Positions 1 to 64,000 of a stretch of DNA of 64,000 nt are shown here, piece by piece; within the stretch, counting starts at the first letter, position 1; each line of letters begins with the position of its first letter. Position numbers and translations under genes: made by a program. Origin of the DNA: Paracidobacterium acidisoli (GTDB lineage: Bacteria; Acidobacteriota; Terriglobia; Terriglobales; Acidobacteriaceae). The notes under the pieces are model-generated. The model had not been told where the DNA came from, searched no databases, and saw nothing but the letters and a program-made list of their open reading frames with translations. Location: the NCBI RefSeq assembly GCF_003428625.2, contig NZ_QVQT02000001.1, positions 496,001 through 560,000 on the forward strand, in the 5' to 3' direction.

Positions 1-1
1 C

Positions 2-265
2 AATACCGAAGGTCTTCCTGCGGGCAGCTATACTCCCAGCGCAACCGGCAACTGCAAAGGCAACAACAAGGACGTCCAGGAGTTCAGCTCCGGTTACTGG
101 TATAACTTCTACGATGGTTCGATGGGCCGTCTCCGTCAGGGCATTCAGTACAGCTACATCCGCCGCGATCTCTGGTCCGGTACGGGTGGCCCTCTGAATC
201 CCGATGGCGGCGCCAAGGGCACCGACAACATCTTCGAAACCTCCCTTCGTTACTACCTCCCGTAG
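2..265 (+). CDS. C-terminal end of an outer-membrane beta-barrel protein (partial)
   Basis: An open frame runs in from the left edge and stops at TAG 263-265, giving 87 residues. The segment is rich in aromatic residues and alternating polar/hydrophobic stretches (GYWYNFYDG, GIQYSYIRRDLW) and ends in SLRYYLP, which resembles a closing strand of an outer-membrane barrel. I recognise this style from abundant porin-like outer-membrane proteins of Acidobacteriota, but the domain that would name it lies outside the window. A strong terminator follows at once, so it is the last gene of its transcript. The barrel assignment is inference from composition and the C-terminal strand. Confidence 0.6.
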   Translation, partial: NTEGLPAGSYTPSATGNCKGNNKDVQEFSSGYWYNFYDGSMGRLRQGIQYSYIRRDLWSGTGGPLNPDGGAKGTDNIFETSLRYYLP

Positions 266-287
266 TCGAAGGCTTAACCGAAACGAG

Positions 288-315
288 AAGGGCATCCGCA
301 ACGGATGCCCTTTTT
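288..315 (+). terminator. Rho-independent terminator
   Basis: An 11-bp perfect stem (AAGGGCATCCG with CGGATGCCCTT) with a three-base loop is followed by five T. It lies 23 bases after the stop of the barrel protein and is oriented to end that transcript. Confidence 0.85.
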
Positions 316-369
316 GCTTCTGTGCTCAGGCCCTTTTCTGCTGCATCTGCCCCGGCTTCACGATTGCGC

Positions 370-1389
370 TCAGCGCATGGCGCGGATTGCCTGGTGCGGC
401 GAGCCCATCGTATATGTGAAGCCGGAGGTGAACTGCTGGCGCGGCGAGCCTGCCGTATACGTGCGGTAGTAAGCCGCATCCAGAACCAGGCGCGAGGTTA
501 CGTTGTACGTGGCGCCGGCGACCGCGGCTCCGAAGCGGTCCGGCGTGGCAGGCTGCGTGCCTCCGTAGCTTTCAACGACAAAGGCAAGCTTTGCACTCAC
601 CGGCCGCCAGAGCGCGAGACCGAACTGCACACCTCCGTCATACCCCTTCGCGCCGCCGGCCATCGTGCCCACGGTATTGAAGTCGAAGTGATACTTCTTC
701 ACGTCCCGGCTGGCGATGAAGAGGAAGCTGTGATCCACATAGCCGGAGCCGAGGCCCTTCGCGGGACTGGCCGTCGGCGCCTTGATGTTATACATGACAG
801 CGAAGGCCGGCGTGATGCGCGCCTGCTCATGAAAGCGGTAGCGCGCGCCAAACCACTGGTCGCCGATTCCATTCGTTGGCGCAGCGCCGGTCTGCACGAT
901 GTAGCTTCCCGAGCCCCAGCGAAGATCGAGGCGCGGCGTTACGCCGTAGCGGAAGCTGCCGTTGATCAGATTCTGCGTGCTGCCGTTGCCCATCGGCTGA
1001 ATGGCCCATCCGTAGTCGACTTCGAGCATGCCGCACTGCGTGGTGGAGGCGGGCAGGTCGAAGTTAGGCCGCGTGGGACTGGCGGCGATGGCGGATGCGG
1101 CGGGGCACGGACCCCAGGCGGGATACGCTGACGGTCTGGGAGCGGCGGGCACGGGAAGGATGACGACCTTTGCCGGCTCCTGCTCCAGGCTCTGGTCCTG
1201 ACTTTTTTCCTGACCCTTTTCCTGCGACTGGCCAAGAAGAAAAGGAGTCGTAAGTACGACTACGATGAAAACAACAATCAGCATCCAAACGAAACGAAAA
1301 CGAAACAGGAAACTCTCAGGAATAAGGCATTTCTCCTGCAGCTTTGGTGCCGGCCGGAGCACCCTGGACACGCTTCGCAGCATGGCCAT
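370..1389 (-). CDS. Outer-membrane beta-barrel protein, phenol MetA-pathway/transporter-like
   Basis: The 339-residue product starts with a basic stretch and a strongly hydrophobic segment (about residues 30-53, ending near LLGQSQ), consistent with a signal peptide or membrane anchor. A Gln/Glu-rich linker (EKGQEKSQDQ) follows. The rest shows the alternating pattern of a beta barrel, with motifs such as FRYGVTPRLDLRWG and WFGARYRFHEQ that I associate with the family annotated as putative MetA pathway of phenol degradation or simply transporter. That family name does not prove phenol metabolism. Starts at 1389 and 1383 are both possible; the n-region is long, so a start further in is also conceivable. 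It is convergent with the preceding terminator and stands alone. Confidence 0.6.
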   Translation of the reverse strand: MAMLRSVSRVLRPAPKLQEKCLIPESFLFRFRFVWMLIVVFIVVVLTTPFLLGQSQEKGQEKSQDQSLEQEPAKVVILPVPAAPRPSAYPAWGPCPAASAIAASPTRPNFDLPASTTQCGMLEVDYGWAIQPMGNGSTQNLINGSFRYGVTPRLDLRWGSGSYIVQTGAAPTNGIGDQWFGARYRFHEQARITPAFAVMYNIKAPTASPAKGLGSGYVDHSFLFIASRDVKKYHFDFNTVGTMAGGAKGYDGGVQFGLALWRPVSAKLAFVVESYGGTQPATPDRFGAAVAGATYNVTSRLVLDAAYYRTYTAGSPRQQFTSGFTYTMGSPHQAIRAMR

Positions 1390-1428
1390 TTTCGCTTCCG
1401 TCTTTCCCTTTAGCCTGGAAAATAGTTC

Positions 1429-1460
1429 GGCGGCTTCAGCCGTGGACCTTCAGCCCCCGG
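1429..1460. repeat. Degenerate copy of a TGAA-loop hairpin repeat
   Basis: On the minus strand this stretch reads as two tandem hairpins with TGAA loops: CGGC-TGAA-GCCG (1431-1442, perfect) and GGGGC-TGAA-GGTCC (imperfect). The same pair of TGAA-loop hairpins forms the core of the composite repeat at 13274-13381. It lies in the space between the barrel gene and the GH13 gene. The link is by eye and could be coincidence. Confidence 0.35.
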
Positions 1461-1598
1461 TGAATTGTAACTGCACGATGGATAAAAGCGCTCGGCTTCA
1501 TCCACAATTTTTCATTCACGAGTGGAAAAAGTTTTTCAGCGCACGGAGAGTGTCCTGTTTTGCATCGCATCGTCCGTTCGACTGAAGAATCTTCCGCT

Positions 1599-3560
1599 TC
1601 AGTCACCGGCGTCGCGCGCAAACACCACCACTCCGTTTGCGGGAATCACGATGGCGGCCGAAGCGGAGAAGCCGTGCAGCGGCGCTCCGGATGCGACGAT
1701 CGCTCCGCCGTTGCCGGCGACGACCGGATTGACCCAGTTGTCGTAGACATCGCTGTTGAAGACCTCGAGCCATGATCCGGCAAATGGAAATCCGATCTGA
1801 TAACCGTACCAGGTGGTCTCGGCGAGGCTCGCCACCACGATGACGTCGCGTCCGGCACCTTCGATCCAGCGATGGAAGGCGATCACGCGATTCTGATCGT
1901 GAACGTGGAAGGCATTCACATTGTCGGTTCGCAGCGCGGGCTGGCTGTGGCGCAGGCGGATCGCATCCTGCGTAAAGCGAAAGTGGTCGGCGCGCACCGT
2001 ATCGGCACCGGGCGTGAGCCATGCCCAGGAGATCAGATTGCTCGATTCGGGGTCGCAGCTCCACTGTTTGCTCTCGAGGAACTCCTGGCCCATGAAGAGC
2101 TGCGGAATGCCCGGAGAGGCGAGCAGAACTGCCGTCGCCCAGCGTGAGCGGCTGCGCGCGTACCACGACTCCGGATTCGAGGAGTCGGCGAGGACGGGCA
2201 TGCGCGGGTCGCGCGCCTCGGCCACCAGATCGTGGTTCTCCACACAGGGCACCGTCTGCCACGCGTGCGCGAAGCCGGCGGGATAGAGCGCACGGGCTAC
2301 GCTGTCGAGGTCGATGGCCGCGTCCGCTCCGGTCGAGGCCTGCTGCACTGCGCCCCGCAGAGCGCTGCGCAGACCGTCGTGCTGCAGCGTATCGAAGCCG
2401 GTGCCGTCCGAGGCTACCGCCGTGACGATCTGCGGAGACGAAGCCGTATACTCCGACGGCCAGTACTCGGCGTTCTGCAGCGCCTTCGGCTTCACAAAGC
2501 GCACGGTGCCGGTAAGGTCCTGGCAGAAGCTCCAGCCCGAGGAGCCGTTCATGACCAGCAGCTCGCTGATCTCGTCGTAGCGGAAGCCGTCGCCGTGCAG
2601 CTCTTCGAGACAGAAGCGCGCGTTGTTGATGACGAACTGGCGGACGTCGTCGTTCCACAGCGCGAAGGACAGGCCTCCGGCAAGCCCCTGATCGGTGAAG
2701 TAGAGGCTCTGGTTGTTGTCGCCGTTGTCGACTGCGCGATCCCAGAAGTACAACGCATGATCGTCGCCGAAGAAGCCGCCGGCGTGGTTGTACACCACAT
2801 CGAAGACGACCGCGATTCCGTACACATGGCACAGATCGACCAGCGCCTTCAGCTGTGCCGGTCCGGAGCTGAGATCGTCGAGCTGCAGCGGTTCGCAGCC
2901 CTTCGCCGCGAGCAGATTGTTGACCATGGGCAGATATTCCGCCAGCGCAGCCGGGTCGTAGACGACGTAAGGAAAGTCCGGCGAGAAATAATCTCCGCCG
3001 TTGTAGCCCATCGAGGGACCGTTCTCGATTTCATCGATAGGCAGCGGCTGCAGCACATTCACGCCGAGCGACACCATGTACTCGATCTTCCCGATCACGT
3101 CGAGAAAGGTGGAGGCCACGCCCGGTTTGACGATCGCATAGGTTCCGATATGGAGCTGATAGACGATCATGTCGCTGAAATCGGGCGTCACGAACTGCGC
3201 GTCGTGCCAGGGATACGCCGATGCGGGACGGATGACGCAGCTGCAATCCGGAAAGAGCTGGTCGGTGCCCATCGCACGCGCATAGGGGTCGCGTTTGAGA
3301 CCGGACGACCCGGCGCCGACGACCTGGAAGTTATAGAGATCGCCGTTCTGCGCCTCGGCAAGAAAGCCGGTCCAGTATCCGTTCGCGTCCTTCACCATCA
3401 GCAGATCGTCGGTCTCGCCGGCCCTCGCGACGCCGGCAAAGGTTCCGTTCAGATAGACGGCCGTGGCACGCGGAGCCCATACGCGAAACGTGGCACCGCC
3501 GCCTTCCACCAGATTCGCCCCCATCGGGGTCTCGGGGGTGATGTGCGCCTGAGACATCAT
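1599..3560 (-). CDS. GH13 alpha-amylase family protein, 1,4-alpha-glucan branching enzyme-like
   Basis: The 653-residue protein has an N-terminal CBM48-like beta domain (about 12-110, ATFRVWAPRATAVYLNG), a GH13 barrel and a C-terminal beta domain. All catalytic landmarks are visible: region I DVVYNH (254-259), region II GFRYDE with nucleophile D329, the acid/base glutamate E365 in QNAEYWP, and region IV VENHD with D444. CBM48 plus this barrel points to branching or debranching of glycogen-like glucans; I favour a branching-enzyme relative but cannot exclude a hydrolase. No signal peptide is visible, so it acts in the cytoplasm. No other glycogen gene is adjacent. GGAG is present just upstream of the start codon on the minus strand. 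Confidence 0.8.
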   Translation of the reverse strand: MMSQAHITPETPMGANLVEGGGATFRVWAPRATAVYLNGTFAGVARAGETDDLLMVKDANGYWTGFLAEAQNGDLYNFQVVGAGSSGLKRDPYARAMGTDQLFPDCSCVIRPASAYPWHDAQFVTPDFSDMIVYQLHIGTYAIVKPGVASTFLDVIGKIEYMVSLGVNVLQPLPIDEIENGPSMGYNGGDYFSPDFPYVVYDPAALAEYLPMVNNLLAAKGCEPLQLDDLSSGPAQLKALVDLCHVYGIAVVFDVVYNHAGGFFGDDHALYFWDRAVDNGDNNQSLYFTDQGLAGGLSFALWNDDVRQFVINNARFCLEELHGDGFRYDEISELLVMNGSSGWSFCQDLTGTVRFVKPKALQNAEYWPSEYTASSPQIVTAVASDGTGFDTLQHDGLRSALRGAVQQASTGADAAIDLDSVARALYPAGFAHAWQTVPCVENHDLVAEARDPRMPVLADSSNPESWYARSRSRWATAVLLASPGIPQLFMGQEFLESKQWSCDPESSNLISWAWLTPGADTVRADHFRFTQDAIRLRHSQPALRTDNVNAFHVHDQNRVIAFHRWIEGAGRDVIVVASLAETTWYGYQIGFPFAGSWLEVFNSDVYDNWVNPVVAGNGGAIVASGAPLHGFSASAAIVIPANGVVVFARDAGD

Positions 3561-3782
3561 GGTTGAATCTCCTCGGCAAAAAAAATGAAATGGAATGTCA
3601 GTGCAAAGAAAGGCTGCAGCATCGTACCCCGGTTTTGCGCGCTCCGAGTATGAAATTCTCCGCAGAAAAACAAGGCGGAGCGACGCCGGTGCGGTTCACG
3701 GCTGCCGGAGCCGAAGGAGCGCCGCACGCGGGCCGCGCTTCACAGGACGGCGTACGGCTCACGGCGCATCTCCGCGCTTGCG

Positions 3783-3788
3783 TATAAT
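3783..3788 (+). promoter_or_regulatory. Candidate -10 element for the sugar isomerase-like gene
   Basis: A perfect TATAAT lies 61 bases before the ATG at 3850, within the 289-base space between two divergent genes. No convincing -35 hexamer stands at 16-18 bases upstream, so this is only a candidate. Confidence 0.4.
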
Positions 3789-3849
3789 TTGGCGCGGATT
3801 CAGAAACGCTGTCGAGACGTTCTTTGAGAAAACCTTCAGGAGATACCGG

Positions 3850-4707
3850 ATGCCTGTTACCCGACGCACCTTTCTTGGTTCGGCCACGGCGGTTGCTGCT
3901 GCCGCGCTCTTTCTCAGCCGCCAGGGCCGCGCCTCCGCGCTCGGCCTTCCCGTCAGCCTGCAGCTTTATTCGGTGCGCACGCTGCTGCCGAACGATTTTG
4001 ACGGAACGCTGAAACAACTGGCTGCGCTCGGCTATCGCGAGGTGGAAGCGGCGGGCTTCTACAACCGCTCTGCCGATTCGGTGAAGGCCTCAATGCAGGC
4101 GGCGGGGCTGCGCTGCGTGAGCGCGCATTATCCGCTGGGCACGCTGCAGCCGCAGCTTGACTCGATCATCGAGTACGGCAGGGCGCTGGGGCTTGCATAC
4201 ATCGTCTGCTCGTCGCCGATGCATAAGCAGCCCGGCGCAGGGCGGGCGCCGCTGAGCCTGGACGACTGGCGCTGGAATGCCGATCAGTTCAACCAGGTTG
4301 GAGAGAAGATTCGCGCGGCGGGCATGCACTTCGCGTATCACAATCACATGGCCGAGTTCGGAGCCATCGACGGCGTGCTTCCGTATGACGAGCTGCTGAA
4401 GCATACCGATCCGGCGAAGGTGAGCTTCGAGCTGGACTGCGGATGGGTGGTCGTCGGCGGACAGAGCCCTGTCGATTACCTGAAGCGCCACGGCTCGCGG
4501 ATGGTCATGCTGCACGTGAAGGACTTCAAAGACAACAAGCCGCCTTCGGTGGAACTGGGAGCGGGCTCGATCGATTACGCGCCCATCTTCGCCGCAGCGG
4601 CGAAGTATGCGCATATCCGCCACTGCTTCGTCGAGCAGGAGGAGTTTCAGACTCCGATCATGGATGCACTGAAGGTGGATGCGCAGTACATGCAGCGCGC
4701 CCGCTGA
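3850..4707 (+). CDS. Tat-exported sugar phosphate isomerase/epimerase-like TIM-barrel protein
   Basis: The 285-residue product opens with a twin-arginine leader (TRRTFLGSATAVAAAA), so it is probably exported folded to the periplasm. The mature part has the xylose isomerase-like TIM-barrel pattern: SLQLYSVRTLL at strand 1, metal and acid residues in FAYHNHMAEF, SFELDCGWVVVGG, MLHVKDFKD and the final FVEQEEF. Such residues usually bind a divalent metal in the AP endonuclease 2/xylose isomerase fold. The substrate cannot be told. I chose the ATG at 3850 because CAGGAG lies eight bases upstream and the Tat signal begins there; the frame is open further upstream but without a ribosome site. Confidence 0.8.
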   Translation: MPVTRRTFLGSATAVAAAALFLSRQGRASALGLPVSLQLYSVRTLLPNDFDGTLKQLAALGYREVEAAGFYNRSADSVKASMQAAGLRCVSAHYPLGTLQPQLDSIIEYGRALGLAYIVCSSPMHKQPGAGRAPLSLDDWRWNADQFNQVGEKIRAAGMHFAYHNHMAEFGAIDGVLPYDELLKHTDPAKVSFELDCGWVVVGGQSPVDYLKRHGSRMVMLHVKDFKDNKPPSVELGAGSIDYAPIFAAAAKYAHIRHCFVEQEEFQTPIMDALKVDAQYMQRAR

Positions 4708-4772
4708 CCGGCAGCGTCCTCACACACAGACGGCGCGGGAAGAAACGTCCCCGCCGTTTGTGCCTGCCGCAA

Positions 4773-6596
4773 TTACTTCGAGCGCCGCGAGAGATCGAGC
4801 TCGATGCCGCCGGTGAAGCTGCGTCCCGGCATGGGAACGCCGGCGATCTCCTGATAGCCGGTGTTGCTCAGGTTCATCATCTGCAAAAAAGGATGGATGC
4901 GCCCGGCCTCGCGCGCGACGGAGAGATCCCACACCGGACAGGGGTCCTGCTGATAACGCTCGGTGATGCCGGTGCGCGAGCGCACCAGCAGGCCCGGCTT
5001 CAGGTGACTGGTCCACTCGAAGGTGGCGTTGTTGACCGGATAGTTGAAGACGTACTCCGAGATGAGGCCGTGCAGAGCGTCCTGCGCGCCGGAGATCCAT
5101 GTCCAGGCAAGCTTCACCTGCTGATTCGCGGTGAGCCTCCAGAACAGCGAGCCTTCGACGCCGGTAAAGCGCAGCCCCACCAGGTTGCTGGCCTGCCACG
5201 GATCGGACGGCGCGGCCTTCACGTAGTCGATGGCGTTGTGCTGCCGGGAATAGAAGACGGTCAGCGAGGCCGCCGCGTGGTCACTCGGATACCAGTCGAT
5301 GCCGCCGTCGTAGCTCCACGCCGATTCAGGCTTCAGGTTTGGATTACCGATCGTGGATGGATCGCTGTAGTAGAGGTCGACATAGGTGGGCAGGCGAAAG
5401 CCGTAACCGATGGAGCCGCGCAGCTTGACCCTGGGATGCACCCACAGACTGCCCGCGAGCGATGGGTTCAGCACCGAACGGCCTCCGCCACCGCTCAGCA
5501 CTTCCTCGCGCAGGCCGGCGGAGATGGTTCCGCGCTGCGCCACGCGCACGTCGACGTCGGCGTAACCCGCTCCGCGATTGCGGCCATGCTCGCCGAGGCT
5601 GGTGCTCCGGATCTGATCGGTGTCGGCTTCGAGGCCATAGTAGAGCGTCGTGTCGTGAAAGAGGCTCTGCCGGCGACGGATGGCTCCCTCCCAGCTTTCA
5701 TCGATGTGCTGGTTTTTGTAATAGGAGGGATCGTCGCGGAAGAGCACGAAGATGTCGGAGTGGCGGCGGTAGGCAACAGCGGCCTGGGTCTCGTCGCCGA
5801 GCTGCTGGCTCAGCGAAGCGAACCATGCTTTGGTGCGCTCCCACGAGTTGTAGTTGCCGTAAAACTGCGCCGCGCCGTAGGGCCGGTCGTCGCCGGCGAG
5901 CAGAATGTCGGTTTTGCCGAGGCGTGAGTCGAGGCGCGTCTCGGAGCTGCCGCTCGCGGTGCGGTAGTCGCGGTCGGCGATGAAGCCGGTGGAGAAGTCG
6001 CGGCTTCCGGCGAGGACTTCACTGGCATGGTGGCCCAGCCAGCTCGCGAGGAACGACTGCTGGTTCTCGCCGAAGCTGCCTGCGCCGGCGGTGAGCCGCA
6101 GCGAGGTGGCCTCGGGCGCGGCGGTCACGAAGTCCACCACGCCGCCGAGCGCGTCTGACCCGTAAAGAGCCGACCCCGCGCCGTGCAGCACGTCGATGGC
6201 GGAGATGGCGGGCAGAGGCACGGGCAGATCGAGATTGAAGTGCGAGGTCTCGGCGTCGTTGATGCGCAGGCCGTTGACCAGCACCAGCGTCTGCTCGAAG
6301 GAGGAGCCGCGGATCGAGATGTCGGACTGCACACCGCCGGGGCTGCGCTGCTGGATGTCGACCGAGGAATCGGTGCGCAGATAGTCCTCGATATCCTGGA
6401 AGGCCAGGCGGTGCTGCTGCGTGTCCATGACGACGACGACACGCGGCGACTCGCCCTGCGTGACCGGCTCAGGACTGCCGAGAACGGTGGTGGTGGACTC
6501 CACCGTGGGAAGCGAGGGCGAAGAGGAAGAGCTCTGCTGCGCTGCGGCAGAAAGAACAAAAAGAGACCAGCAGAGAGGGAAAACGATCGATCTCAT
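4773..6596 (-). CDS. TonB-dependent outer-membrane receptor, BtuB-like size
   Basis: 607 residues with an N-terminal signal peptide (PLCWSLFVLSAAAQ), a Ser/Pro-rich linker, a plug domain (about 50-165; DISIRGSSFEQTLVLVNG, GAGSALYGSDALGGVVDF) and a 22-strand-type barrel ending ELDLSRRSK after a typical GRSFTGGIEL strand. It should import a scarce ligand using TonB-ExbBD energy. The length and compact plug resemble the vitamin B12/BtuB group, but the short upstream region (about 90 bases to recO) has no room for a cobalamin riboswitch, so the ligand is open. It is divergent from recO. Confidence 0.85.
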   Translation of the reverse strand: MRSIVFPLCWSLFVLSAAAQQSSSSSPSLPTVESTTTVLGSPEPVTQGESPRVVVVMDTQQHRLAFQDIEDYLRTDSSVDIQQRSPGGVQSDISIRGSSFEQTLVLVNGLRINDAETSHFNLDLPVPLPAISAIDVLHGAGSALYGSDALGGVVDFVTAAPEATSLRLTAGAGSFGENQQSFLASWLGHHASEVLAGSRDFSTGFIADRDYRTASGSSETRLDSRLGKTDILLAGDDRPYGAAQFYGNYNSWERTKAWFASLSQQLGDETQAAVAYRRHSDIFVLFRDDPSYYKNQHIDESWEGAIRRRQSLFHDTTLYYGLEADTDQIRSTSLGEHGRNRGAGYADVDVRVAQRGTISAGLREEVLSGGGGRSVLNPSLAGSLWVHPRVKLRGSIGYGFRLPTYVDLYYSDPSTIGNPNLKPESAWSYDGGIDWYPSDHAAASLTVFYSRQHNAIDYVKAAPSDPWQASNLVGLRFTGVEGSLFWRLTANQQVKLAWTWISGAQDALHGLISEYVFNYPVNNATFEWTSHLKPGLLVRSRTGITERYQQDPCPVWDLSVAREAGRIHPFLQMMNLSNTGYQEIAGVPMPGRSFTGGIELDLSRRSK

Positions 6597-6688
6597 GAGG
6601 CTTCCAACAGTCTACGGGGTGAGCGGCGTCTGCCGCGACTCTGCGCGTCACTCGTGCTGCGCGCCGTTGCCTGGTATTCTGAGCCACA

Positions 6689-7432
6689 GTGATCGCGCAT
6701 CAGGCCGAAGCCATCGTTCTCCGCACCTGGCCCATTCATGAGGCCGATCAGATCGTCTCGCTTTTCACGCGGGATCAGGGGCGCCTGCGGGGCGTGGCGA
6801 AGTCGGCGGCAAAGTCGCGGCGGCGCTTCGGCGGCGCGCTGGAGCCGATGACGCACGTGCTGGCCAGCTACGTGGAGAAGCCGAAGCAGGAGCTGGTGCG
6901 GCTCGATTCCTGCGAGGTGCTGGCCTCGCCGCTTACCCAGCCGGTGAATTACGAGCGCGCCGCGGCGCTGGCCTTCTTTGCCGAGGTGCTGGAAGAGGCG
7001 ATGCCCGATCACGATCCGCACGATGCCGTCTTCCGGCTGGTTCTGGCGGCGCTGGAGCAGACGCTGCCGGGGCGCGTCTGGATGCCGGTCACGTATTTTT
7101 CGCTGTGGATGACGCGGCTGATGGGATGGATGCCGGACCTGACCCGATGCGCAGCCGATGGAGAACTCTTTCACAGCGAGCCCGCGTACTTTCACAGCGA
7201 GGCCGACGGCCTGGTCTGCGCGCGGCACAGGCATCCGGCCGGGCGGGCGCTCTCTCCTGAATCGCAGCAGCTGGCGCTGCGGATCTTCCGGTCGCCGATC
7301 GCCGCCTTTGCCGCCGAAGAGTGGCCGGCCGGCCGCGCCACCGATCTGCGCCGCTTCGCGCTGCAGGCGCTCGAGCGGCATCTGGAGCGGCGTCTGCACT
7401 CCGCCGCCGCGCTGCTGAAGCTCGGAGGCTGA
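6689..7432 (+). CDS. recO: DNA repair protein RecO
   Basis: 247 residues with the RecO OB-fold N-terminus ([20 protein letters not shown], then [13 protein letters not shown]) followed by the helical domain. RecO loads RecA on SSB-coated DNA with RecR in the RecFOR pathway. The zinc-finger region of many RecO proteins is reduced here: one Cys in DLTRC (about 153) and one in LVCARH (about 178), so a four-cysteine zinc site is not complete. The start is GTG at 6689. It is followed after 68 bases by cysK and is probably its own short transcript, divergent from the TonB receptor. Confidence 0.9.
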
Positions 7433-7464
7433 AAGAGGGCGTAACACAAAGTGAACAGAGCGCT

Positions 7465-7470
7465 TATAGT
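7465..7470 (+). promoter_or_regulatory. Candidate -10 element for cysK
   Basis: TATAGT (5 of 6 matches) lies between recO and cysK. If used, transcription would begin near 7477, downstream of the ATG at 7471, which supports the ATG at 7501 as the cysK start. No good -35 is seen. Confidence 0.35.
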
Positions 7471-7500
7471 ATGGGTGGGAACACGCAGGAGAACGTCTTA

Positions 7501-8484
7501 ATGAATATTGCAGCCAGCGTTACGGAACTGATCGGCAATACGCCGCTTGTCCAGCTTAACCGCGTCACCGATGGAGCGAAGGCCCGGGTGGCCGTGAAGC
7601 TTGAAAGCGCGAACCCCGCCGCCAGCGTGAAGGATCGCATCGGCTTCGCCATGATCGAGGCCGCCGAACAGGAAGGAAAGATCACGCCCGGCAAAACCGT
7701 GCTGATCGAGCCTACCAGCGGCAACACCGGCATCGGCCTGGCCTTCGTCGCCGCGGTCAAGGGCTACCGGCTGATTCTGATCATGCCGGAGACGATGAGT
7801 CTTGAGCGCCGCATGCTGCTGCTGGCCTACGGAGCGGAGCTGATCCTGACGCCGGGGCCGAACGGCATGAACGGGGCGATCGCAAAGGCGAAGCAGATTC
7901 TGGCCGAGACGCCGAACGGCTATATTCTGCAGCAGTTCGAGAATCCGGCGAACCCGGCGATTCACCTGCGCACCACCGGTCCGGAGATCTGGAACGATAC
8001 GGACGGCCAGGTGGACATTCTGATCTCGGGCGTGGGCACGGGCGGCACGCTGACCGGCGTGGCCGAGTATATCAAGCCGCGCAAGGCGAGCTTCAAAGCC
8101 ATCGCCGTGGAACCGACGGACAGCGCGGTGCTCTCCGGCGGCAAGCCGGGGCCGCACAAGATTCAGGGACTGGGCGCGGGATTCATTCCGAAGATTCTGC
8201 GGACCGATCTGATCGATGAGGTGGTACAGGTCTCGAATGATGAAGCCGTCGCCATGGCGCGGCGTCTGCCTGTGGAAGAGGGTCTGCTGGTGGGTATCTC
8301 GTCGGGCGCTGCGGTGCAGGCCGCGGTTGAGGTGGCGAAGCGTCCGGAGAACGAAGGCAAGCTGATCGTGGCTGTGCTGCCGGACTTTGGCGAGCGGTAC
8401 CTTTCGACGATTCTCTTCGAGAATCAGCGAACGAAGGCGCAGGCCATGACGGCGGTGGCGATCGAGGCTCCGGTCAAGGCGTAG
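7501..8484 (+). CDS. cysK: Cysteine synthase A (O-acetylserine sulfhydrylase)
   Basis: Pyridoxal-phosphate enzyme that makes L-cysteine from O-acetylserine and sulfide, in the cytoplasm. The 327-residue protein has the PLP lysine K44 ([11 protein letters not shown]), the substrate loop TSGNTG (72-77), the phosphate-binding GTGGT (179-183) and SSGA (267-270). AGGAG lies nine bases before the ATG at 7501; the frame is open upstream, and a second ATG at 7471 is possible but has no ribosome site. The partner cysE begins 13 bases after the stop, so the two enzymes of cysteine synthesis are co-transcribed. Confidence 0.95.
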
Positions 8485-8497
8485 CGGCTGTTTTCAG

Positions 8498-9268
8498 ATG
8501 AAGATGAGCTTCCGGGCTTCTGTTCGCGAAGATATCGACTCGGTCCTCGCCCGCGATCCGGCGGCCACGTCGCGGGCGATGGTGGTGCTGTGCTATCCGG
8601 GGCTGTGGGCGGTGTGGGTGCACCGGATAAGTCACCGGCTGTGGACGGCCAACTGGAAGCTGGCGGCGCGCGTGCTGTCGCAGATGGCGCGGTTCTGTAC
8701 GGGCGTCGAGATTCATCCGGGAGCCGAGCTGGGGCGGCGGCTGCTGATCGATCACGGCATGGGCGTGGTGATCGGCGAGACGGCGATTGTGGGCGACGAT
8801 GTGACGCTCTACCAGGGCGTGACGCTGGGCGGCACCGGCAACGAGCGGGGCAAGCGGCATCCCACGCTGCGCGACCGCGTCTTTGTGGGCAACAACGCGA
8901 ACATTCTGGGCAACATCACGGTGGGCGAGAACTCGCGGGTGGGCGCGGGCTCGGTGGTGCTGCAGGATGTGCCTCCGGACTCGACCGCCGTGGGCGTGCC
9001 GGCGCACGTGATCTATCAGGACGGCAAGCGGGTGCTGATCACCGATCCGGCGCAGATCAAGGACCCGCTGTCGGGCGTGATCAAATCGCTGGCCGAGGAA
9101 GTGAAGCGGCTGCGGGCGCGCGTGGATTGCCTGGACGGCCAGCTGGAACAGACGGCGCGGGAGCTGGATTCGGTACGGTCGCTGGCCACGGAAGAGGAAG
9201 AGCGGGAACAGTATCGCAGCGAGCTTTCGGCCAGCAATCCCTACGTCAGCATGGGCGAGGGCATCTGA
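8498..9268 (+). CDS. cysE: Serine O-acetyltransferase
   Basis: Acetylates L-serine with acetyl-CoA, the first step of cysteine synthesis. The 256-residue chain has the short N-terminal helical domain of the epsC-like type and a left-handed hexapeptide-repeat domain (about 70-175) with the hallmark HPGAELGRRLLIDHGMGVV and TLYQGVTLGGTG. After it comes an unusual 70-residue extension that looks like a coiled coil (SLAEEVKRLRARVDCLDG). The chain ends MGEGI; a C-terminal isoleucine after a small acidic/glycine tail is what CysE inserts into the CysK active site in the cysteine synthase complex, and cysK is the neighbour. Confidence 0.92.
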   Translation: MKMSFRASVREDIDSVLARDPAATSRAMVVLCYPGLWAVWVHRISHRLWTANWKLAARVLSQMARFCTGVEIHPGAELGRRLLIDHGMGVVIGETAIVGDDVTLYQGVTLGGTGNERGKRHPTLRDRVFVGNNANILGNITVGENSRVGAGSVVLQDVPPDSTAVGVPAHVIYQDGKRVLITDPAQIKDPLSGVIKSLAEEVKRLRARVDCLDGQLEQTARELDSVRSLATEEEEREQYRSELSASNPYVSMGEGI

Positions 9269-9533
9269 GGCCGGCGGCCAAAAGCCAAACACACTTTATG
9301 CCGGCCGCTTATCAAGAGCCGGATTATGTTCTTCCAGGCAGAGAACGGGCCTGAAGTGTCCGAGCCGTCACGAAGCGACGGGTTCCATAATTTCAACAGC
9401 TGAAGCACGACGATGATCGTTGCCTTCCTGCAGGAATGATGCTAAAGTTTCCGGCATTTCCAGACGTCATGAGGCGATCTGTTCTCTGCTTGTACCTTCC
9501 CTGCAGAGCCTCTCTGGTTTTCAGGGGGTAAGA

Positions 9534-10445
9534 ATGAACGAATATTCAGAAGTCCCAGGGGAGCCGAATCCCGACGATGTATCGGGCAGGGATGACCTGA
9601 ACGCCACGATTCGCTCGATGAAGCAGGAAATCGATGCGCTGCAGATCACAGTAATGACCCAGAAAAAGGTCTGGTACAGAGATGCTTCCACGATCATCTC
9701 TTTTCTCGCGCTGGCATTCTCGTTCGGCTCAACCTTTGTTTCGTATCATCGGGCGAACCTGCAGGATATACAGAGCGAGCGTCAGGAACTGCGCGGTCTG
9801 CTGCAGCGGCTGGCTGCATTGCCCAAAGAAAATCTGGAAGCGGCGAAGCGATTTGCACCGGATCAAACCGCGATCAATATCGCGGGCTCGCTCATCAATG
9901 AAGAGAATGCACTGCTTTCGAGACAAGCTGCCGAGCTGGAAGAGCACCTGCCCAAAGGGACGGTATCCGCGACAGAATATTACGCGGTCGCGATCGCCCT
10001 GCAGAATTCGTACAACCTGGAGGGCGCAAGGAAGTTTTTAAAATTAGCCGCCGACAATGCCACCGACTTCAATGATGAGATCGGCGCGATCCGCTCGACC
10101 GCTAACCTGGAATTTCTTACCGGTCATCCGGAAGCGGGGCGAGTGAAGTACCAGGAAGCACTGGACATTTTTGCGAAGTACCCAGGCTACGACCAATATA
10201 CGCAGACTTCCACCAATGTTTACACCGAGTCGCAGTGGGCCACCTCTGAGGCTTCCCTGCACAATCTGCCTCTGGCGAGCCAGCATATCGAGAGCGCCGA
10301 ACGGCTCATGGCGAATTTGCCGGTCACCCCGGGATCACAGACGCTGAAGCAGCAGGTGGCGCAGCTGAAACAAACGATTATGCTGGGCACATCGGCAATC
10401 GGGCAGCCGCAGTCAGGGCTGGCTTTACCGGTTGATAAGCCCTGA
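9534..10445 (+). CDS. Membrane-anchored protein of unknown function with helical repeats
   Basis: I do not recognise the family. The 303-residue product has a charged N-terminus with a short coiled coil (about 22-45), one membrane span (about 52-70, STIISFLALAFSFGSTFV), a second coiled coil (ANLQDIQSERQELRGLLQ) and then a soluble all-helical part with a TPR-like flavour (FLTGHPEAGRVKYQEALDIF). AGGGGG lies a few bases before the ATG at 9534, which also fits the sharp start of the charged region. It is alone between cysE and a convergent protease gene. The 265 bases in front contain a GC-rich inverted repeat near 9270-9307 and nothing else I can name. Confidence 0.65.
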   Translation: MNEYSEVPGEPNPDDVSGRDDLNATIRSMKQEIDALQITVMTQKKVWYRDASTIISFLALAFSFGSTFVSYHRANLQDIQSERQELRGLLQRLAALPKENLEAAKRFAPDQTAINIAGSLINEENALLSRQAAELEEHLPKGTVSATEYYAVAIALQNSYNLEGARKFLKLAADNATDFNDEIGAIRSTANLEFLTGHPEAGRVKYQEALDIFAKYPGYDQYTQTSTNVYTESQWATSEASLHNLPLASQHIESAERLMANLPVTPGSQTLKQQVAQLKQTIMLGTSAIGQPQSGLALPVDKP

Positions 10446-10564
10446 TTCCGCACCGGCGCGGACAGCTTTGCGCATATATTTCGGCCTGCTCATAAACAGA
10501 TGCCGGCGCAATCGTGCCCGGCAAAAAAAATCGGGATTTGATTCGGTGCCGGGCTTCCGTGATT

Positions 10565-11203
10565 TCAGCCATCGGTAATGTCGACGGAGGCGAGAAAGGT
10601 CATCTGTCCTCCCATGTGCGCAGGAATCATTTCCGGCGGAGAAAGAGGATGGATACGCGGCGAATAAGGCCAGGGGTCCATAACAGCGATTCCATCAATT
10701 GCCGGTTCGACGGGGCCTGGCCGGTAATCGGCGGCGCAGACGACCATTGCATGCTGCGTGTTGCAGTAAAGCAGCGGGCGCCCGTTCAGCAGCTCATTGA
10801 CGATAATTGCGTTATCGATTGCCAGAACTCCGGCACGGAAGTCGTATGCGGCGGTGAGTTCAGAGGAAAAATCGTCGCCGTTATCATCGGTCCAGCTGTC
10901 ACTCAGATCGGAGGCAATCTGCGATGCGGAGAGAGCCGACATGCATACCAGACTGTGATACTTCCGGGCGACGATGGTTTTCTGATCGAGCGGATGGCCG
11001 AAGAACTTGAAGACCATCGAAATCGAAGCAGCCCAGCACCATTCGGGACACTGCTGGAGAGTGGCTGCAAGCACGACGCTGGGAAATGAAAGCTGTGCGT
11101 GACATCCAAAAACGCCCGGAGCGAGGGGAACACATTGCTGAGCGTTCAGGAGACGATCAAAACCTGTGGCCAGAGATAAGCCAAGAAAACTTCGGCGGTT
11201 CAT
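10565..11203 (-). CDS. Tat-exported papain-like cysteine protease (AvrRpt2/C39-like)
   Basis: 212 residues with a twin-arginine-like leader (NRRSFLGLSLATGF). The mature protein has the papain-like triad in order: oxyanion Q51 and nucleophile C56 in LQQCPEWCWAAS, H151 in TQHAMVVC, and an acidic residue D176 in MDPWPYSP. The CxxxCWAAS block is typical of the AvrRpt2-like papain-like family (PF12385 type). It probably cuts peptides in the periplasm or outside the cell. The start at 11203 is chosen because AAGG precedes it and the leader begins there; the frame is open 55 residues further upstream. Natural substrate unknown. Confidence 0.75.
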   Translation of the reverse strand: MNRRSFLGLSLATGFDRLLNAQQCVPLAPGVFGCHAQLSFPSVVLAATLQQCPEWCWAASISMVFKFFGHPLDQKTIVARKYHSLVCMSALSASQIASDLSDSWTDDNGDDFSSELTAAYDFRAGVLAIDNAIIVNELLNGRPLLYCNTQHAMVVCAADYRPGPVEPAIDGIAVMDPWPYSPRIHPLSPPEMIPAHMGGQMTFLASVDITDG

Positions 11204-11309
11204 AGCGTACCTTTCATGAACACCGGAAGGGGCAGTTTCGTGAAGGCTAGCCTTTGTTCCGAAGCAAGTCAATCGGTTTTTGGCACATGCACAGACAAGG
11301 GAGAATGAG

Positions 11310-11741
11310 ATGACGGATGAATCGCAAACCGCTTCCGGAGCCACGATCGGAGCCACTTCCAAAGCCACGATCGCGCCGATGCTTTCGGTGCGGAACGGCG
11401 CGCGGGCCGTCGCGTTCTACAAGGCCGCGTTCGATGCCGAAGAGCTCTTCCGCATCGGCGGAGACGGTGAGGCGGTCGTGGCGCAGCTTTCGGTGCACGG
11501 AGCTGAGTTCTGGCTGGCGGACGAGTCTCCGGAGCATGCGAACTTCAGCCCGGAGATGCTGGGCGGCAGCACGGTTCGCCTGGTGATGGTGGTCGACGAT
11601 CCCGATGCGGTCTTTGCCCAGGCTGTGGCGGCGGGCGCGACCGTCGTGTGGCCGGTGGAGGATCAGCCCTACCGGTGGCGCGTGGGGCGTGTCGCCGATC
11701 CCTTCGGCCACCACTGGGAGATCGGCAGACCGCTGCGATAA
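11310..11741 (+). CDS. VOC-family protein (glyoxalase/PhnB-like)
   Basis: 143 residues forming a vicinal oxygen chelate fold: IAPMLSVRNGARAVAFYKAA at the first strand-helix, then EFWLADESPEHANF and the closing ADPFGHHWEIGRPL. Members are metal-dependent lyases, dioxygenases or resistance proteins; the PhnB-like subgroup is mostly of unknown function. GGGAG lies upstream of the ATG at 11310; a TTG at 11280 would add ten residues without better support. Monocistronic, divergent from the protease gene. Confidence 0.8.
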   Translation: MTDESQTASGATIGATSKATIAPMLSVRNGARAVAFYKAAFDAEELFRIGGDGEAVVAQLSVHGAEFWLADESPEHANFSPEMLGGSTVRLVMVVDDPDAVFAQAVAAGATVVWPVEDQPYRWRVGRVADPFGHHWEIGRPLR

Positions 11742-11802
11742 TCCCGCTGCCCTGCGGCGCAGTGCCCGCAAACCGGTAATCTTCGGGAATCGCCGAAGCC
11801 GG

Positions 11803-11811
11803 TGCTATAGT
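11803..11811 (+). promoter_or_regulatory. Extended -10 promoter for the four-span membrane protein
   Basis: TG-c-TATAGT forms an extended -10 element. The predicted start of transcription, about 11818, leaves a 20-base leader containing GGAG (11828-11831) before the TTG at 11838. This supports the TTG start. No clear -35 is present, as is usual with extended -10 promoters. Confidence 0.45.
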
Positions 11812-11837
11812 GTTCAGCGATATCCCCGGAGAACAGC

Positions 11838-13262
11838 TTGCGCAGCTTTGGTCCAGACGACGTGATCGAGCCGGTGCTTTCGCCGCTGGCAGCGGCGGGA
11901 GAAAAAGAGCTGCCGGCGCGCTGGCTGGGACCGGTGATGCTGTTATGCGCGCTCGTTTTCGGCATCTTCGCCTGGCTCGCCTCCCAGGCCGATAACGGAA
12001 GATCGATCGCCTTTGCGCTGGCCGCCATAGCGGGCGTGGCTGTGGTAACGGCTCTCAAGGCCTTCCGGAATGTCAGAAGCGGGCGGACGGCGTCGCGGGA
12101 GCTTTCTCCGCTGGAGTCGGCCGTTGCCGGCATCCTGCTGATCGCGATGACGGGAGCCTTTGCCTCGAGCTACTGGAGCGCGGAGGAGCATTTTTCGGCG
12201 ATCCTGGTGGGAGCCTTCGGCGCGGCGATCCTCGCCCTCCTTGTGCTGACCCTGCTGCGGGGGATACAGAACAGGCGCATCGCACGGGCGATGCGGGCCA
12301 AAGGCACTGCGCTGCCCGCTCCGGAGGCCGATGCGGCCGACGATGCCGGTCCCGCGAAGGCGGCTCCGCCCATGCGGCTGGATGTTTACCTGCAGGAAGA
12401 GCTGCCGGCGCTTCCGTATGCCTATCAGCCGCAGGTGCTGGCCACAGGAAACATTCTGGGGCAGAGGCCGCAGCACATCCTTTATCTCTACAATTTCTTT
12501 TCGTCGAACAATCTTGTGAGCAAGCTCAAAAGCGGATGGCGGCGCTTCGGGCCGGTCTACTTTCTCGGCAGCCCGCAGGACATCAGCTTCCACCACACCT
12601 TCAGCCTCAGCGTGAAGAAGGCGGTTTCGTCAGAGCTGCTGCTGAATCCCCAGGCCTTCGACGAGCGGCTTGCCGCTGCGCCGACGGCGCCTCTGCCTCC
12701 GGGGGAAAAGGATCTGACGGGGGTCTCATATCTGTCGGGCGGCTATCCGCAGCAGCTCTTTCTGTGCACCGATGCAAGCTGGCGCCACGGAGTGATGCGG
12801 CTCTTCGCGCTGGCCGATGTGGTGATTATCGATGCGACGGCCTACGCCCCGGCGCGCAGCGGGCTGAACTGGGAGATCGGATTCGTGGTGAACCACATCG
12901 CGTCGGAAAAGTTTGCCGTGCTGGTGAACGCGGAGACCGATCAGGTGGCGCTCGGCAACCAGTTCCGCGAGAAGTGGGCGGCGATGCGCGCCGGCTCACC
13001 CAATAACCGGCCGGACGCGGGACCGGTGCGGTTCGTGGTGCTGAAGCAGAAAGATCCGCAGCAGAGCACCCAGCGGAGCGAGACCGCGGCCGCGCCGCAG
13101 CCGGAGAATCCGCCCGGTCTGCGTCCCTTATTCTGCACCCTGGCCCGGCAGATGCTGCCCGACGTTCTGGAGGAAGACCGCATCTTCGGCCTGGTGATGA
13201 CGGCGCAGGCTGCGGAAAGCGCACTCACTGCCCCGACGGCCGTTTCCGCACAGCAGAGCTGA
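11838..13262 (+). CDS. Four-span membrane protein with a deoxyribosyltransferase/SLOG- or TIR-like cytoplasmic domain
   Basis: 474 residues from a TTG start with GGAG seven bases upstream. Two pairs of membrane spans (about 30-49, 56-73, 95-111, 120-140) are followed by an Ala/Pro linker and a soluble domain (about 180-450). That domain has a strand HILYLYNFFSS, then VYFLGSP, then ALADVVIIDATAYAPARSGL followed by NWEIGFVV and KFAVLVN. The order AD-x-VVIID ... SG-x-x-WEIG ... hydrophobic strand is like the nucleoside deoxyribosyltransferase/SLOG fold, where the glutamate (here E346) is catalytic; TIR domains have a comparable glutamate. I recognise no named family. Function unknown; it stands alone, so no partner suggests one. 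Confidence 0.6.
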   Translation: MRSFGPDDVIEPVLSPLAAAGEKELPARWLGPVMLLCALVFGIFAWLASQADNGRSIAFALAAIAGVAVVTALKAFRNVRSGRTASRELSPLESAVAGILLIAMTGAFASSYWSAEEHFSAILVGAFGAAILALLVLTLLRGIQNRRIARAMRAKGTALPAPEADAADDAGPAKAAPPMRLDVYLQEELPALPYAYQPQVLATGNILGQRPQHILYLYNFFSSNNLVSKLKSGWRRFGPVYFLGSPQDISFHHTFSLSVKKAVSSELLLNPQAFDERLAAAPTAPLPPGEKDLTGVSYLSGGYPQQLFLCTDASWRHGVMRLFALADVVIIDATAYAPARSGLNWEIGFVVNHIASEKFAVLVNAETDQVALGNQFREKWAAMRAGSPNNRPDAGPVRFVVLKQKDPQQSTQRSETAAAPQPENPPGLRPLFCTLARQMLPDVLEEDRIFGLVMTAQAAESALTAPTAVSAQQS

Positions 13263-13273
13263 CGGGGATATTC

Positions 13274-13381
13274 GTCTCAGTTTGAAAAGGAGTGCTGCAG
13301 GGGCTGAAGCCCGGCTTATTGTTCGCTTGTTCCGGCACGACTGAAGTCGTGCCCTGATACAAAGCGAATGCAAACTGAGAC
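13274..13381. repeat. Composite MITE/REP-like repeat with 11-bp terminal inverted repeats
   Basis: The ends GTCTCAGTTTG (13274-13284) and CAAACTGAGAC (13371-13381) are perfect inverted copies. Inside lie a hairpin GGGC-TGAA-GCCC (13301-13312), an inverted pair TTCGCTT/AAGCGAA (13322-13328, 13362-13368) and a hairpin GGCACGAC-TGAA-GTCGTGCC (13334-13353). The two hairpins share the same TGAA loop. No open frame of note and no clear target duplication flank it. It follows the stop of the membrane protein by 11 bases. Confidence 0.7.
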
Positions 13382-13459
13382 ACTACCCGGACGGCGGCTC
13401 ATTTTGCCAATAGAGCACCGACAGACGACAATGGGTGCAGAAAGGATGTTTGAGCAACG

Positions 13460-13639
13460 ATGCCACTTTCCGGTGAAGCAATTCGCATGATGAATTACGT
13501 GGATGACGTCGCGGTCACGCTGCGGCGCGTTCTGGCCCTGATCCCTGTGCTGACTCCGGAGGAGCGCAAACGGGTGAGCGAGTATCTCAGGAGCTCCCAG
13601 CCGAATGCGGAGACGGTTCTGGCCGCTCTGTTGAAGTAA
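13460..13639 (+). CDS. Small hypothetical protein, 59 residues
   Basis: An ATG frame of 59 codons ending in TAA 13637-13639. The product (MPLSGEAIRMMNYVDDV...) is helical, with a pattern LRRVLALIPVLTPEERKRVSEY that looks like a real short protein rather than a random frame. A purine-rich AAAGGA lies 14 bases upstream, which is a weak ribosome site. No family recognised. A frame on the opposite strand overlaps it but has poor protein character. Confidence 0.4.
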   Translation: MPLSGEAIRMMNYVDDVAVTLRRVLALIPVLTPEERKRVSEYLRSSQPNAETVLAALLK

Positions 13640-13770
13640 GCGGCGCGGGAGGCAGTCCCGATCCGCCGGAAGACCCATTCAGAAGAATCCGGCAGGCAGG
13701 CGGGCGCGTATTCTCTGCGCCCGGATGGCCCGTAAGCGCGGAGCAGGCTTCAGATTTACCTGACGGTGAC

Positions 13771-13816
13771 CCATTGCAGAGTTTTGACCGGCAGGGTCGA
13801 TAACGGTCTGCAATGG
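13771..13816. promoter_or_regulatory. Nested inverted repeat upstream of glnA
   Basis: CCATTGCAGA (13771-13780) and TCTGCAATGG (13807-13816) are perfect inverted copies, enclosing a smaller GACC/GGTC hairpin. Ten bases later comes a run of six T (13827-13832) and then TATATA (13834-13839). It could be a terminator, an operator or a folded leader for glnA. It is the only structured element in the 345-base space between the small gene and glnA; no sigma-54 box was seen there. Confidence 0.45.
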
Positions 13817-13984
13817 GAAGTATCAGTTTTTTCTATATAGAGACACGCCGGCGGACCAGGCGATACTCTGAAATGCAGCCGTTATCTCCGGAAAATGCCG
13901 CGTTTCAGGAAACCGCGAGTGGTCGCGGATATGCGGGATGACGTTGCGCCCGAAACCCTATCGAAATCTATTCAGAGGAGAAGC

Positions 13985-15415
13985 ATGTCGACCGAACTTC
14001 GTAATTTCCTGGCGCTCTCGTACGAAGAGCTGGAGGAACTCAATCTTCAGGCAAAAGATCAGCGCAGGAGGCGCGTACCGGCAGATGTGGTCCGTGAAGA
14101 ACGGCTGAAGTATCTGACGGATCAGAAAGGCATCAAGGCCGTCACGGTGCTGTTCAGCGACCTCGAAGGCCGCCTGCACATGCTGGACTACGACAAGAAG
14201 TTTCTGGTGAAGAGCTATGACAACCTCACCTTCGACGGCTCGTCGATCCGCGGCTTTACCGCGCAGCGCGAGAGCGATCTTCGCCTCGGCATCGACTGGA
14301 GCGCGTTCTACTTCGCGCCCGCCGACATCTTCGGCTCCGGCAAGGTGCTGGTCTTCGGTGAAGTGATCGACAAGAACGGCACGCCCTACACGGGCGATGT
14401 GCGCGGCGTGCTGAAGGGCTTTGCGCAGCAGCTGTTCGACGAGCAGGGCTACACGCTGAATGCCGCCAACGAGATCGAAGGCTTCCTGTTCAACGGCGTG
14501 GACGCGGAACGGCGCTTCCCGGAGACGGGCCGCTTCGATTACGTGAACACGGGCGGCTACTACCACTCCCTGCCGGGCGATCCGCTGCGCACCTTCATCG
14601 ACACCACGGCGGAAGTGCAGCGCGCGATGGGCTTCGAAAACGAGAAGGACCATCCCGAGGTCGCGCCGTCGCAGTTCGAGATCAACTACGGTTATGGCGA
14701 AGTCGTGGCCGCCGCCGACCAGATCCAGATCTACAAGCTGATCTGCCGCCAGGTGGCGACGCGGATGGGCATGACGGCATCGTTCCTGCCCAAGCCGGTG
14801 GTGGGCGTGAACGGCAGCGGCATGCACACCAACATCTCGATCAGCAAAAACGGCAGGAACATCTTCTGGGAGCCGAAGGGCGAAGAGAAGCTGTCGGCCT
14901 TTGCGTGGAAGTTCGTCGACCGCATTCTGACGCACGGCAACGACATCTGCCTGCTGCTGAATCCGAGCGTGAACGCGTATCGCCGTCTCGATCCGCACTT
15001 CGAGGCTCCGAACCAGATCAAGGCCTCGGCCGTGGATCGCGGCTCGATGGTGCGCATTCCGATCGGCAACGAGAAGTCGTCGCGCGTGGAAGTGCGCTCG
15101 GTGGCTCCGGACGCGAATCCTTATCTGGTGCTGTACTCGATCTTCAAGTCCGGCCTGCACGGCGATCTGTCGAAGATCAAGAACCTGCGCCAGGCGGAGC
15201 GGTATCTGCCGGACAACATCTACACGGCGCTGGATAACTTTCGCACGGCAAACTGGACCTCGACGCTGCTGGGTGAGGACGTCAAGGCCCGCTATGCCGA
15301 CCTGAAGCAGGCCTCGGCCGACCGCTGCCCGCGTCTGCTGGGCACCTACGTCAAGCCCTCGGAAGTGCAGTTCCACCACGAGGTCTACAACCAGTTCCTC
15401 TGGAACCAGTTCTGA
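13985..15415 (+). CDS. glnA: Glutamine synthetase, type I-related
   Basis: Cytoplasmic enzyme that joins ammonia to glutamate using ATP. The 476-residue chain has the N-terminal beta-grasp domain (KYLTDQKGIKAVTVLFSDLE) and the catalytic domain with metal/ATP residues in NEIEGFLFNG, FEINYGYGEVVAAADQIQ, the NGSGMHTNISI histidine, NAYRRLDPHFEAPNQ and SRVEVRSVAPDANPY. The stretch that carries the adenylylated tyrosine in enteric GS (NLYDLPPEE) is shortened to NLRQAERYLPDN, so GlnE control is not expected. The start is set at 13985 by GAGGAG just upstream; the frame is open 30 codons further. It ends at a strong terminator. Confidence 0.88.
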   Translation: MSTELRNFLALSYEELEELNLQAKDQRRRRVPADVVREERLKYLTDQKGIKAVTVLFSDLEGRLHMLDYDKKFLVKSYDNLTFDGSSIRGFTAQRESDLRLGIDWSAFYFAPADIFGSGKVLVFGEVIDKNGTPYTGDVRGVLKGFAQQLFDEQGYTLNAANEIEGFLFNGVDAERRFPETGRFDYVNTGGYYHSLPGDPLRTFIDTTAEVQRAMGFENEKDHPEVAPSQFEINYGYGEVVAAADQIQIYKLICRQVATRMGMTASFLPKPVVGVNGSGMHTNISISKNGRNIFWEPKGEEKLSAFAWKFVDRILTHGNDICLLLNPSVNAYRRLDPHFEAPNQIKASAVDRGSMVRIPIGNEKSSRVEVRSVAPDANPYLVLYSIFKSGLHGDLSKIKNLRQAERYLPDNIYTALDNFRTANWTSTLLGEDVKARYADLKQASADRCPRLLGTYVKPSEVQFHHEVYNQFLWNQF

Positions 15416-15456
15416 GGACTGCGCGTCCAGCGATACGCGCCTTCGGCGCAAAGACA

Positions 15457-15485
15457 AAGGCCCGCTCCGGCGGGCCTTGCTTTTT
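15457..15485. terminator. Bidirectional terminator between glnA and the ThiF/MoeB gene
   Basis: AAGGCCCG and CGGGCCTT form a perfect 8-bp stem (9 with the C-G closing the loop), followed by TGC and five T on the plus strand. The adjacent genes converge on it. Confidence 0.85.
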
Positions 15486-15521
15486 ACCCCTGTCCTTTTT
15501 CCTTCCTGTATCCGAACCGGT

Positions 15522-16553
15522 TTACGAGCCGATGAAGCGGGCGTAGAGGCTGCGCGCCAGCATCACGTCGGTGGTGCCCTGAATGATGGCTCGTCCATCG
15601 GCGAAGAGGGTGATGGTGTGCTCACCGCGGTCGAAGCGCAGCAGCAGGCTGTTACGGCGCACGGTTCCATGCGGGCGAAGGCGCGCTTCCATCTCGGCAA
15701 AGTCGATGGGGCGGGCGTGCTCGTGGATCTGGACGGAGTTGCGCCCGCAGAGGGTGATGTGCGGCCGGCCCTCGCCGCGCAGGTGAACGAAGTCGCGCCG
15801 ACCGCAGACCTGGCAGCCGGCGCGGGGGCGGGCGGCGGATATTTCGGACCACTCATTCGTCCAGAGATCGCAGGAGACGAGCGAGCGGCGGAGCCGGTCG
15901 CGCGCGCCGGTGAGCAGCTTGAGCGCCTCGGTGACTTCGATGGAGGCGGCGAGATTGACGGCTGTGTTCAGGATGCCGGCAGTGTCGCAGGTCTCGACCG
16001 CGCCGCCGGGGGGCTCGGGGAAGATACAGGCGAGACAGGCGGTTTCGCCGGGCAGGATGTTCATGGTGACGGCGTAGGCGCCGATGGCGGCGGCATAGAT
16101 CCAGGGCTTGCCCTGCTCCACGGCGTAGTCGTTGAGCAGATAGCGCGTCTGGAAGTTATCGGTGGCGTCGAGCACCAGATCGGCATCGCGAAGCAGGTCG
16201 TGAATATTGGCCGGAACGAGGTCGGCGATACAGGATTCGACCTGGACCTCGCTGTTGAAGAGGGCGATCTTCCGGCGGGCGGCTTCGGCCTTGGGCAGCG
16301 CCTCGCGGGCGTCCTGTTCGTCGAAGAGCACCTGGCGCTGCAGGTTGCTCTCCTCGACAAAGTCGCGGTCGATGAGCGTCAGGCGGCCCACGCCGGCACG
16401 GGCGAGCAGGCTGGCGGCGGCGGCTCCGGTGGCTCCCACCCCCACCAGGGCGACATGGGAGTGCCGGAGCTTCTGCTGCCCCTCAATACCGATACCCGGA
16501 AAGAGAATCTGCCGGGAATACCTCTCCTGCACAACGTGAGACTCAGTGACCAT
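15522..16553 (-). CDS. ThiF/MoeB/HesA-family sulfur-carrier adenylyltransferase
   Basis: E1-like enzyme that adenylates the C-terminus of a small ubiquitin-like sulfur carrier (ThiS or MoaD) for thiamine or molybdopterin synthesis. The 343-residue protein opens RYSRQILFPGIG, then the nucleotide loop GVGATGA, the ESNLQRQ arginine motif, LDATDNFQTRYLLND, two CxxC zinc pairs (CLAC and CQVC) and a cysteine in ETCDTAGIL. The last 75 residues are a small extra domain (LCGRNSVQIHEHARPIDF) and not rhodanese. No carrier gene is adjacent, so ThiF versus MoeB cannot be decided. It is divergent from the Omp85 operon. Confidence 0.85.
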   Translation of the reverse strand: MVTESHVVQERYSRQILFPGIGIEGQQKLRHSHVALVGVGATGAAAASLLARAGVGRLTLIDRDFVEESNLQRQVLFDEQDAREALPKAEAARRKIALFNSEVQVESCIADLVPANIHDLLRDADLVLDATDNFQTRYLLNDYAVEQGKPWIYAAAIGAYAVTMNILPGETACLACIFPEPPGGAVETCDTAGILNTAVNLAASIEVTEALKLLTGARDRLRRSLVSCDLWTNEWSEISAARPRAGCQVCGRRDFVHLRGEGRPHITLCGRNSVQIHEHARPIDFAEMEARLRPHGTVRRNSLLLRFDRGEHTITLFADGRAIIQGTTDVMLARSLYARFIGS

Positions 16554-16667
16554 CTCTCAGTAGTATAGAAAGTTGTTGCATTTCCGGTGCGGACGAGGGA
16601 CAAAAGACCCGCCCCTGGCATTCGCATCTCACTGGTTGCAGGCAAACGTTCAGGCACGGGGAATTTT

Positions 16668-19600
16668 TTGGTTTCTTTCAGGACACCAGGATATTGTCTT
16701 CGCGGCACCAGGCTCGGATTGCTGGCTTTTGCGTGCGTTTTCAGCGCCGGAGCGCAGGTTCAGGCCGCGAAAGGCCAGCCTCAGGCAGCCGCGGTCCCGG
16801 CATCCTCCGCGCAGGCGGCCACCGGAAACGGCCATGACAGCCTGCAGGGCTGGTCGGGGCTGACGGTCGCGGATATCCGCTTTGAGGGCGTCGACCGCGC
16901 GATACTCGATCCTCTGCCCGGCCAGCTTGCCCAGCAGCCGGGCATGCCGCTCGATCCCACCAAGGTTCGCGACAGCCTGCGGAACCTGTTTGCCACAGGC
17001 CGCTACAAGAGCATTGTGGTGGAGGGCACACGCCAGGGAAATCAGATCACGCTGATTTTTAACGGAACGCCGGCCGAATTCATCGGCCAGGTGACGATTC
17101 AGGGCGTGAAGGGAGACCGGCTGAGCAACCAGCTTCGTTATGCGGCGCGGCTTTCGGCCGGCACGGCCTTTAACGACACGAAGCTCAGCCAGGCGGACTC
17201 CGATCTGAAGCAGACGCTCGAGGAAAACGGCTTCTACCAGGGCACCGTCGCGAGCCGCGCCACCGACGATGCGGCCAACTCGCAGGTCAATGTGCAGTTT
17301 CAGGTGCATACCGGCAAACAGGCCCGCGTGGGCGATGTGCAGACGGAGGGCGACCGCGGCATGGATCTGAAGACCTTCCGGAAAAAGGGCAGGCTGAAGG
17401 AGGGATCGAAGGTCAACCGCGATACGGTGAGCCGCGCGCTGGCCGGGCTGCGCAAACAGTATCAGAAGAAGGAGAGGCTGGAGGCCGATCTGGCGATGCA
17501 GTCGAAGACCTATCAGCAGACGGCGAACCATCTGAACTATAAATTTACGGCGAATCAGGGGCCGGTGATCCGGATTCGGGTGAATGGCGCGAAGCTGAGC
17601 AGTGGAAAGATCAGAAACCTGGTGCCGGTGTATGAGGAAGGAAGTATCGATGAGGATCTGCTGAACGAGGGCACGCGCCGCGTTCGCGATTACTTCCAGC
17701 GCAGGGGCTACTTCCGGGTGAAGGTGGACCGGCACCGGACATCGGTGAGCGGCATCGACACGATCACCTATAACGTGACGCTGGGCGAAGAGTTTCAGGT
17801 GGATTCGGTTACGATCGCGGGCAATCACTACTTCAGCAGCGACATTATTACGCCGCGGCTGAATGTTCATGCCACGTCGCTGTTTGAGCGGCACGGGCTG
17901 TACAGCCAGGCGCTCGAAACCGGCGATGTGAATGCGATCAAAGGGCTCTACCAGAGCAACGGATTTACCCATGTGGAGGTGACGCCGCAGGTAAAGGAGA
18001 CGACGGCGGGGAGCGGGTCGAAAAAGTCCGGGCATCTGGCCGTGCATTACGTCATCCAGGAAGGCGCCCAGCAGAAGATCGAAGCCTACCAGATCACCGG
18101 CGAGCAGAAGATCGACGTGAAAGAGCTGGAGGCGCTGCTGAGCACGCAGTCGGGCCAGCCGTATTCGCTGTCGAATATCGCCGCCGACCGCGACGCGATT
18201 CTCGGCTACTACCTGCGCCACGGCTACGACCATGCGCAGGTGACGGTGAAGCAGGATATCTCGCAGAAAGATCCGAACCTGATCGACGTGCAGCTTCATG
18301 TGACCGAAGGCGAGCAGCTTTTTGTGCGGCGGCTGCTGATCTCGGGCCTGCACTACACGCGGCCTTCCACCGTGCAGAACCGCATCCTGCTTCATCCGGG
18401 CGAGCCGCTGAACCAGACGGAGCTGCTGGAGACGCAGCGCCGCCTGTACGATCTGACCCTGTTCAACGAGGTCACGACGGCGGTGCAGAATCCGAACGGC
18501 GAGGAGCAGGAGAAGAACGTGCTGCTGCAGTTCCGCGAAGCAAAGCGCTGGAACGTCAGCTACGGCGTCGGCTTTCAGGCACAGACCGGCAATCCGCAGA
18601 CGAACTGCAATGAGGTCACGCTGATTCAGCTTGGGCTCAATCCGAATGCGTGCAACCCCAACGGCAATACCGGAGCCAGCGCGCTGGTGGAGCTGGACGC
18701 ATCGCGCATTAACCTGGGAGGGCGGGACCAGTCGATCAATCTGCGCACGGTGTATGGCTCGCTCGAGAAGATTGCGACCATGGTCTACTCCTGGCCGCAT
18801 GTCTTCGATCTGCAGACCCTCGACTTTTCACTCAGCGGCGGCTACACCAACGCGCAGGACCTGACGACGTATGCCGCATCGCGGCTGGAAGGCAATGTGC
18901 GGTTCACGCAGCGGCGCAATCGCGCAAACACCTTCATTTATCAGTTCACCTACCGGCGGGTGAAGGTCGATGCGAATACGGTGCAGGTGGCTCCGAACGA
19001 GATTCCTCTGCTCTCCGAGCCTGTGCGCATCGGCGGGCCTGAAATCACCTGGGTGCGCGATACGCGGCGGCCTCAGCCGCTGGATGCGCATGCGGGCACC
19101 TACAACAGCATTCAGGAGTTTGTGGCCGAGCGGAAGTTCGCCTCCGAGGCGGATTTCAACCGCTTCGACTGGACCAACTCCTCGTATTACGCGCTGGGCA
19201 GCAAAAAAGATTATGTCCTGGCGAGGAATACGCGCTTTGGTTTTGAGCGCTCCTTCGGAAACGGCTCGTACGAGGCCATTCCTCTGCCGGAGCGTCTGTA
19301 TGCGGGCGGCGCCGAGTCGCTGCGCGGCTTCCCGCTGAACTCCGCCGGGCCGCGCGATTCGGTCACCGGCTTCCCGATCGGCGGCGCGGGCGTCTTCATC
19401 AATCAGACGGAGCTTCGCTTTCCCAACCCGGTGCTGCCCTTCTTCGGCAACGCGCTGGGACTCGTCCTGTTCCACGACATGGGGAACGCCTTCAACAACT
19501 CGTCGGATATCTGGCCGAGCTTTCTGCGCACGAAGCAGCCGCACAGCTACACATGTAAAGACACGTCGTATGACGATCAGACCAGGGTCTCGCGCTCTTC

Positions 19601-19856
19601 CAGCACGAATGCCACGGGGACCTGCGACTTCAACAACTTTTCTCATGCGGTCGGACTCGGCGCGCGATATCACACGCCGATCGGCCCGCTGCGGCTGGAC
19701 TTCAGCTATAACCTGAATCCGCCGATTTATCCGGTCGTGCTCACGTATTCAACGTGCAACGGTGAGCTGCCCCCGCCGGGCCAGACGGCAAACTGCCCGC
19801 ACGTGGGGCAGGCGGGGCATTTCAACTTTTTCTTCAGCATAGGACAATCCTTCTGA
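16668..19856 (+). CDS. Omp85-family outer-membrane assembly protein (BamA/TamA-like)
   Basis: About 1062 residues from a TTG at 16668, which has GGGGA six bases upstream and gives a clean signal peptide (GLLAFACVFSAGAQVQA); a GTG at 16587 in the same frame would lengthen the n-region. Several POTRA repeats fill the first two thirds (VADIRFEGVDRAILDPLPG, then repeated VDSVTIAGNHYFSSDII-type units). The C-terminal third is a 16-strand barrel with the GGAESLRGFPLN motif of the L6 loop. It inserts or helps export outer-membrane proteins. The stop overlaps the next start (TGATG). Linked to SurA-like and TamB genes, it may be the TamA counterpart as well as a BamA. Confidence 0.88.
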   Translation: MVSFRTPGYCLRGTRLGLLAFACVFSAGAQVQAAKGQPQAAAVPASSAQAATGNGHDSLQGWSGLTVADIRFEGVDRAILDPLPGQLAQQPGMPLDPTKVRDSLRNLFATGRYKSIVVEGTRQGNQITLIFNGTPAEFIGQVTIQGVKGDRLSNQLRYAARLSAGTAFNDTKLSQADSDLKQTLEENGFYQGTVASRATDDAANSQVNVQFQVHTGKQARVGDVQTEGDRGMDLKTFRKKGRLKEGSKVNRDTVSRALAGLRKQYQKKERLEADLAMQSKTYQQTANHLNYKFTANQGPVIRIRVNGAKLSSGKIRNLVPVYEEGSIDEDLLNEGTRRVRDYFQRRGYFRVKVDRHRTSVSGIDTITYNVTLGEEFQVDSVTIAGNHYFSSDIITPRLNVHATSLFERHGLYSQALETGDVNAIKGLYQSNGFTHVEVTPQVKETTAGSGSKKSGHLAVHYVIQEGAQQKIEAYQITGEQKIDVKELEALLSTQSGQPYSLSNIAADRDAILGYYLRHGYDHAQVTVKQDISQKDPNLIDVQLHVTEGEQLFVRRLLISGLHYTRPSTVQNRILLHPGEPLNQTELLETQRRLYDLTLFNEVTTAVQNPNGEEQEKNVLLQFREAKRWNVSYGVGFQAQTGNPQTNCNEVTLIQLGLNPNACNPNGNTGASALVELDASRINLGGRDQSINLRTVYGSLEKIATMVYSWPHVFDLQTLDFSLSGGYTNAQDLTTYAASRLEGNVRFTQRRNRANTFIYQFTYRRVKVDANTVQVAPNEIPLLSEPVRIGGPEITWVRDTRRPQPLDAHAGTYNSIQEFVAERKFASEADFNRFDWTNSSYYALGSKKDYVLARNTRFGFERSFGNGSYEAIPLPERLYAGGAESLRGFPLNSAGPRDSVTGFPIGGAGVFINQTELRFPNPVLPFFGNALGLVLFHDMGNAFNNSSDIWPSFLRTKQPHSYTCKDTSYDDQTRVSRSSSTNATGTCDFNNFSHAVGLGARYHTPIGPLRLDFSYNLNPPIYPVVLTYSTCNGELPPPGQTANCPHVGQAGHFNFFFSIGQSF

Positions 19857-20617
19857 TGAAGCCGCTGCTGACCATTACGGCGATGTGCCTTCTGCTGCCG
19901 GGTGCGCCGTGCCTTCGGGCGCGAGCGCAGCAGCCTGCAGACAGCGGAAGCGAGCATGCCGCGATGCAGCCTGTAGTGCTCGACAAGGTGGAAGCGCTGA
20001 TTCACGGGGATGTGCTGCTGCAGAGCGACGTGAATCAGGAGATGCGCTTTGCGGTTCTGGAGCCGGTGCGGATACTGCCCGGTCAGAACACGGCCCAGCG
20101 CGCTCTGCGCAGGCTGATCGACCGCTCTCTGATTCTGGACCAGATGAAAGACCAGCAGCAGCCCACTGCGACGGACAGCGCGAAGGTGGCGAAGGCTCTG
20201 GACGATCTGAAGAAGCAGCTTCCGGAGTGCCCGAAGTATCACTGCGAAACAGAAGCGGGATGGAAGGCGTTTCTTGCCGCCCACGGTCTTATGGAGCAGG
20301 AGGTGAGCGATCGCTGGAGCGAGCGGCTCGCGATCCTGCACTTTATCGACGTGCGCTTCCGGACGGGTATTCGCATCTCGAACGAACAGGTGGAGGACTA
20401 CTATCGGAAGACGCTGCTGCCGGCTCTGCAGAAGGCCGGCCAGCCGGCTCCCGCGCTGAATGCAGTGGCGCCGCGCATTCAGGAGGTATTGCTGCAGCAG
20501 GAGGTCAGCAGCCTGCTGCAGGACTGGCTGAAGAGCCTGCGCGATGAAGGCAACGTGCAGATCGTGGACCCCGCCTATGCGGCGGCGGGCAGCAGCTCCG
20601 ATGGAGACGACAACTGA
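19856..20617 (+). CDS. SurA-N-domain periplasmic chaperone, no PPIase domain
   Basis: 253 residues with a signal peptide (LLTITAMCLLLPGAPCLRARAQ) and the SurA N-terminal chaperone fold: LDKVEALIHGDVLLQSDVNQ, ALRRLIDRSLILDQMK, VSDRWSERLAILHFI, then a C-terminal helix. The parvulin-type peptidyl-prolyl isomerase domain of full SurA is missing, so this is a chaperone-only form that would escort unfolded barrels in the periplasm. Its start overlaps the Omp85 stop by one base and its stop overlaps the tamB start (ATGA), a sign of translational coupling. Confidence 0.8.
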   Translation: MKPLLTITAMCLLLPGAPCLRARAQQPADSGSEHAAMQPVVLDKVEALIHGDVLLQSDVNQEMRFAVLEPVRILPGQNTAQRALRRLIDRSLILDQMKDQQQPTATDSAKVAKALDDLKKQLPECPKYHCETEAGWKAFLAAHGLMEQEVSDRWSERLAILHFIDVRFRTGIRISNEQVEDYYRKTLLPALQKAGQPAPALNAVAPRIQEVLLQQEVSSLLQDWLKSLRDEGNVQIVDPAYAAAGSSSDGDDN

Positions 20618-23600
20618 TGAGCACCAGGCCTGACTCCCCCGGTGCGGCGGATGCCGTTACGCGCAGCCCGTGGCGGCATGTGTGGCGCGTATGCCTGGTG
20701 ATCGCGCTGATCATCGTCGCCGTCATCGGCGCGGCGCTCTGGTATGCAAGTACTCCGGCCTTTGAGGGCCGCATTCGCCATGCGGTGGTGGCAAAGCTGG
20801 AACAGACGACCGGCGGATGGGTGCAGCTCGAAGGCTTTCGCTGGAACCTGCTGCACCTCGAGTTCGAGGCCGACAACCTGACGATTCACGGGCTGGAGGG
20901 GTTCAATGAAGTGCCCTATGCCCACATTGACCGCCTGTTCGTCCGCGTAAAGATCATCTCCTTCTTCCGCGCGGAGATCGGGCTGAACTCCCTTGAAGCA
21001 GACCATCCGGTCTTTCACCTGATCGTCTACCCCGACGGCTCGACGAACCAGCCGCATCCGGCGCATCCGGCCGAGAGCAACGGCTCGGCGATCGATGAGC
21101 TCTTCCGCCTCGCGATCGATCGCACCGAGGTGCGCAACGGAATCCTTCTGCTGAATCAGCAGGCCATTCCTTTCAACCTGTCGGCGAACAATCTCGGCGC
21201 GGTGGTTACATGGTCGCCGCTCACCGATCATTATCTCGGCACGATTGAGGCAGAGGACATTACCACGCAGCGAGGACGGCAGCCTGCGGTGCACTCCCGG
21301 CTCGATGTGCAGGCGGATCTCTCCAGGAATGCCGCGAAGCTGAACTCGCTGCGGCTGCAGAGCGGCTCGTCGCTGCTGACGGTCTCCGGCACGCTGCACG
21401 ACTTCGCGCATCCGCAGTGGGAGATGCAGGCCGCAGGGACGGTCGATATTCGCGAGGTGGCCGCGCTCACGGAGGTTCCAGGACTGGGTGAGGGCGTTGC
21501 CCAGCTGAAGATTCAGGGGCATGGAGACAAGAGCACCTGGTCGATCGACGGCAATGCCGGCGTAACCAATGCGTCGTACCGCACCAGCGATGTTCATGCC
21601 TCGGGCGCGCAGGTGCAGACGGATCTTCACTTCACGCAGGATGAGCTGTCGCTGCCGCATCTGCGGGTCGTCCTGGCCGGCGGAGGCGCAGTGCAGGGAG
21701 AGCTGCATCTGCTGCAGTGGGACAGCTCGACGGAGCAGCAGGGGCTGATCAAGGTAAAAGTGCTGCGGATGCCGCTCACCACCATTCTTTCCGCGGTCGC
21801 TCCGGCAGGCTATCGCGATCTGGGCTTCGATGCGGCGGCGACCGGCGACGCGGGCGCGCAGTGGAAGGGCGACGCATCGAGCCTGGTCGTCACCGCTGCC
21901 GTGAGCCTGAATCCCCTGCATCCGCAGCGCGAGACCGCTCAGTCTCCGCTGTATGGAACGGTCAACGCGCAGTACCAGCAGAGGACCGGCAAGGTGAATA
22001 TCCGCGAGCTGGCCGTGCAGACGGCGGCCTCGCGGGTGAACATCGCCGGAGTGCTGGGCGTATATCCGCTGGAGGCTGCTTCGGAGGTGCGGGTTCAGCT
22101 CGAGACGAGCAATCTGGGCGAGTTCGATAAGACGCTCACCGATCTGGGCGTCTCGGCCAATGGCAAACAGGGAATCAAAGTCGTTCCCGCGGAGCTGCAC
22201 GGCAGCGCACAGTTTGAAGGAACCTTTTCCGGCAGCCTTGCCGAGCCAGATATCCAGGGCAAGGTACACGCCACGGATTTCAATGCTGTTCTGCCCGTTC
22301 TGAAAAAATCTGCCGATGCAGAGAAGGCCGAGGCCGCGGAGCCGGTGAGTGAGGAAGCGCCGACGCTCCACTTCGATGAGCTGACGGCGGAAGGCGAATA
22401 CTCTCCCGATCAGATCACCGTGCAGTCGGCGATTCTGCTGCGCGGCAGCTCGAAGATCACGGTGTCGGGAGAGCTGGCGTCGCATCACGTCGGACGGAGA
22501 CTGACGACGTGGGACGAGCATTCGCATCTGCAGGCTGAGGTGCAGGTGCAGAACGCCGCCGCGGGCGATCTGCTCCATGCCGCCGGAGAGAATCTGCCCG
22601 TCTCCGGAACGGTCAGCATGGAGGCACATGCCACCGGCGAGCTGGACCATCTGAGTGGAAGCGGCCATCTCTCGGTCGCGGGCGGAGCGATTTACGACGA
22701 GCCGTACCACAGCCTCAACGCCGATCTGCACATCGCAGGAGAGGAGATCGATATCGGCCATCTGGTCTTTCTGCAGGATGGCGGAAAGCTGACCGGCGGC
22801 GGCGGATACAACATCGCATCGAACAGCTTCCAGTTCGCGACCCAGGGAAGCGGCTTCGATCTGGCGAAGATGAACCGGCTGAAGAGTGCGAAGTATCCGA
22901 TCAGCGGCGTGCTGGCCTTTAACGCGCACGGCAACGGCACACCGCAGGCGCCTGCGGTCGATGCCACGCTGCACGTTACGGGCATCAATATGGCGGGCGC
23001 GGCTACGGGCTATATCGACGCCGACGCGCACACGCAAAATCGCCTGCTGCTGCTGAAGATGACGGCGCACCTGAACTCGGCGGTGATCGAGGCGAGCGGA
23101 CAGACGGAGCTCTACGGCGATCTGGAGACGCAGGCGAAGCTGACGGTGGCGCAGTTCGATGTGGACCCGATTCTTCGTGCGTTCAACATGAACGGCATCG
23201 TGGGGCATTCGTCGATCGGCGCGACCTTCAACGTTCACGGGCCGCTGCAGCACCCGCGCCAGCTGGACGGCGATGCATTGATCAGCCAGTTCTCCGTGGC
23301 GCTCGAAAATGTTCCGCTGCAGAGCGACGGGCCTGTGCACGTGAGACTGACGAACGGCGTGGCGCACCTTGACCCGGTACACATCACGGGCGAAGATACG
23401 AATCTTCACGCACAGGGATCGCTCGGATTATTCGACGAAGCGCGCGCGCTGCACGGCCATGCGAACGGATCGATCAGCATGACGCTGGCTCAGACGCTCG
23501 ACACCGATCTGATCTCATCGGGCCGCATCGATTTCAATGTCAACGCGGCGGGCACGGCAGCGGACCCCAGCCTGACCGGCCAGGTAAAGTTCACGAACGT

Positions 23601-24723
23601 GAACATCTCGCTTGAGGGGTATACCAACGGCCTGAGCCGCATGAACGGGGTGCTGGCCTTCGATCAGGACCGGCTGGACTTTAAGGATGTGACGGCATAT
23701 AGCGGCGGCGGTCTGATCAAAGTGGGCGGATTCCTCACCTATCAGCATGGCCTTTATGGCGATCTGACCGCGACCGCTCACGATGTGCGCATCCGCTATC
23801 CGCAGGGCGTGACGTCGGCGGCGGATATCAAACTGCGGCTGCAGGGCACGCAGAGCAGCATGCTGCTGAGCGGCTCGGCGACGGTGACGCGCTTTTCGAT
23901 CAGCCAGCAGCTCGATCTCGCGGCCCTCAGCTCAGCGACGGGAACCGTTTCGCTTCCGACGAATCCGGATACGCCGACGAACAGAATCCGTCTGGATATT
24001 CACATTACCTCCGCGCCGTCGCTCGACTTTCAGAACTCGTACGCCAAGCTGGCGGGCGATGTGGATCTGCGGATACGCGGCACGATTGCGCAGCCCTCCA
24101 TCCTCGGCCGCGTAACGATTACGGAGGGAAGCGCGACCTTCGCCGGAACGAGGTATGAGCTGCAGCACGGCGACATTTACTTCAGCAATCCCATCCGCAT
24201 CGATCCGGTGATCGACCTCGACGCCATGGCGCACGTGGAGGATTACGACATCACCATCGGTCTGCACGGAACCGCTTCGCATCCGACGCCGACCTTCCGG
24301 TCGGAGCCGCCGCTCTCCGAGCAGGATATTTTCTCGCTGCTGGCGATGGGGCGCACGCAGGAAGAGCAGCAGATCTACAGCTCGGAGCAGCAGTCGGCCG
24401 GAGTGAACTCCACCGCCGATGCGCTGCTGGGCGGCGCGCTGAATGCGACGGTCAGCAGCCGCATTCAGAAGCTCTTCGGCGGGGGCAGCGTGAAGATCGA
24501 TCCGACCTTCGTAAGCGGAACCGGCAACGCCACGGCGCGCATCACGGTCGAGCAGCAGGTCTCGAAGAACGCGACGCTGACTTATGCGACGAACGTGAAC
24601 TCCACCGCCGAGCAGCTTATTCAGGGAGAGTTTCGTCTTACGGAAAACCTTTCCGTGCTGGCGGTGCGGGATGAGTCCGGAGTATTCAGCCTTATTTTTA
24701 AGCTACATCGACGTTATCGCTGA
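20617..24723 (+). CDS. tamB: TamB-like translocation and assembly module protein
   Basis: 1368 residues: an N-terminal membrane anchor (about 23-46, VCLVIALIIVAVIGAALWY), a very long beta-rich body made of repeated hydrophobic-groove strands, and the C-terminal DUF490/TamB domain (about 1040-1368; GRVTITEGSATFAGTRYELQ, SEPPLSEQDIFSLLAMG). TamB spans the periplasm and, with an Omp85 partner, supports outer-membrane protein assembly and lipid transport. It is the third gene of the coupled Omp85-SurA-TamB operon. Several hundred bases of antisense frames are G+C shadows. Confidence 0.88.
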   Translation: MSTRPDSPGAADAVTRSPWRHVWRVCLVIALIIVAVIGAALWYASTPAFEGRIRHAVVAKLEQTTGGWVQLEGFRWNLLHLEFEADNLTIHGLEGFNEVPYAHIDRLFVRVKIISFFRAEIGLNSLEADHPVFHLIVYPDGSTNQPHPAHPAESNGSAIDELFRLAIDRTEVRNGILLLNQQAIPFNLSANNLGAVVTWSPLTDHYLGTIEAEDITTQRGRQPAVHSRLDVQADLSRNAAKLNSLRLQSGSSLLTVSGTLHDFAHPQWEMQAAGTVDIREVAALTEVPGLGEGVAQLKIQGHGDKSTWSIDGNAGVTNASYRTSDVHASGAQVQTDLHFTQDELSLPHLRVVLAGGGAVQGELHLLQWDSSTEQQGLIKVKVLRMPLTTILSAVAPAGYRDLGFDAAATGDAGAQWKGDASSLVVTAAVSLNPLHPQRETAQSPLYGTVNAQYQQRTGKVNIRELAVQTAASRVNIAGVLGVYPLEAASEVRVQLETSNLGEFDKTLTDLGVSANGKQGIKVVPAELHGSAQFEGTFSGSLAEPDIQGKVHATDFNAVLPVLKKSADAEKAEAAEPVSEEAPTLHFDELTAEGEYSPDQITVQSAILLRGSSKITVSGELASHHVGRRLTTWDEHSHLQAEVQVQNAAAGDLLHAAGENLPVSGTVSMEAHATGELDHLSGSGHLSVAGGAIYDEPYHSLNADLHIAGEEIDIGHLVFLQDGGKLTGGGGYNIASNSFQFATQGSGFDLAKMNRLKSAKYPISGVLAFNAHGNGTPQAPAVDATLHVTGINMAGAATGYIDADAHTQNRLLLLKMTAHLNSAVIEASGQTELYGDLETQAKLTVAQFDVDPILRAFNMNGIVGHSSIGATFNVHGPLQHPRQLDGDALISQFSVALENVPLQSDGPVHVRLTNGVAHLDPVHITGEDTNLHAQGSLGLFDEARALHGHANGSISMTLAQTLDTDLISSGRIDFNVNAAGTAADPSLTGQVKFTNVNISLEGYTNGLSRMNGVLAFDQDRLDFKDVTAYSGGGLIKVGGFLTYQHGLYGDLTATAHDVRIRYPQGVTSAADIKLRLQGTQSSMLLSGSATVTRFSISQQLDLAALSSATGTVSLPTNPDTPTNRIRLDIHITSAPSLDFQNSYAKLAGDVDLRIRGTIAQPSILGRVTITEGSATFAGTRYELQHGDIYFSNPIRIDPVIDLDAMAHVEDYDITIGLHGTASHPTPTFRSEPPLSEQDIFSLLAMGRTQEEQQIYSSEQQSAGVNSTADALLGGALNATVSSRIQKLFGGGSVKIDPTFVSGTGNATARITVEQQVSKNATLTYATNVNSTAEQLIQGEFRLTENLSVLAVRDESGVFSLIFKLHRRYR

Positions 24724-24919
24724 TTACTTTCTCCTGTGTTCCACGTTGTGGCCTGTTTATGGTATCTTCACGCCTGTCCCTCATTACCGGGATATGGATT
24801 CTTCAACATCGTGCATCCAAACCAGGGGAAAATGTGTCTTTAGCAGATAGATAGGCTGTCTTCAGCAAGTATGCAGGCAGTATGTATGGTGAAGCTGGCA
24901 GCCGGGGAGAATGATTACG

Positions 24920-25672
24920 ATGAAAAGAAAGTTCTTTGTACCGCTACTGGCCGCCGTTCTTTCGCTGGGAGTTTCTGCAGCCTTCGGGCAAAGCGACAGC
25001 CAGTTACAGGCTTCCGCGCAGAAAGCCCTGAACGGCTCGAAGATGAAGAATGTTCAGGTTTCTGTCCAGAACGGCGTAGCTACGCTCAGCGGCTCTGTCG
25101 ATGTCTTTGATCTGAAAGAACAGGCCGATCACAAAATTCACCGCATCAAAGGCATCAAGGCAGTCGAGAACGATATTCAGATCGCAGGCCCGGAAGTCTC
25201 CGATCAGGAGCTGCATCAGAAGCTGCTCAGGGCGATTGAATATGACCGCGTGGGCTACGGCACCACAGCGTTCAATGCGATCGGCGTCAGCGTCAGCAAC
25301 GGTGTGGTCACACTCAGCGGCCACGCCTACGGTCCTGTGGACGCGGACTCGGCGGTCGCGGTGGCGTCGAACACCAAAGGCGTAAAGGATGTGGTCAACG
25401 ATATTCAGGTCGACCCCGTTTCGCCGATGGACGATCGCACGCGCATTGCTGTCTTCCGCTCCGTGTACGGATTCCCCTCGCTGAACAAGTACGCCATGGA
25501 CCCGGGCAAGCCGATCCGCATCTCGGTGCAGAACGGCAATGTGACGCTCTATGGCGAAGTGGACAGCCAGGCGGATAAGGATGCTGCCGGTATCCGCGCC
25601 AATTCCGTGCCCGGCGTCTTCCACGTCAGCAACCAGCTGAATGTCGCAGGCAATCAGCCCGAGAAGAAATAA
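24920..25672 (+). CDS. Secreted protein with three BON domains
   Basis: 250 residues with a signal peptide (RKFFVPLLAAVLSLGVSAAFGQ) and three BON repeats (about 25-95, 98-170 and 172-245), each with the core VQNGVATLSGSV-type strand and the GVKDVVNDIQV ending. BON domains bind membranes or lipids; periplasmic relatives such as OsmY respond to envelope stress. GGGGAG lies ten bases before the ATG at 24920; an ATG at 24911 is too close to it. It lies 187 bases after tamB and ends at its own terminator. Confidence 0.85.
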   Translation: MKRKFFVPLLAAVLSLGVSAAFGQSDSQLQASAQKALNGSKMKNVQVSVQNGVATLSGSVDVFDLKEQADHKIHRIKGIKAVENDIQIAGPEVSDQELHQKLLRAIEYDRVGYGTTAFNAIGVSVSNGVVTLSGHAYGPVDADSAVAVASNTKGVKDVVNDIQVDPVSPMDDRTRIAVFRSVYGFPSLNKYAMDPGKPIRISVQNGNVTLYGEVDSQADKDAAGIRANSVPGVFHVSNQLNVAGNQPEKK

Positions 25673-25701
25673 CTGCCGGCTTCCCTTTCGACGCGGCAGA
25701 G

Positions 25702-25728
25702 GCCCGGTCAGCATGCTGGCCGGGCTTT
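25702..25728 (+). terminator. Rho-independent terminator of the BON gene
   Basis: GCCCGGTCAG pairs with CTGGCCGGGC (one G-T) around a CATG loop, followed by three T. Confidence 0.7.
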
Positions 25729-25773
25729 CTGCTGTCTGCCGCTCTCGAAAGCGGGCATCGACCGCTACACTGG

Positions 25774-26652
25774 ATGTATATGTCTTTGCTGCGCAGTATC
25801 GGCATTACGCTGGAGATGATCAAGTGGGAGCACTCCGTCTTCGCGCTTCCCTTCGCGCTGACCGGAGCCATGCTGGCCGCGCATGGATGGCCGGGCACAT
25901 CGAAGGTGCTGTGGATCATCGTGTGCATGGTGACGGCGCGCTCGGCGGCGATGTCCTTTAACCGCCTGGCCGATGCGAAGCTCGATGCCGACAACCCGCG
26001 CACGAAGATGCGCGCCATTCCCGCCGGGCAGCTCTCGCGCGGCTTTGCCGCGGGCTTCACCATCGTGATGTCGGCGGTCTTCATTCTGGCGGCTGCGCAG
26101 CTGAACCGCATGACGCTGCTGCTGTCTCCGCTGGCTCTGGCCATCATTCTGCTGTACTCGTGGACCAAGCGGTTTACGCAGCTCTCCCACTTCGTTCTGG
26201 GGCTGGCGCTGGGCATTGCGCCCTCGGCAGCGTGGATCGCCGTGCGCGGCTCGCTCGATCCGCGGGTGCTGATTCTGACCGTCGCGGTGCTGCTGTGGGT
26301 GGCGGGCTTCGATCTGCTTTACTCCTGCCAGGATGCGGAGCACGACCGGGCGGTGGGGCTGTTCAGCGTGCCGTCGAGCTTTGGAGTCGCCGCGGCCTTC
26401 CGGCTGGCGCGCGTACTGCACATTGCGATGATCGGGCTGCTGGCGTGGCTGGTGATTCTGTTTCACCTGGGCAGCGTGGCATGGATCGGCATCGGCATTG
26501 TGGCGCTGCTGCTGCTCTACGAGCATATGATCGTCTCGCCGGCTGACATGCGCCGGCTGAACGCGGCCTTCTTCACGATGAACGGCGTGATTTCCGTGGT
26601 CTTCTTTTTGTTTGTCGCAGCCGATCTGCTCTTTCATCGCGGCATGCGCTGA
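25774..26652 (+). CDS. UbiA-family polyprenyltransferase (quinone synthesis, MqnP/UbiA-like)
   Basis: 292 residues, about eight membrane spans. The first aspartate motif NRLADAKLDADNPRT and the second QDAEHD bind the Mg-diphosphate of the prenyl donor. The enzyme attaches a polyprenyl tail to an aromatic acid at the inner membrane. In Acidobacteriota the respiratory quinone is menaquinone, so a futalosine-pathway MqnP role is more likely than ubiquinone synthesis; that is inference. An ATG two codons later (25780) is also possible. It converges on the CsbD gene across a shared terminator. Confidence 0.85.
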   Translation: MYMSLLRSIGITLEMIKWEHSVFALPFALTGAMLAAHGWPGTSKVLWIIVCMVTARSAAMSFNRLADAKLDADNPRTKMRAIPAGQLSRGFAAGFTIVMSAVFILAAAQLNRMTLLLSPLALAIILLYSWTKRFTQLSHFVLGLALGIAPSAAWIAVRGSLDPRVLILTVAVLLWVAGFDLLYSCQDAEHDRAVGLFSVPSSFGVAAAFRLARVLHIAMIGLLAWLVILFHLGSVAWIGIGIVALLLLYEHMIVSPADMRRLNAAFFTMNGVISVVFFLFVAADLLFHRGMR

Positions 26653-26660
26653 AGCATGCG

Positions 26661-26697
26661 AAAAAGAAGGCTCGCAACATACATTGCGAGCCTTTCC
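26661..26697. terminator. Bidirectional terminator between the UbiA and CsbD genes
   Basis: AAGGCTCGCAA (26667-26677) and TTGCGAGCCTT (26684-26694) form a perfect 11-bp stem. A run of five A before it serves as the T run for the minus-strand gene; three T follow for the plus strand. Confidence 0.75.
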
Positions 26698-26722
26698 ATG
26701 GAGTGTTGCGGGGGGAGGAGTT

Positions 26723-27061
26723 TCAGGCGGAGCGCCGTATGTGCTCTCGCTCTTTGTGCTCGTCAATCTTTTCGTTCACGTGATCCTTTGCGTCCTTCGT
26801 GCGGTCGACGATGTTTTCGCGAGCCTCATTCGCATGCCGCTCATGCTCATGGCGCGCATCATCCGCTTCGCTCCGGACAGCATCCTTCACATTTCCCCAG
26901 GTCTCTTTTGCGGCGCCTTTCACCTGGTCGGCCACGCCTTCATTCGCCATCTTCTGATTTCCAACGGCCTCGCCCACCTTCTGCTTTACGCGTCCGCTTA
27001 CCTGATCGACTTTTCCACTTACCTGATCATCGACTTTTCCACTTACCTGATCCTTGTTCAT
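26723..27061 (-). CDS. CsbD-like stress-response protein
   Basis: 112 residues, strongly charged, without a signal peptide. It begins with short repeats of QVSGKVD, then carries the CsbD core (ANEGVADQVKGAAKETWGNV), and ends in a long Glu/Arg/His-rich helix (HEHERHANEARENIVDRTKD). CsbD proteins are small, abundant general-stress proteins of unknown mechanism. The N-terminal QVSGKVD units are nearly identical and repeat at the DNA level too. GGGAG precedes the start. Next to it on the same strand is another stress-type small protein. Confidence 0.8.
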   Translation of the reverse strand: MNKDQVSGKVDDQVSGKVDQVSGRVKQKVGEAVGNQKMANEGVADQVKGAAKETWGNVKDAVRSEADDARHEHERHANEARENIVDRTKDAKDHVNEKIDEHKEREHIRRSA

Positions 27062-27211
27062 GGGTTACATCTCCCTGGGATGGCACAACTGTTTGGACAA
27101 ACGTTGAGGTTTACGGACCTGTGGCTCAGCGATTGCGCGAAGCAACCCTGAGACCATCAGGCCCTCTTCCTTTCGCGCTTCTCTGCCGGATACCGGTGAG
27201 CGCGCCTGCGA

Positions 27212-27364
27212 TCACACGACCGATCTGCGACCGGTGATCAGCTGAATGATCAGCACAACCAGCGCGACGACGAGCAGCACATGGATATACCACGCGACGA
27301 TGTGAAACCCGATCAACCCAACCAACCACGCAATCAACAGAATGACAAAAAGCGTCCAAAGCAT
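27212..27364 (-). CDS. Lmo0937-like small membrane protein
   Basis: 50 residues, almost entirely two membrane spans (LWTLFVILLIAWLVGLIGF and HVLLVVALVVLIIQL) ending in RRSVV. This matches the Lmo0937 family of very small membrane proteins, often next to CsbD-type stress genes as here. AAGGAGAG lies nine bases before the ATG at 27364; the upstream 43 codons of the open frame have poor character and I do not include them. Role unknown. Confidence 0.8.
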   Translation of the reverse strand: MLWTLFVILLIAWLVGLIGFHIVAWYIHVLLVVALVVLIIQLITGRRSVV

Positions 27365-27479
27365 TTCTTTTCTCTCCTTCTGTTTCTGTTCTGTCTGCAC
27401 CCTGACGATGTGGTAAGGTGCCTCTTTGACCGCTTCTGGTTGCCGCACGGTAAAATTTTTCAGTAAGCCCATTGAATCC

Positions 27480-28304
27480 ATGTCGATTGCCATTCAGGGA
27501 GAACTCGGCTCCTTCAGCCACGAAGCCGCATTAAAGATGAATCCGCAGGCAACCATTCTTCCCTGCTCTCTTTCCGCGGAGGTATTTGCCGCGGTCGAGC
27601 GAGGCGAAGTGGAGGGCGCGGTTATCCCCATCGAGAATTCGCTCGCCGGCTCTGTCTCCGAACACTTCGACCTGCTGCTCCGGCACACGGTCGCGATCGA
27701 GCGCGAATCGCTTCTGCGCATCCGGCATAACCTCATCGCCCTTCCCGGCTCGACGCTCGGAGATATCCGGCGGGTAAGCTCGCATCCGGTGGCGCTGGCG
27801 CAGTGCCGACGCTTCTTCGAAGAGCACTCAAAGATCACGGCCACGCCGTTTTACGACACAGCCGGCAGCGTGAAGCAGATGATGGAAGCAGGCGACCGCA
27901 GCATGGCAGCCATCGCCAGCGCGCAAGCTGCCAGCCAGTATGGCGGCGAGATCGTGCTGTCGGGGATCGAAGACGATCCGGAGAACTACACGCGCTTCTT
28001 TCTGATCCGGAGACGGGACCGGCTGCAGCCCGATGCGCATCCCGACAAGGTCAGCCTCGCCTTCGCCGTGGAGAACCGTCCGGGAACGCTGGTGGCGGCG
28101 CTCGAGGTCTTTGCCTCGCAGGGTACGAACCTGATCAAGCTGGAATCGCGTCCCGTACCGGGACGGCCGTGGGAGTATGTCTTTTACGCCGACTATCAGC
28201 TCTCCGACCCGGAGGCGGCTGATGCTCCGCTGAAGCTGCTGGCCAGTCACTGTTCCATGGTGCGGGAGCTGGGGCGCTACCGTGCCGCCGCAGGCGCTGT
28301 CTGA
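27480..28304 (+). CDS. pheA: Prephenate dehydratase
   Basis: Makes phenylpyruvate from prephenate, the committed step to phenylalanine. The 274-residue protein has the dehydratase domain (about 1-180; IAIQGELGSFSHEAAL, IPIENSLAGSVSEHFD, and NYTRFFLI) and a C-terminal ACT regulatory domain (about 193-270; VENRPGTLVAALEVF, NLIKLESRPVPGRPWEY) that binds phenylalanine for feedback inhibition. There is no chorismate mutase domain. The ATG at 27480 is where family similarity begins; the open frame extends 18 codons upstream. Divergent from the small membrane protein gene. Confidence 0.93.
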   Translation: MSIAIQGELGSFSHEAALKMNPQATILPCSLSAEVFAAVERGEVEGAVIPIENSLAGSVSEHFDLLLRHTVAIERESLLRIRHNLIALPGSTLGDIRRVSSHPVALAQCRRFFEEHSKITATPFYDTAGSVKQMMEAGDRSMAAIASAQAASQYGGEIVLSGIEDDPENYTRFFLIRRRDRLQPDAHPDKVSLAFAVENRPGTLVAALEVFASQGTNLIKLESRPVPGRPWEYVFYADYQLSDPEAADAPLKLLASHCSMVRELGRYRAAAGAV

Positions 28305-28621
28305 GATTCATCCACGTGGCTTTGTTTTCCGGGCTTTTGTTACTTCGGGCGGCGCCGTTGATTTCGCCACAACGTCTGCCGATATGAACACTGGACCGCC
28401 GTCTCTTCTCTTTCGGCCGCGCATCCAAATGGGAGAGGCCCTGAGTCAGGGCTGTGACGGATGCCTGCCGGAGTGCCGACCGGATGGCTGCCTTCTGCGG
28501 GATGCGCCTGGATTCTTTGTAAGTTATTGATAAAAATGGCTTAATTTTTATCGTTTTTTCCGATGCGACTTTTTATCTATCTGCTGTATCCAATAGCTGG
28601 TTATTTGATATAAGGACACTC
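28305..28621 (+). promoter_or_regulatory. Intergenic region before lon with an AT-rich palindrome
   Basis: This 317-base gap has no credible gene. Its last 100 bases are sharply AT-rich. GATAAAAAT (28529-28537) and ATTTTTATC (28544-28552) are perfect inverted copies around a six-base loop, followed by six T (28554-28559). It may be an operator for lon, or a weak terminator for pheA. No CIRCE-type element was seen. AAGGA lies before the lon ATG. Confidence 0.4.
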
Positions 28622-31063
28622 ATGGCTAGCGATTTCATCAGCATCATTGAACCGGGCGACCCACGGCAGCGCGAAGAGCGCGAGCGGAGTAAGGTTCTGC
28701 CGGTTCTTCCGGTTCGTGACACCGTATTGTTCCCGCATGCTGTTCTGCCGCTGACAGTAGGCCGGGAGAGCTCCATTCAACTGATTCAGTCCCTGGGCGA
28801 GGAAAAGACCATCGTGGTGGTGGCGCAGCGCGATGCCCGCCTGGACACGCCCAGGCCCGCCGATCTGCACGCCTACGGCACCCTTGCGACCATTCACAAG
28901 GTCGTGAAGATGCCCAACCAGAGCCTCTTCGTGTTTACGGAAGGCACGGAGCGGGTGAAGCTCGGCGAGTTTTCGCAGACCGAGCCTTTCATGACCGCTG
29001 CCGTCGAGCCGGTCGAGGATGTGGAGCCGCAGCAGAATCCTGAGACCGAAGCGCTGCAGCGGAACGTGCTTTCGCAGTTTCAGCAGATCGTGACCGCTTC
29101 TCCCACGCTGTCGGACGAGCTGCAGACGATCGCCATGAACATCGACGAGCCGGGGCGGCTGGTCGACTTCATTGCCTCGTCGCTTCCCTTCCTGGCGACG
29201 CAGGACAAGCAGGAGCTGCTGGAGACGGCGGACATTACCGCGCGCCTTGAACGGATCAACCAGCACCTGGTGAAGGAGCTGGAGGTGCAGCAGCTGCGCA
29301 ACAAGATCCAGTCCGAGGTACAGGACCAGGTGCAGCAGTCGCAGCGCGACTACTACCTGCGCGAGCAGCTCAAGGCCATTCAGAAGGAGCTGGGCGAGCA
29401 GGACGAGAGCCAGAAGGATATCGACGAGCTGCGCCAGAAGCTCGAAGCCGCCGGCATGCCGGAGGAGACGAAGAAAGAGGCGATGAAGGAGCTGAGCCGG
29501 CTTTCGCGGATGTCTCCCATGGCCGCCGACTACTCGCTGACGCGCAACTACATCGAGTGGCTGGCCGTGCTGCCGTGGGCGAAGTCTTCGGGCAGCGCGG
29601 TCGATATCGCGAAGGCGAAGGAGATCCTGGACGAGGACCACTACGACCTGAAAAAGGTCAAGGACCGTATCCTCGATTACCTCTCCGTGCGCCGGCTGAA
29701 GCCGGACATGAAGGGGCCGATCCTCTGCTTTGTCGGACCTCCGGGTGTGGGCAAGACCTCGCTGGGACGCTCCGTGGCGCGGGCGCTGAGCCGGGAGTTC
29801 CGGCGCATCTCGCTGGGCGGCATGCACGACGAGGCCGAGCTGCGCGGACACCGGAGAACCTACATCGGCGCGCTGCCGGGGCAGATCATCCAGAACCTGC
29901 GCAGAGCGGGCACAAACGATCCGGTCTTTATGCTGGACGAGATCGACAAGCTGGGACGGGATTTCCGCGGCGATCCGGCGTCGGCGCTGCTCGAGATTCT
30001 GGACCCGGAGCAGAACAACACGTTCCGCGACAACTATCTCGATCAGCCGTTCGATCTGTCGAAGGTGCTGTTCATCTGCACGGCGAATATGCTCGATCCG
30101 ATTCCGGAGCCGCTGCGCGATCGTATGGAGATCATCGATCTGCAGGGGTACACGGAAGAGGAGAAGACGCACATCGCCTTCCGGTATCTGATCCCGCGCC
30201 AGATCAGGGAGAACGGGATCAGGGCGGAGAATATCGACTTTCCGCAGGACTCGATCGGCTACATCGTGCGGCACTACACACGCGAAGCAGGCGTGCGTAA
30301 GCTCGAACAGCTGATTGGGACGATCTGCCGCAAGCAGGCGCGGCGCATCGCCGAGGGTGCGACGGAGACGCTGACGATCACGAACGAGGTGATCCACGAG
30401 TTTCTGGGCGGCATCAAGGTGCGCGTCGATACCGAGCTGGCGGAGCGCACCAGGCGCGCAGGCGTGGCCGTGGGACTGGCCTGGACACCGGCGGGCGGCG
30501 ACGTGCTCTTCATCGAAGCCAACCGCATGAAGGGCAAGGGCGGCTTCACGATGACCGGGCAGATCGGCGAGGTGATGCAGGAGTCGATGCAGGCGGCGCT
30601 GACGTGGGTCCGCTCGAATGCGACGTCGCTGGGGCTGGATGAGGATTTCATGAAGGATATCGATATCCACATTCACGTGCCGGCGGGGGCGATTCCCAAG
30701 GACGGGCCTTCGGCGGGCGTAACCATGGCGACGGCTCTGGTCTCGCTGCTGACGGATAAGCCGGTGCATCCGCTGACGGCGATGACCGGCGAGATCACGC
30801 TGAGCGGGAACGTGCTTCCGGTGGGCGGCATCAAGGAGAAGTTCCTTGCGGCCAAGCGCGCCGGGGTAAAGGACGTGATCCTGCCCGCCGAGAACCGGCT
30901 GAACGTGGAGGAAGATCTGATGCCGGAGCAGATTGCCGGAGTCAATATCCACTACGCCAGCTACATCGGCGACGTACTTGCTGTCGCGCTTCCGTCCACA
31001 AAGGCGGAGGCGCGGCACGACCGCCAGGTACGCGACGAGGTGCTGCAGCAGGCGAGCGCGTAA
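28622..31063 (+). CDS. lon: ATP-dependent protease La
   Basis: 813 residues, the usual size of bacterial LonA. In order: LON substrate-binding N-domain (about 24-215, [19 protein letters not shown]), coiled coil, AAA+ module with Walker [10 protein letters not shown] (about 372-380), Walker [10 protein letters not shown], and the C-terminal protease domain with the catalytic dyad S697 ([10 protein letters not shown]) and K740 (GGIKEK). It degrades damaged and regulatory proteins in the cytoplasm. The gene has its own leader and a strong terminator, so it is a single-gene unit. Confidence 0.97.
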
Positions 31064-31068
31064 AAAAC

Positions 31069-31105
31069 AGGGATGAGCCATCAGGGATCAGCCATCAGAG
31101 ATTAG
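31069..31105. repeat. Imperfect 14-bp tandem repeat, three units
   Basis: AGGGATGAGCCATC, AGGGATCAGCCATC and AGAGATTAG start at 31069, 31083 and 31097, a strict 14-base period. The unit core AGGG(A/C)T(C/G)AG recurs in inverted form at 31173-31203 and as AGGGCTC arrays inside the nuo operon. Confidence 0.6.
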
Positions 31106-31136
31106 AAAACCACCGATATCTCAAATCCGCAAAATA

Positions 31137-31166
31137 AAACGCCACCGATATCGGTGGCGTTTTTTT
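31137..31166. terminator. Terminator between lon and the phosphofructokinase gene
   Basis: CGCCACCGAT and ATCGGTGGCG form a perfect 10-bp stem-like palindrome, preceded by AAAA and followed by seven T, so it can serve both converging genes. Confidence 0.85.
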
Positions 31167-31172
31167 CTAATT

Positions 31173-31203
31173 GCTCATCCCTGTTCACTCATCCCTGAGC
31201 CCT
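31173..31203. repeat. Inverted counterpart of the 14-bp repeat
   Basis: GCTCATCCCT, CTCATCCCT and TGAGCCCT follow in close order; read on the minus strand they give AGGGCTCAGGGATGAG and AGGGATGAGC. With 31069-31105 they bracket the terminator as a long imperfect inverted repeat. Confidence 0.5.
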
Positions 31204-31222
31204 GTGCTCTGCGACCTGAGTC

Positions 31223-32257
31223 CTAGATTTTCGGCTCAAGACCGTCGATGATGGCGAAGAAGCTTTCATCGAGCTGACGGTTCTTCGAGATGGCCTCAGC
31301 CAGCGGAATGCTTTCGATCTTCGTGCCGTGCAGAACCACCAGACGGCCGAAGGCGCCCTCGTGAACGAGATCGATGGCTGCAAGACCGTAGCGGGTGGAG
31401 AGCATGCGGTCGTAGGCCGTCGGCGTGCCGCCGCGCTGGGTGTGGCCCAGGTTGACGGAGCGGGTCTCGTAGCAGGTCTTCTCTTCGATCAGCTCGGCGA
31501 GCGCCTGGCCGATGCCGCTGAGGCGGGCGTGGCCGAAGGAATCGACCTTGCCGCCAAGGGTGGCCTGACCGGCGCCGGGGATCTTCGCGCCCTCTGCCAC
31601 GACGACGATGCCGTACTTTTTGCCGTGGTCGTGGTTGTACTTCAGCAGCGCGCAGACGTGGTCGATGTCGATGGGCTTCTCGGGCACGAGCACAACGTGC
31701 GCGTTGCCGGCGACGCCGGCGGTCAGCGCGATCCAGCCGGCATCGCGGCCCATGACTTCGCAGACGATGACGCGGTTGTGGGCCTCGGCTGTGGTGTGAA
31801 GGCGGTCCACGGCCTCGGTGGCGATGGAGACGGCGGTGTCGAAGCCGAAGGTGACATCGGTTCCGTTGAGGTCGTTGTCGATGGTCTTGGGGACGCCGAC
31901 GCCGGGGAAGCCGGCCTGCACGAGGGCATTGGTCACCGACTGGGTGTCGTCGCCGCCGATGGCGATCAGAGCGTCGATTTTATTGGCCTTGAGCGTGGCG
32001 ATGCACTTCTCGATGCCGCCTTCGATCTTGCGGACGTTGGTACGCGAGGTGCGCAGAATGGTGCCGCCGAGGGTGAGGATGCCGTCCACCTTCTCGAGCG
32101 TGAGCGGCGTGGTGTTGTTTTCGATTACACCGCGCCAGCCTTCGAGAAAGCCGACGAACTCGTCTCCGTAATGGTTGATTCCCTTCTTCACGACCGCATG
32201 AATCACGGCGTTCAGACCAGGGCAGTCTCCGCCGCCCGTCAGTAGTCCAACTCGCAT
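31223..32257 (-). CDS. 6-phosphofructokinase, residues of the pyrophosphate-dependent type
   Basis: 344 residues. Phosphorylates fructose 6-phosphate in glycolysis. The phosphoryl-donor motif reads GGDDTQS with aspartate at 104, and the following motif reads PKTIDND with lysine at 124 and catalytic D127; ATP enzymes of E. coli type have glycine at both 104 and 124. Aspartate 104 with lysine 124 is the combination known from pyrophosphate-dependent enzymes, so reversible PPi use is likely. The start at 32257 is set by AGGAG upstream and the MRVGLLTGGGDCPGLN N-terminus; the frame is open 14 codons more. Confidence 0.9.
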   Translation of the reverse strand: MRVGLLTGGGDCPGLNAVIHAVVKKGINHYGDEFVGFLEGWRGVIENNTTPLTLEKVDGILTLGGTILRTSRTNVRKIEGGIEKCIATLKANKIDALIAIGGDDTQSVTNALVQAGFPGVGVPKTIDNDLNGTDVTFGFDTAVSIATEAVDRLHTTAEAHNRVIVCEVMGRDAGWIALTAGVAGNAHVVLVPEKPIDIDHVCALLKYNHDHGKKYGIVVVAEGAKIPGAGQATLGGKVDSFGHARLSGIGQALAELIEEKTCYETRSVNLGHTQRGGTPTAYDRMLSTRYGLAAIDLVHEGAFGRLVVLHGTKIESIPLAEAISKNRQLDESFFAIIDGLEPKI

Positions 32258-32424
32258 TGCCTGTTTCTCCTGAGAATTTACTGCTTCGAATGTCATCATA
32301 CAGGGACTAACCGTTCAGACAGACCCCGCTGCAGTACTGATCCATTTTGAAAATGAACCAGTACTCCGTTGCGCCGGTGCCGGCCGCACGGCGAACGCGG
32401 CTGCGGAACAAAGCTCCCTCCTGT

Positions 32425-33255
32425 TTAGTGCGGAACGGGCTTCGGGTGGCGCATGGTCGCCACAGGCGCAGGAGGGTTGCTGATCTTCGCCACGTACGCG
32501 GCATAGGTCTGGCTCTGCGCGGCGATCACCTTTCCCTCGCCGCTGAGCACAACGCTCCAGATGATGTACTGATTGTCGGCATCGCGATCGGTGAAGAGAA
32601 TGTGCCGCGTGCGATCGGAGACTGAAACCTCGATGGTCGGCTGCGGAGCCAGCAGCGTCTCCGGCACGAGACTGGGCTCGTTGGGAATGTTCGGCTCGCC
32701 TCCCACCATTTCAACGTAGCAGGCGGCAAGCGAGAGCCAGTCGCCTTCCGGGTCCGCGCTCTTCTTTGCGGTCTCCGCCGGAACGAGAGAGTTGAAGACA
32801 TCGAAGTTCCGGTCTCTTTTGACGGCGGCATGCCACGGCGTGGCGTTGTGGTAGTAGACCGGCACAATGCGGATGCGTCCGCCGTCACGCGGGACGAGCA
32901 CGGTAAAGAGCGACTCTCTTCCGTTCGGCTGCGCGCTGGAGTAGTGCAAAAGAATCGTGCCGGGAAGCTGAGGACAGAGCGCCTGATCCCACTTCCAGTT
33001 TCCCGAGGAGAGATCGTAACCGTAGAAGGCCGCTTCCTCAGAGATGTCGCGATGGCGGCGGCTCAGAATGGCGGCATCGGAGGGGTCCACCGCATCCGGC
33101 GCGTGATGAATCAGCGAGAAGTAGCGGAGCGGGGAGCGAAGCCCGCCGGAACCGCCTTCGGTCTGGGCCACGAAATGATTCTGCTGGGAAAAGCCCTGCG
33201 CCGTGAAGGCGAGGAGCACTGCACATGCCGGAAGAAGACAGGGAGGAATCCTCAT
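32425..33255 (-). CDS. Secreted protein of unknown function
   Basis: 276 residues with a clear signal peptide (CLLPACAVLLAFTAQGFSQ). The mature part is beta-rich with no motif I recognise; it has regularly spaced aromatic residues and a conserved-looking block AACYVEMVGGEPNIPNEP. Upstream AGGA fits the ATG. It lies between the phosphofructokinase and a TPR protein, all on the minus strand, but a terminator separates it from the latter. No function is assigned. Confidence 0.65.
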   Translation of the reverse strand: MRIPPCLLPACAVLLAFTAQGFSQQNHFVAQTEGGSGGLRSPLRYFSLIHHAPDAVDPSDAAILSRRHRDISEEAAFYGYDLSSGNWKWDQALCPQLPGTILLHYSSAQPNGRESLFTVLVPRDGGRIRIVPVYYHNATPWHAAVKRDRNFDVFNSLVPAETAKKSADPEGDWLSLAACYVEMVGGEPNIPNEPSLVPETLLAPQPTIEVSVSDRTRHILFTDRDADNQYIIWSVVLSGEGKVIAAQSQTYAAYVAKISNPPAPVATMRHPKPVPH

Positions 33256-33293
33256 TCTGGCTTCAGTTTACAGAAAGCGCCTGCACGCTTCGT

Positions 33294-33320
33294 AAAAAAG
33301 GGCAGCCATAGCGGCTGCCC
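33294..33320 (-). terminator. Terminator of the secreted TPR gene
   Basis: GGGCAGCC and GGCTGCCC form an 8-bp stem with a five-base loop; six A on the left read as the T run of a minus-strand transcript. Confidence 0.8.
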
Positions 33321-33342
33321 CCTTTCTCTGCTGCTGTTTTCC

Positions 33343-34632
33343 TTACATACCCGAGCGGCGGCGGGCGGCGGTGTGGTGGACCGGGGCTTTCTTCTCCGGC
33401 TTCAGCGCACCGTCCTTGAGGATGATCATCGGAGGATTCTGCGTGTAGGAATCAAAGGTGGCGATGTAGGTCACCTTGGCTCCCTGCGCAGGCACTTCCT
33501 TGAGCGGGGTCTTCATGTTGACGGTGAAGTCCGCCTTCTGCGACTGCTGCGCATCCTGCGAGACGGCAATCTGCACCGAATCGGCGGTCGCGGAGACGAC
33601 CACGCCCGGCACCTCGGCGGTCTTGCCCTGCAGAACCGCCCAGACCTTCTGCGCATCGTCCGGTGTGCCGTTGGAGAGGATGAACTCCTTGTCGGCGAGG
33701 GCGAGCGTGTTCAGATCCGGCGTGCTGGTGACGGCGTTATGCGCCAGATCCTGCGGAGACGGCGGCGGCGGCGCGGGCACCGGCTTGTAGCTGTCCGGCG
33801 GGAAGAGGTTATCATGCGCAAGCTGCTGGATGGCGGGAAATCCATCCATGGCGCCGTGGTACTTGTTGTACCAGTACTCGGCTGCCTTCTCGATGTTGTC
33901 CTTGAAGGGCGCCGGAGCATACTGCGCGGCGCGGGTGAGGAACCAGATGCCGTTGACGAGGTCCTTCGGGTCCTGCTGGAGGTAGGCGTTGCCGAGGTAG
34001 TAGGTATCGAGGAGGCCGGTGCCGCTGGTGGTCTGCGCGGGGTCCTTGTAGGACTTCAGCTCAGAGGTATAGGCGGCGATGGCGCCCTTGTAATCCTTCT
34101 TCGCCGCATCGTCGGAGCCGACGGCGTTGTAGAAGGTCGGCTTGGCAAGATCCATGATCTTCTGGAAATCGGCATCCGTCATGCTTGCGGGCTTCTGCAC
34201 ATTGAGCCCCTGCTGGGCCTTGGCCGAAGCGTCGTCAAGCAGCTGCTGGTTACCTTTAGCCTGTGCATGCTCCAGATAAACAACGGCGATGAGAGCGCGA
34301 AGATCGTTGGGATCGACCTGCAGGAGGCGCTGGGCCGCATCGAGGACCTTGGGGGCGTTGTTGGCTCCCTGGTAGGCGGCGACGAGCTGCTCGAGCATCT
34401 CGGTTTTCACAACGCTGTTGGGGTACTGCGTCAGGAACTGCTCAATGGCAGCGGCCTTCTGCGTGGGATCGGACTGGCTGATAGCGGCAGAATAAGCGTT
34501 GTACTCGGCCGGATCCTTAATCGTGATTTGATTAGGCTGCGCACCCTGACTCTGACCCTGAGCCAGGACAGGCAGGCAGCAAAGCGAGCTGGAGGCAACA
34601 GCCAGCAGGGAAGCAAAGACGACCTTCTTCAT
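33343..34632 (-). CDS. Exported TPR-repeat protein
   Basis: 429 residues with a signal peptide (FASLLAVASSSLCCLPVLAQ). TPR-like helix pairs fill about 35-280 (AAAIEQFLTQYPNSVVKTEM, APKVLDAAQRLLQVDPND, YKGAIAAYTSELKSYKDP). A Pro-rich linker (PVPAPPPPSPQ) leads to a small beta domain and a basic tail (HHTAARRRSGM). It is probably a periplasmic scaffold. No enzyme motif was seen. The beta domain near the end contains VVVSATADSVQIAVSQD, which looks like an SH3-type or OB-type module. Confidence 0.7.
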   Translation of the reverse strand: MKKVVFASLLAVASSSLCCLPVLAQGQSQGAQPNQITIKDPAEYNAYSAAISQSDPTQKAAAIEQFLTQYPNSVVKTEMLEQLVAAYQGANNAPKVLDAAQRLLQVDPNDLRALIAVVYLEHAQAKGNQQLLDDASAKAQQGLNVQKPASMTDADFQKIMDLAKPTFYNAVGSDDAAKKDYKGAIAAYTSELKSYKDPAQTTSGTGLLDTYYLGNAYLQQDPKDLVNGIWFLTRAAQYAPAPFKDNIEKAAEYWYNKYHGAMDGFPAIQQLAHDNLFPPDSYKPVPAPPPPSPQDLAHNAVTSTPDLNTLALADKEFILSNGTPDDAQKVWAVLQGKTAEVPGVVVSATADSVQIAVSQDAQQSQKADFTVNMKTPLKEVPAQGAKVTYIATFDSYTQNPPMIILKDGALKPEKKAPVHHTAARRRSGM

Positions 34633-34915
34633 TCAACGCTCCTGGGGAGATTCCTTTTCCATCTTTAGCATGCACAGACAGGCGGCAGCACAGAATTCAG
34701 CAGCACAACCCTCAATCCCTGTCACACCCAGCGATGATGCTGGATTATAAAAATCGGTGGCTTCGATGACAAGTTAAACCACGGACGGCTCGTGAAAAAA
34801 CTCATAACAGGCCATTGTTTTACGAGATTTCAATGTATTTGATTTTCACACGGCGGGACCGGACAAAGCGAAATTCCGTGTGCAGCATCTGAAATGAAAG
34901 GATGGGCAGATTTTC

Positions 34916-35629
34916 ATGGGAGAACTGAAGGGACAGGTCGCGGTGGTGACCGGAGCGGGACGCGGCATCGGCGAAGCCATCGCGCAGAGGCTGGCCTCGA
35001 TGGGCGCGGCCGTGGTGCTGGCGGCGCGCAGCGTCGAAGATCTTAACCGGGTCCGCGGCTCGATTACGGCCGCAGGCGGAGAGGCGGAGGCGGCCGCTGC
35101 CGATCTGCAGAAGGAGAGCTCCATCGCCGCACTGGCCGAGATGGTGCGGCAGCGGTATGGACGCTGCGACATTCTGGTGAACAATGCCGGCGTCGGGAAG
35201 ATCGGAAGGCCGCTGCACGAGATGGCTCCGGAGGACTGGGAGACGGTGATGAGCACGAACCTGCGCGGCCCTTACCTGACGATTCGGGCCTTCGCGCCGC
35301 TGATGATCGCGGCCCGCAGCGGGCATATCGTGAATATTTCCTCGCTGGCGGGACACAATCCGCTGAAGAACGGCGCGGCCTATGCGGCGTCGAAGTGGGG
35401 ACTGAACGGGCTGACCTATTCGGTAGCCGAAGAGCTGCGCGAGTATGGCATTCGCGTGTCGGTGGTGGCTCCGGGATCGGTCAACACGAAGTTCGGAGGC
35501 GGAGCTGCGGAGCATGGAGAGCGGAAGATACAGCCCGTCGACATTGCGCACGTCGTCGCCATGCTGGTGACCCAGTCGCCTCAGTCGTTTGTGAGCGAGG
35601 TGCTGGTGCGGCCCACCAGGAAGGCATAG
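34916..35629 (+). CDS. Short-chain dehydrogenase/reductase (FabG-like)
   Basis: 237-residue classical SDR: cofactor loop TGAGRGIG (13-20), NNAG (89-92), and the catalytic S143, Y156 and K160 (ISSLAGHNP, YAASK). An arginine and no acidic residue after the second strand (AARS) suggests NADPH. The C-terminus lacks the usual GG-x-x final motif of FabG, ending EVLVRPTRKA. Substrate unknown; not in an operon. GAAAGGA lies upstream of the ATG. Confidence 0.85.
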   Translation: MGELKGQVAVVTGAGRGIGEAIAQRLASMGAAVVLAARSVEDLNRVRGSITAAGGEAEAAAADLQKESSIAALAEMVRQRYGRCDILVNNAGVGKIGRPLHEMAPEDWETVMSTNLRGPYLTIRAFAPLMIAARSGHIVNISSLAGHNPLKNGAAYAASKWGLNGLTYSVAEELREYGIRVSVVAPGSVNTKFGGGAAEHGERKIQPVDIAHVVAMLVTQSPQSFVSEVLVRPTRKA

Positions 35630-35653
35630 AGACAGTGTAAAAAGCAGCTAAGA

Positions 35654-35710
35654 AGCGGTCAGCGAAAAGCCGGCCAGCAGAAAAGCGGTCAGCGGAAAAA
35701 CGGGCAGCGG
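35654..35710. repeat. Imperfect 14-16-bp tandem repeat, four units
   Basis: Units beginning AGCGGTCAGCG (35654), AGCCGGCCAGCAG (35668), AGCGGTCAGCGG (35684) and ACGGGCAGCGG (about 35700), each separated by an A run. It lies between two convergent genes. Its TCAG core and period recall the repeats beside lon. Confidence 0.5.
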
Positions 35711-35801
35711 ATATTCACGGGATGAAGGTGCAACCCACGTCCGAAGATCCGGGCGCCGCCTCCAGCCTGTGCATGCAGATGCTTTGTGAAGCCCCTGCCG
35801 A

Positions 35802-37100
35802 TTACTTTGTGAAGGCCGGATCGATGGCCTGCCCGACCATGCGGTGAAAGCCGGAGAGCGGGCAGGGATAACCCGGCTCAGCGCGGCTGCAGCCTGGGAT
35901 GAAGATCGGCGCGACAGACGGCGGCTGCGCTTCGGTGAGGGGAACGGCGTTGCGCATCTGATCGAGCGTGGCGCTGATGAAGTACGCACGAACATACGGC
36001 TCGGCATGCGGAGGCTGGTGCAGCTCGAAGACCAGAGCGCTGCCCGGCGGCGTGGCGTCGAAGGGCTGGTCGGGCAAAAGCCAGTTGAGGCGCAGCAGAC
36101 CGCCGAGCCATGTCTCATTCGAATCGTGACCGGAGAGAAAGACAAACTTCTCCGCGGGCGAGCCGAGCGCGCCATCGACGGGCTGCCCTGCCGCCGCCTG
36201 GCGCAGAGTGCGGTCGATGTGATCGGCCAGATGCGACGCTCCCACCTGGGCAAGATACGGCGTGCGCAGCACGAAGTCGTGATAGCGCGTGTTCATGCCC
36301 ATCAGGTCGTCGAGCACCGGACGCGAAACGCGGCCCCATCCCACCTGCGACATGGGCATGCCTTCGGTGTACTGCAGCAGAAAGTGCTCGGCGAAGTCGG
36401 CGCCGGCGGAGACGGGCGTCTGCATGGCGAAGAGATCGCCGCCCATCGTCGAGGGAGCAGTTTGAGGCGCATCGAGGAGCGATTTTTTGCCGGGTGCGGG
36501 CGGACGGCCCGCGGAGAGGATCTGCTCCAGCTCTTCGAGCGAGCGCTGATAGGAGTGCGGCCACCATTCGGGGTGGCCACCGAGGCGTCCGGAGATGGCG
36601 GCAGCGGCCAGAGCGCGGTCCTGGTGCGCGACAAAGGCTCCGGGATTGAAGAGCGGATCGGCCTCGCCTTTGGGATGAGAGTGAATATCGAGCGCGCAGC
36701 CGGGCGCAAGGCCTTCTGCAATGGCCTGCGCGGTCGCGAGGGTGCGCTGCGCATTGTTCGCGGCGATGTAGAACGCCTCCGGAGCGCAGACCGACGAGTC
36801 GCCGAGCAGTCCGCGATATGCCTGCCGGTAATACGCGCCCATATAGCGGAGAAGCGTAGCTCCATGCGCGGTGAGCACGCCGGGCGCGACCGGCCACTGC
36901 GGCCAGGGATCGGCGTTGTAGGCGTTGTCGCGGATCTCGCTGCCGATGGGAGCACGCACCCCGTGCCGCCCGAGCACGATGACAAGGCGGAGATCGCTTC
37001 CCTCGCCTGACGGAGCAGACGAAGCGGCGGCTCGCAGCGCGGGAGCGAAGACGATAGCGGCAAGCAGAACGGGAAGAACGGCGCGAAGCGCTTTCGGCAT
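35802..37100 (-). CDS. Periplasmic histidine acid phosphatase (phytase/glucose-1-phosphatase-like)
   Basis: 432 residues with a signal peptide (LRAVLPVLLAAIVFAPALRA). The active-site motif VIVLGRHGVRAP carries the phosphorylated histidine, and the distal SGHDSNETW supplies the HD proton donor. These are the marks of histidine acid phosphatases such as AppA and Agp, which release phosphate from phytate or sugar phosphates in the periplasm. Cysteine pairs near the end (IPGCSR, YPCPL) suggest a disulfide. Start 37100 chosen for GAGGG upstream and the signal peptide. Confidence 0.88.
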   Translation of the reverse strand: MPKALRAVLPVLLAAIVFAPALRAAASSAPSGEGSDLRLVIVLGRHGVRAPIGSEIRDNAYNADPWPQWPVAPGVLTAHGATLLRYMGAYYRQAYRGLLGDSSVCAPEAFYIAANNAQRTLATAQAIAEGLAPGCALDIHSHPKGEADPLFNPGAFVAHQDRALAAAAISGRLGGHPEWWPHSYQRSLEELEQILSAGRPPAPGKKSLLDAPQTAPSTMGGDLFAMQTPVSAGADFAEHFLLQYTEGMPMSQVGWGRVSRPVLDDLMGMNTRYHDFVLRTPYLAQVGASHLADHIDRTLRQAAAGQPVDGALGSPAEKFVFLSGHDSNETWLGGLLRLNWLLPDQPFDATPPGSALVFELHQPPHAEPYVRAYFISATLDQMRNAVPLTEAQPPSVAPIFIPGCSRAEPGYPCPLSGFHRMVGQAIDPAFTK

Positions 37101-37178
37101 GATCGGACCCTCGGCGGCGAGGCCGCGCCGCACGGCTTAACGATATCGGATCGAAATCAACGCAGGGTGTACGGCAGG

Positions 37179-37631
37179 TTACCGGCCGAACTGGCGCAGA
37201 TGGTGATCGGTGTGCAGATAGCCCCAGCGCAGCCACTCATGGCGCGTCATCGCCCCAAAGTATGGATGGCGGCGGCCTTCGATCCCGGCCTCGCAGAGCC
37301 GGGAGATCAGAGCGAGGAGATCGCTGCGCGTGAGCTCGAAGTCGCCCGTCTCGGCGCCGAGGCGGCACTGATCGAGCTCCGGCATGGTCGGCACGCCCTT
37401 CGGCCATGGCGACGGCGCCCAGAGAGCGCCCCACTTCAGCAGCGTGCGCTGGAACAGACCGGTGGCCTCGCTCACCTCTTTTTCGCCAAGAGGCACGCGG
37501 ATGGCCTCCGTGAGATGCCGCACCATCTGCCAGGCGTTCATCCGCCCCCAGCAGGCGCGGTCGGCGGGGCAGAGTTCGGCAATGCGGGCCAGCAGTTGAG
37601 CGCGGTCTCCGGCAATGGCCAGCGATTTCAT
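37179..37631 (-). CDS. DinB-superfamily protein, DUF1569
   Basis: 150 residues forming a four-helix DinB-like bundle. Likely metal-binding histidines stand in MVRHLTEA, and in the C-terminal MTRHEWLRWG and LHTDHHLRQFG. Family members are metal-binding proteins, some of them thiol-dependent transferases; this one has no assigned reaction. It ends 78 bases upstream of the acid phosphatase start, on the same strand, so the two may be co-transcribed. Confidence 0.75.
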   Translation of the reverse strand: MKSLAIAGDRAQLLARIAELCPADRACWGRMNAWQMVRHLTEAIRVPLGEKEVSEATGLFQRTLLKWGALWAPSPWPKGVPTMPELDQCRLGAETGDFELTRSDLLALISRLCEAGIEGRRHPYFGAMTRHEWLRWGYLHTDHHLRQFGR

Positions 37632-38033
37632 GCAGAACCACGGTAGCAGAGCTGAAAGCGCTCGATGCTCCCTCGCAGAGCGGGCCGCCAGGGTACCGGG
37701 ATGAGGTACCGGGAATGGTTCCTCCCTCGCCGTATTTTCACTTGTCAGCGGCAGCGGGCGGGACTAGCGTAAAGGACATCTGGTGATTCCCCGCGACAAC
37801 CTGCAGGCAGTGTCAGCAGTGTGCCCTTCGGCCCCTTTTCGGATGCAGAGCGCCCTTTTTAGCCGCTGAGACGCACTCTGTGTCTAATAGTTGGGTTTGG
37901 GACGCCTTATCCACAAGATGTTGGGGTGAGGATGTTGACCCACCGGGTACCCGGGGCTACAGTTTTCACTGAGGATGGCTCAGTTTCATCCAATTTTGCC
38001 CCTCTTTCCCCTTCGTTCAGGAGTTCAATCCGC
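37632..38033 (+). other. Intergenic region before smc
   Basis: About 400 bases between divergent genes with no credible coding frame. It holds a direct repeat GGTACCGGGA (37692-37701 and 37705-37714) and, near 37945, the palindrome GGGTACCC, plus the smc ribosome site AGGAG (38019-38023). No convincing promoter hexamers were identified. Confidence 0.4.
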
Positions 38034-41000
38034 ATGCTGAAGCTTAAAAAAATCCAGATTCTCGGCTTTAAGTCGTTTTGCGACCGCACCGAAGTAACGC
38101 TGCCCGGCCAGGGTATGGCCGTGGTGGTGGGCCCGAACGGGTGCGGTAAGTCGAACATTCTGGACGGCGTGACCTGGGTGCTGGGCGAGCAAAGCGCGAA
38201 GAGCCTGCGCGGCGGCAAGATGGAGGACGTGATCTTTGCCGGAACCCGCGACCGCAAGCCGCTGGGCATGGCCGAGGTGTCGATCACGCTGATCGACCCG
38301 GAGGCGTACCAGGGAGGTCCGCTGCTGGAAGGCCCCGAGGTCGTGATTGAAAACGAACTGAACCCGGACTGGGACGAGGAAAAGCTGAAGGCGGAGAGAG
38401 CGGCCGAGGTCGAGGAGATTATTGCCGACTCGCAGCCGGGACAGGTGATCGAGGGCGATGCGCCTGCGGCTCCCGCGGGGGGCGATGCGGCTGCGGCTGA
38501 GGCAGCAGCGGCGAACAGCGAAGCCGCTCCAACGGAGGCGGCGCAGAGCGCTCCGGGGAATGTAGTGCTGAAGATCCGGCGGCGCAGGTTTCAGAAGACG
38601 CCGCAGCAGGGCGAGATCGTCGTGACGCGGCGGCTCTTCCGCACCGGAGACAGCGAGTACCTGCTGAACGGCAGGCTCTGCCGTCTGCGCGACATTCAGG
38701 ACATCTTCATGGGCACCGGCCTGGGGCCGGAGTCGTACGCGATCATCGGACAGGAGCGGATCGGGCAGCTGCTGAGCTCGAAGCCGCACGACCGCCGCGC
38801 CATTATCGAAGAGGCGGCGGGCATTACGCGCTTCAAGACGAAGAAGCGGCTGGCGGAGCTGCGGCTCGAGCAGGCGAAGCAGAATCTGGCGCGCGTGAAC
38901 GACATCTTCGAGGAAGTGACGCGGCAGATGGGGTCGCTGAAGCGCCAGGCGGCGAAGGCCGAGCGCTACGGCGCGCTGCGCGACGAGATGCGGGCGCGGC
39001 TCAAAGTTGTGCTGGCGAGCAAGGTATCGCAGATGGATGCCGAGCAGGCATCGCTCACGGCGCAGATTGCCGGGCTGACGGGAAAGATCGACGAGCACAG
39101 CCAGAAGATCGAACAGCTCGACGGCGAGCATTCGACGGGCGTGGAGCGCGGATACGGGCTCGACGCACAGCGGAAAGATGCGGAGACGCGCGCCAACCAG
39201 AGCGCGGTCGAGCTGGAGCGGGCTGCCTCGCGGCAGAACGCCAACCAGGAGCGCATCGCCGATCTCGAAGCGCGGGCGGCGGCGGCGCAGGCCGAGCTGG
39301 AACAGGCGAAGCAGCACCTGCAGAGCCTGACGGCGGAGCGCGACGGGCAGCGCAGCTTTCTTGAGAATGCGGCGGCCGAGGCGGCCAGCTTCCGCGAGCA
39401 GGCGCAGGCAAAGCAGCAAACCATGCGCGAGGCGGCGAGCGCCGTCAGCGCGCAGGAGCAGCGCGCCGAGGCCGGACGCCGGCAGGCGATGCAGGTGCTG
39501 TCGCAGACCGGACAGGCGCGGAACCAGATTGCTCAGGGCGAAGAGTCGCTGGCGTCGCTGGAGCGCGAGGCGGAGCGGCTGGCGGTCGAGAGCAATGCGG
39601 CGCGGCGCGATCTGGAGGCTCTGGGCGCGGAGCGCGGCCAGGTCTCGATGAGCTTCGAGTCGGTCACCGAAACGCTGCGGCGGCTGGAGTCGGAGATCAG
39701 CGGCCTGCGCGCGGAGATTGCAACGAAGCGCAACGAGGAGACGGAAGCGAAGCGGCGCGGCGATCAGCTGCGCGCCGAGCAGGCGACGCTGACCGGGCGC
39801 AGGAACTCGCTCGAAGCGCTGATCCGCGAGCACAGCTACTCGACCGATACGGTGCGGAAGCTCTTCCGCTCGAACTCGCTGGGCGGCGGACTGAAGCCGG
39901 TGGGCACTCTGGCTGACTTTCTGGAAGTGAACGGGCAGTATGAGAGCGTCGTCGACGAGTTTCTGCGCGATGAGCTGAACTACATCGTGGTGAAGAGCTG
40001 GGATGCGGCGCATGAGGGCATGCGGCTGCTGAAGTCCGATGTCGACGGACGCGCGACCTTCCTGGTGCATCCGGAAGACTCGCAGGCGAAGTTTTCCTTT
40101 GCGGCCAATGCCGCAGCTACCGGCTATGAACAGCAGCAGGGCGTGGTGCGACTGAAGGACTGCATCCGTGTGCTGGACGGCTTCGGCAAATCGCTCGAAG
40201 TGATTCTGCCCAAGCTGCGCGACGGCTATGTCACTCCGGACTCGGATACGGCGCGGGGGCTGGCGCTTGAGAATCCGAACGCCTTCTTTCTTGCTCCGTC
40301 GGGCGAGTGCTTCCACAACGTCACGGTCACCGGCGGCAAGCCGAGCACGGAAGGTCCGCTGGCGCTGAAGCGCGAGCTGCGCGAGACGCAGAGCAAGCTC
40401 GATCACGTGGAGAAAGAGCTGGGCCAGGCGGAGATGACGGCCGCTTCCCTTTCGCGGACGCTGGCCGAGCTGACGCGCTCACTCGACGGAAAGAGCGAGG
40501 AACGGCGCAACGCCGAGCGCGAGAGCGCGACCCAGAGCGCGGCGCTGCGGCAGATGGATTCCGAGGCACAGCGGCTGGAGCGGCGCCTGCAGGAGTGGAC
40601 GCTGCAGAGCGAGCGCAACAGGGATGCGCGCACGGCGAAGCAGAGCTTCATCGAGCAGAAGCGCGACGAGGCGGCACGCCTCGAAGAGCAGCACGCCGCG
40701 GCGGAGGCCTCTCTGGTAGCGCTGCAGCAGCAGGTGGAAGAGCTGCGGCAGAGACGCGATGCGGCGCAGCAGGAGGCGGCGCAGGTTTCGGCGGAGCTGG
40801 CCGGCCTCGAAGAGCGGCGGCGCGGCGCGGAGGCGGCCTTTGCGCGTATCGACCGCATGTACGGCGATCTGGAGCGGAGAGTGGCGCAGATCGGGCAGCA
40901 GCTGGCCGCGGCCTTTGCCGAGAAGGAGCAGCGCACGCGAGAGAACGAACAGCTTGCCGTCAATCGCGAGCAGCTGGGCGCAGTGCGCGAGCAGGCGCTG

Positions 41001-41939
41001 AAGGAAGCGGCGCAGTGGGCCGGGGAAGCGGCAGCGCTGCGCGTGCAGCTTGCCGAGGCGGAGCAGTCGCTGAAAGCGCTGCGCGCTGAAACCGACTCGA
41101 TGCGCGATACGCGGAGCGAGCGCAGCACCAGCTCGGCGCGGCTCGCTGCGGAGCTGACGCACATTGAAGAGAGCTGCGTGAGCGATCTGGGCATCGAAGC
41201 GAATCTGCTGCGGGCGGAGACGGAGCTGCCGCGCATCGAGGGCGAAGCGCTGTCGAACGAGGACGAGGCCTGCCGCGAGATGAAGAAAAAGCTCGAGGCG
41301 ATGGGTCCGGTGAACATGATGGCGCTCGAAGAGTACAAGGAGACGGCGCAGCGTCACGAGTTCCTGGAAACACAGCGGAAGGATCTGCTGGATTCGATCG
41401 AGAACACGCAGGCGACGATCAAAGAGATCGACGAGATCTCGCGCACCAAATTCGACGAAGCCTTTGCACGCATCAACGAGAACTTCAGCGCGACGTTCGG
41501 CAGGCTCTTCGGCGGAGGCCAGGCGTTCATGCGGCTCACCGACCAGGAGAACACCGCCGACAGCGGCATCGACATCGTGGCGCAGCCGCCGGGCAAGAAG
41601 CTGCAGAACGTCTTCCTGCTCTCGGGCGGCGAGAAGGCGCTCACGGCTCTGTCGCTGCTGATGGGCATCTTCCAGTACCAGCCGAGCCCCTTCTGCGTGC
41701 TGGACGAGGTCGACGCGCCGCTCGACGAGACGAACGTGGGACGGCTCGCCGATATGCTGCGCTCGATGGCCGAGGATACGCAGTTCGTGATGGTGACGCA
41801 CTCGAAGCGCATGATGACGGCGGCGGATCTGATCTACGGCGTCACCATGCAGGAGCCCGGCGTATCGAAGGTGGTCAGCGTGCGCCTGGGCGGCCAGGAG
41901 CGCACGCCGGACCGCACCCTCGTGCGCGCCAGCGCATAA
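38034..41939 (+). CDS. smc: Chromosome segregation ATPase SMC
   Basis: 1301 residues: N-terminal ATPase half with Walker A GPNGCGKS (33-40), coiled coil, hinge (about 620-740; GTLADFLEVNGQYESVVDEF), returning coiled coil, and the C-terminal half with LLSGGEKALTALSLL and Walker B FCVLDEVDAPLDETN. It compacts and segregates chromosomes with ScpAB. Between VSITLID and EIVVTRRLFR there is an extra segment of about 95 residues (88-193), acidic and Ala-rich, inside the head domain. AGGAG sits ten bases before the ATG at 38034; the frame is open 36 codons upstream. Confidence 0.95.
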   Translation: MLKLKKIQILGFKSFCDRTEVTLPGQGMAVVVGPNGCGKSNILDGVTWVLGEQSAKSLRGGKMEDVIFAGTRDRKPLGMAEVSITLIDPEAYQGGPLLEGPEVVIENELNPDWDEEKLKAERAAEVEEIIADSQPGQVIEGDAPAAPAGGDAAAAEAAAANSEAAPTEAAQSAPGNVVLKIRRRRFQKTPQQGEIVVTRRLFRTGDSEYLLNGRLCRLRDIQDIFMGTGLGPESYAIIGQERIGQLLSSKPHDRRAIIEEAAGITRFKTKKRLAELRLEQAKQNLARVNDIFEEVTRQMGSLKRQAAKAERYGALRDEMRARLKVVLASKVSQMDAEQASLTAQIAGLTGKIDEHSQKIEQLDGEHSTGVERGYGLDAQRKDAETRANQSAVELERAASRQNANQERIADLEARAAAAQAELEQAKQHLQSLTAERDGQRSFLENAAAEAASFREQAQAKQQTMREAASAVSAQEQRAEAGRRQAMQVLSQTGQARNQIAQGEESLASLEREAERLAVESNAARRDLEALGAERGQVSMSFESVTETLRRLESEISGLRAEIATKRNEETEAKRRGDQLRAEQATLTGRRNSLEALIREHSYSTDTVRKLFRSNSLGGGLKPVGTLADFLEVNGQYESVVDEFLRDELNYIVVKSWDAAHEGMRLLKSDVDGRATFLVHPEDSQAKFSFAANAAATGYEQQQGVVRLKDCIRVLDGFGKSLEVILPKLRDGYVTPDSDTARGLALENPNAFFLAPSGECFHNVTVTGGKPSTEGPLALKRELRETQSKLDHVEKELGQAEMTAASLSRTLAELTRSLDGKSEERRNAERESATQSAALRQMDSEAQRLERRLQEWTLQSERNRDARTAKQSFIEQKRDEAARLEEQHAAAEASLVALQQQVEELRQRRDAAQQEAAQVSAELAGLEERRRGAEAAFARIDRMYGDLERRVAQIGQQLAAAFAEKEQRTRENEQLAVNREQLGAVREQALKEAAQWAGEAAALRVQLAEAEQSLKALRAETDSMRDTRSERSTSSARLAAELTHIEESCVSDLGIEANLLRAETELPRIEGEALSNEDEACREMKKKLEAMGPVNMMALEEYKETAQRHEFLETQRKDLLDSIENTQATIKEIDEISRTKFDEAFARINENFSATFGRLFGGGQAFMRLTDQENTADSGIDIVAQPPGKKLQNVFLLSGGEKALTALSLLMGIFQYQPSPFCVLDEVDAPLDETNVGRLADMLRSMAEDTQFVMVTHSKRMMTAADLIYGVTMQEPGVSKVVSVRLGGQERTPDRTLVRASA

Positions 41940-41964
41940 GCGCAGGAAAAATTTCACGACAGCG

Positions 41965-41997
41965 GAAGAGCCGTGCTGAGTACTCGCACGGCTCTTC
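41965..41997. terminator. Long hairpin after smc, no T run
   Basis: GAAGAGCCGTGC and GCACGGCTCTTC form a perfect 12-bp stem; the loop holds a further palindrome GAGTACTC. No T run follows, so it may be a transcript-end stabiliser rather than a standard terminator. Confidence 0.5.
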
Positions 41998-42137
41998 GTC
42001 CGTCAAGTATTCGCTGGTAACCATCTTTGCTGTCGAAAGAGACATCCTTCTCTCTTCTTTTTGGTTTGCCCTTGACAGGAACCTTCCCTGCGATTTATGC
42101 CGCGTGAACACTGTGTTTCAGCGATGTTAACGACGCG

Positions 42138-42166
42138 TTGACAAAGCGCGCCGGGAATCGCAGAAT
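42138..42166 (+). promoter_or_regulatory. Candidate promoter of purC-cvpA
   Basis: A perfect TTGACA (42138-42143), a 17-base spacer and CAGAAT (42161-42166, 4 of 6). Transcription would begin near 42173, 30 bases before purC. Another TTGACA at 42072-42077 has a poorer -10. Confidence 0.45.
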
Positions 42167-42202
42167 CGGAATTCAGCGACACTTCAGGAAGGCTCCCCGA
42201 AA

Positions 42203-43111
42203 TTGAAGGCTCTCCTCCAGACGAACTTCAGCGATCTTGTTCTTTACGCACGCGGCAAGGTGCGCGATATCTATCTCGCCGGCGAGCACCTTCTGCTGGT
42301 GGCGACGGACCGCATCTCGGCTTTTGACCATGTACTCGGCAGCGGCATCCCGGACAAGGGAAAGATTCTGACCCAGATGTCTCTTTTCTGGTTCGATTTT
42401 CTCGAAGAGATCGTGCCGAATCATCTGATCTCCGCCAGGGTGGAGGATTATCCGGAGGCGATGCAGCCGTACCGCGAGCAGCTCGAAGGGCGCTCGATGC
42501 TGGTGAAGCGCGCGCAGATGTTTCCGGTGGAGTGCGTGGTGCGCGGCTATCTGGCGGGATCGGGCTGGAAGGATTATCTGGCCACGGGAAAGGTCTGCGG
42601 TATTCCGATTGCGCCGGGACTGCGCGAAGGCGAAGAGCTGCCGGAGCCGATCTTCACGCCCGCATCGAAGAGCCTGCACGGAAAGCACGACGAGAATATC
42701 TCCTTCGACCATATGATCGAGCTGGTGGGCGCGGAAGATGCAGAACGGCTGCGCGCGCTGAGCCTCGCGATTTATCGCAGGGCCGCGGAGCATGCGAACG
42801 ATCAGGGCCTGCTGCTGGCCGATACCAAGTTCGAGTTCGGCACGACGGCGGAAGGCATTGTGCTGGCCGATGAGGTGCTGACGCCGGATTCGTCGCGCTA
42901 CTGGGACAGGGAAGGCTACCGTCCCGGACAGGCGCAGCCCTCATTCGACAAACAGTTCGTGCGCGACTATCTCGAGAGCATTCACTGGAACAAGCAGGCG
43001 CCGGCGCCCGCTCTGCCGGACGATGTGGTGGAGCAGACGCGAAGAAAGTATCTGCAGGCATTTGAAGCGCTGGCGGTTAAAGGAAAGGCCGTACAGACAG
43101 TGAACAGATAA
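42203..43111 (+). CDS. purC: Phosphoribosylaminoimidazole-succinocarboxamide synthase
   Basis: Joins aspartate to CAIR with ATP in purine synthesis. The 302-residue protein has KVRDIYLAGEHLLLVATDRIS at the start, PVECVVRGYLAGSGWKDY, and LLLADTKFEFGTTAEG, the family's nucleotide and substrate blocks. It is of the longer yeast-like type, about 300 residues, rather than the 240-residue E. coli type. The start is TTG at 42203, with AGGAAGG about 12 bases upstream. Its TAA overlaps the ATG of cvpA. Confidence 0.93.
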   Translation: MKALLQTNFSDLVLYARGKVRDIYLAGEHLLLVATDRISAFDHVLGSGIPDKGKILTQMSLFWFDFLEEIVPNHLISARVEDYPEAMQPYREQLEGRSMLVKRAQMFPVECVVRGYLAGSGWKDYLATGKVCGIPIAPGLREGEELPEPIFTPASKSLHGKHDENISFDHMIELVGAEDAERLRALSLAIYRRAAEHANDQGLLLADTKFEFGTTAEGIVLADEVLTPDSSRYWDREGYRPGQAQPSFDKQFVRDYLESIHWNKQAPAPALPDDVVEQTRRKYLQAFEALAVKGKAVQTVNR

Positions 43112-43647
43112 TGGCGCTGGCCGACTGGTTGATTGCAATTGTCGTGCTGGTGTCGGTGCTGTCGGCGGCCAAGACAGGACTGATCGTGGAAGTCTTTTCC
43201 CTGGCGGGCGTCGTGCTGGGGCTGCTGCTGGCAAGCTGGAATTACGAGAAACTTTTACCCTGGGTTGCGGGTTGGATACATTCATTGCCCGCCGCCGAGG
43301 CGGTGGCTTTTTTGCTGATCGCGATCGGAGTGATGATCGTGGCGGCGCTGGCAGGACGGATCGTGCGATGGTCGGTGCGCTCGATCGGACTGGGATGGGC
43401 CGACCGGCTGGCCGGCGCGGCCTTCGGATTTGTGAAGGGGTGTCTGCTGGTCACCCTGGCAGTGATGGTCGCGGCGGCATTCTGGCCAAAGACCACATGG
43501 TTTCAGAGCTCACGTCTGGCTCCGTATTTTTTATCGATGGCGCGCCAGACGACAATGGTTACCCCTTCCGATCTCGGCGAGCGGATACAGAAGGGTGTGG
43601 AAACGATTCGCAGTGCTCAGCCGGAGTGGCTGCGGCCGCCGGCATAA
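43111..43647 (+). CDS. cvpA: CvpA-family membrane protein
   Basis: 178 residues with four membrane spans (about 3-20, 26-46, 62-80, 103-122), the CvpA pattern (DWLIAIVVLVSVLSAAKTGL, GWADRLAGAAFGFVKGCLLV). CvpA was named for colicin V production and is tied to the purF region in enteric bacteria; a purine neighbour appears here too, since its start overlaps the purC stop (TAATG). Exact role uncertain; it has been linked to envelope integrity. Confidence 0.85.
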   Translation: MALADWLIAIVVLVSVLSAAKTGLIVEVFSLAGVVLGLLLASWNYEKLLPWVAGWIHSLPAAEAVAFLLIAIGVMIVAALAGRIVRWSVRSIGLGWADRLAGAAFGFVKGCLLVTLAVMVAAAFWPKTTWFQSSRLAPYFLSMARQTTMVTPSDLGERIQKGVETIRSAQPEWLRPPA

Positions 43648-43723
43648 TTTTCCCAGGCTGTTGCAGTAAGCAAACGAAGATTCAACGATCGGGCAGGACC
43701 CGAGCACGATGGAGAGGTCATCC

Positions 43724-44008
43724 GTGAAACGTGAACTGGAAAACCTTGTGACCCAGATGCATATCGGCGGGATTACGTACAACGAAGCCGTACGTGAGTT
43801 CAAACGGCGCTTCCTGCTGGAGGTGCTGGTCAATCACAAAGGAAACCAGTGCAAGGCGGCGAAGGAGCTGGGCATGCACCGCAACACGCTCAGCCGCACC
43901 ATGGCCGAGCTCGAGATCGATCCGTCGCATATCCGCATGGGGCTCAAGCGTCCTTCGCGCAGCGAGCGCGTCGCCTTCGAGATCAAGCAGAACGTCCGCC
44001 AGGGCTGA
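43724..44008 (+). CDS. Fis-family small DNA-binding regulator
   Basis: 94 residues from a GTG at 43724, with GGAGAGG six bases before it; an ATG at 43709 has no site. The N-terminus (MKRELENLVTQMHIGGITYNEAV) is followed by a Fis-type helix-turn-helix (FLLEVLVNHKGNQCKAAKEL, then GMHRNTLSRTMAEL). The fold is that of HTH_8, the DNA-binding end of NtrC-type activators, here standing alone. A positively charged tail follows. Target genes unknown; the HAD and secretin genes lie downstream on the same strand. Confidence 0.82.
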   Translation: MKRELENLVTQMHIGGITYNEAVREFKRRFLLEVLVNHKGNQCKAAKELGMHRNTLSRTMAELEIDPSHIRMGLKRPSRSERVAFEIKQNVRQG

Positions 44009-44104
44009 CGTCCGAGAGTCCGGCTGCACATTCCGGGGTCGCTGGAGATGCCGCTCCTGCTTTAGTCTGAAAGAGGACTCTCGCAGGAAAGGCAGATTTC
44101 GGCA

Positions 44105-44905
44105 TTGGCATCGACCATTCCAGAGGAAAACTCCGTCTCTTCCGGCACGGCACCCACCGCCGGCCCATTCGGCTCCCCGAGCGGGGCTGCCGAGCCGCGC
44201 GTCTATGTTCAGGAGGGCTTTCGCTGGGACGGGTTCGACGCCTATCTCTTCGACATCGACGGCACGCTGCTGCGCTGCCGGGACCGCATTCACGTGGACT
44301 CGTTTGGGGAGAGCGTGCGCCGGGTGATGGGGTATGAGCTGTCGCTGGAGGGCGTGGTGCTGCAAGGCAATACCGATCCGGGAATTCTGCGCGACGCATT
44401 TGTGCTGGCGAAGCTGAACGATACGGCGTGGCGGCCGATGCTGGAAGAGGTGCTGGACGCAATGCGCAGCAACGTTGCGGCACGCCGCAGCGAGATCACC
44501 CTGGCGACGATGCCGGGCGTGGAAGCGGCGCTGGCGCATCTGGCGGCCAAAGGAGCGTTGCTGGGCGTGGCCACGGGAAATCTGGAGTCGATCGGCTGGA
44601 TGAAGATCGAAACGGCAGGGCTGCGGGAGTGGTTCCGCTTTGGAGGATTCAGCGACCGCTTCGAGGTGCGGGCGGAGATGATTGCGCACGCCGTGAACGA
44701 AGCTCGCCTTCTGGCCGGCAACGGCGCCACCGTCTGCGTGGTGGGCGACACGCCAGCCGATATCACGGCCGCGCGCGCCAACGGGCTGCCGACGATCGCC
44801 GTGGCGACCGGGCATCCGAGCTTCGATCAGCTCATGGCGTACCGGCCGGAGGTCTGCACCACGACACTCGAGGCACTGCTGCAGGGGACGGCAGCGGCAC
44901 AGTAA
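44105..44905 (+). CDS. HAD-superfamily phosphatase, phosphoglycolate phosphatase-like
   Basis: 266 residues. An N-terminal stretch of about 40 residues is low complexity; then HAD motif I LFDIDGTLLR (nucleophile and acid aspartates), motif II VATGN, and motif III/IV CVVGDTPADITAARA. The cap domain between I and II is helical, as in phosphoglycolate phosphatase and PgmB relatives. Start is TTG at 44105. It ends five bases before the secretin start, suggesting co-transcription. Substrate unknown. Confidence 0.82.
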   Translation: MASTIPEENSVSSGTAPTAGPFGSPSGAAEPRVYVQEGFRWDGFDAYLFDIDGTLLRCRDRIHVDSFGESVRRVMGYELSLEGVVLQGNTDPGILRDAFVLAKLNDTAWRPMLEEVLDAMRSNVAARRSEITLATMPGVEAALAHLAAKGALLGVATGNLESIGWMKIETAGLREWFRFGGFSDRFEVRAEMIAHAVNEARLLAGNGATVCVVGDTPADITAARANGLPTIAVATGHPSFDQLMAYRPEVCTTTLEALLQGTAAAQ

Positions 44906-44909
44906 GTTT

Positions 44910-46811
44910 ATGAAGCACTGGCGGCGGCATCTGGCTCTGGTTCCCTGCACGGCGGTGCTGGGCGCGAGCCTTTGGTCGCAGACGCAGCCCGCCGCTTCCG
45001 CAACGGCACCGGCCAAAACCACGCAGGCAAAAGCGGAGAAGCCGCTGAAGATCTCGCGGCACAACCGTCACGAGGCGGAGAAGATCTTTCGCGACGGCAC
45101 CCAGGCCATCACGCGGAACGATCCGCAGACGGCGGAGAAGGATTTTCTTCGCGCGCACGAGCTGGACCCGGTCAACGAGCGCTACCCTCTGTCGGCGGAG
45201 ATTGCGCGGCAGTTTGTCGTGACGCAGATGGTGGAGAAGGCCAGCCGGGCGCGGCTGATGGGACACACCGACCAGGCGCGTGCCGCTCTTGCCGAAGCGG
45301 TGAAGCTCGATCCGGGAAATCCGGTGGTGATGCAGCACGTGAATGAGCTGGCCGACGAGGCCGCGGCGTCGGTAACGCCGGAATTTAAGGAAAAGGACAA
45401 CGAGGCTGCTCCGCCGGTCCTTCTGTCTCCCGAGCCGGCAAGGCGCAGCTTTCACGTGCGCACCGACGAGCAGAGCCTGATCCGGCAGGTGCTGAATGCC
45501 TATGGCATTCAGGCGTCGCTCGATCCTTCGGTCAAAAGCAGAGTCGTGCGCTTCGATCTGGACGATGTCGTCTACGCCCAGGCGGCCAAAGCGCTGAGCC
45601 TCGCAACCGGCACCTTTATGGCTCCGCTCGATCCGGTGCACGTGATTGTGGCGGCGGACACGAAGGAAAATCGCGACAAATATGAGTCGCAGGCGATGGA
45701 GACGGTTTATTTTCCGGGCCTGACCTCGACCGAGCTGAATGAGATGGGCAATGTGGCGCGCAATGTCTTCGGCGCGGAGCACGGCCAGGTGCAGGCCAGC
45801 CTGGGGACCATGACGATCCGCGCGCCCGCCGCCACACTGGACGCGCTGAACCAGACCTACACCGAGCTGCTGGCCGGCCGCAGCGAGGTCAGCGTCGATG
45901 TCCGCATCTTCGAGATCGACCGCTCGCACGAGAAGAATATCGGCGTGCTCCTGCCGAATTCGACGACGGTCTTCAATATTCCGTCGGAGCTGAACGGCAT
46001 TCTGGCCAGCAATTCGAGCCTGGTGCAGGAGATTATCTCAAGCGGGCTGGCCAACGCGGGCGATACGGAGGCCATTGTCGCGGCACTGATCGCCGCCGGC
46101 GCGCTGACGGGCACGGTCTTCAACAATCCCTTTGCGACCTTTGGCGGAGGGCTGACGCTGACCGGCGTTCAGGTGAACAGCGCCAGCGCCAACCTGCTGC
46201 TGAACGCCTCAGAGGTGCGGTCGATCGACCAGCTGCAGCTCAGAGTGCAGGACCAGGAAGAGGCGACGATCAAGAGCGGCGAGCGGTATCCGATCATCAC
46301 GTCGAGCTATTCCAGCCTTTCCGGCTCCAGCCTGTCGTCCGGGCTGGGCTCAAGCCTGCTGTCGAGCCTGGGGCTGGGCGGCAGCTCCACCCTGGGCTCT
46401 TCGAGCAACCCGATCATTCCCCAGGTGCAGTACCAGGACCTGGGACTCACGCTGACGGTCAAGCCGCACGTCGAGGGAGACCACGATGTCTCGATGAACC
46501 TGAGCCTGAAGCTCGATTCGCTCGAAGGCACGACGATCAACAATCTTCCCGTGCTGGACAACCGCCAGTACCAGGGCATCGTCTCGCTGAAGCCGGGAGA
46601 CAGCGCCATGGTGGCCAGCTCCATCTCCAAAACGGAGTCGCTGGAGATCAGCGGCATTCCGGGGCTGAGCGATATTCCCGGGCTGCACGATGCCACCAAC
46701 AAGGACGATACGGTCGACACCACCGAGCTGGTCATCATTCTTACGCCGCACATTGTGCGGGTGGCGCACGAGGAGACGGCCGGCAAAATGATGATGATGC
46801 CGATGCGCTGA
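44910..46811 (+). CDS. Secretin-family outer-membrane channel (GspD/PilQ-like)
   Basis: 633 residues: a signal peptide, TPR-like helices (about 50-150), an N-domain region (about 180-320; FHVRTDEQSLIRQVLNAYGI), then the secretin domain (about 330-620) with VSVDVRIFEIDRSHEKNIGV, VQYQDLGLTLTVKPHV and the closing ELVIILTPHIV. Between the two halves is a Ser/Gly/Leu-rich loop (SSLSGSSLSSGLGSSLLSS) of about 40 residues. Secretins form gated rings in the outer membrane for type II secretion or type IV pili. No other secretion gene is near, so the system is not identified. Confidence 0.85.
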   Translation: MKHWRRHLALVPCTAVLGASLWSQTQPAASATAPAKTTQAKAEKPLKISRHNRHEAEKIFRDGTQAITRNDPQTAEKDFLRAHELDPVNERYPLSAEIARQFVVTQMVEKASRARLMGHTDQARAALAEAVKLDPGNPVVMQHVNELADEAAASVTPEFKEKDNEAAPPVLLSPEPARRSFHVRTDEQSLIRQVLNAYGIQASLDPSVKSRVVRFDLDDVVYAQAAKALSLATGTFMAPLDPVHVIVAADTKENRDKYESQAMETVYFPGLTSTELNEMGNVARNVFGAEHGQVQASLGTMTIRAPAATLDALNQTYTELLAGRSEVSVDVRIFEIDRSHEKNIGVLLPNSTTVFNIPSELNGILASNSSLVQEIISSGLANAGDTEAIVAALIAAGALTGTVFNNPFATFGGGLTLTGVQVNSASANLLLNASEVRSIDQLQLRVQDQEEATIKSGERYPIITSSYSSLSGSSLSSGLGSSLLSSLGLGGSSTLGSSSNPIIPQVQYQDLGLTLTVKPHVEGDHDVSMNLSLKLDSLEGTTINNLPVLDNRQYQGIVSLKPGDSAMVASSISKTESLEISGIPGLSDIPGLHDATNKDDTVDTTELVIILTPHIVRVAHEETAGKMMMMPMR

Positions 46812-46957
46812 GCCGGCCCGGCTCCGCCTGTTTCATGCGCCGCCGGTTTCGATTGCATGGAAATCTCTCTTCCCCACGCTTCCCCTGTGCACGCGTCCGG
46901 AAGGTGTGCGAGGATAGTGTGTTCCGCGGAAAGCGCATTCTGAGCACTCTCTGAGTC

Positions 46958-47353
46958 ATGGGAGCAAACCGGCTGATGGTGGTTGCTGACAACCCCTGGA
47001 TGACCATTGTTCTTCTTCTGTTTGGCGCGCTGGCCTTTGGTACCGCCCCGCTGGCGCTGGCCTGGCTTTGGTCGAAGAAGTTCTCGCCGCGCAAGCCCGG
47101 TCCCGACAAGAATTCCATTTATGAATGCGGGCTGGAGTCTGAGGGCGATGCGTGGGTTCGCTTTCACGCGTCTTACTATCTGTACGCGATCGTCTTTCTG
47201 ATTTTCGACGTCGAGGCGGTCTTTCTGCTGCCCTTTGCGGTGTCGTTTACCAGACTTTCGGCGGGCGCGTGCATCGCCATGCTGGTCTTTCTGCTGCTGC
47301 TGGTGGAAGGACTGATATGGGCCTGGCAGAAGGGCGTGCTGACGTGGGCGTGA
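46958..47353 (+). CDS. nuoA: NADH-quinone oxidoreductase subunit A
   Basis: 131 residues, three membrane spans; the loop after the first carries [20 protein letters not shown] with the conserved Cys that sits by the quinone chamber, and [15 protein letters not shown] is the family's second-span block. It is a core membrane subunit at the junction of complex I arms. First gene of the nuo cluster; 146 bases separate it from the secretin stop. Confidence 0.93.
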
Positions 47354-47355
47354 AG

Positions 47356-47387
47356 ACAGGCTACAGGGCTCAGGGCGCAAAGGTCAG
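47356..47387. repeat. Short AGGGCTC-type repeat after nuoA
   Basis: ACAGGCTAC, AGGGCTC, AGGGCGC and AAGGTCAG follow one another directly behind the nuoA stop. The unit equals that of the perfect array at 49807-49834. Confidence 0.45.
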
Positions 47388-47432
47388 AAAAGACACTCGT
47401 GTTGCGGCGGGCAGGCCGCCGGCAGAGGTTAT

Positions 47433-48044
47433 ATGGACCAGGAACTGAAGATCGAGCTGAGCAAACACGGAATCTTCACGACGACCTTCGAGGAGCTTTA
47501 CAACTGGGGGCGGAAGAACTCCGTGTGGCCGCTGACCTTCGGCCTGGCCTGCTGCGCGATCGAGATGATTGCGACGACGATGGCCCGCTACGATCTGGCG
47601 CGGTTCGGCGCGGAGGTCTTTCGCGCCTCTCCGCGGCAGGCGGACCTGATGATCGTCTCGGGCACGGTGACGAAGAAGATGGCGCCGCAGGTGGTCCGGC
47701 TCTACAACCAGATGCCGGAGCCGAAGTACGTGATCGCAATGGGCGCGTGCGCAATCTCGGGCGGTCCCTTTCGCGACGGCTACAACGTGCTGAAAGGCAT
47801 TGACCGCTATATTCCGGTCGACGTGCATATTCCCGGCTGCCCGCCGAGACCGGAGGCGCTGATGCACGCCTTCATCACCCTGCAGAAGAAGATCGACGCG
47901 CAGCAGCTGACGGGCGAGGAGCGGCCGCGCCACCTGAAGGCCAATGAGCCGAGCGAGTTTCCGGTTCCGGAGTTCGGCGAGCATGGGCTGGAGCCGGCGC
48001 AGAATCCCGACGTCTTTCACCCGCTGAGGATTCTTGGGCAATGA
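47433..48044 (+). CDS. nuoB: NADH-quinone oxidoreductase subunit B
   Basis: 203 residues. Carries iron-sulfur cluster N2, the last electron stop before quinone: adjacent C40-C41 in [11 protein letters not shown]106 in GACAISGG and C136 in IPGCPPRPE. Its 3' end overlaps nuoC by four bases (ATGA). The C-terminal 50 residues are a flexible Pro/Glu-rich extension. Confidence 0.95.
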
Positions 48045-48649
48045 CGCAGGCGATCAGCGTGGAGGAGATCAAAGCAGCGATGGAAGCAGCCGTTCCCGGC
48101 TGCCGCGCGGAGATCCTTCGCAACGAAAGCCCGTCGGCGCAGCATTCCCTGCTGATCGACCACGAGCATGCGGTGAATGTGGCTGCTTTTCTGCGTGACG
48201 ACATGGCGCTGCGGCTGGACTTCTGCTCATGCGTCTCCGGCGTGGACTGGCCGGATCGCGAGATCACCGAAAAGGTGAAGGTGAAGAAGACCGTCACCAC
48301 ACCGGAGGGCGAAGCGCAGGAGCAGGATGTGGAGGAGACGCGGAAGACCATGATTCCCGGCTTTCTGGAAGCGGTCTATCACCTCTTTTCCATCGAGAAG
48401 AAGCATGGGCCGGTGGTGCTGCGGATGCGCACGGTTAACCGCGGCGGCGATGCGCGTCTTCCCTCGCTGACGCCGGTGTGGCGGAGCGCGGAGTTTCAGG
48501 AGCGCGAGGCCTTCGACCTGTACGGCATCGTGTTTGAAGGGCATCCGGACCTGCGCCGGATTCTGATGTGGGAGGGATTTGCGGATTATCCGATGCGGAA
48601 GGACTATGTGCCTCCTGCAGAGGACGATGTGGAGGCCGTTGCGAAATGA
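48041..48649 (+). CDS. nuoC: NADH-quinone oxidoreductase subunit C
   Basis: 202 residues of the 30-kDa subunit, separate from NuoD (in E. coli the two are fused). The signature [20 protein letters not shown] and the closing [13 protein letters not shown] are clear. A Lys/Glu-rich insertion lies near residues 78-105. It overlaps nuoB and nuoD by four bases each, so translation is coupled. Confidence 0.94.
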
Positions 48650-49803
48650 GTGCGATGGTCACCAGGGTAGTGCTCGAAGAAGAAGAGTCAGCGCGCGGCG
48701 TCGAAGGCGAGCTGCTCGAAATCTCGATGGGGCCGCATCATCCATCGACGCACGGCGTCTTTCGCATGGACGTGCGGCTGGACGGGGAGCGCGTCACCCG
48801 GCTGAAGCCGGTCTTCGGCTATCTGCACCGCAACCACGAGAAGATCGCCGAGAAGGCGAGCTACCTTGCGGCGATTCCCTACACCGACCGGCTGGATTAT
48901 CTGTGCTCGATGACCAACAACTGGGGCTACGCGCTGGCCGTCGAGAAGCTGGCCGGCATTCCGGTGCCGGAGCGGGCGGAGTACATCCGCGTGATTACGG
49001 CCGAGCTGACGCGGCTGCAGAACCACGCCTCGCTGATCGGCTTTCTGCTGCAGGATATGGGCGCGAGCGGCACACCGCTGATGTATGCCTTTCGCGAGCG
49101 CGAAAAGATTCTCGATCTGTTCGAGTCGCTGACCGGCGCGCGCATGATGTGCAACTACATGCGCTTTGGCGGCGTGCGCGTGGACTGTTCTTCAGAATGG
49201 CTTGAGGCTGCGCAGAACATTGCCTCCTCGTTTCCGCAGTTTCTGGACGAGTACGAACAGCTGCTGACCGGCAACGAGATTCTGATGGCGCGCACGCAGG
49301 GCGTGGGCGCGCTTTCGGCAGAACTGGCCGTGAATGCCGGCATCACCGGACCGATGCTGCGCGCCAGCGGCGTGAATTACGACCTGCGCAAAGTGGACCG
49401 CTACGGCATCTACGACCGCTTCACATTCCGCGTGCCGCTGGGCGATCACGGCGATGTGTACGACCGCTATATGATCCGGCTGCTGGAGATGCGCGAGTCG
49501 GTGAAGATTCTGGAGCAGGCGCTGGCCGCCATTCCGGAGGGCCCGATTATCGATCCGAAGACCCGGCTGCGCGGGCTGCGTCCTAAAGCGGGCGAAGCAT
49601 ACGGCCGCATCGAAGGACCGAAGGGCGAGCTGGGATTTTTCCTGATCAGCGATGGCTCGACGAATCCTTATCGTTATAAGGTGCGGCCGCCGAGCATGAT
49701 CAATCTGACGGTGCTGGAAGATATGTGCCTGGGACGCAATGTGGCGGATGTCGTCGTCATTCTGGGCAGCGTGGATATTGTGATGGGTGAAGTGGACCGG
49801 TAG
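48646..49803 (+). CDS. nuoD: NADH-quinone oxidoreductase subunit D
   Basis: 385 residues, the 49-kDa subunit that forms the quinone pocket with NuoB. Signature [19 protein letters not shown] has the conserved histidines, and [18 protein letters not shown] and [10 protein letters not shown] mark the middle and end. The ATG at 48646 overlaps the nuoC stop (ATGA); the open frame extends 26 codons upstream inside nuoC. After it a repeat array interrupts the tight packing of the cluster. Confidence 0.95.
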
Positions 49804-49806
49804 GAC

Positions 49807-49837
49807 AGGGCTCAGGGCTCAGGGCTCAGGGCTCAGG
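49807..49837. repeat. Perfect heptamer tandem array AGGGCTC x4 between nuoD and nuoI
   Basis: Four exact copies of AGGGCTC (49807-49834) followed by AGG. It fills most of the 54-base space between nuoD and nuoI, the place where nuoE, nuoF and nuoG stand in the classical 14-gene order. Confidence 0.85.
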
Positions 49838-49857
49838 AAAAGCTAAAGGCGAATCGC

Positions 49858-50430
49858 ATGCTGGGTGAAGGCATCGTAAAAGGGCTGGCGGAGACGGCGC
49901 GAAACTTCCTGGGAAGTTTTGTCGACGAGGAGCGCCTGACCACCGTCGAGTATCCCGAAGAGCGGCTGCCGCAGGCGGAGGCGGCGCGGAATTTCCCGTT
50001 TCTGATCTACGACGGCGACGACGCGGAAAAGGGGCTGCGCTGCGTGGCCTGCCAGATCTGCGAGAAAGAGTGCCCGCCGCGCTGCATCCATATTGAAAAG
50101 AGCAAAGACAAGAAGCCGGATTATGTGGGCAAGCAGCAGTTTTATCCGGCGGTCTTCGACATTGACGTTTCCGTCTGCATGAGCTGCCAGATCTGCGTCG
50201 AGGTCTGCCCCTTCGAGGCGATCCGCATGGACACGCAGTTTGAGCTGAGCACCGATGATCGCTTCGGCGGCCTGCTGTGGACGAAGGCAGAGCTGGCAAA
50301 GACGAACGAGTACTACCACTCGATCCATCCCACCGAGGCCGGCGAGACCGACGCGCGCCTGGACGAAGAGAAGGCCAAAGTGGCGGCGAAGGCAAAGCCG
50401 GCTGAGGCAGAGATGCAGGCCAAAGCATGA
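49858..50430 (+). CDS. nuoI: NADH-quinone oxidoreductase subunit I
   Basis: 190 residues with two [4Fe-4S] ferredoxin motifs that carry clusters N6a and N6b: CVACQICEKECP (62-73) and CMSCQICVEVCP (about 103-114). The N-terminus is amphipathic; the C-terminal 40 residues are charged (EEKAKVAAKAKPAEAEM) and beyond the usual end. It precedes nuoH here, the reverse of the common order, and overlaps it by four bases. Confidence 0.94.
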   Translation: MLGEGIVKGLAETARNFLGSFVDEERLTTVEYPEERLPQAEAARNFPFLIYDGDDAEKGLRCVACQICEKECPPRCIHIEKSKDKKPDYVGKQQFYPAVFDIDVSVCMSCQICVEVCPFEAIRMDTQFELSTDDRFGGLLWTKAELAKTNEYYHSIHPTEAGETDARLDEEKAKVAAKAKPAEAEMQAKA

Positions 50431-51614
50431 CCCAGGCGCCGGTGCAGCAGCTCGATCAGATCTTCGTCATGCTGAAGCACTGGCTGGTGGGGTATGTGCC
50501 GGCGGCGGCGCAGCCGGTCGTCTCTTCGCTGCTCTCGGTGGTCGCGATCCTCGCACTCTTCCCCGCTCTCTTTGCCTTCACGACGGTGCTCGAGCGCAAG
50601 GGTCTGGGACGGATGCAGAACCGCTACGGACCGAATCGCGTGGGGCCGTTTGGGCTGCTGCAGCCGCTGGCGGACGGCATTAAATCGCTGACGAAGGAAG
50701 ATGTGGTTCCGCGCACGGCGGACAAGGCCGTCCATTTTATGGCTCCGCTGCTGCTGGTGGCCGCGTCGTTTCTGGCCTATGCGGTGCTGCCGGTGGGCCG
50801 CAATATGGCCGCGGTGAATCTCGATGCGGGCGTGCTTTATTTCTTTGCCGTGGGCGCGGTAGCCGAGCTTGCCGTGTTCATGGCGGGATGGTCGAGCCAC
50901 AACAAATATTCGCTGCTGGGCGCGATGCGCGCGATCGCGCAGATGATCAGCTATGAGGTGCCGCTGATTCTCTCGTCGCTCGCGGTGATTATGGCGGCGG
51001 GATCGCTGTCGACGGTGGAGATCGCCGGCAGGCAGGCCGGATACTCCGGCATCTGGCCGCACTGGTATGTGCTGACGCCGTGGGGCCTGGCGGGGTTTCT
51101 GCTGTTTATGATCGCGGCCACGGCGGAGACGAACCGCTCGCCCTTCGATCTGCCCGAGGGCGAGTCGGAGATCATCGCCGGATATTACACGGAGTACTCG
51201 GGCTTTAAGTTTGCGCTGTTCTTTCTGGGCGAGTATCTCGGCATGTTCGCCATCAGCGGCCTCGGCATCACGCTGTTTCTCGGCGGATGGTCCGCGCCGT
51301 TTTCGTTTCTGACGTGGATTCCGTCGTGGATATGGTTTTTCGCGAAGCTGCTGGCGCTGATTGCGGTGTTCATCTGGATGCGCGGCACGCTGCCGCGTCT
51401 GCGCATGGATCAGCTGATGAACTTCGCGTGGAAATTTATGCTGCCGATGGCGCTGCTGGTGATGGTCTCGGCCGGCGTGTGGCGCTTTCTTCCGCATGGA
51501 GTCCTTCGCTGGATCGTTTGCTTTGTCATGATTGCGGTGCCCTATGTTCTGCTGGGGCGCGGCCTGCTGCAGGGGAAAAAGATCGGGAAACGGACGTACC
51601 GCTTTGCAGAGTGA
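50427..51614 (+). CDS. nuoH: NADH-quinone oxidoreductase subunit H
   Basis: 395 residues, about eight to nine membrane spans. Forms the quinone channel; signatures ERKGLGRMQNRYGPNRVGP, YEVPLILSSLAVIM and ETNRSPFDLPEGESEIIAGY are present. Slightly longer than E. coli NuoH (325) because of an N-terminal extension and an added segment. Followed by a 60-base gap before nuoJ. Confidence 0.95.
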   Translation: MTQAPVQQLDQIFVMLKHWLVGYVPAAAQPVVSSLLSVVAILALFPALFAFTTVLERKGLGRMQNRYGPNRVGPFGLLQPLADGIKSLTKEDVVPRTADKAVHFMAPLLLVAASFLAYAVLPVGRNMAAVNLDAGVLYFFAVGAVAELAVFMAGWSSHNKYSLLGAMRAIAQMISYEVPLILSSLAVIMAAGSLSTVEIAGRQAGYSGIWPHWYVLTPWGLAGFLLFMIAATAETNRSPFDLPEGESEIIAGYYTEYSGFKFALFFLGEYLGMFAISGLGITLFLGGWSAPFSFLTWIPSWIWFFAKLLALIAVFIWMRGTLPRLRMDQLMNFAWKFMLPMALLVMVSAGVWRFLPHGVLRWIVCFVMIAVPYVLLGRGLLQGKKIGKRTYRFAE

Positions 51615-51674
51615 GCCGTGATGGCGCCGACTGCTGGAAGCGCTGAGAATCATGTAGTCTTGTAGCGCTTAACG

Positions 51675-52202
51675 ATGAGCCTTTCCTTCCTCATTCTCGC
51701 GTTGCTGACGCTCGGTGGAGCGGTTGCCGCGATGACCCTGCACAGGCTGGTGCACTGTGTGCTGGCGCTGACGGTGGCGCTGGCCGGGCTGGCGGGACTC
51801 TACCTGAACCTGGGCGCGCAGTTCGTGGGCCTCGCGCAGATTCTGGTGTATGTGGGCGCGGTGGCGATCCTGATCGTCTTTGCGGTGCTGCTGACGCGGG
51901 GCGCGGAGATCGCATCGCAGATGGATTCGTCTCGGCAGGGCCGATTCTCTGCGCTGGCCGGAGGCGTGGCGACAGCCGCAGCGGTCTTCGCGGTGCTGGC
52001 CTGGGTGGTGCTTCACAGCCCGACATTGTCCGCGCCGGCAGCTACCATGACACAGGTTGCGCCGCAGGCCGCCATGCAGCAGATCGGCGATGCGCTGATG
52101 CGCCGCTATGTGCTGCCGCTCGAGGTGATGGGGCTGATGCTGACGGCGGCGCTGATCGGCGCGGTGATTCTCGCCCTCGAGGAGAAGCCTGAGGCGCAAT
52201 GA
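51675..52202 (+). CDS. nuoJ: NADH-quinone oxidoreductase subunit J
   Basis: 175 residues, five membrane spans, with LNLGAQFVGLAQILVYVGAV (the third helix that holds the pi-bulge in complex I) and a C-terminal GLMLTAALIGAVILALEEK span. Overlaps nuoK by four bases (ATGA). Confidence 0.92.
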   Translation: MSLSFLILALLTLGGAVAAMTLHRLVHCVLALTVALAGLAGLYLNLGAQFVGLAQILVYVGAVAILIVFAVLLTRGAEIASQMDSSRQGRFSALAGGVATAAAVFAVLAWVVLHSPTLSAPAATMTQVAPQAAMQQIGDALMRRYVLPLEVMGLMLTAALIGAVILALEEKPEAQ

Positions 52203-52510
52203 CTCCGCTGACCGGCTGCCTTCTCGTCTCTTCTCTGCTGTTCGCCATTGGCCTTGGCGGCGCGCTGACGCGGCGCAGCGCCATCCTTGTACTGATCGGC
52301 ATCGAGCTGATGCTGAATGCCGCCAACCTCAACTTCATCGCCTTCTGGAGATACGGACCGCACTCTGAAGCGCTGACCGGAATGCTGTTCGTGATCTTCT
52401 CCATTGCCGTGGCCGCGGCTGAGGCCGCTGTAGGTCTGGCGCTGATCATCGCGATCTATCGCCATACAAAGACAACCGATGTGCAGGAAATGGACGAGCT
52501 GAGGGGATAG
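52199..52510 (+). CDS. nuoK: NADH-quinone oxidoreductase subunit K
   Basis: 103 residues, three membrane spans with the two buried glutamates in IGIELMLNAANLNFI and AVAAAEAAVGLALII, part of the central proton path. Length and motifs are standard. Confidence 0.94.
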   Translation: MTPLTGCLLVSSLLFAIGLGGALTRRSAILVLIGIELMLNAANLNFIAFWRYGPHSEALTGMLFVIFSIAVAAAEAAVGLALIIAIYRHTKTTDVQEMDELRG

Positions 52511-52522
52511 ACCGGTACACGC

Positions 52523-54610
52523 ATGGCATGGATTCTTCGCAACCTGTGGCTGATTCCCGCGCTGCCGACGCTGGCGGCGGGGATCAGCGCGCTGCTGCCG
52601 CAGCGGCGGCGTGCGATGTCGGCGGGGCTGGCGATCGGCTCGATGAGCCTTTCGCTTCTGCTCGCGCTGTGCGCCTTTGCGCATACGCTCGCGGAGCCGG
52701 CGCGGCAGGTCTTTAACTTTCGCTGGATGCAGTTCGGCGCGGAGTGGGTCAGCCTGGGCTGGGTGCTCGATCCGCTGACGGCGGTGATGCTGGTGATGGT
52801 CACCTTTGTCGGCCTGCTGATCTTCCTCTTCAGTGTGGGATATATGGCCCACGACGAGAACTTCACGCGCTTCTTCTGCTTCCTCTCGCTGTTTTCGGGA
52901 GCGATGCTGGGCGTGGTGATCGCGAACAGCCTGCTGCTGCTGTTCATGTGCTGGGAGATCGTGGGACTGACGTCGTACCTGCTGATCGGCTTCTGGTATC
53001 AGCGGCCATCGGCGGCGGCGGCGGCGAAGAAGGCCTTCATCACTACCCGCATCGGCGACCTTGGCCTGCTGCTGGGGATGGTGTGGCTGTATGGACAGAC
53101 GGGCACGCTGCTGTTTTATGACCATGGCGCCGGATGCATGGAGCACGGTGCGCTGAGTCTGCTGACGGCGCAGACAACGAGCATCGGTATGGCGGTGTCG
53201 ACGGCCATCGGACTGCTGATCTTCTGCGGCGCGGTGGGGAAATCCGGCCAGGTTCCGCTGCATGTATGGCTGCCTGACGCGATGGAGGGCCCGACCCCGG
53301 TAAGCGCGCTGATTCACGCGGCGACGATGGTGGCGGCGGGCGTCTTCCTGGTGGCGCGGACCTATCCCCTCATGAGCGCGTCGCTGCCCGATGCGGCTTC
53401 AGCAGCCACGACGGCGCTGCAGGTGATTGCGTGGGTGGGCGCGATCACCGCGGTATTTGCGGCGCTGATCGCCGTCGCGCAGAACGATATCAAGCGCATT
53501 CTTGCTTACTCCACCGTCTCGCAGCTTGGATACATGATGCTGGGGCTGGGCGTGGGCGGCGTTGCCGTGGGCATGTTTCACCTGATCACGCACGCCTTCT
53601 TCAAGGCGCTGCTCTTTCTCGGCGCGGGATCGGTGATTCACGGCTGCAGCGATGAGCAGGATATCCGCCGCATGGGCGGATTGCGCCGGTGGATGCCGGT
53701 CACCTTTGCGACCTATGCGGCAGGCATGCTGGCACTGTGCGGCTTTCCGCTCTTTGCCGGCTTCTGGAGCAAGGACGAGATTCTGCACGCGGCGCATGGA
53801 TGGAGCATCTCGCAGGGCCCGTTTTACCTCGGAGCCTTTGGCGCGCTGCTGACGGCGTTTTATATGACGCGGCAGGTCTGCTACGTCTTCTTCGGACGAT
53901 ACCGTTCGGGGGCCGCACACACGGCAGATGCGCAGCACGCGCATGGACATGACCACGCCGCGCACGCTGCCAGCAAACCGCATGAGAGCCCCGCGGTGAT
54001 GACCGTCCCGCTGACGATTCTTGCCGTCTTCGCCGTGCTGCTCGGATTCGCCGGCACACCGGCATGGCCGTGGTTCGCTTCGTTTCTCGGCGGCGAGCCG
54101 CTGTCGCTCGACTTCAGGCGATTCGCAGAGAACGGCATTCTGCCGCTGATGCTCGCGTCTTCTCTGATCGTGATTGCGGGGCTGGCGCTGGGGTGGTGGC
54201 TCTATGGACGGAAGCCGGTCGAGGATGCCGACGCGCCGGATGTGCTGGAGCGCGCGCAGCCCGGTATTTTTCACGCACTGCAGAACCGGCTGTACGTCGA
54301 TGAGTTCTATTCCTGGACGATCATTCGCCTGGCGCGATGGGGTGCCGTGTTGTCGGACTGGCTGGACCGCCGGGTCTGGAATGGCGTGGTGCAGCTTGTG
54401 GCCTGGACGGTGCGGGCCTGCGGGTGGTTTGACGCATCGGTCGACAGCTATGTGGTGAATGCCGGCTTCGACGAAAGCTGCCGCGGCGTATCGGGCAGCG
54501 GACGGTTTTTCTCGATGCTGCAGAACGGCCAGGTGCAGCGCTATCTGCGTACGGTCGGCATCGCGCTGGCTGTGCTGATGGTGCTGCTGCTGTGGAGCCG
54601 CAGAGGATGA
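52523..54610 (+). CDS. nuoL: NADH-quinone oxidoreductase subunit L, extended lateral helix
   Basis: 695 residues, antiporter-like distal subunit. Proton-channel residues are present: E145 in CWEIVGLTSY and K240 in AVGKSGQVPLHVWLPDA. A His-rich loop (AQHAHGHDHAAHAAS) stands near 470-485. Between the last two membrane spans lies a helical, amphipathic stretch of about 110 residues (563-672), where E. coli NuoL has about 75 by my count. This lateral helix clamps the other antiporter subunits; a longer one fits a complex with an additional NuoM. Its stop overlaps nuoM1 (ATGA). Confidence 0.94.
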   Translation: MAWILRNLWLIPALPTLAAGISALLPQRRRAMSAGLAIGSMSLSLLLALCAFAHTLAEPARQVFNFRWMQFGAEWVSLGWVLDPLTAVMLVMVTFVGLLIFLFSVGYMAHDENFTRFFCFLSLFSGAMLGVVIANSLLLLFMCWEIVGLTSYLLIGFWYQRPSAAAAAKKAFITTRIGDLGLLLGMVWLYGQTGTLLFYDHGAGCMEHGALSLLTAQTTSIGMAVSTAIGLLIFCGAVGKSGQVPLHVWLPDAMEGPTPVSALIHAATMVAAGVFLVARTYPLMSASLPDAASAATTALQVIAWVGAITAVFAALIAVAQNDIKRILAYSTVSQLGYMMLGLGVGGVAVGMFHLITHAFFKALLFLGAGSVIHGCSDEQDIRRMGGLRRWMPVTFATYAAGMLALCGFPLFAGFWSKDEILHAAHGWSISQGPFYLGAFGALLTAFYMTRQVCYVFFGRYRSGAAHTADAQHAHGHDHAAHAASKPHESPAVMTVPLTILAVFAVLLGFAGTPAWPWFASFLGGEPLSLDFRRFAENGILPLMLASSLIVIAGLALGWWLYGRKPVEDADAPDVLERAQPGIFHALQNRLYVDEFYSWTIIRLARWGAVLSDWLDRRVWNGVVQLVAWTVRACGWFDASVDSYVVNAGFDESCRGVSGSGRFFSMLQNGQVQRYLRTVGIALAVLMVLLLWSRRG

Positions 54611-56157
54611 GCGGAGCTCCCTGGATCACGCTGCTGACTCTGCTGCCGCTGGCGGGCGGTGTGGCTGCGCTCATCACGCGATCGGCGCGGGCAGCGCGGT
54701 GGATATCAGCCGCATTCGGCGGCGCGGCGCTGCTGCTGACGATTGCGCTGTGGCACAGCTTCAGTCCCGCCTCCGGCATCCTGCAGTTTCAGGAGCGGCA
54801 TGCGTGGCTGCCTGCTCTGGGCCTTGAGTACCACGTAGGCGCGGACGGGCTGGGCCTGCTGATGCTGGCGCTGTCGGCCATCGTGGTGCTGATGTCGATC
54901 GCCGCCTCGTGGAAGAACGAAGAGCATGGCGCGCTCTATTACGCGCTGGTGCTGTTTCTGGAAGCGGGCCTCTTCGGCACATTTACCGCGCTGAATTTCG
55001 TGCACTGGTTTCTCTTCTGGGAGCTGAGCCTGATTCCGGCTTTTTTTCTGGTGCGGCTGTGGGGTGGTCCGGCGCGGGCGCGCGCGGCAACACAGTTTTT
55101 CCTCTACACGATGGTGGGCAGCGTAGCGCTGCTGCTGGCCTTTCTGCTGCTCTTTCTGGCGACGGGCAGCTTCGACTTCATCGACCTGGCCGGGCTGGCC
55201 CGCAATGGACAGCTCTCCGGTCTGCTGGCGCAGAACCTGCACTGGCCGGGCTGGAGCGGCGATGAGATCGCAGCGCTCATCTGCTGCGGAGCCTTCCTTG
55301 GCTTCGCGGTCAAAGTGCCGGTCGTGCCGTTTCATACCTGGCTCCCCTCGGCCTATGCCGAAGCACCTTCGAGCACGACCATGCTGCTGACCGGCGCGAT
55401 GTCGAAGATGGGGCTGTACGGATTTCTGCGCGTGCTGCTGCCGATCTTTCCGGCGCAGATGCAGCATCTGCAGACGCCGCTGCTGTGGCTGGCGGTGGCG
55501 AGCATTGTGCTTCCGGCCTTTGCGGCATGGGCGCAGACCGATCTGAAGCGCATCTTCGCCTATTCGTCGATCAATCATCTCGGCTACTGCCTGCTGGGTA
55601 TCTGCGCGGTGCTGCGCGTGACCGGAGCAAACACAGCGCTGGCGGCAGAGAAGGCCGCGGCGATGAACGGCGTGCTGCTGCAGATGTTTAATCACGGACT
55701 GACGGCGGCGGCGCTGTTCTGGTTTGTCGCGCTGCTGGAGCGCCGCAGCGGCGGGCTGCGCGGCCTGGATGACTTTGGCGGACTGCGAAAGGCTGCGCCG
55801 GTCTTCTGCGGACTGATGGGCATCGCGCTCTTCTCTTCGCTCGGGCTGCCGGGGCTGAACGGGTTTCCGGGAGAGTTTCTGATCTTTAAGGGCAGCTTTC
55901 CGCTGACGCCGCGCGCCGCGTCGATATCCGTGCTCGGGCTGCTGATGACGGCGGTCTTTCTTCTGACGATTCTGCAGAAGGTCTTCTCCGGTCCGCTGTC
56001 TGAGAGGTGGGCGGCCTTCCCCGATCTGACGACGGCGGAGCGGGCGCTTCTGCTGCCGGCGCTGGCACTGATGCTGGTGCTGGGTGTGTATCCGCAACTG
56101 ATTCTCAGCCTGGTCAACGGCACGGCGCTGCAGCTTGTGTCGCAACTGAGGTTTTAA
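54607..56157 (+). CDS. nuoM: NADH-quinone oxidoreductase subunit M, first copy
   Basis: 516 residues, about 14 membrane spans. All classical charged residues are kept: E139 in FWELSLIPAFF, K236 in GFAVKVPVVPFHTW and K267 in GAMSKMGLYG. It therefore looks like a working proton-pumping antiporter module. It begins on ATG 54607, overlapping the nuoL stop, and ends four bases before a second, divergent nuoM. Confidence 0.93.
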   Translation: MSGAPWITLLTLLPLAGGVAALITRSARAARWISAAFGGAALLLTIALWHSFSPASGILQFQERHAWLPALGLEYHVGADGLGLLMLALSAIVVLMSIAASWKNEEHGALYYALVLFLEAGLFGTFTALNFVHWFLFWELSLIPAFFLVRLWGGPARARAATQFFLYTMVGSVALLLAFLLLFLATGSFDFIDLAGLARNGQLSGLLAQNLHWPGWSGDEIAALICCGAFLGFAVKVPVVPFHTWLPSAYAEAPSSTTMLLTGAMSKMGLYGFLRVLLPIFPAQMQHLQTPLLWLAVASIVLPAFAAWAQTDLKRIFAYSSINHLGYCLLGICAVLRVTGANTALAAEKAAAMNGVLLQMFNHGLTAAALFWFVALLERRSGGLRGLDDFGGLRKAAPVFCGLMGIALFSSLGLPGLNGFPGEFLIFKGSFPLTPRAASISVLGLLMTAVFLLTILQKVFSGPLSERWAAFPDLTTAERALLLPALALMLVLGVYPQLILSLVNGTALQLVSQLRF

Positions 56158-56160
56158 CCG

Positions 56161-57666
56161 ATGCTCGCCTGGACGATTTACATTTCGTTTCTCGGCGCGG
56201 CGGCCGTGATGGCCGTGCCCCGGGAAAACGCGCGGCCGGCGAGATGGATCGCTCTGCTGTGCGCGCTCGCGGGCTTCGGGATCACTCTGGCGGCGGCGAT
56301 GCAGTATCGCGCGGGCGAGCTGATGACGGTGGCCGATGCGCGGTGGATTCCGCAGCTCGGCATCGAATATCATCTGGCGATCGACGGCATCAGTCTCACG
56401 CTGCTGCTGCTGACCGGGATCGCAGCCATTGCCGGCATTCTCTTCTCGTGGAATATCGAGCGGCGCGTGCAGGAGTTCTTCGCGCTCTATCTGGCGCTGA
56501 TCGGCGGCGTGTACGGCGTATTTCTGAGCTTCGATCTCTTCCTGCTCTTCATCTTCTACGAGATCGCGATCATTCCGAAGTATTTTCTGATTGCGATCTG
56601 GGGCTCGACGCGGCGCGAGTACGCGGCGATGAAGCTGGCGCTGTATTCCTTTGTGGGCAGCGCGATGGTGCTGGCCGGCATGATCGCCGCCTTCGTCACC
56701 GCGGGCGCGACGACGATGAACCTGGCCGAGCTGGCGCGCTATCCCTTCCCGGTGCACTTTCAGATGTGGGCGTTTCCGCTGGTCTTTGTGGGCTTCGCGA
56801 TTCTTGCCGGCCTGTGGCCCTTCCACACCTGGGCGCCGACCGGGCACGTGGCTGCGCCGACCGCGGCTTCGATGCTGCTGGCCGGCGTGGTGATGAAGCT
56901 GGGCGCGTACGGCTGCCTGCGCGTGGCGATGATGCTCTTTCCGCAGGGGCTCGATCCCTGGGGATTTCACGTCCTCGGATTCGGCTCGTGGCGCGATGTC
57001 TTTGCTCTGATGGCGCTGATCGGCATTCTGTACGGCGCAACCGTCGCGCTGGTGCAGAAGGACTTCAAGTTCGTCATCGGCTACTCGAGCGTAAGCCACA
57101 TGGGCTTTGTGCTGCTGGGGCTGATGACGCTGAACCTGATCGGCCTGGACGGCGCGGTGCTGCAGATGTTTTCGCACGGCGTGATTGCGGGGCTGCTGTT
57201 TGCCGTGGTCGGGCGCATGATCTACGACCGGACGCACACACGCAACCTGAATGAGCTCGAAACAATGCGGCTGAGCCGCTCTCTTCCCTTTGCGGCGGTG
57301 ACGTTCATTGTGGCCGCGATGGCGTCCATTGGGCTGCCGGGCTTCAGCGGCTTTATCGCCGAGCTTCAGATACTGATCGGCGCATGGAGGGCCTTCCCCG
57401 CCTTTGCCATGCTGGCCGGAGTGGGCATTCTGGTCGGCATCGCCTTCACCTGGAGGGCGCTGCAGAAGGCCTTCTTCGGCGAAGCGGCGCCGGCTGCGGA
57501 GGCTCATCCGCTGCCGCCGGTCACGCTTCCCGAAAAACTGGGCGCGCTGCTGCTGATGACCGCCACGCTGGTGATCGGGCTTTATCCGCGGCTGCTGGTC
57601 GATCTGATTCTGCCCAGCCTCAACTCACCGCTCTTTGCCGGGCTGCATAAGGCGGTGTGGCGATGA
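56161..57666 (+). CDS. nuoM: NADH-quinone oxidoreductase subunit M, second copy
   Basis: 501 residues, about 14 membrane spans, clearly NuoM family but not a recent copy of its neighbour. E134 (FYEIAIIPK) and the helix-8 lysine K246 (GVVMKLGAYG) are present. The helix-7 lysine is missing: the aligned position is L215 in GFAILAGLWPFHTW. A lysine appears instead at 140, six residues after E134. The block GLWPFHTWAPTGHVAAP is characteristic. It overlaps nuoN by four bases. With NuoL, NuoM1 and NuoN it makes four antiporter-like subunits. Confidence 0.92.
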   Translation: MLAWTIYISFLGAAAVMAVPRENARPARWIALLCALAGFGITLAAAMQYRAGELMTVADARWIPQLGIEYHLAIDGISLTLLLLTGIAAIAGILFSWNIERRVQEFFALYLALIGGVYGVFLSFDLFLLFIFYEIAIIPKYFLIAIWGSTRREYAAMKLALYSFVGSAMVLAGMIAAFVTAGATTMNLAELARYPFPVHFQMWAFPLVFVGFAILAGLWPFHTWAPTGHVAAPTAASMLLAGVVMKLGAYGCLRVAMMLFPQGLDPWGFHVLGFGSWRDVFALMALIGILYGATVALVQKDFKFVIGYSSVSHMGFVLLGLMTLNLIGLDGAVLQMFSHGVIAGLLFAVVGRMIYDRTHTRNLNELETMRLSRSLPFAAVTFIVAAMASIGLPGFSGFIAELQILIGAWRAFPAFAMLAGVGILVGIAFTWRALQKAFFGEAAPAAEAHPLPPVTLPEKLGALLLMTATLVIGLYPRLLVDLILPSLNSPLFAGLHKAVWR

Positions 57667-59141
57667 GCGGCGTGAGCTACTTCGCGCTGCTGCGGCTGAC
57701 GCTGCCGCAGATCGCTCTGGCTCTGGGCGCGTTCCTGACGCTGACGCTCGATCTGACGGTGCTGCGGCGCAGAGCGCAGTCGACGCGCTTTCTCGCAGGC
57801 GCACTGACGGCCTGCTGCGGCTGCGTCGCGGCGATGCTTCTGCTGGCCTGCGCGAGCGGACAGCAGACTCTCTTCGACGGCATGATGGTGGCAAATCCGC
57901 TGACCCGGCTGATCCAGATGGCGCTCGCGGCCTTCGCCATCCTCGCCGTTCTGCTCTCGGTCTCGTCGCAGTTTACCCGCCACGTGGGCGAGTACCTCAG
58001 CCTGATTCTGTTTGCGACCGTGGCGATGATGTTTCTGGCGGGCACGCAGAACCTGCTGCTGATCTTCATCTCGCTGGAGTTTCTGAGCCTCTCGCTGTAC
58101 ATCCTCACCGGCTTCAGCAAGCGCAGCCGCGCGTCGGCGGAAGCGGCGCTGAAATACTTTCTCTTCGGCGGCATGTCGGCCGGATTCCTGCTCTTCGGCA
58201 TGAGCCTGCTGTACGGCCTCACGGGCTCGATCAACCTGATGCAGATCGCTGCCGCACTCGGCGGTCCGGCGCTCGATCCGCTGCTGCTGGCGGCCATCGT
58301 GATGGTGGTGATCGGCTTCGGCTTCAAGGTTGCTGCTGCGCCCTTCCATCTGTGGGCTCCCGATGCGTATCAGGGCGCGCCCACGCCGAGCGCCGCCTTT
58401 ATTGCATCGAGCTCCAAGATTGCCAGCTTCTTCATCTTTGCGCAGGTGATGATGCTGGGCCTCGCTGGCGCAGCCGGCAGCGCGGGCTGGCAGAGCTACT
58501 CCTCCGGATGGGTAATGGTCATTGCCATCGTGGCGGCGGTGTCGATGCTGCTGGGCAATCTCGCCGCCATTGCGCAGACCAGCGTGCGCCGGCTGCTGGC
58601 GTATTCGGCGATCGGCCATGCGGGATACATGCTGCTGGGGCTCGCGGCGCATACGCAGCAGAGCCTCGAAGCGCTGATCTATTACGTACTGACCTATGCG
58701 CTGGCGGCGATGGGCGCCTTCGGCGTGCTGGGGGCGCTGGAAGCAGAGGGCGTGGATGAGCTGAAAAGCCTTGGCGGGCTGAGCCGCAGGGCTCCGGTGC
58801 TCTCCTTCTGCATGTTTGTCTTTCTGCTCTCGCTGGCCGGGATTCCACCCCTGGCGGGGTTCTTCGGCAAGTTCTACGTCTTCGTCGAGGCCTTCCGCGC
58901 CGGCTCAGGTGAGCTGCTGTGGCTGGTGCTGCTGGCCATCGCCACCAGCGCCGTGTCTCTTTACTACTACCTGCGGGTGCTGAAGCAGATCTACGTCGTG
59001 CAGCCGGAGGCCGATGCGGCGGAAGCGATCCATACGCCGCTGCTGCATCGCGCGGTGCTGTGCGTGATGGCAGCGCTGGTGGTGCTGCTGGGCTGCGCTC
59101 CGCACCTGCTGCTCCAGTGGATCGGCCAGGCCATGCGCTGA
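57663..59141 (+). CDS. nuoN: NADH-quinone oxidoreductase subunit N
   Basis: 492 residues, about 14 membrane spans. Classical residues present: E in FISLEFLSLSLYILTGF, K in GFGFKVAAAPFHLWAPD and K in ASSSKIASFF. It contacts NuoK and NuoM. The ATG at 57663 overlaps the nuoM2 stop (ATGA). It is the last gene of the cluster; the fucose SDR converges on it after 17 bases and no terminator hairpin was seen. Confidence 0.94.
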   Translation: MSGVSYFALLRLTLPQIALALGAFLTLTLDLTVLRRRAQSTRFLAGALTACCGCVAAMLLLACASGQQTLFDGMMVANPLTRLIQMALAAFAILAVLLSVSSQFTRHVGEYLSLILFATVAMMFLAGTQNLLLIFISLEFLSLSLYILTGFSKRSRASAEAALKYFLFGGMSAGFLLFGMSLLYGLTGSINLMQIAAALGGPALDPLLLAAIVMVVIGFGFKVAAAPFHLWAPDAYQGAPTPSAAFIASSSKIASFFIFAQVMMLGLAGAAGSAGWQSYSSGWVMVIAIVAAVSMLLGNLAAIAQTSVRRLLAYSAIGHAGYMLLGLAAHTQQSLEALIYYVLTYALAAMGAFGVLGALEAEGVDELKSLGGLSRRAPVLSFCMFVFLLSLAGIPPLAGFFGKFYVFVEAFRAGSGELLWLVLLAIATSAVSLYYYLRVLKQIYVVQPEADAAEAIHTPLLHRAVLCVMAALVVLLGCAPHLLLQWIGQAMR

Positions 59142-59158
59142 GGCGCACAGCCCTTCGA

Positions 59159-59962
59159 TCAGCCGCGCAGGTTCATGTATCCGCCATCGAGAGGATAGTT
59201 CATTCCGGTGATGAACGACGCATCGTCGGAGCAGAGATAGAGCGCCAGCCGCGCCACTTCATCGGGAGTAGCCATGCGACCGATGGGCTGCGACTCCGCG
59301 AGCTTCGCGAACATCTCCTCTTCGCGGCCGGGATAGTTCTTTGCGACGAATCCATCGACAAAGGGCGTATGCACGCGGGCCGGGGAGATGGCGTTGCAGC
59401 GAATCTTCTGCGGGAGATAGTCCTTCGCCACCGAATAGGTCATGGCGAGAATGGCGCCCTTGCTGGTGGAGTAGGCGAAGCGGTCCGCGATACCGGCAAT
59501 GGCCGCAATCGACGCAAGGTTCAGGATGACTCCGCCATTCTGCGCGACCATGTGGCCGATGGCGGCGTGCAGGCAGTTATACGCGCCCTTCACGTTCACG
59601 CCGATCACGCGATCGAAATCCTCTTCCGAAGTGGTGGAGAGCTTGCCGACGTGCGCGATGCCGGCATTGTTGACGAGGATGTCGATGCGCCCCTTCGCGG
59701 CAATCTCGCAGAAGACCCGTCCGACCAGGGAGTGATCCTGCACGTCACACGACCAGGCCTCTGCCCTGCCGCCCGCAGCGGAGATCGTTGCGGCAGCGAC
59801 GGCGGCGTCCTGGAGGTTGCGGTCCACAATGTGTACGTGAGCGCCGCTCGCGGCGAAGAGCTGAGCGATGGACAAGCCGATGCCGCTGGCGCCACCGGTG
59901 ATGACTGCGGTTTTATCGAGAAGCAACGATGAAGCGGGCGCGGTGGAATGAGTCATAAGCAT
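59159..59962 (-). CDS. SDR dehydrogenase, probably 2-keto-3-deoxy-L-fuconate dehydrogenase
   Basis: 267-residue classical SDR: TGGASGIG, VDRN acidic residue after strand 2 (NAD preference), NNAG, LASIAA serine and YSTSK. In the non-phosphorylating L-fucose pathway of Xanthomonas an SDR oxidises 2-keto-3-deoxy-L-fuconate to the diketo acid, which a FAH protein then cleaves; both neighbours are here. Assignment rests on this context; L-fucose dehydrogenase is the alternative. No ribosome site is clear at the ATG. Confidence 0.8.
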   Translation of the reverse strand: MLMTHSTAPASSLLLDKTAVITGGASGIGLSIAQLFAASGAHVHIVDRNLQDAAVAAATISAAGGRAEAWSCDVQDHSLVGRVFCEIAAKGRIDILVNNAGIAHVGKLSTTSEEDFDRVIGVNVKGAYNCLHAAIGHMVAQNGGVILNLASIAAIAGIADRFAYSTSKGAILAMTYSVAKDYLPQKIRCNAISPARVHTPFVDGFVAKNYPGREEEMFAKLAESQPIGRMATPDEVARLALYLCSDDASFITGMNYPLDGGYMNLRG

Positions 59963-60128
59963 CCGAAATAAAATTGTGAAATCTTTAAAAACGCCTGATG
60001 TAACCGCTGTCAGCGATCTTTTTCAATGCACTGACGCTATGAGATGCATGCGATCGATGTCAATCCTGACTCCCGTTCCGCGGGACCGGCCCCCCTTCAT
60101 GAAACAGCGCGCAGGAAGCCGGATCGCT

Positions 60129-61094
60129 CTACAGTCCCGTGAACGTTCGCTCCCAGCGATGGGCCTTCAGCTTCGACAGGAGCGCGGCATCGAGGCCGCC
60201 TGCATCGCTGAGGGCCAGGTTCTGGCGCACGTGCTGCTCTTTGCGCATACCGGCGATCAGCGTGCTGACCGCGGGGTGCGAGAGGATGTACCGGATGGCT
60301 GCCTCCGGAAGCGTCATACCCGAAGGAAGATCCGCAGCGAGGCGGTCCACACGGTCGAGGGTGGTATTCAGATTCTCCGGGCTGAAGTATTTTGACCGGA
60401 AATCATTCGGAGGAAAGACCGTATCGCGGGTCAGCTTGCCTCCCAGCGATCCCTCGTCGAGCGGCACACGGGCAATGACACCGACGTTGTGTTCGAGGCA
60501 GGCCGGGAAGAGCTCATCCTCGGGGTTCTGGTCGAGCACGTTGTAAATTACCTGCACCGTATCGACGAGTCCGGTGCGGATGGCGGCGATACCGTTCGCC
60601 GGCTCCCAGCGATTGAGGCTGAGCCCAAAGCTATGAATGATTCCGTCATGCTTCAGCTTCTCGACGGTGCTGCGAAACTCCGGCCTCTCGGTCCAGGAGT
60701 CGTTCCACACGTGGAACTGCAGCAGATCGATGGTATCGACGCCGAGCGCGCGGCGGATTTTGTCGGCGAAGGTGAAGACGTGCTCCGGCGGAAAGGCTTC
60801 GCTGTAGTCGTAGCTGAAGAGGGCCGGCCATTTACGGTTCAATGGAGGAATTTTGGAGGCCGCATAAAGCCGCTTTCCCGGATTGGCGGCGATGATTTTG
60901 CCGAGAAGCTGGTCGCTGTGCCCTTCGCCGTATCCCCAGGCGGTATCGAAAAAATTGCAGCCCAGATCGGCGGCAAGCTGCAGAGAGGCGAGCGATTCGG
61001 CGTCATCGGAGCCGCTCCATCCGCTCATGCCCCACAGCCCGCAGGCCACATCGCTCACCTTCCATCCCGTTTTACCCAGCGTTCGATAATGCAT
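60129..61094 (-). CDS. Aldo/keto reductase, probably L-fucose dehydrogenase
   Basis: 321-residue TIM-barrel aldo/keto reductase with the tetrad: D50 and Y55 in FFDTAWGYGEGHSD, K81 in AASKIPP, and H in LLQFHVWND. The closing STLIAGMRKEQHVRQN binds the cofactor phosphate. In L-fucose loci an AKR of this kind oxidises L-fucose to L-fuconolactone. GGGAGAAGC stands right before the ATG. A 166-base gap separates it from the SDR downstream on the same strand. Confidence 0.82.
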   Translation of the reverse strand: MHYRTLGKTGWKVSDVACGLWGMSGWSGSDDAESLASLQLAADLGCNFFDTAWGYGEGHSDQLLGKIIAANPGKRLYAASKIPPLNRKWPALFSYDYSEAFPPEHVFTFADKIRRALGVDTIDLLQFHVWNDSWTERPEFRSTVEKLKHDGIIHSFGLSLNRWEPANGIAAIRTGLVDTVQVIYNVLDQNPEDELFPACLEHNVGVIARVPLDEGSLGGKLTRDTVFPPNDFRSKYFSPENLNTTLDRVDRLAADLPSGMTLPEAAIRYILSHPAVSTLIAGMRKEQHVRQNLALSDAGGLDAALLSKLKAHRWERTFTGL

Positions 61095-61335
61095 GCTTCT
61101 CCCTCTGTCTGCGTGATTGACGGCCGCCCTGAGACGGCGCTTCCGACAGTTCAGAATATCCCGCCGGCGAGGGGACTTTCCGCGCCTCCTGGCCGATCAT
61201 CCCATTGTCCGGAATCCGTTGTGGTCAAATATTCAAAGAAACTGCACAGCATGGCGGACGCAGCACCGGACGCAGATAGTTGTCCAAAGCACGGGCCGGT
61301 TTTCGTGTTTCATCTATTAAACTTGAATTTTGATC

Positions 61336-61364
61336 TTGAAATTAGCATGCGGACAAATTAGAAC
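61336..61364 (+). promoter_or_regulatory. Candidate promoter of the fuconate dehydratase operon
   Basis: TTGAAA (61336-61341), 17-base spacer, TAGAAC (61359-61364). The predicted start near 61371 falls in the first inverted repeat. Confidence 0.35.
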
Positions 61365-61365
61365 A

Positions 61366-61393
61366 CTTCTGAAGGCCCGATGCGGTTCAGAAG
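61366..61393. promoter_or_regulatory. Inverted repeat, possible operator
   Basis: CTTCTGAA (61366-61373) and TTCAGAAG (61386-61393) are perfect inverted copies 12 bases apart, at the predicted transcription start. A dimeric repressor could bind here. Confidence 0.4.
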
Positions 61394-61414
61394 ACGATGA
61401 AAATTCAGCAGCGC

Positions 61415-61434
61415 ATGATCGGCTTAACGATCAT
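61415..61434. promoter_or_regulatory. Second inverted repeat, possible operator
   Basis: ATGATCG (61415-61421) and CGATCAT (61428-61434) are perfect inverted copies with a six-base loop, 31 bases before the fuconate dehydratase start. Confidence 0.4.
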
Positions 61435-61465
61435 TTTCGACTGACAGACAGGAGCATTTTCGGCA

Positions 61466-62764
61466 TTGAGTGAACTGAAGATTACCGATTTTCGCGTAAT
61501 CGATCTGCGCTTTCCCACTTCGCGCGAGCACATCGGATCGGACGCCGTAAACAAAGACCCCGACTATTCGGCGGCATACTGCATTCTGGAGACAAATCAC
61601 GGGCTGCGCGGCTTTGGGCTGACCTTTACCCTGGGCCGCGGCACCGAGCTGTGCGTGGAGGCGCTGCGCTATCTCGCGGGATTTGCAAAGGGCCGCACCC
61701 TCTGCTCCATCACCGACAACTTTGCCGCCTTCAGCGAAGTGCTGACCGGAGAAACGCAGTTCCGCTGGCTCGGCCCCGAGAAGGGTGTGATTCACCTCGC
61801 CACGGCGGCGCTGCTGAACGCCATCTGGGACCTCTATGCGCGCAGCGAGGGCAAGCCGCTGTGGAAGCTGCTGGCCGACATGGAGCCGGAGCAGATTGCC
61901 GGCGCCGTCGACTTTCGCTATATCAGCGATGCGCTGAGCCGCGAAGAGGCTATCGAGCTGCTGCGCGCGCGCCGGGCGGGCATGGAAGACCGTCTCGCGC
62001 AGCTGCAGAAGACCGGCTACCCGGCCTACACCACTTCGGCGGGCTGGTTCGGCTTCAGCGATGAAAAGATCTCGATGCTCTGCGACCAGGCGCTTGCCGA
62101 AGGATGGACGCACTTCAAGCTCAAGGTGGGCGGCAATCCGCCGGACGATCTGCGGCGGGCGCGGCTGATGCGCTCGAAGATCGGCCCGAACCGCAGGCTG
62201 ATGATGGACGCGAACCAGAAATGGGGCATCGAAGAGGCGATTGTGCGCACGCGCGAGCTGGCCGAGGTGAATCCCTGGTGGATGGAAGAGCCGACCAGTC
62301 CGGACGATGTGCTGGGCCATGCCCGCATCCGCCGCGAGGTTCCCGAGGTGCGGATCGCAACCGGCGAGCACTGCCAGAACCGCATCATGTTCAAGCAGTT
62401 CATGCAGGCCGAGGCGCTGGACGTATGCCAGATCGACAGCTGCCGCCTGGCCGGAGTGAATGAAAACCTTGCCGTGATTCTGATGGCGGCGAAGTTCGGC
62501 GTCCCCGTCTGCCCGCATGCCGGCGGCGTGGGGCTCTGCGAATATGTGCAGCACCTTTCGGCCTTCGACTACCTGCGGGCTTCGGCGACGCTCGAAAACC
62601 GCGTGACTGAATTTGTGGATCACCTGCACGAGCATTTCATCGATCCGGTGCGCATTCGCAACGCCCACTATCTGCTGCCGGAACAGCCCGGATACAGCAG
62701 TGAGATATATTCGAAGACGCTGCAGGATTACAGCTTTCCCGATGGACGGGTGTGGAGAAAGTAG
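61466..62764 (+). CDS. fucD: L-fuconate dehydratase (enolase superfamily)
   Basis: 432 residues. Removes water from L-fuconate to give 2-keto-3-deoxy-L-fuconate. By direct count the mandelate-racemase-group residues are K218 and K220 (FKLKVGG), metal ligands D248 (MMDANQKWG), E274 (WMEEPTSPDD) and E301 (ATGEHCQNR), D324 (CQIDS) and H351 (CPHAGGVGLCE), the same set known for Xanthomonas FucD. The start is TTG at 61466 with AGGAG about 12 bases upstream. The next gene begins at the very next base after its stop. Confidence 0.92.
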   Translation: MSELKITDFRVIDLRFPTSREHIGSDAVNKDPDYSAAYCILETNHGLRGFGLTFTLGRGTELCVEALRYLAGFAKGRTLCSITDNFAAFSEVLTGETQFRWLGPEKGVIHLATAALLNAIWDLYARSEGKPLWKLLADMEPEQIAGAVDFRYISDALSREEAIELLRARRAGMEDRLAQLQKTGYPAYTTSAGWFGFSDEKISMLCDQALAEGWTHFKLKVGGNPPDDLRRARLMRSKIGPNRRLMMDANQKWGIEEAIVRTRELAEVNPWWMEEPTSPDDVLGHARIRREVPEVRIATGEHCQNRIMFKQFMQAEALDVCQIDSCRLAGVNENLAVILMAAKFGVPVCPHAGGVGLCEYVQHLSAFDYLRASATLENRVTEFVDHLHEHFIDPVRIRNAHYLLPEQPGYSSEIYSKTLQDYSFPDGRVWRK

Positions 62765-63610
62765 ATGAAGTTCATTACCTTTCGTGAAGGCGGCCAGAAC
62801 AGCCGCCCCGGCCTTTTGACGGATAAAGGCATTCTCGATCTCTCAGGCTTCGGCAGCCTCGCAGAGGTGATTCAGGGCGGAGCCGAGGCGCTGGCAAAGG
62901 TGGAAAGCGCAGAGAAGGCCGCCGCGCACTGGATTCCGGCAGAGAGCGTCACGCTGCTGGCGCCGCTCCAGAGCCCTCCCCGCATCTTCTGCATCGGGCT
63001 GAACTATCGCGATCACGCGATCGAATCGAAGATGGAGATTCCGAAGCTTCCGACGGTCTTTCTCAAGCTCACGGCGGCCATTGCGAATCCCGGCGAGCCG
63101 ATTCGCCTTCCCTCGCTGTCGAAGCAGCCGGATTACGAAGCGGAGTTCGCGCTCGTCATCGGAAAGCGCGGCAAACATATTTCTCCGGACAAATGGCAGG
63201 ACCACGTATTCGGGTACACCATTCTGAATGACGTGAGCGCGCGCGACATTCAGCTTTCCACCTCGCAGTGGACGATGGGCAAGAGCTTCGACACCTTCTG
63301 CCCGATCGGCCCGGCGATTGTGACCAAAGACGAGATCGCCGATCCTCATGAGCTTTCCATCCAGCTCTCGATCGACGGAGAGACGCTGCAGAAATCGAAC
63401 ACGCGCGAGCTGATCTTCAAGGCTCCCGAGCTGATCGCGTATCTCTCCTCGATCACGGCGCTGGAGCCGGGAGATATCATCAGCACCGGCACGCCTGCGG
63501 GCGTGGGACTGGGACGCAACCCGCAGCGCTGGCTGCGCCCCGGCGAGACCGTCACCATTGAAATCGAAGGACTGGGAAAGCTGACGAACCCGGTCGTTGC
63601 CGGAGAGTAA
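62765..63610 (+). CDS. FAH-family hydrolase, probably 2,4-diketo-3-deoxy-L-fuconate hydrolase
   Basis: 281 residues of the fumarylacetoacetate hydrolase fold: CIGLNYRDHAIES, metal-binding glutamates in YEAEFALVIG, NDVSARDIQ, KSFDTFCPIGP and the closing ISTGTPAGVGLG. In the L-fucose pathway this type splits the diketo acid into pyruvate and L-lactate. The ATG at 62765 follows the fucD stop without a gap. Confidence 0.85.
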   Translation: MKFITFREGGQNSRPGLLTDKGILDLSGFGSLAEVIQGGAEALAKVESAEKAAAHWIPAESVTLLAPLQSPPRIFCIGLNYRDHAIESKMEIPKLPTVFLKLTAAIANPGEPIRLPSLSKQPDYEAEFALVIGKRGKHISPDKWQDHVFGYTILNDVSARDIQLSTSQWTMGKSFDTFCPIGPAIVTKDEIADPHELSIQLSIDGETLQKSNTRELIFKAPELIAYLSSITALEPGDIISTGTPAGVGLGRNPQRWLRPGETVTIEIEGLGKLTNPVVAGE

Positions 63611-63617
63611 TTCCGCG

Positions 63618-64000
63618 ATGAGCATTTCTTCCGCCGCCCCTTCCGGGGGGAGAGCTTCCGTTCCGCTGACAGAGCGCCGGTATATCTGGCCGCTGGTGCT
63701 GGTAACGACTCTCTTCCTGCTGTGGGCGGTGGGAGTCAACCTGAACGACATTCTCATCCCTCACCTGAAGCGTGCCTTCAATCTTACGGACACGCAGTCT
63801 TCCTACATTCAGGTCGCCTTCTTCGGCGGTTACTTCCTCGCCGCATGGCCGGCGGGCCGGCTGATGGAGCGCATCGGCTATCAGCGCGGCATCGTTCTCG
63901 GCCTGCTGATCTGCGCAGCCGGAGCCTTCCTCTTCATTCCCGCTGCGTCGATTCACATCTATGCCGTCTTTCTGACCGGGCTGTTCATCATGGCCTGCGG
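63618..64000 (+). CDS. FucP-type sugar permease of the MFS family, N-terminal part
   Basis: 127 codons from ATG 63618 to the window edge, seven bases after the previous stop. After a polar N-terminus come four membrane spans with the FucP pattern: VTTLFLLWAVGVNLNDILIP, QSSYIQVAFFGGYFLAAWPA, MERIGYQRGIVLGLLIC and AVFLTGLFIMACG. FucP is an L-fucose/proton symporter; asparagine and aspartate of LNDIL are in the conserved place. The C-terminal two thirds are outside the window. Confidence 0.88.
   Translation, partial: MSISSAAPSGGRASVPLTERRYIWPLVLVTTLFLLWAVGVNLNDILIPHLKRAFNLTDTQSSYIQVAFFGGYFLAAWPAGRLMERIGYQRGIVLGLLICAAGAFLFIPAASIHIYAVFLTGLFIMAC

What the first reader, a model, noticed from the sequence alone, without database searches (positions are those of the whole stretch)
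54607..57666. Complex I operon with two distinct full-length NuoM subunits (four antiporter-like subunits)
The operon encodes NuoL, NuoM1 (516 aa), NuoM2 (501 aa) and NuoN in tight series with four-base overlaps or a four-base gap. The two NuoM proteins are divergent, not a recent duplication. Published comparative work on complex I describes modified cassettes that carry a fourth pumping subunit, supported by a longer NuoL amphipathic helix; this operon has both signs. If assembled, it could move more protons per electron pair, which changes the energy balance of the quinone reaction. The pump stoichiometry is inference.
Basis: partly seen in the sequence, partly recalled or inferred. Interest (0 to 1): 0.8.

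Follow-up and report, generated by a model that had tools for sequence, protein, structure and literature searches.

The report
Complex I with two NuoM subunits
A soil-type acidobacterium carries, besides a normal respiratory complex I, a second version with an extra pump-like subunit; this kind has been described before, but the extra subunit lacks an amino acid that pumping normally needs, so an extra pumped proton should not be taken for granted.

Summary
The window carries a 12-gene complex I operon, A-B-C-D-I-H-J-K-L-M1-M2-N, in an Acidobacteriaceae-type genome. M1 and M2 are 32% identical and form two separate old clades. L-M1-M2-N is contiguous in 67 of 80 related loci; contig ends cut 12 of the other 13. 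NuoL's arm-spanning segment is 24 residues longer than in the genome's normal NuoL (same length in 62 of 62 related NuoLs measured). This is the published '2M' complex I, already noted in Acidobacterium capsulatum.

(1) M2 lacks the helix-7 lysine essential in E. coli NuoM: leucine in 80 of 80 relatives, with an invariant new lysine in helix 5. (2) The long NuoL segment does not prove a fourth pump: 15 of 21 measurable loci with other NuoMs of the phylum have it, and 11 of those 15 show L-M-N with one M. (3) The operon has no nuoE, F or G; the genome's only NuoE and NuoF matches lie in its normal complex I operon, so NADH need not be the donor.

Best reading: a four-module, EFG-less complex I. 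The fifth proton is unproven and, for M2, less certain.

The parts
46958..47353 (+). nuoA (131 aa)
   Evidence: NCBIfam NuoA models, best E 4e-29, below their curated cut-offs
47433..48044 (+). nuoB (203 aa); four cysteines at 40, 41, 106, 136
   Evidence: NCBIfam above cut-off; cysteines
48041..48649 (+). nuoC (202 aa)
   Evidence: NCBIfam NuoC models, best E 2e-32, below cut-off
48646..49803 (+). nuoD; ATGA overlap with nuoC; start read by eye at 48646 (the ORF list starts at 48568)
49858..50430 (+). nuoI (190 aa), two CxxCxxCxxxCP motifs, charged C-terminal tail
   Evidence: NuoI models below cut-off
50427..51614 (+). nuoH (395 aa)
   Evidence: NCBIfam above cut-off
51675..52202 (+). nuoJ (175 aa)
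   Evidence: NuoJ models, best E 2e-33, below cut-off
52199..52510 (+). nuoK (103 aa)
   Evidence: NCBIfam above cut-off
52523..54610 (+). nuoL (695 aa) with lengthened arm-spanning segment
   Evidence: NCBIfam above cut-off; model helix 589-645, low confidence 644-675
54299..54529 (+). NuoL residues D593 to G669: the stretch that is 24 residues longer than in canonical NuoL of the class; weak 26-residue internal repeat
54607..56157 (+). nuoM1 (516 aa); keeps E144, K234, K265, H322, H348, E407 (E. coli NuoM numbering)
56161..57666 (+). nuoM2 (501 aa); Leu215 at the K234 position, Lys140 in helix 5; keeps E144, K173, K265, H322, H348, E407
57657..59141 (+). nuoN (494 aa from GTG 57657, or 492 aa from ATG 57663)
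   Evidence: NCBIfam above cut-off

Best explanation
The operon encodes a second complex I of the published 2M kind: a quinone-reducing module (B, C, D, I with H) and a membrane arm of four antiporter-like subunits, probably in the order N-M2-M1-L, held together by a longer NuoL helix. It has no NADH module of its own. Electrons most likely enter through NuoI from ferredoxin or a similar low-potential carrier, as in the cyanobacterial enzyme; borrowing the single NuoEFG of the canonical complex is possible. M1 has the full set of pump residues. M2 keeps most of them but lacks the helix-7 lysine and has one in helix 5 instead, so it is either a re-wired pump or a passive relay. Shown: gene content, order, conservation, length of the NuoL segment, residue changes. 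Inferred: joint assembly, arm order, donor, stoichiometry.
For: L-M1-M2-N contiguous in 67 of 80 loci, 12 of the other 13 cut by contig ends. All twelve genes found in 38 of 80 loci, in the exact order in 37 of those 38. Lengthened NuoL segment in 62 of 62 NuoLs measured, out of 80 loci. E144, K265, H322, H348 and E407 in 71 of 71 full M1 and 80 of 80 M2, so both are under strong constraint. One NuoE and one NuoF match in the genome, both in the canonical operon, and no NuoG match in the window. In three further family genomes with a single NuoF (G029, G039, G052) it lies 6-8 kb from the canonical NuoL. No E/F/G hit in any of the 80 loci as far as they reach. The five best structure matches of NuoL are cyanobacterial NDH-1. 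Prior description of the kind.
Against: The lengthened segment also occurs with a single NuoM gene, so it does not prove a four-module arm. M2 lacks a residue whose mutation abolishes function in E. coli NuoM. No structure or expression data for this organism. For the donor only gene absence was seen. In all 37 ordered loci under 1 kb lies before nuoA, so an EFG cluster just upstream is not excluded for most relatives. In L069 M2 is preceded by an unrelated gene.
Confidence: 0.72

Rival explanations
1. Four modules assemble but M2 does not pump. Without the helix-7 lysine it is a structural relay, so the complex moves four protons, not five. (This rival is compatible with the assembly part of the best explanation; the odds are not exclusive.)
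For: Leu at the K234 position in 80 of 80 M2, against K in 25 of 25 other NuoMs of the phylum sample; mutation of that lysine in E. coli N, M or L is reported as loss of function (PMC3046159, passages).
Against: The remaining channel residues are invariant in M2 and an invariant lysine stands in helix 5. Bacteroides finegoldii NuoM, the only NuoM annotated in its operon, also has Leu there, so the lysine may be dispensable in this lineage.
Confidence: 0.4
2. M1 and M2 are alternatives: each complex holds one of them, giving two kinds of three-pump enzyme.
For: Each is a full NuoM; single-M complexes with equally long NuoL segments exist in the phylum.
Against: M1 lies directly before M2 in 76 of 80 loci, three of the other four being cut there and L069 being different. 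Each has its own invariant residue pattern, and they come from two old lineages rather than a duplication.
Confidence: 0.1
3. The complex is an NADH dehydrogenase that shares NuoE, F and G with the canonical complex I of the same cell.
For: All 17 genomes with M2, out of 80 family genomes, also have at least one PF01512 (NuoF-type) match; by recall that Pfam family also covers subunits of other enzymes. nuoB, C, D and I of the docking region are present.
Against: Window D and C are only 45% and 30% identical to the canonical ones; EFG-less complex I with other donors is well known (recalled).
Confidence: 0.25
4. M2 belongs to another enzyme such as an Mrp antiporter or a hydrogenase.
For: Antiporter-like subunits are shared widely; M2 lacks one NuoM hallmark.
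Against: The thirteen best NCBIfam models for M2 are NuoM or NAD(P)H-quinone oxidoreductase subunit 4 models, and M2 sits between M1 and N in 67 of the 68 clusters not cut by a contig end.
Confidence: 0.03

Closest known systems
2M complex I (Chadwick et al. 2018, ISME J, doi 10.1038/s41396-018-0210-1; not held, known here through papers that cite it)
   Same: Second NuoM and a lengthened NuoL; hypothesis of a higher proton number.
   Different: As far as the citing papers tell, nothing in the architecture. The M2 residue change was in no passage I read; the original paper could not be opened and may mention it.
Unusual complex I of Acidobacterium capsulatum 161 (PMC11636273)
   Same: A second complex I beside a canonical one, with duplicated nuoM, in a genus of the window's likely family; reported as transcribed (passages).
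   Different: No sequence of that strain was compared here.
Nitrospira 2M complex I, clade 3 (PMC6606698)
   Same: Two NuoM, long NuoL, no nuoE or nuoF.
   Different: Nitrospira's cluster lacks nuoH and has an enlarged nuoG; this operon has nuoH and no nuoG.
Candidatus Manganitrophaceae Complex_I_3 and Complex_I_1/2 (PMC9040806)
   Same: Helix insertion of 26 residues; the paper also reports such insertions in NuoL of complexes of canonical gene content.
   Different: Complex_I_3 has five antiporter-like subunits, two of them MrpD-like.
Bacteroides finegoldii complex I (NZ_OY725950, L147)
   Same: No E/F/G annotated in the stretch shown; NuoM 42-44% identical to M2 and also Leu at the K234 position; NuoL is the sister row of the 2M clade, on a long branch.
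   Different: One NuoM, short NuoL segment (motif distance 49), C and D apparently fused.

Membership tests
2M complex I | Second full-length NuoM in the operon, between L and N | tested here: met
   67 of 80 loci contiguous
2M complex I | NuoL arm-spanning helix lengthened (26 residues in the published cases seen) | tested here: met
   74 against 50 residues, i.e. +24. Not specific: also found in single-M complexes
2M complex I | Both NuoM in one particle and one more proton per cycle | not testable with these tools
   no protein data
2M complex I | Phylogenetic place within a published 2M clade | not tested
   no Nitrospira or Chloroflexi 2M sequence was obtained; the 2018 paper is not held
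Nitrospira-type (clade 3) 2M complex I | No nuoH, enlarged nuoG | tested here: not met
   nuoH present; no NuoG match in the window
Canonical pumping NuoM (E. coli type): M1 | E144, K234, K265, E407 | tested here: met
   71 of 71 full-length M1
Canonical pumping NuoM (E. coli type): M2 | Helix-7 lysine K234 | tested here: not met
   Leu in 80 of 80, plus the window and four more rows
NADH:quinone oxidoreductase (14-subunit complex I) | Own nuoE, F and G in the operon | tested here: not met
Mrp antiporter / membrane hydrogenase | Mrp or hydrogenase partner genes | tested here: not met
   all 12 genes match Nuo or NAD(P)H-quinone oxidoreductase models best

The most novel reading that the evidence does not exclude
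The length of the NuoL arm helix is a ruler for the number of antiporter modules but not for the number of genes: EFG-less complex I across Acidobacteriota has a four-module arm, built with two copies of one NuoM where only one nuoM gene exists, and with two specialised NuoMs in the 2M form, where M2 has moved its ion-pair lysine from helix 7 to helix 5. The alternative within the same evidence is that helix length tracks loss of the NADH module and says nothing about pumps.
Probability: 0.12. Interest if true: 0.82.

Novelty: new member of a known kind. Interest (0 to 1): 0.47.

Why it matters
The 2M complexes are quoted as enzymes thought to move one more proton per cycle, which would change energy budgets and could serve reverse electron flow to ferredoxin. 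Two supports for that idea turn out weaker here: the long NuoL segment occurs without a second nuoM gene, and the M2 lineage lacks a lysine whose mutation abolishes function in E. coli. Nature seems to have removed that lysine in an 80-sequence family, and in the one Bacteroides NuoM read here, which makes the role of the lysine/glutamate pair directly testable.

Tried and rejected
Recent duplication of nuoM: rejected; 32% identity and two separate clades. M2 as a decaying copy: rejected; many invariant positions (36 rows). M2 as part of another enzyme: rejected by family and gene order. Helix lengthening as a mark of 2M alone: I first took it so (where one 'canonical' row, L131, did not fit), then found it in single-M loci. 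MAFFT placed the insertion of L131 elsewhere in the segment; an ungapped register test of 63 2M and 18 single-M segments scores best at offset 0 among -8 to +8 (0.01 against -0.58 for the next), a weak similarity but a clear register.

Helix length against nuoEFG: among the rows scored outside the 2M clade, 18 long without EFG, 16 short with E, F or G, 1 short without (Bacteroides). Five of 23 long and 11 of 28 short rows were not scored, for want of a fetched or complete neighbourhood. Part of the scoring was by hand: the L159 row (neighbourhood L201) was counted as 'no EFG' although a NuoF-like gene lies 130 bases before its nuoA; three short rows were counted as EFG on a nuoE hit alone. Only three independent pairs stand on supported branches, two going the same way, none the other, one without difference (sign test p 0.5), so it is a clade-level correlation, not a tested law.

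Led nowhere: search of plasmids for a 2M operon (184 records, all under 60% identical, 15 listed, two looked at); literature searches for the M2 lysine and for 2M in Acidobacteria by that name (no hit); one search returned one paper, which I did not open. No multimer prediction was possible. The flanking genes scanned show no respiratory families.
Full report
What is there. The window lies in a 5.0 Mb genome of 15 contigs, 97% complete. The best matches at this locus in named records are mostly titled Acidobacteriaceae or Acidobacteria, then Verrucomicrobiota, with a few bins under other names. NuoB has four cysteines, NuoI two CxxCxxCxxxCP motifs, NuoD the HPSTHG motif. There is no nuoE, F or G among them.

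A second complex I in the same genome. A search with PF00361 finds seven antiporter-like genes: the four here and three on contig C8. The C8 operon holds A, C, D, E, F, G, H, J, K, L, M, N; a second nuoB-type gene lies at C8:625962 and the best nuoI match at C11:8856. The genome has one NuoF match and one NuoE match, both in the C8 operon. A NuoG domain (PF10588) matches twice, in the C8 nuoG and in a 1046-codon frame at C8:460727, not in the window.

Conservation. Eighty related loci were fetched with M2 (the best 80 of 466 relatives). L-M1-M2-N is contiguous in 67 of 80; 3 lack M1, 2 lack N and 7 lack L because the contig ends there; in L069 1.5 kb of other sequence precedes M2, whose translation I read as a Dam-like methylase. 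All twelve genes are found in 38 of 80 loci, in the exact order in 37 and rearranged in L038. No E/F/G hit appears in any of the 80 (queries from C8, E up to 1e-6), but in the 37 under 1 kb is seen before nuoA. In the window's family 17 of 80 genomes, the own one included, carry M2 at E 1e-120 or better; all 17 have at least one PF01512 match, 7 of them exactly one. In a phylum sample only 5 of 149 genomes, all of this family, have an M2 of 69% identity or more; the other matches listed (E up to 1e-90) are at 38-44%. Records titled Verrucomicrobia, Limisphaerales or Pedosphaera have M2 at 65-74% identity, which suggests transfer between the phyla (inference).

M1 and M2. They are 32.4% identical over 466 columns. 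In a tree of 75 sequences the 16 M1 rows form one clade (97/99), the 16 M2 rows another (100/99), and M2 is sister to Bacteroides finegoldii NuoM (100/100; that row has a long branch). So the operon combines two old NuoM lineages. NuoL of the 2M operons is one clade (100/100), with Bacteroides NuoL as sister (99/93, also a long branch). A plausible history, inferred only: a Bacteroidota-like EFG-less operon with an M2-type NuoM gained M1 and a longer NuoL.

Pump residues. Residue numbers follow E. coli NuoM; the roles are from PMC9271201 and PMC3046159 (passages); some positions put into the scan (such as H348) were recalled. M1: E144, K234, K265, H322, H348, E407 in 71 of 71 full-length rows. 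M2: E144, K265, H322, H348, E407 in 80 of 80, but leucine instead of K234 in 80 of 80. The surrounding sequence aligns without a gap (GFAVKVPVVPFHTW in M1, GFAILAGLWPFHTW in M2). M2 has an invariant lysine at E. coli position 150 in helix 5 (81 of 81 with the window), where M1 has alanine and the other NuoMs read methionine. Of 25 other NuoMs of the phylum sample, chosen as the best matches to M2, 25 have K234; of 10 NuoMs from nine class loci 10 have it (one of these belongs to a short-segment complex); the Sinorhizobium NuoM has it; Bacteroides has leucine. PMC3046159 states that mutations of this lysine in N, M or L caused loss of function. The M2 model (mean pLDDT 82) has helix 126-148 with E134 and K140 and a helix 198-215 ending at the leucine; 222-238 is of low confidence. 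Whether K140 replaces the lost lysine cannot be seen from this.

The NuoL segment. Between the DE.Y motif and the Q.G motif lie 74 residues in 62 of 62 measured 2M NuoLs (of 80 loci; the others gave no full, clean NuoL) and in the window, 50 in the C8 NuoL, 45 in E. coli, 50-51 in 28 of 29 other NuoLs of the class; the 29th (L131) has 74. The NuoL model shows a continuous helix 589-645, with low confidence at 644-675. Following the odd row led to single-M complexes with a long segment: nine class loci with 73 to 84 residues and one NuoM each for that complex (the motif choice in L138 is ambiguous, 84 or 109; in L137 L and M lie apart from the rest), and 15 of 21 measurable NuoL tails next to the 25 NuoMs above with 74-75 (6 with 49-50; 4 of 25 not measurable). 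In 11 of these 15 nuoN is the next antiporter-like gene after the single nuoM; in the other four none was seen after it. Genomes G080 and G005 have exactly six antiporter-like genes for two complexes, so no spare NuoM; their long segments are 77 and about 84 residues. The long segments of both kinds match best without any shift and score best against themselves at an offset of 26 among ten offsets tried, more clearly in the single-M kind (0.16) than in 2M (-0.38). On the NuoL tree, built without the segment, the single-M long rows lie apart from the 2M clade; long/short needs 7 changes on the best tree, though supported branches force only 3. The lengthening is therefore repeated or inherited more widely, and not a sign of a fourth pump by itself. 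PMC9040806 already reported such insertions in complexes of canonical gene content.

Helix length and the NADH module. Outside the 2M clade, a long segment goes with no EFG in 18 rows, short with E/F/G in 16, short without in 1; unscored rows, hand scoring and the weak independent support (two informative pairs, p 0.5) are told under 'tried and rejected'.

What is known. PMC6606698 (passages and one section), PMC9040806, PMC7117926 and PMC12342949 (passages) describe the 2M complex I after Chadwick et al. 2018: second NuoM, lengthened NuoL, proposed extra proton. PMC11636273 (passages) reports a second, transcribed complex I with duplicated nuoM in Acidobacterium capsulatum and cites that paper. 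The present operon is thus a member of a known kind. I did not see the M2 lysine change, or single-M long segments in Acidobacteriota, in the passages I read or in the listings of searches; the 2018 paper itself was not held and may mention either.

Verdict. Observation confirmed; kind already published; stoichiometry claim weakened by the residue and helix evidence; electron donor open, with no NADH-input genes in this operon.

Noticed in passing
G000 contigs C8:625962 and C11:8856: The canonical complex I operon of this genome (C8, 472-486 kb) showed no nuoB or nuoI inside; the best other matches lie far away, so these two genes seem detached.
   Followed up: partly
window 49806-49837: A 7-base tandem repeat (CAGGGCT, 4.6 perfect copies) sits between nuoD and nuoI.
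   Followed up: no
G000 C8 NuoM (483213-484742): The canonical NuoM has Ser and Glu at the E. coli H322 and H348 columns, where M1 and M2 rows have His.
   Followed up: no
L069 1-1519: M2 is preceded on this contig by a Dam-like DNA methylase instead of M1 (read from the translation); a real rearrangement or an assembly join.
   Followed up: no
L147 (Bacteroides finegoldii plasmid record NZ_OY725950): An EFG-less complex I operon is annotated on a 25.8 kb 'plasmid' record; it may be a mis-assigned chromosomal contig.
   Followed up: no
window 43709-46811 and 59159-63610: Neighbours: Fis-type HTH, HAD hydrolase and secretin genes upstream; SDR, aldo/keto reductase, enolase-type and FAH-type genes downstream, perhaps sugar catabolism.
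   Followed up: partly
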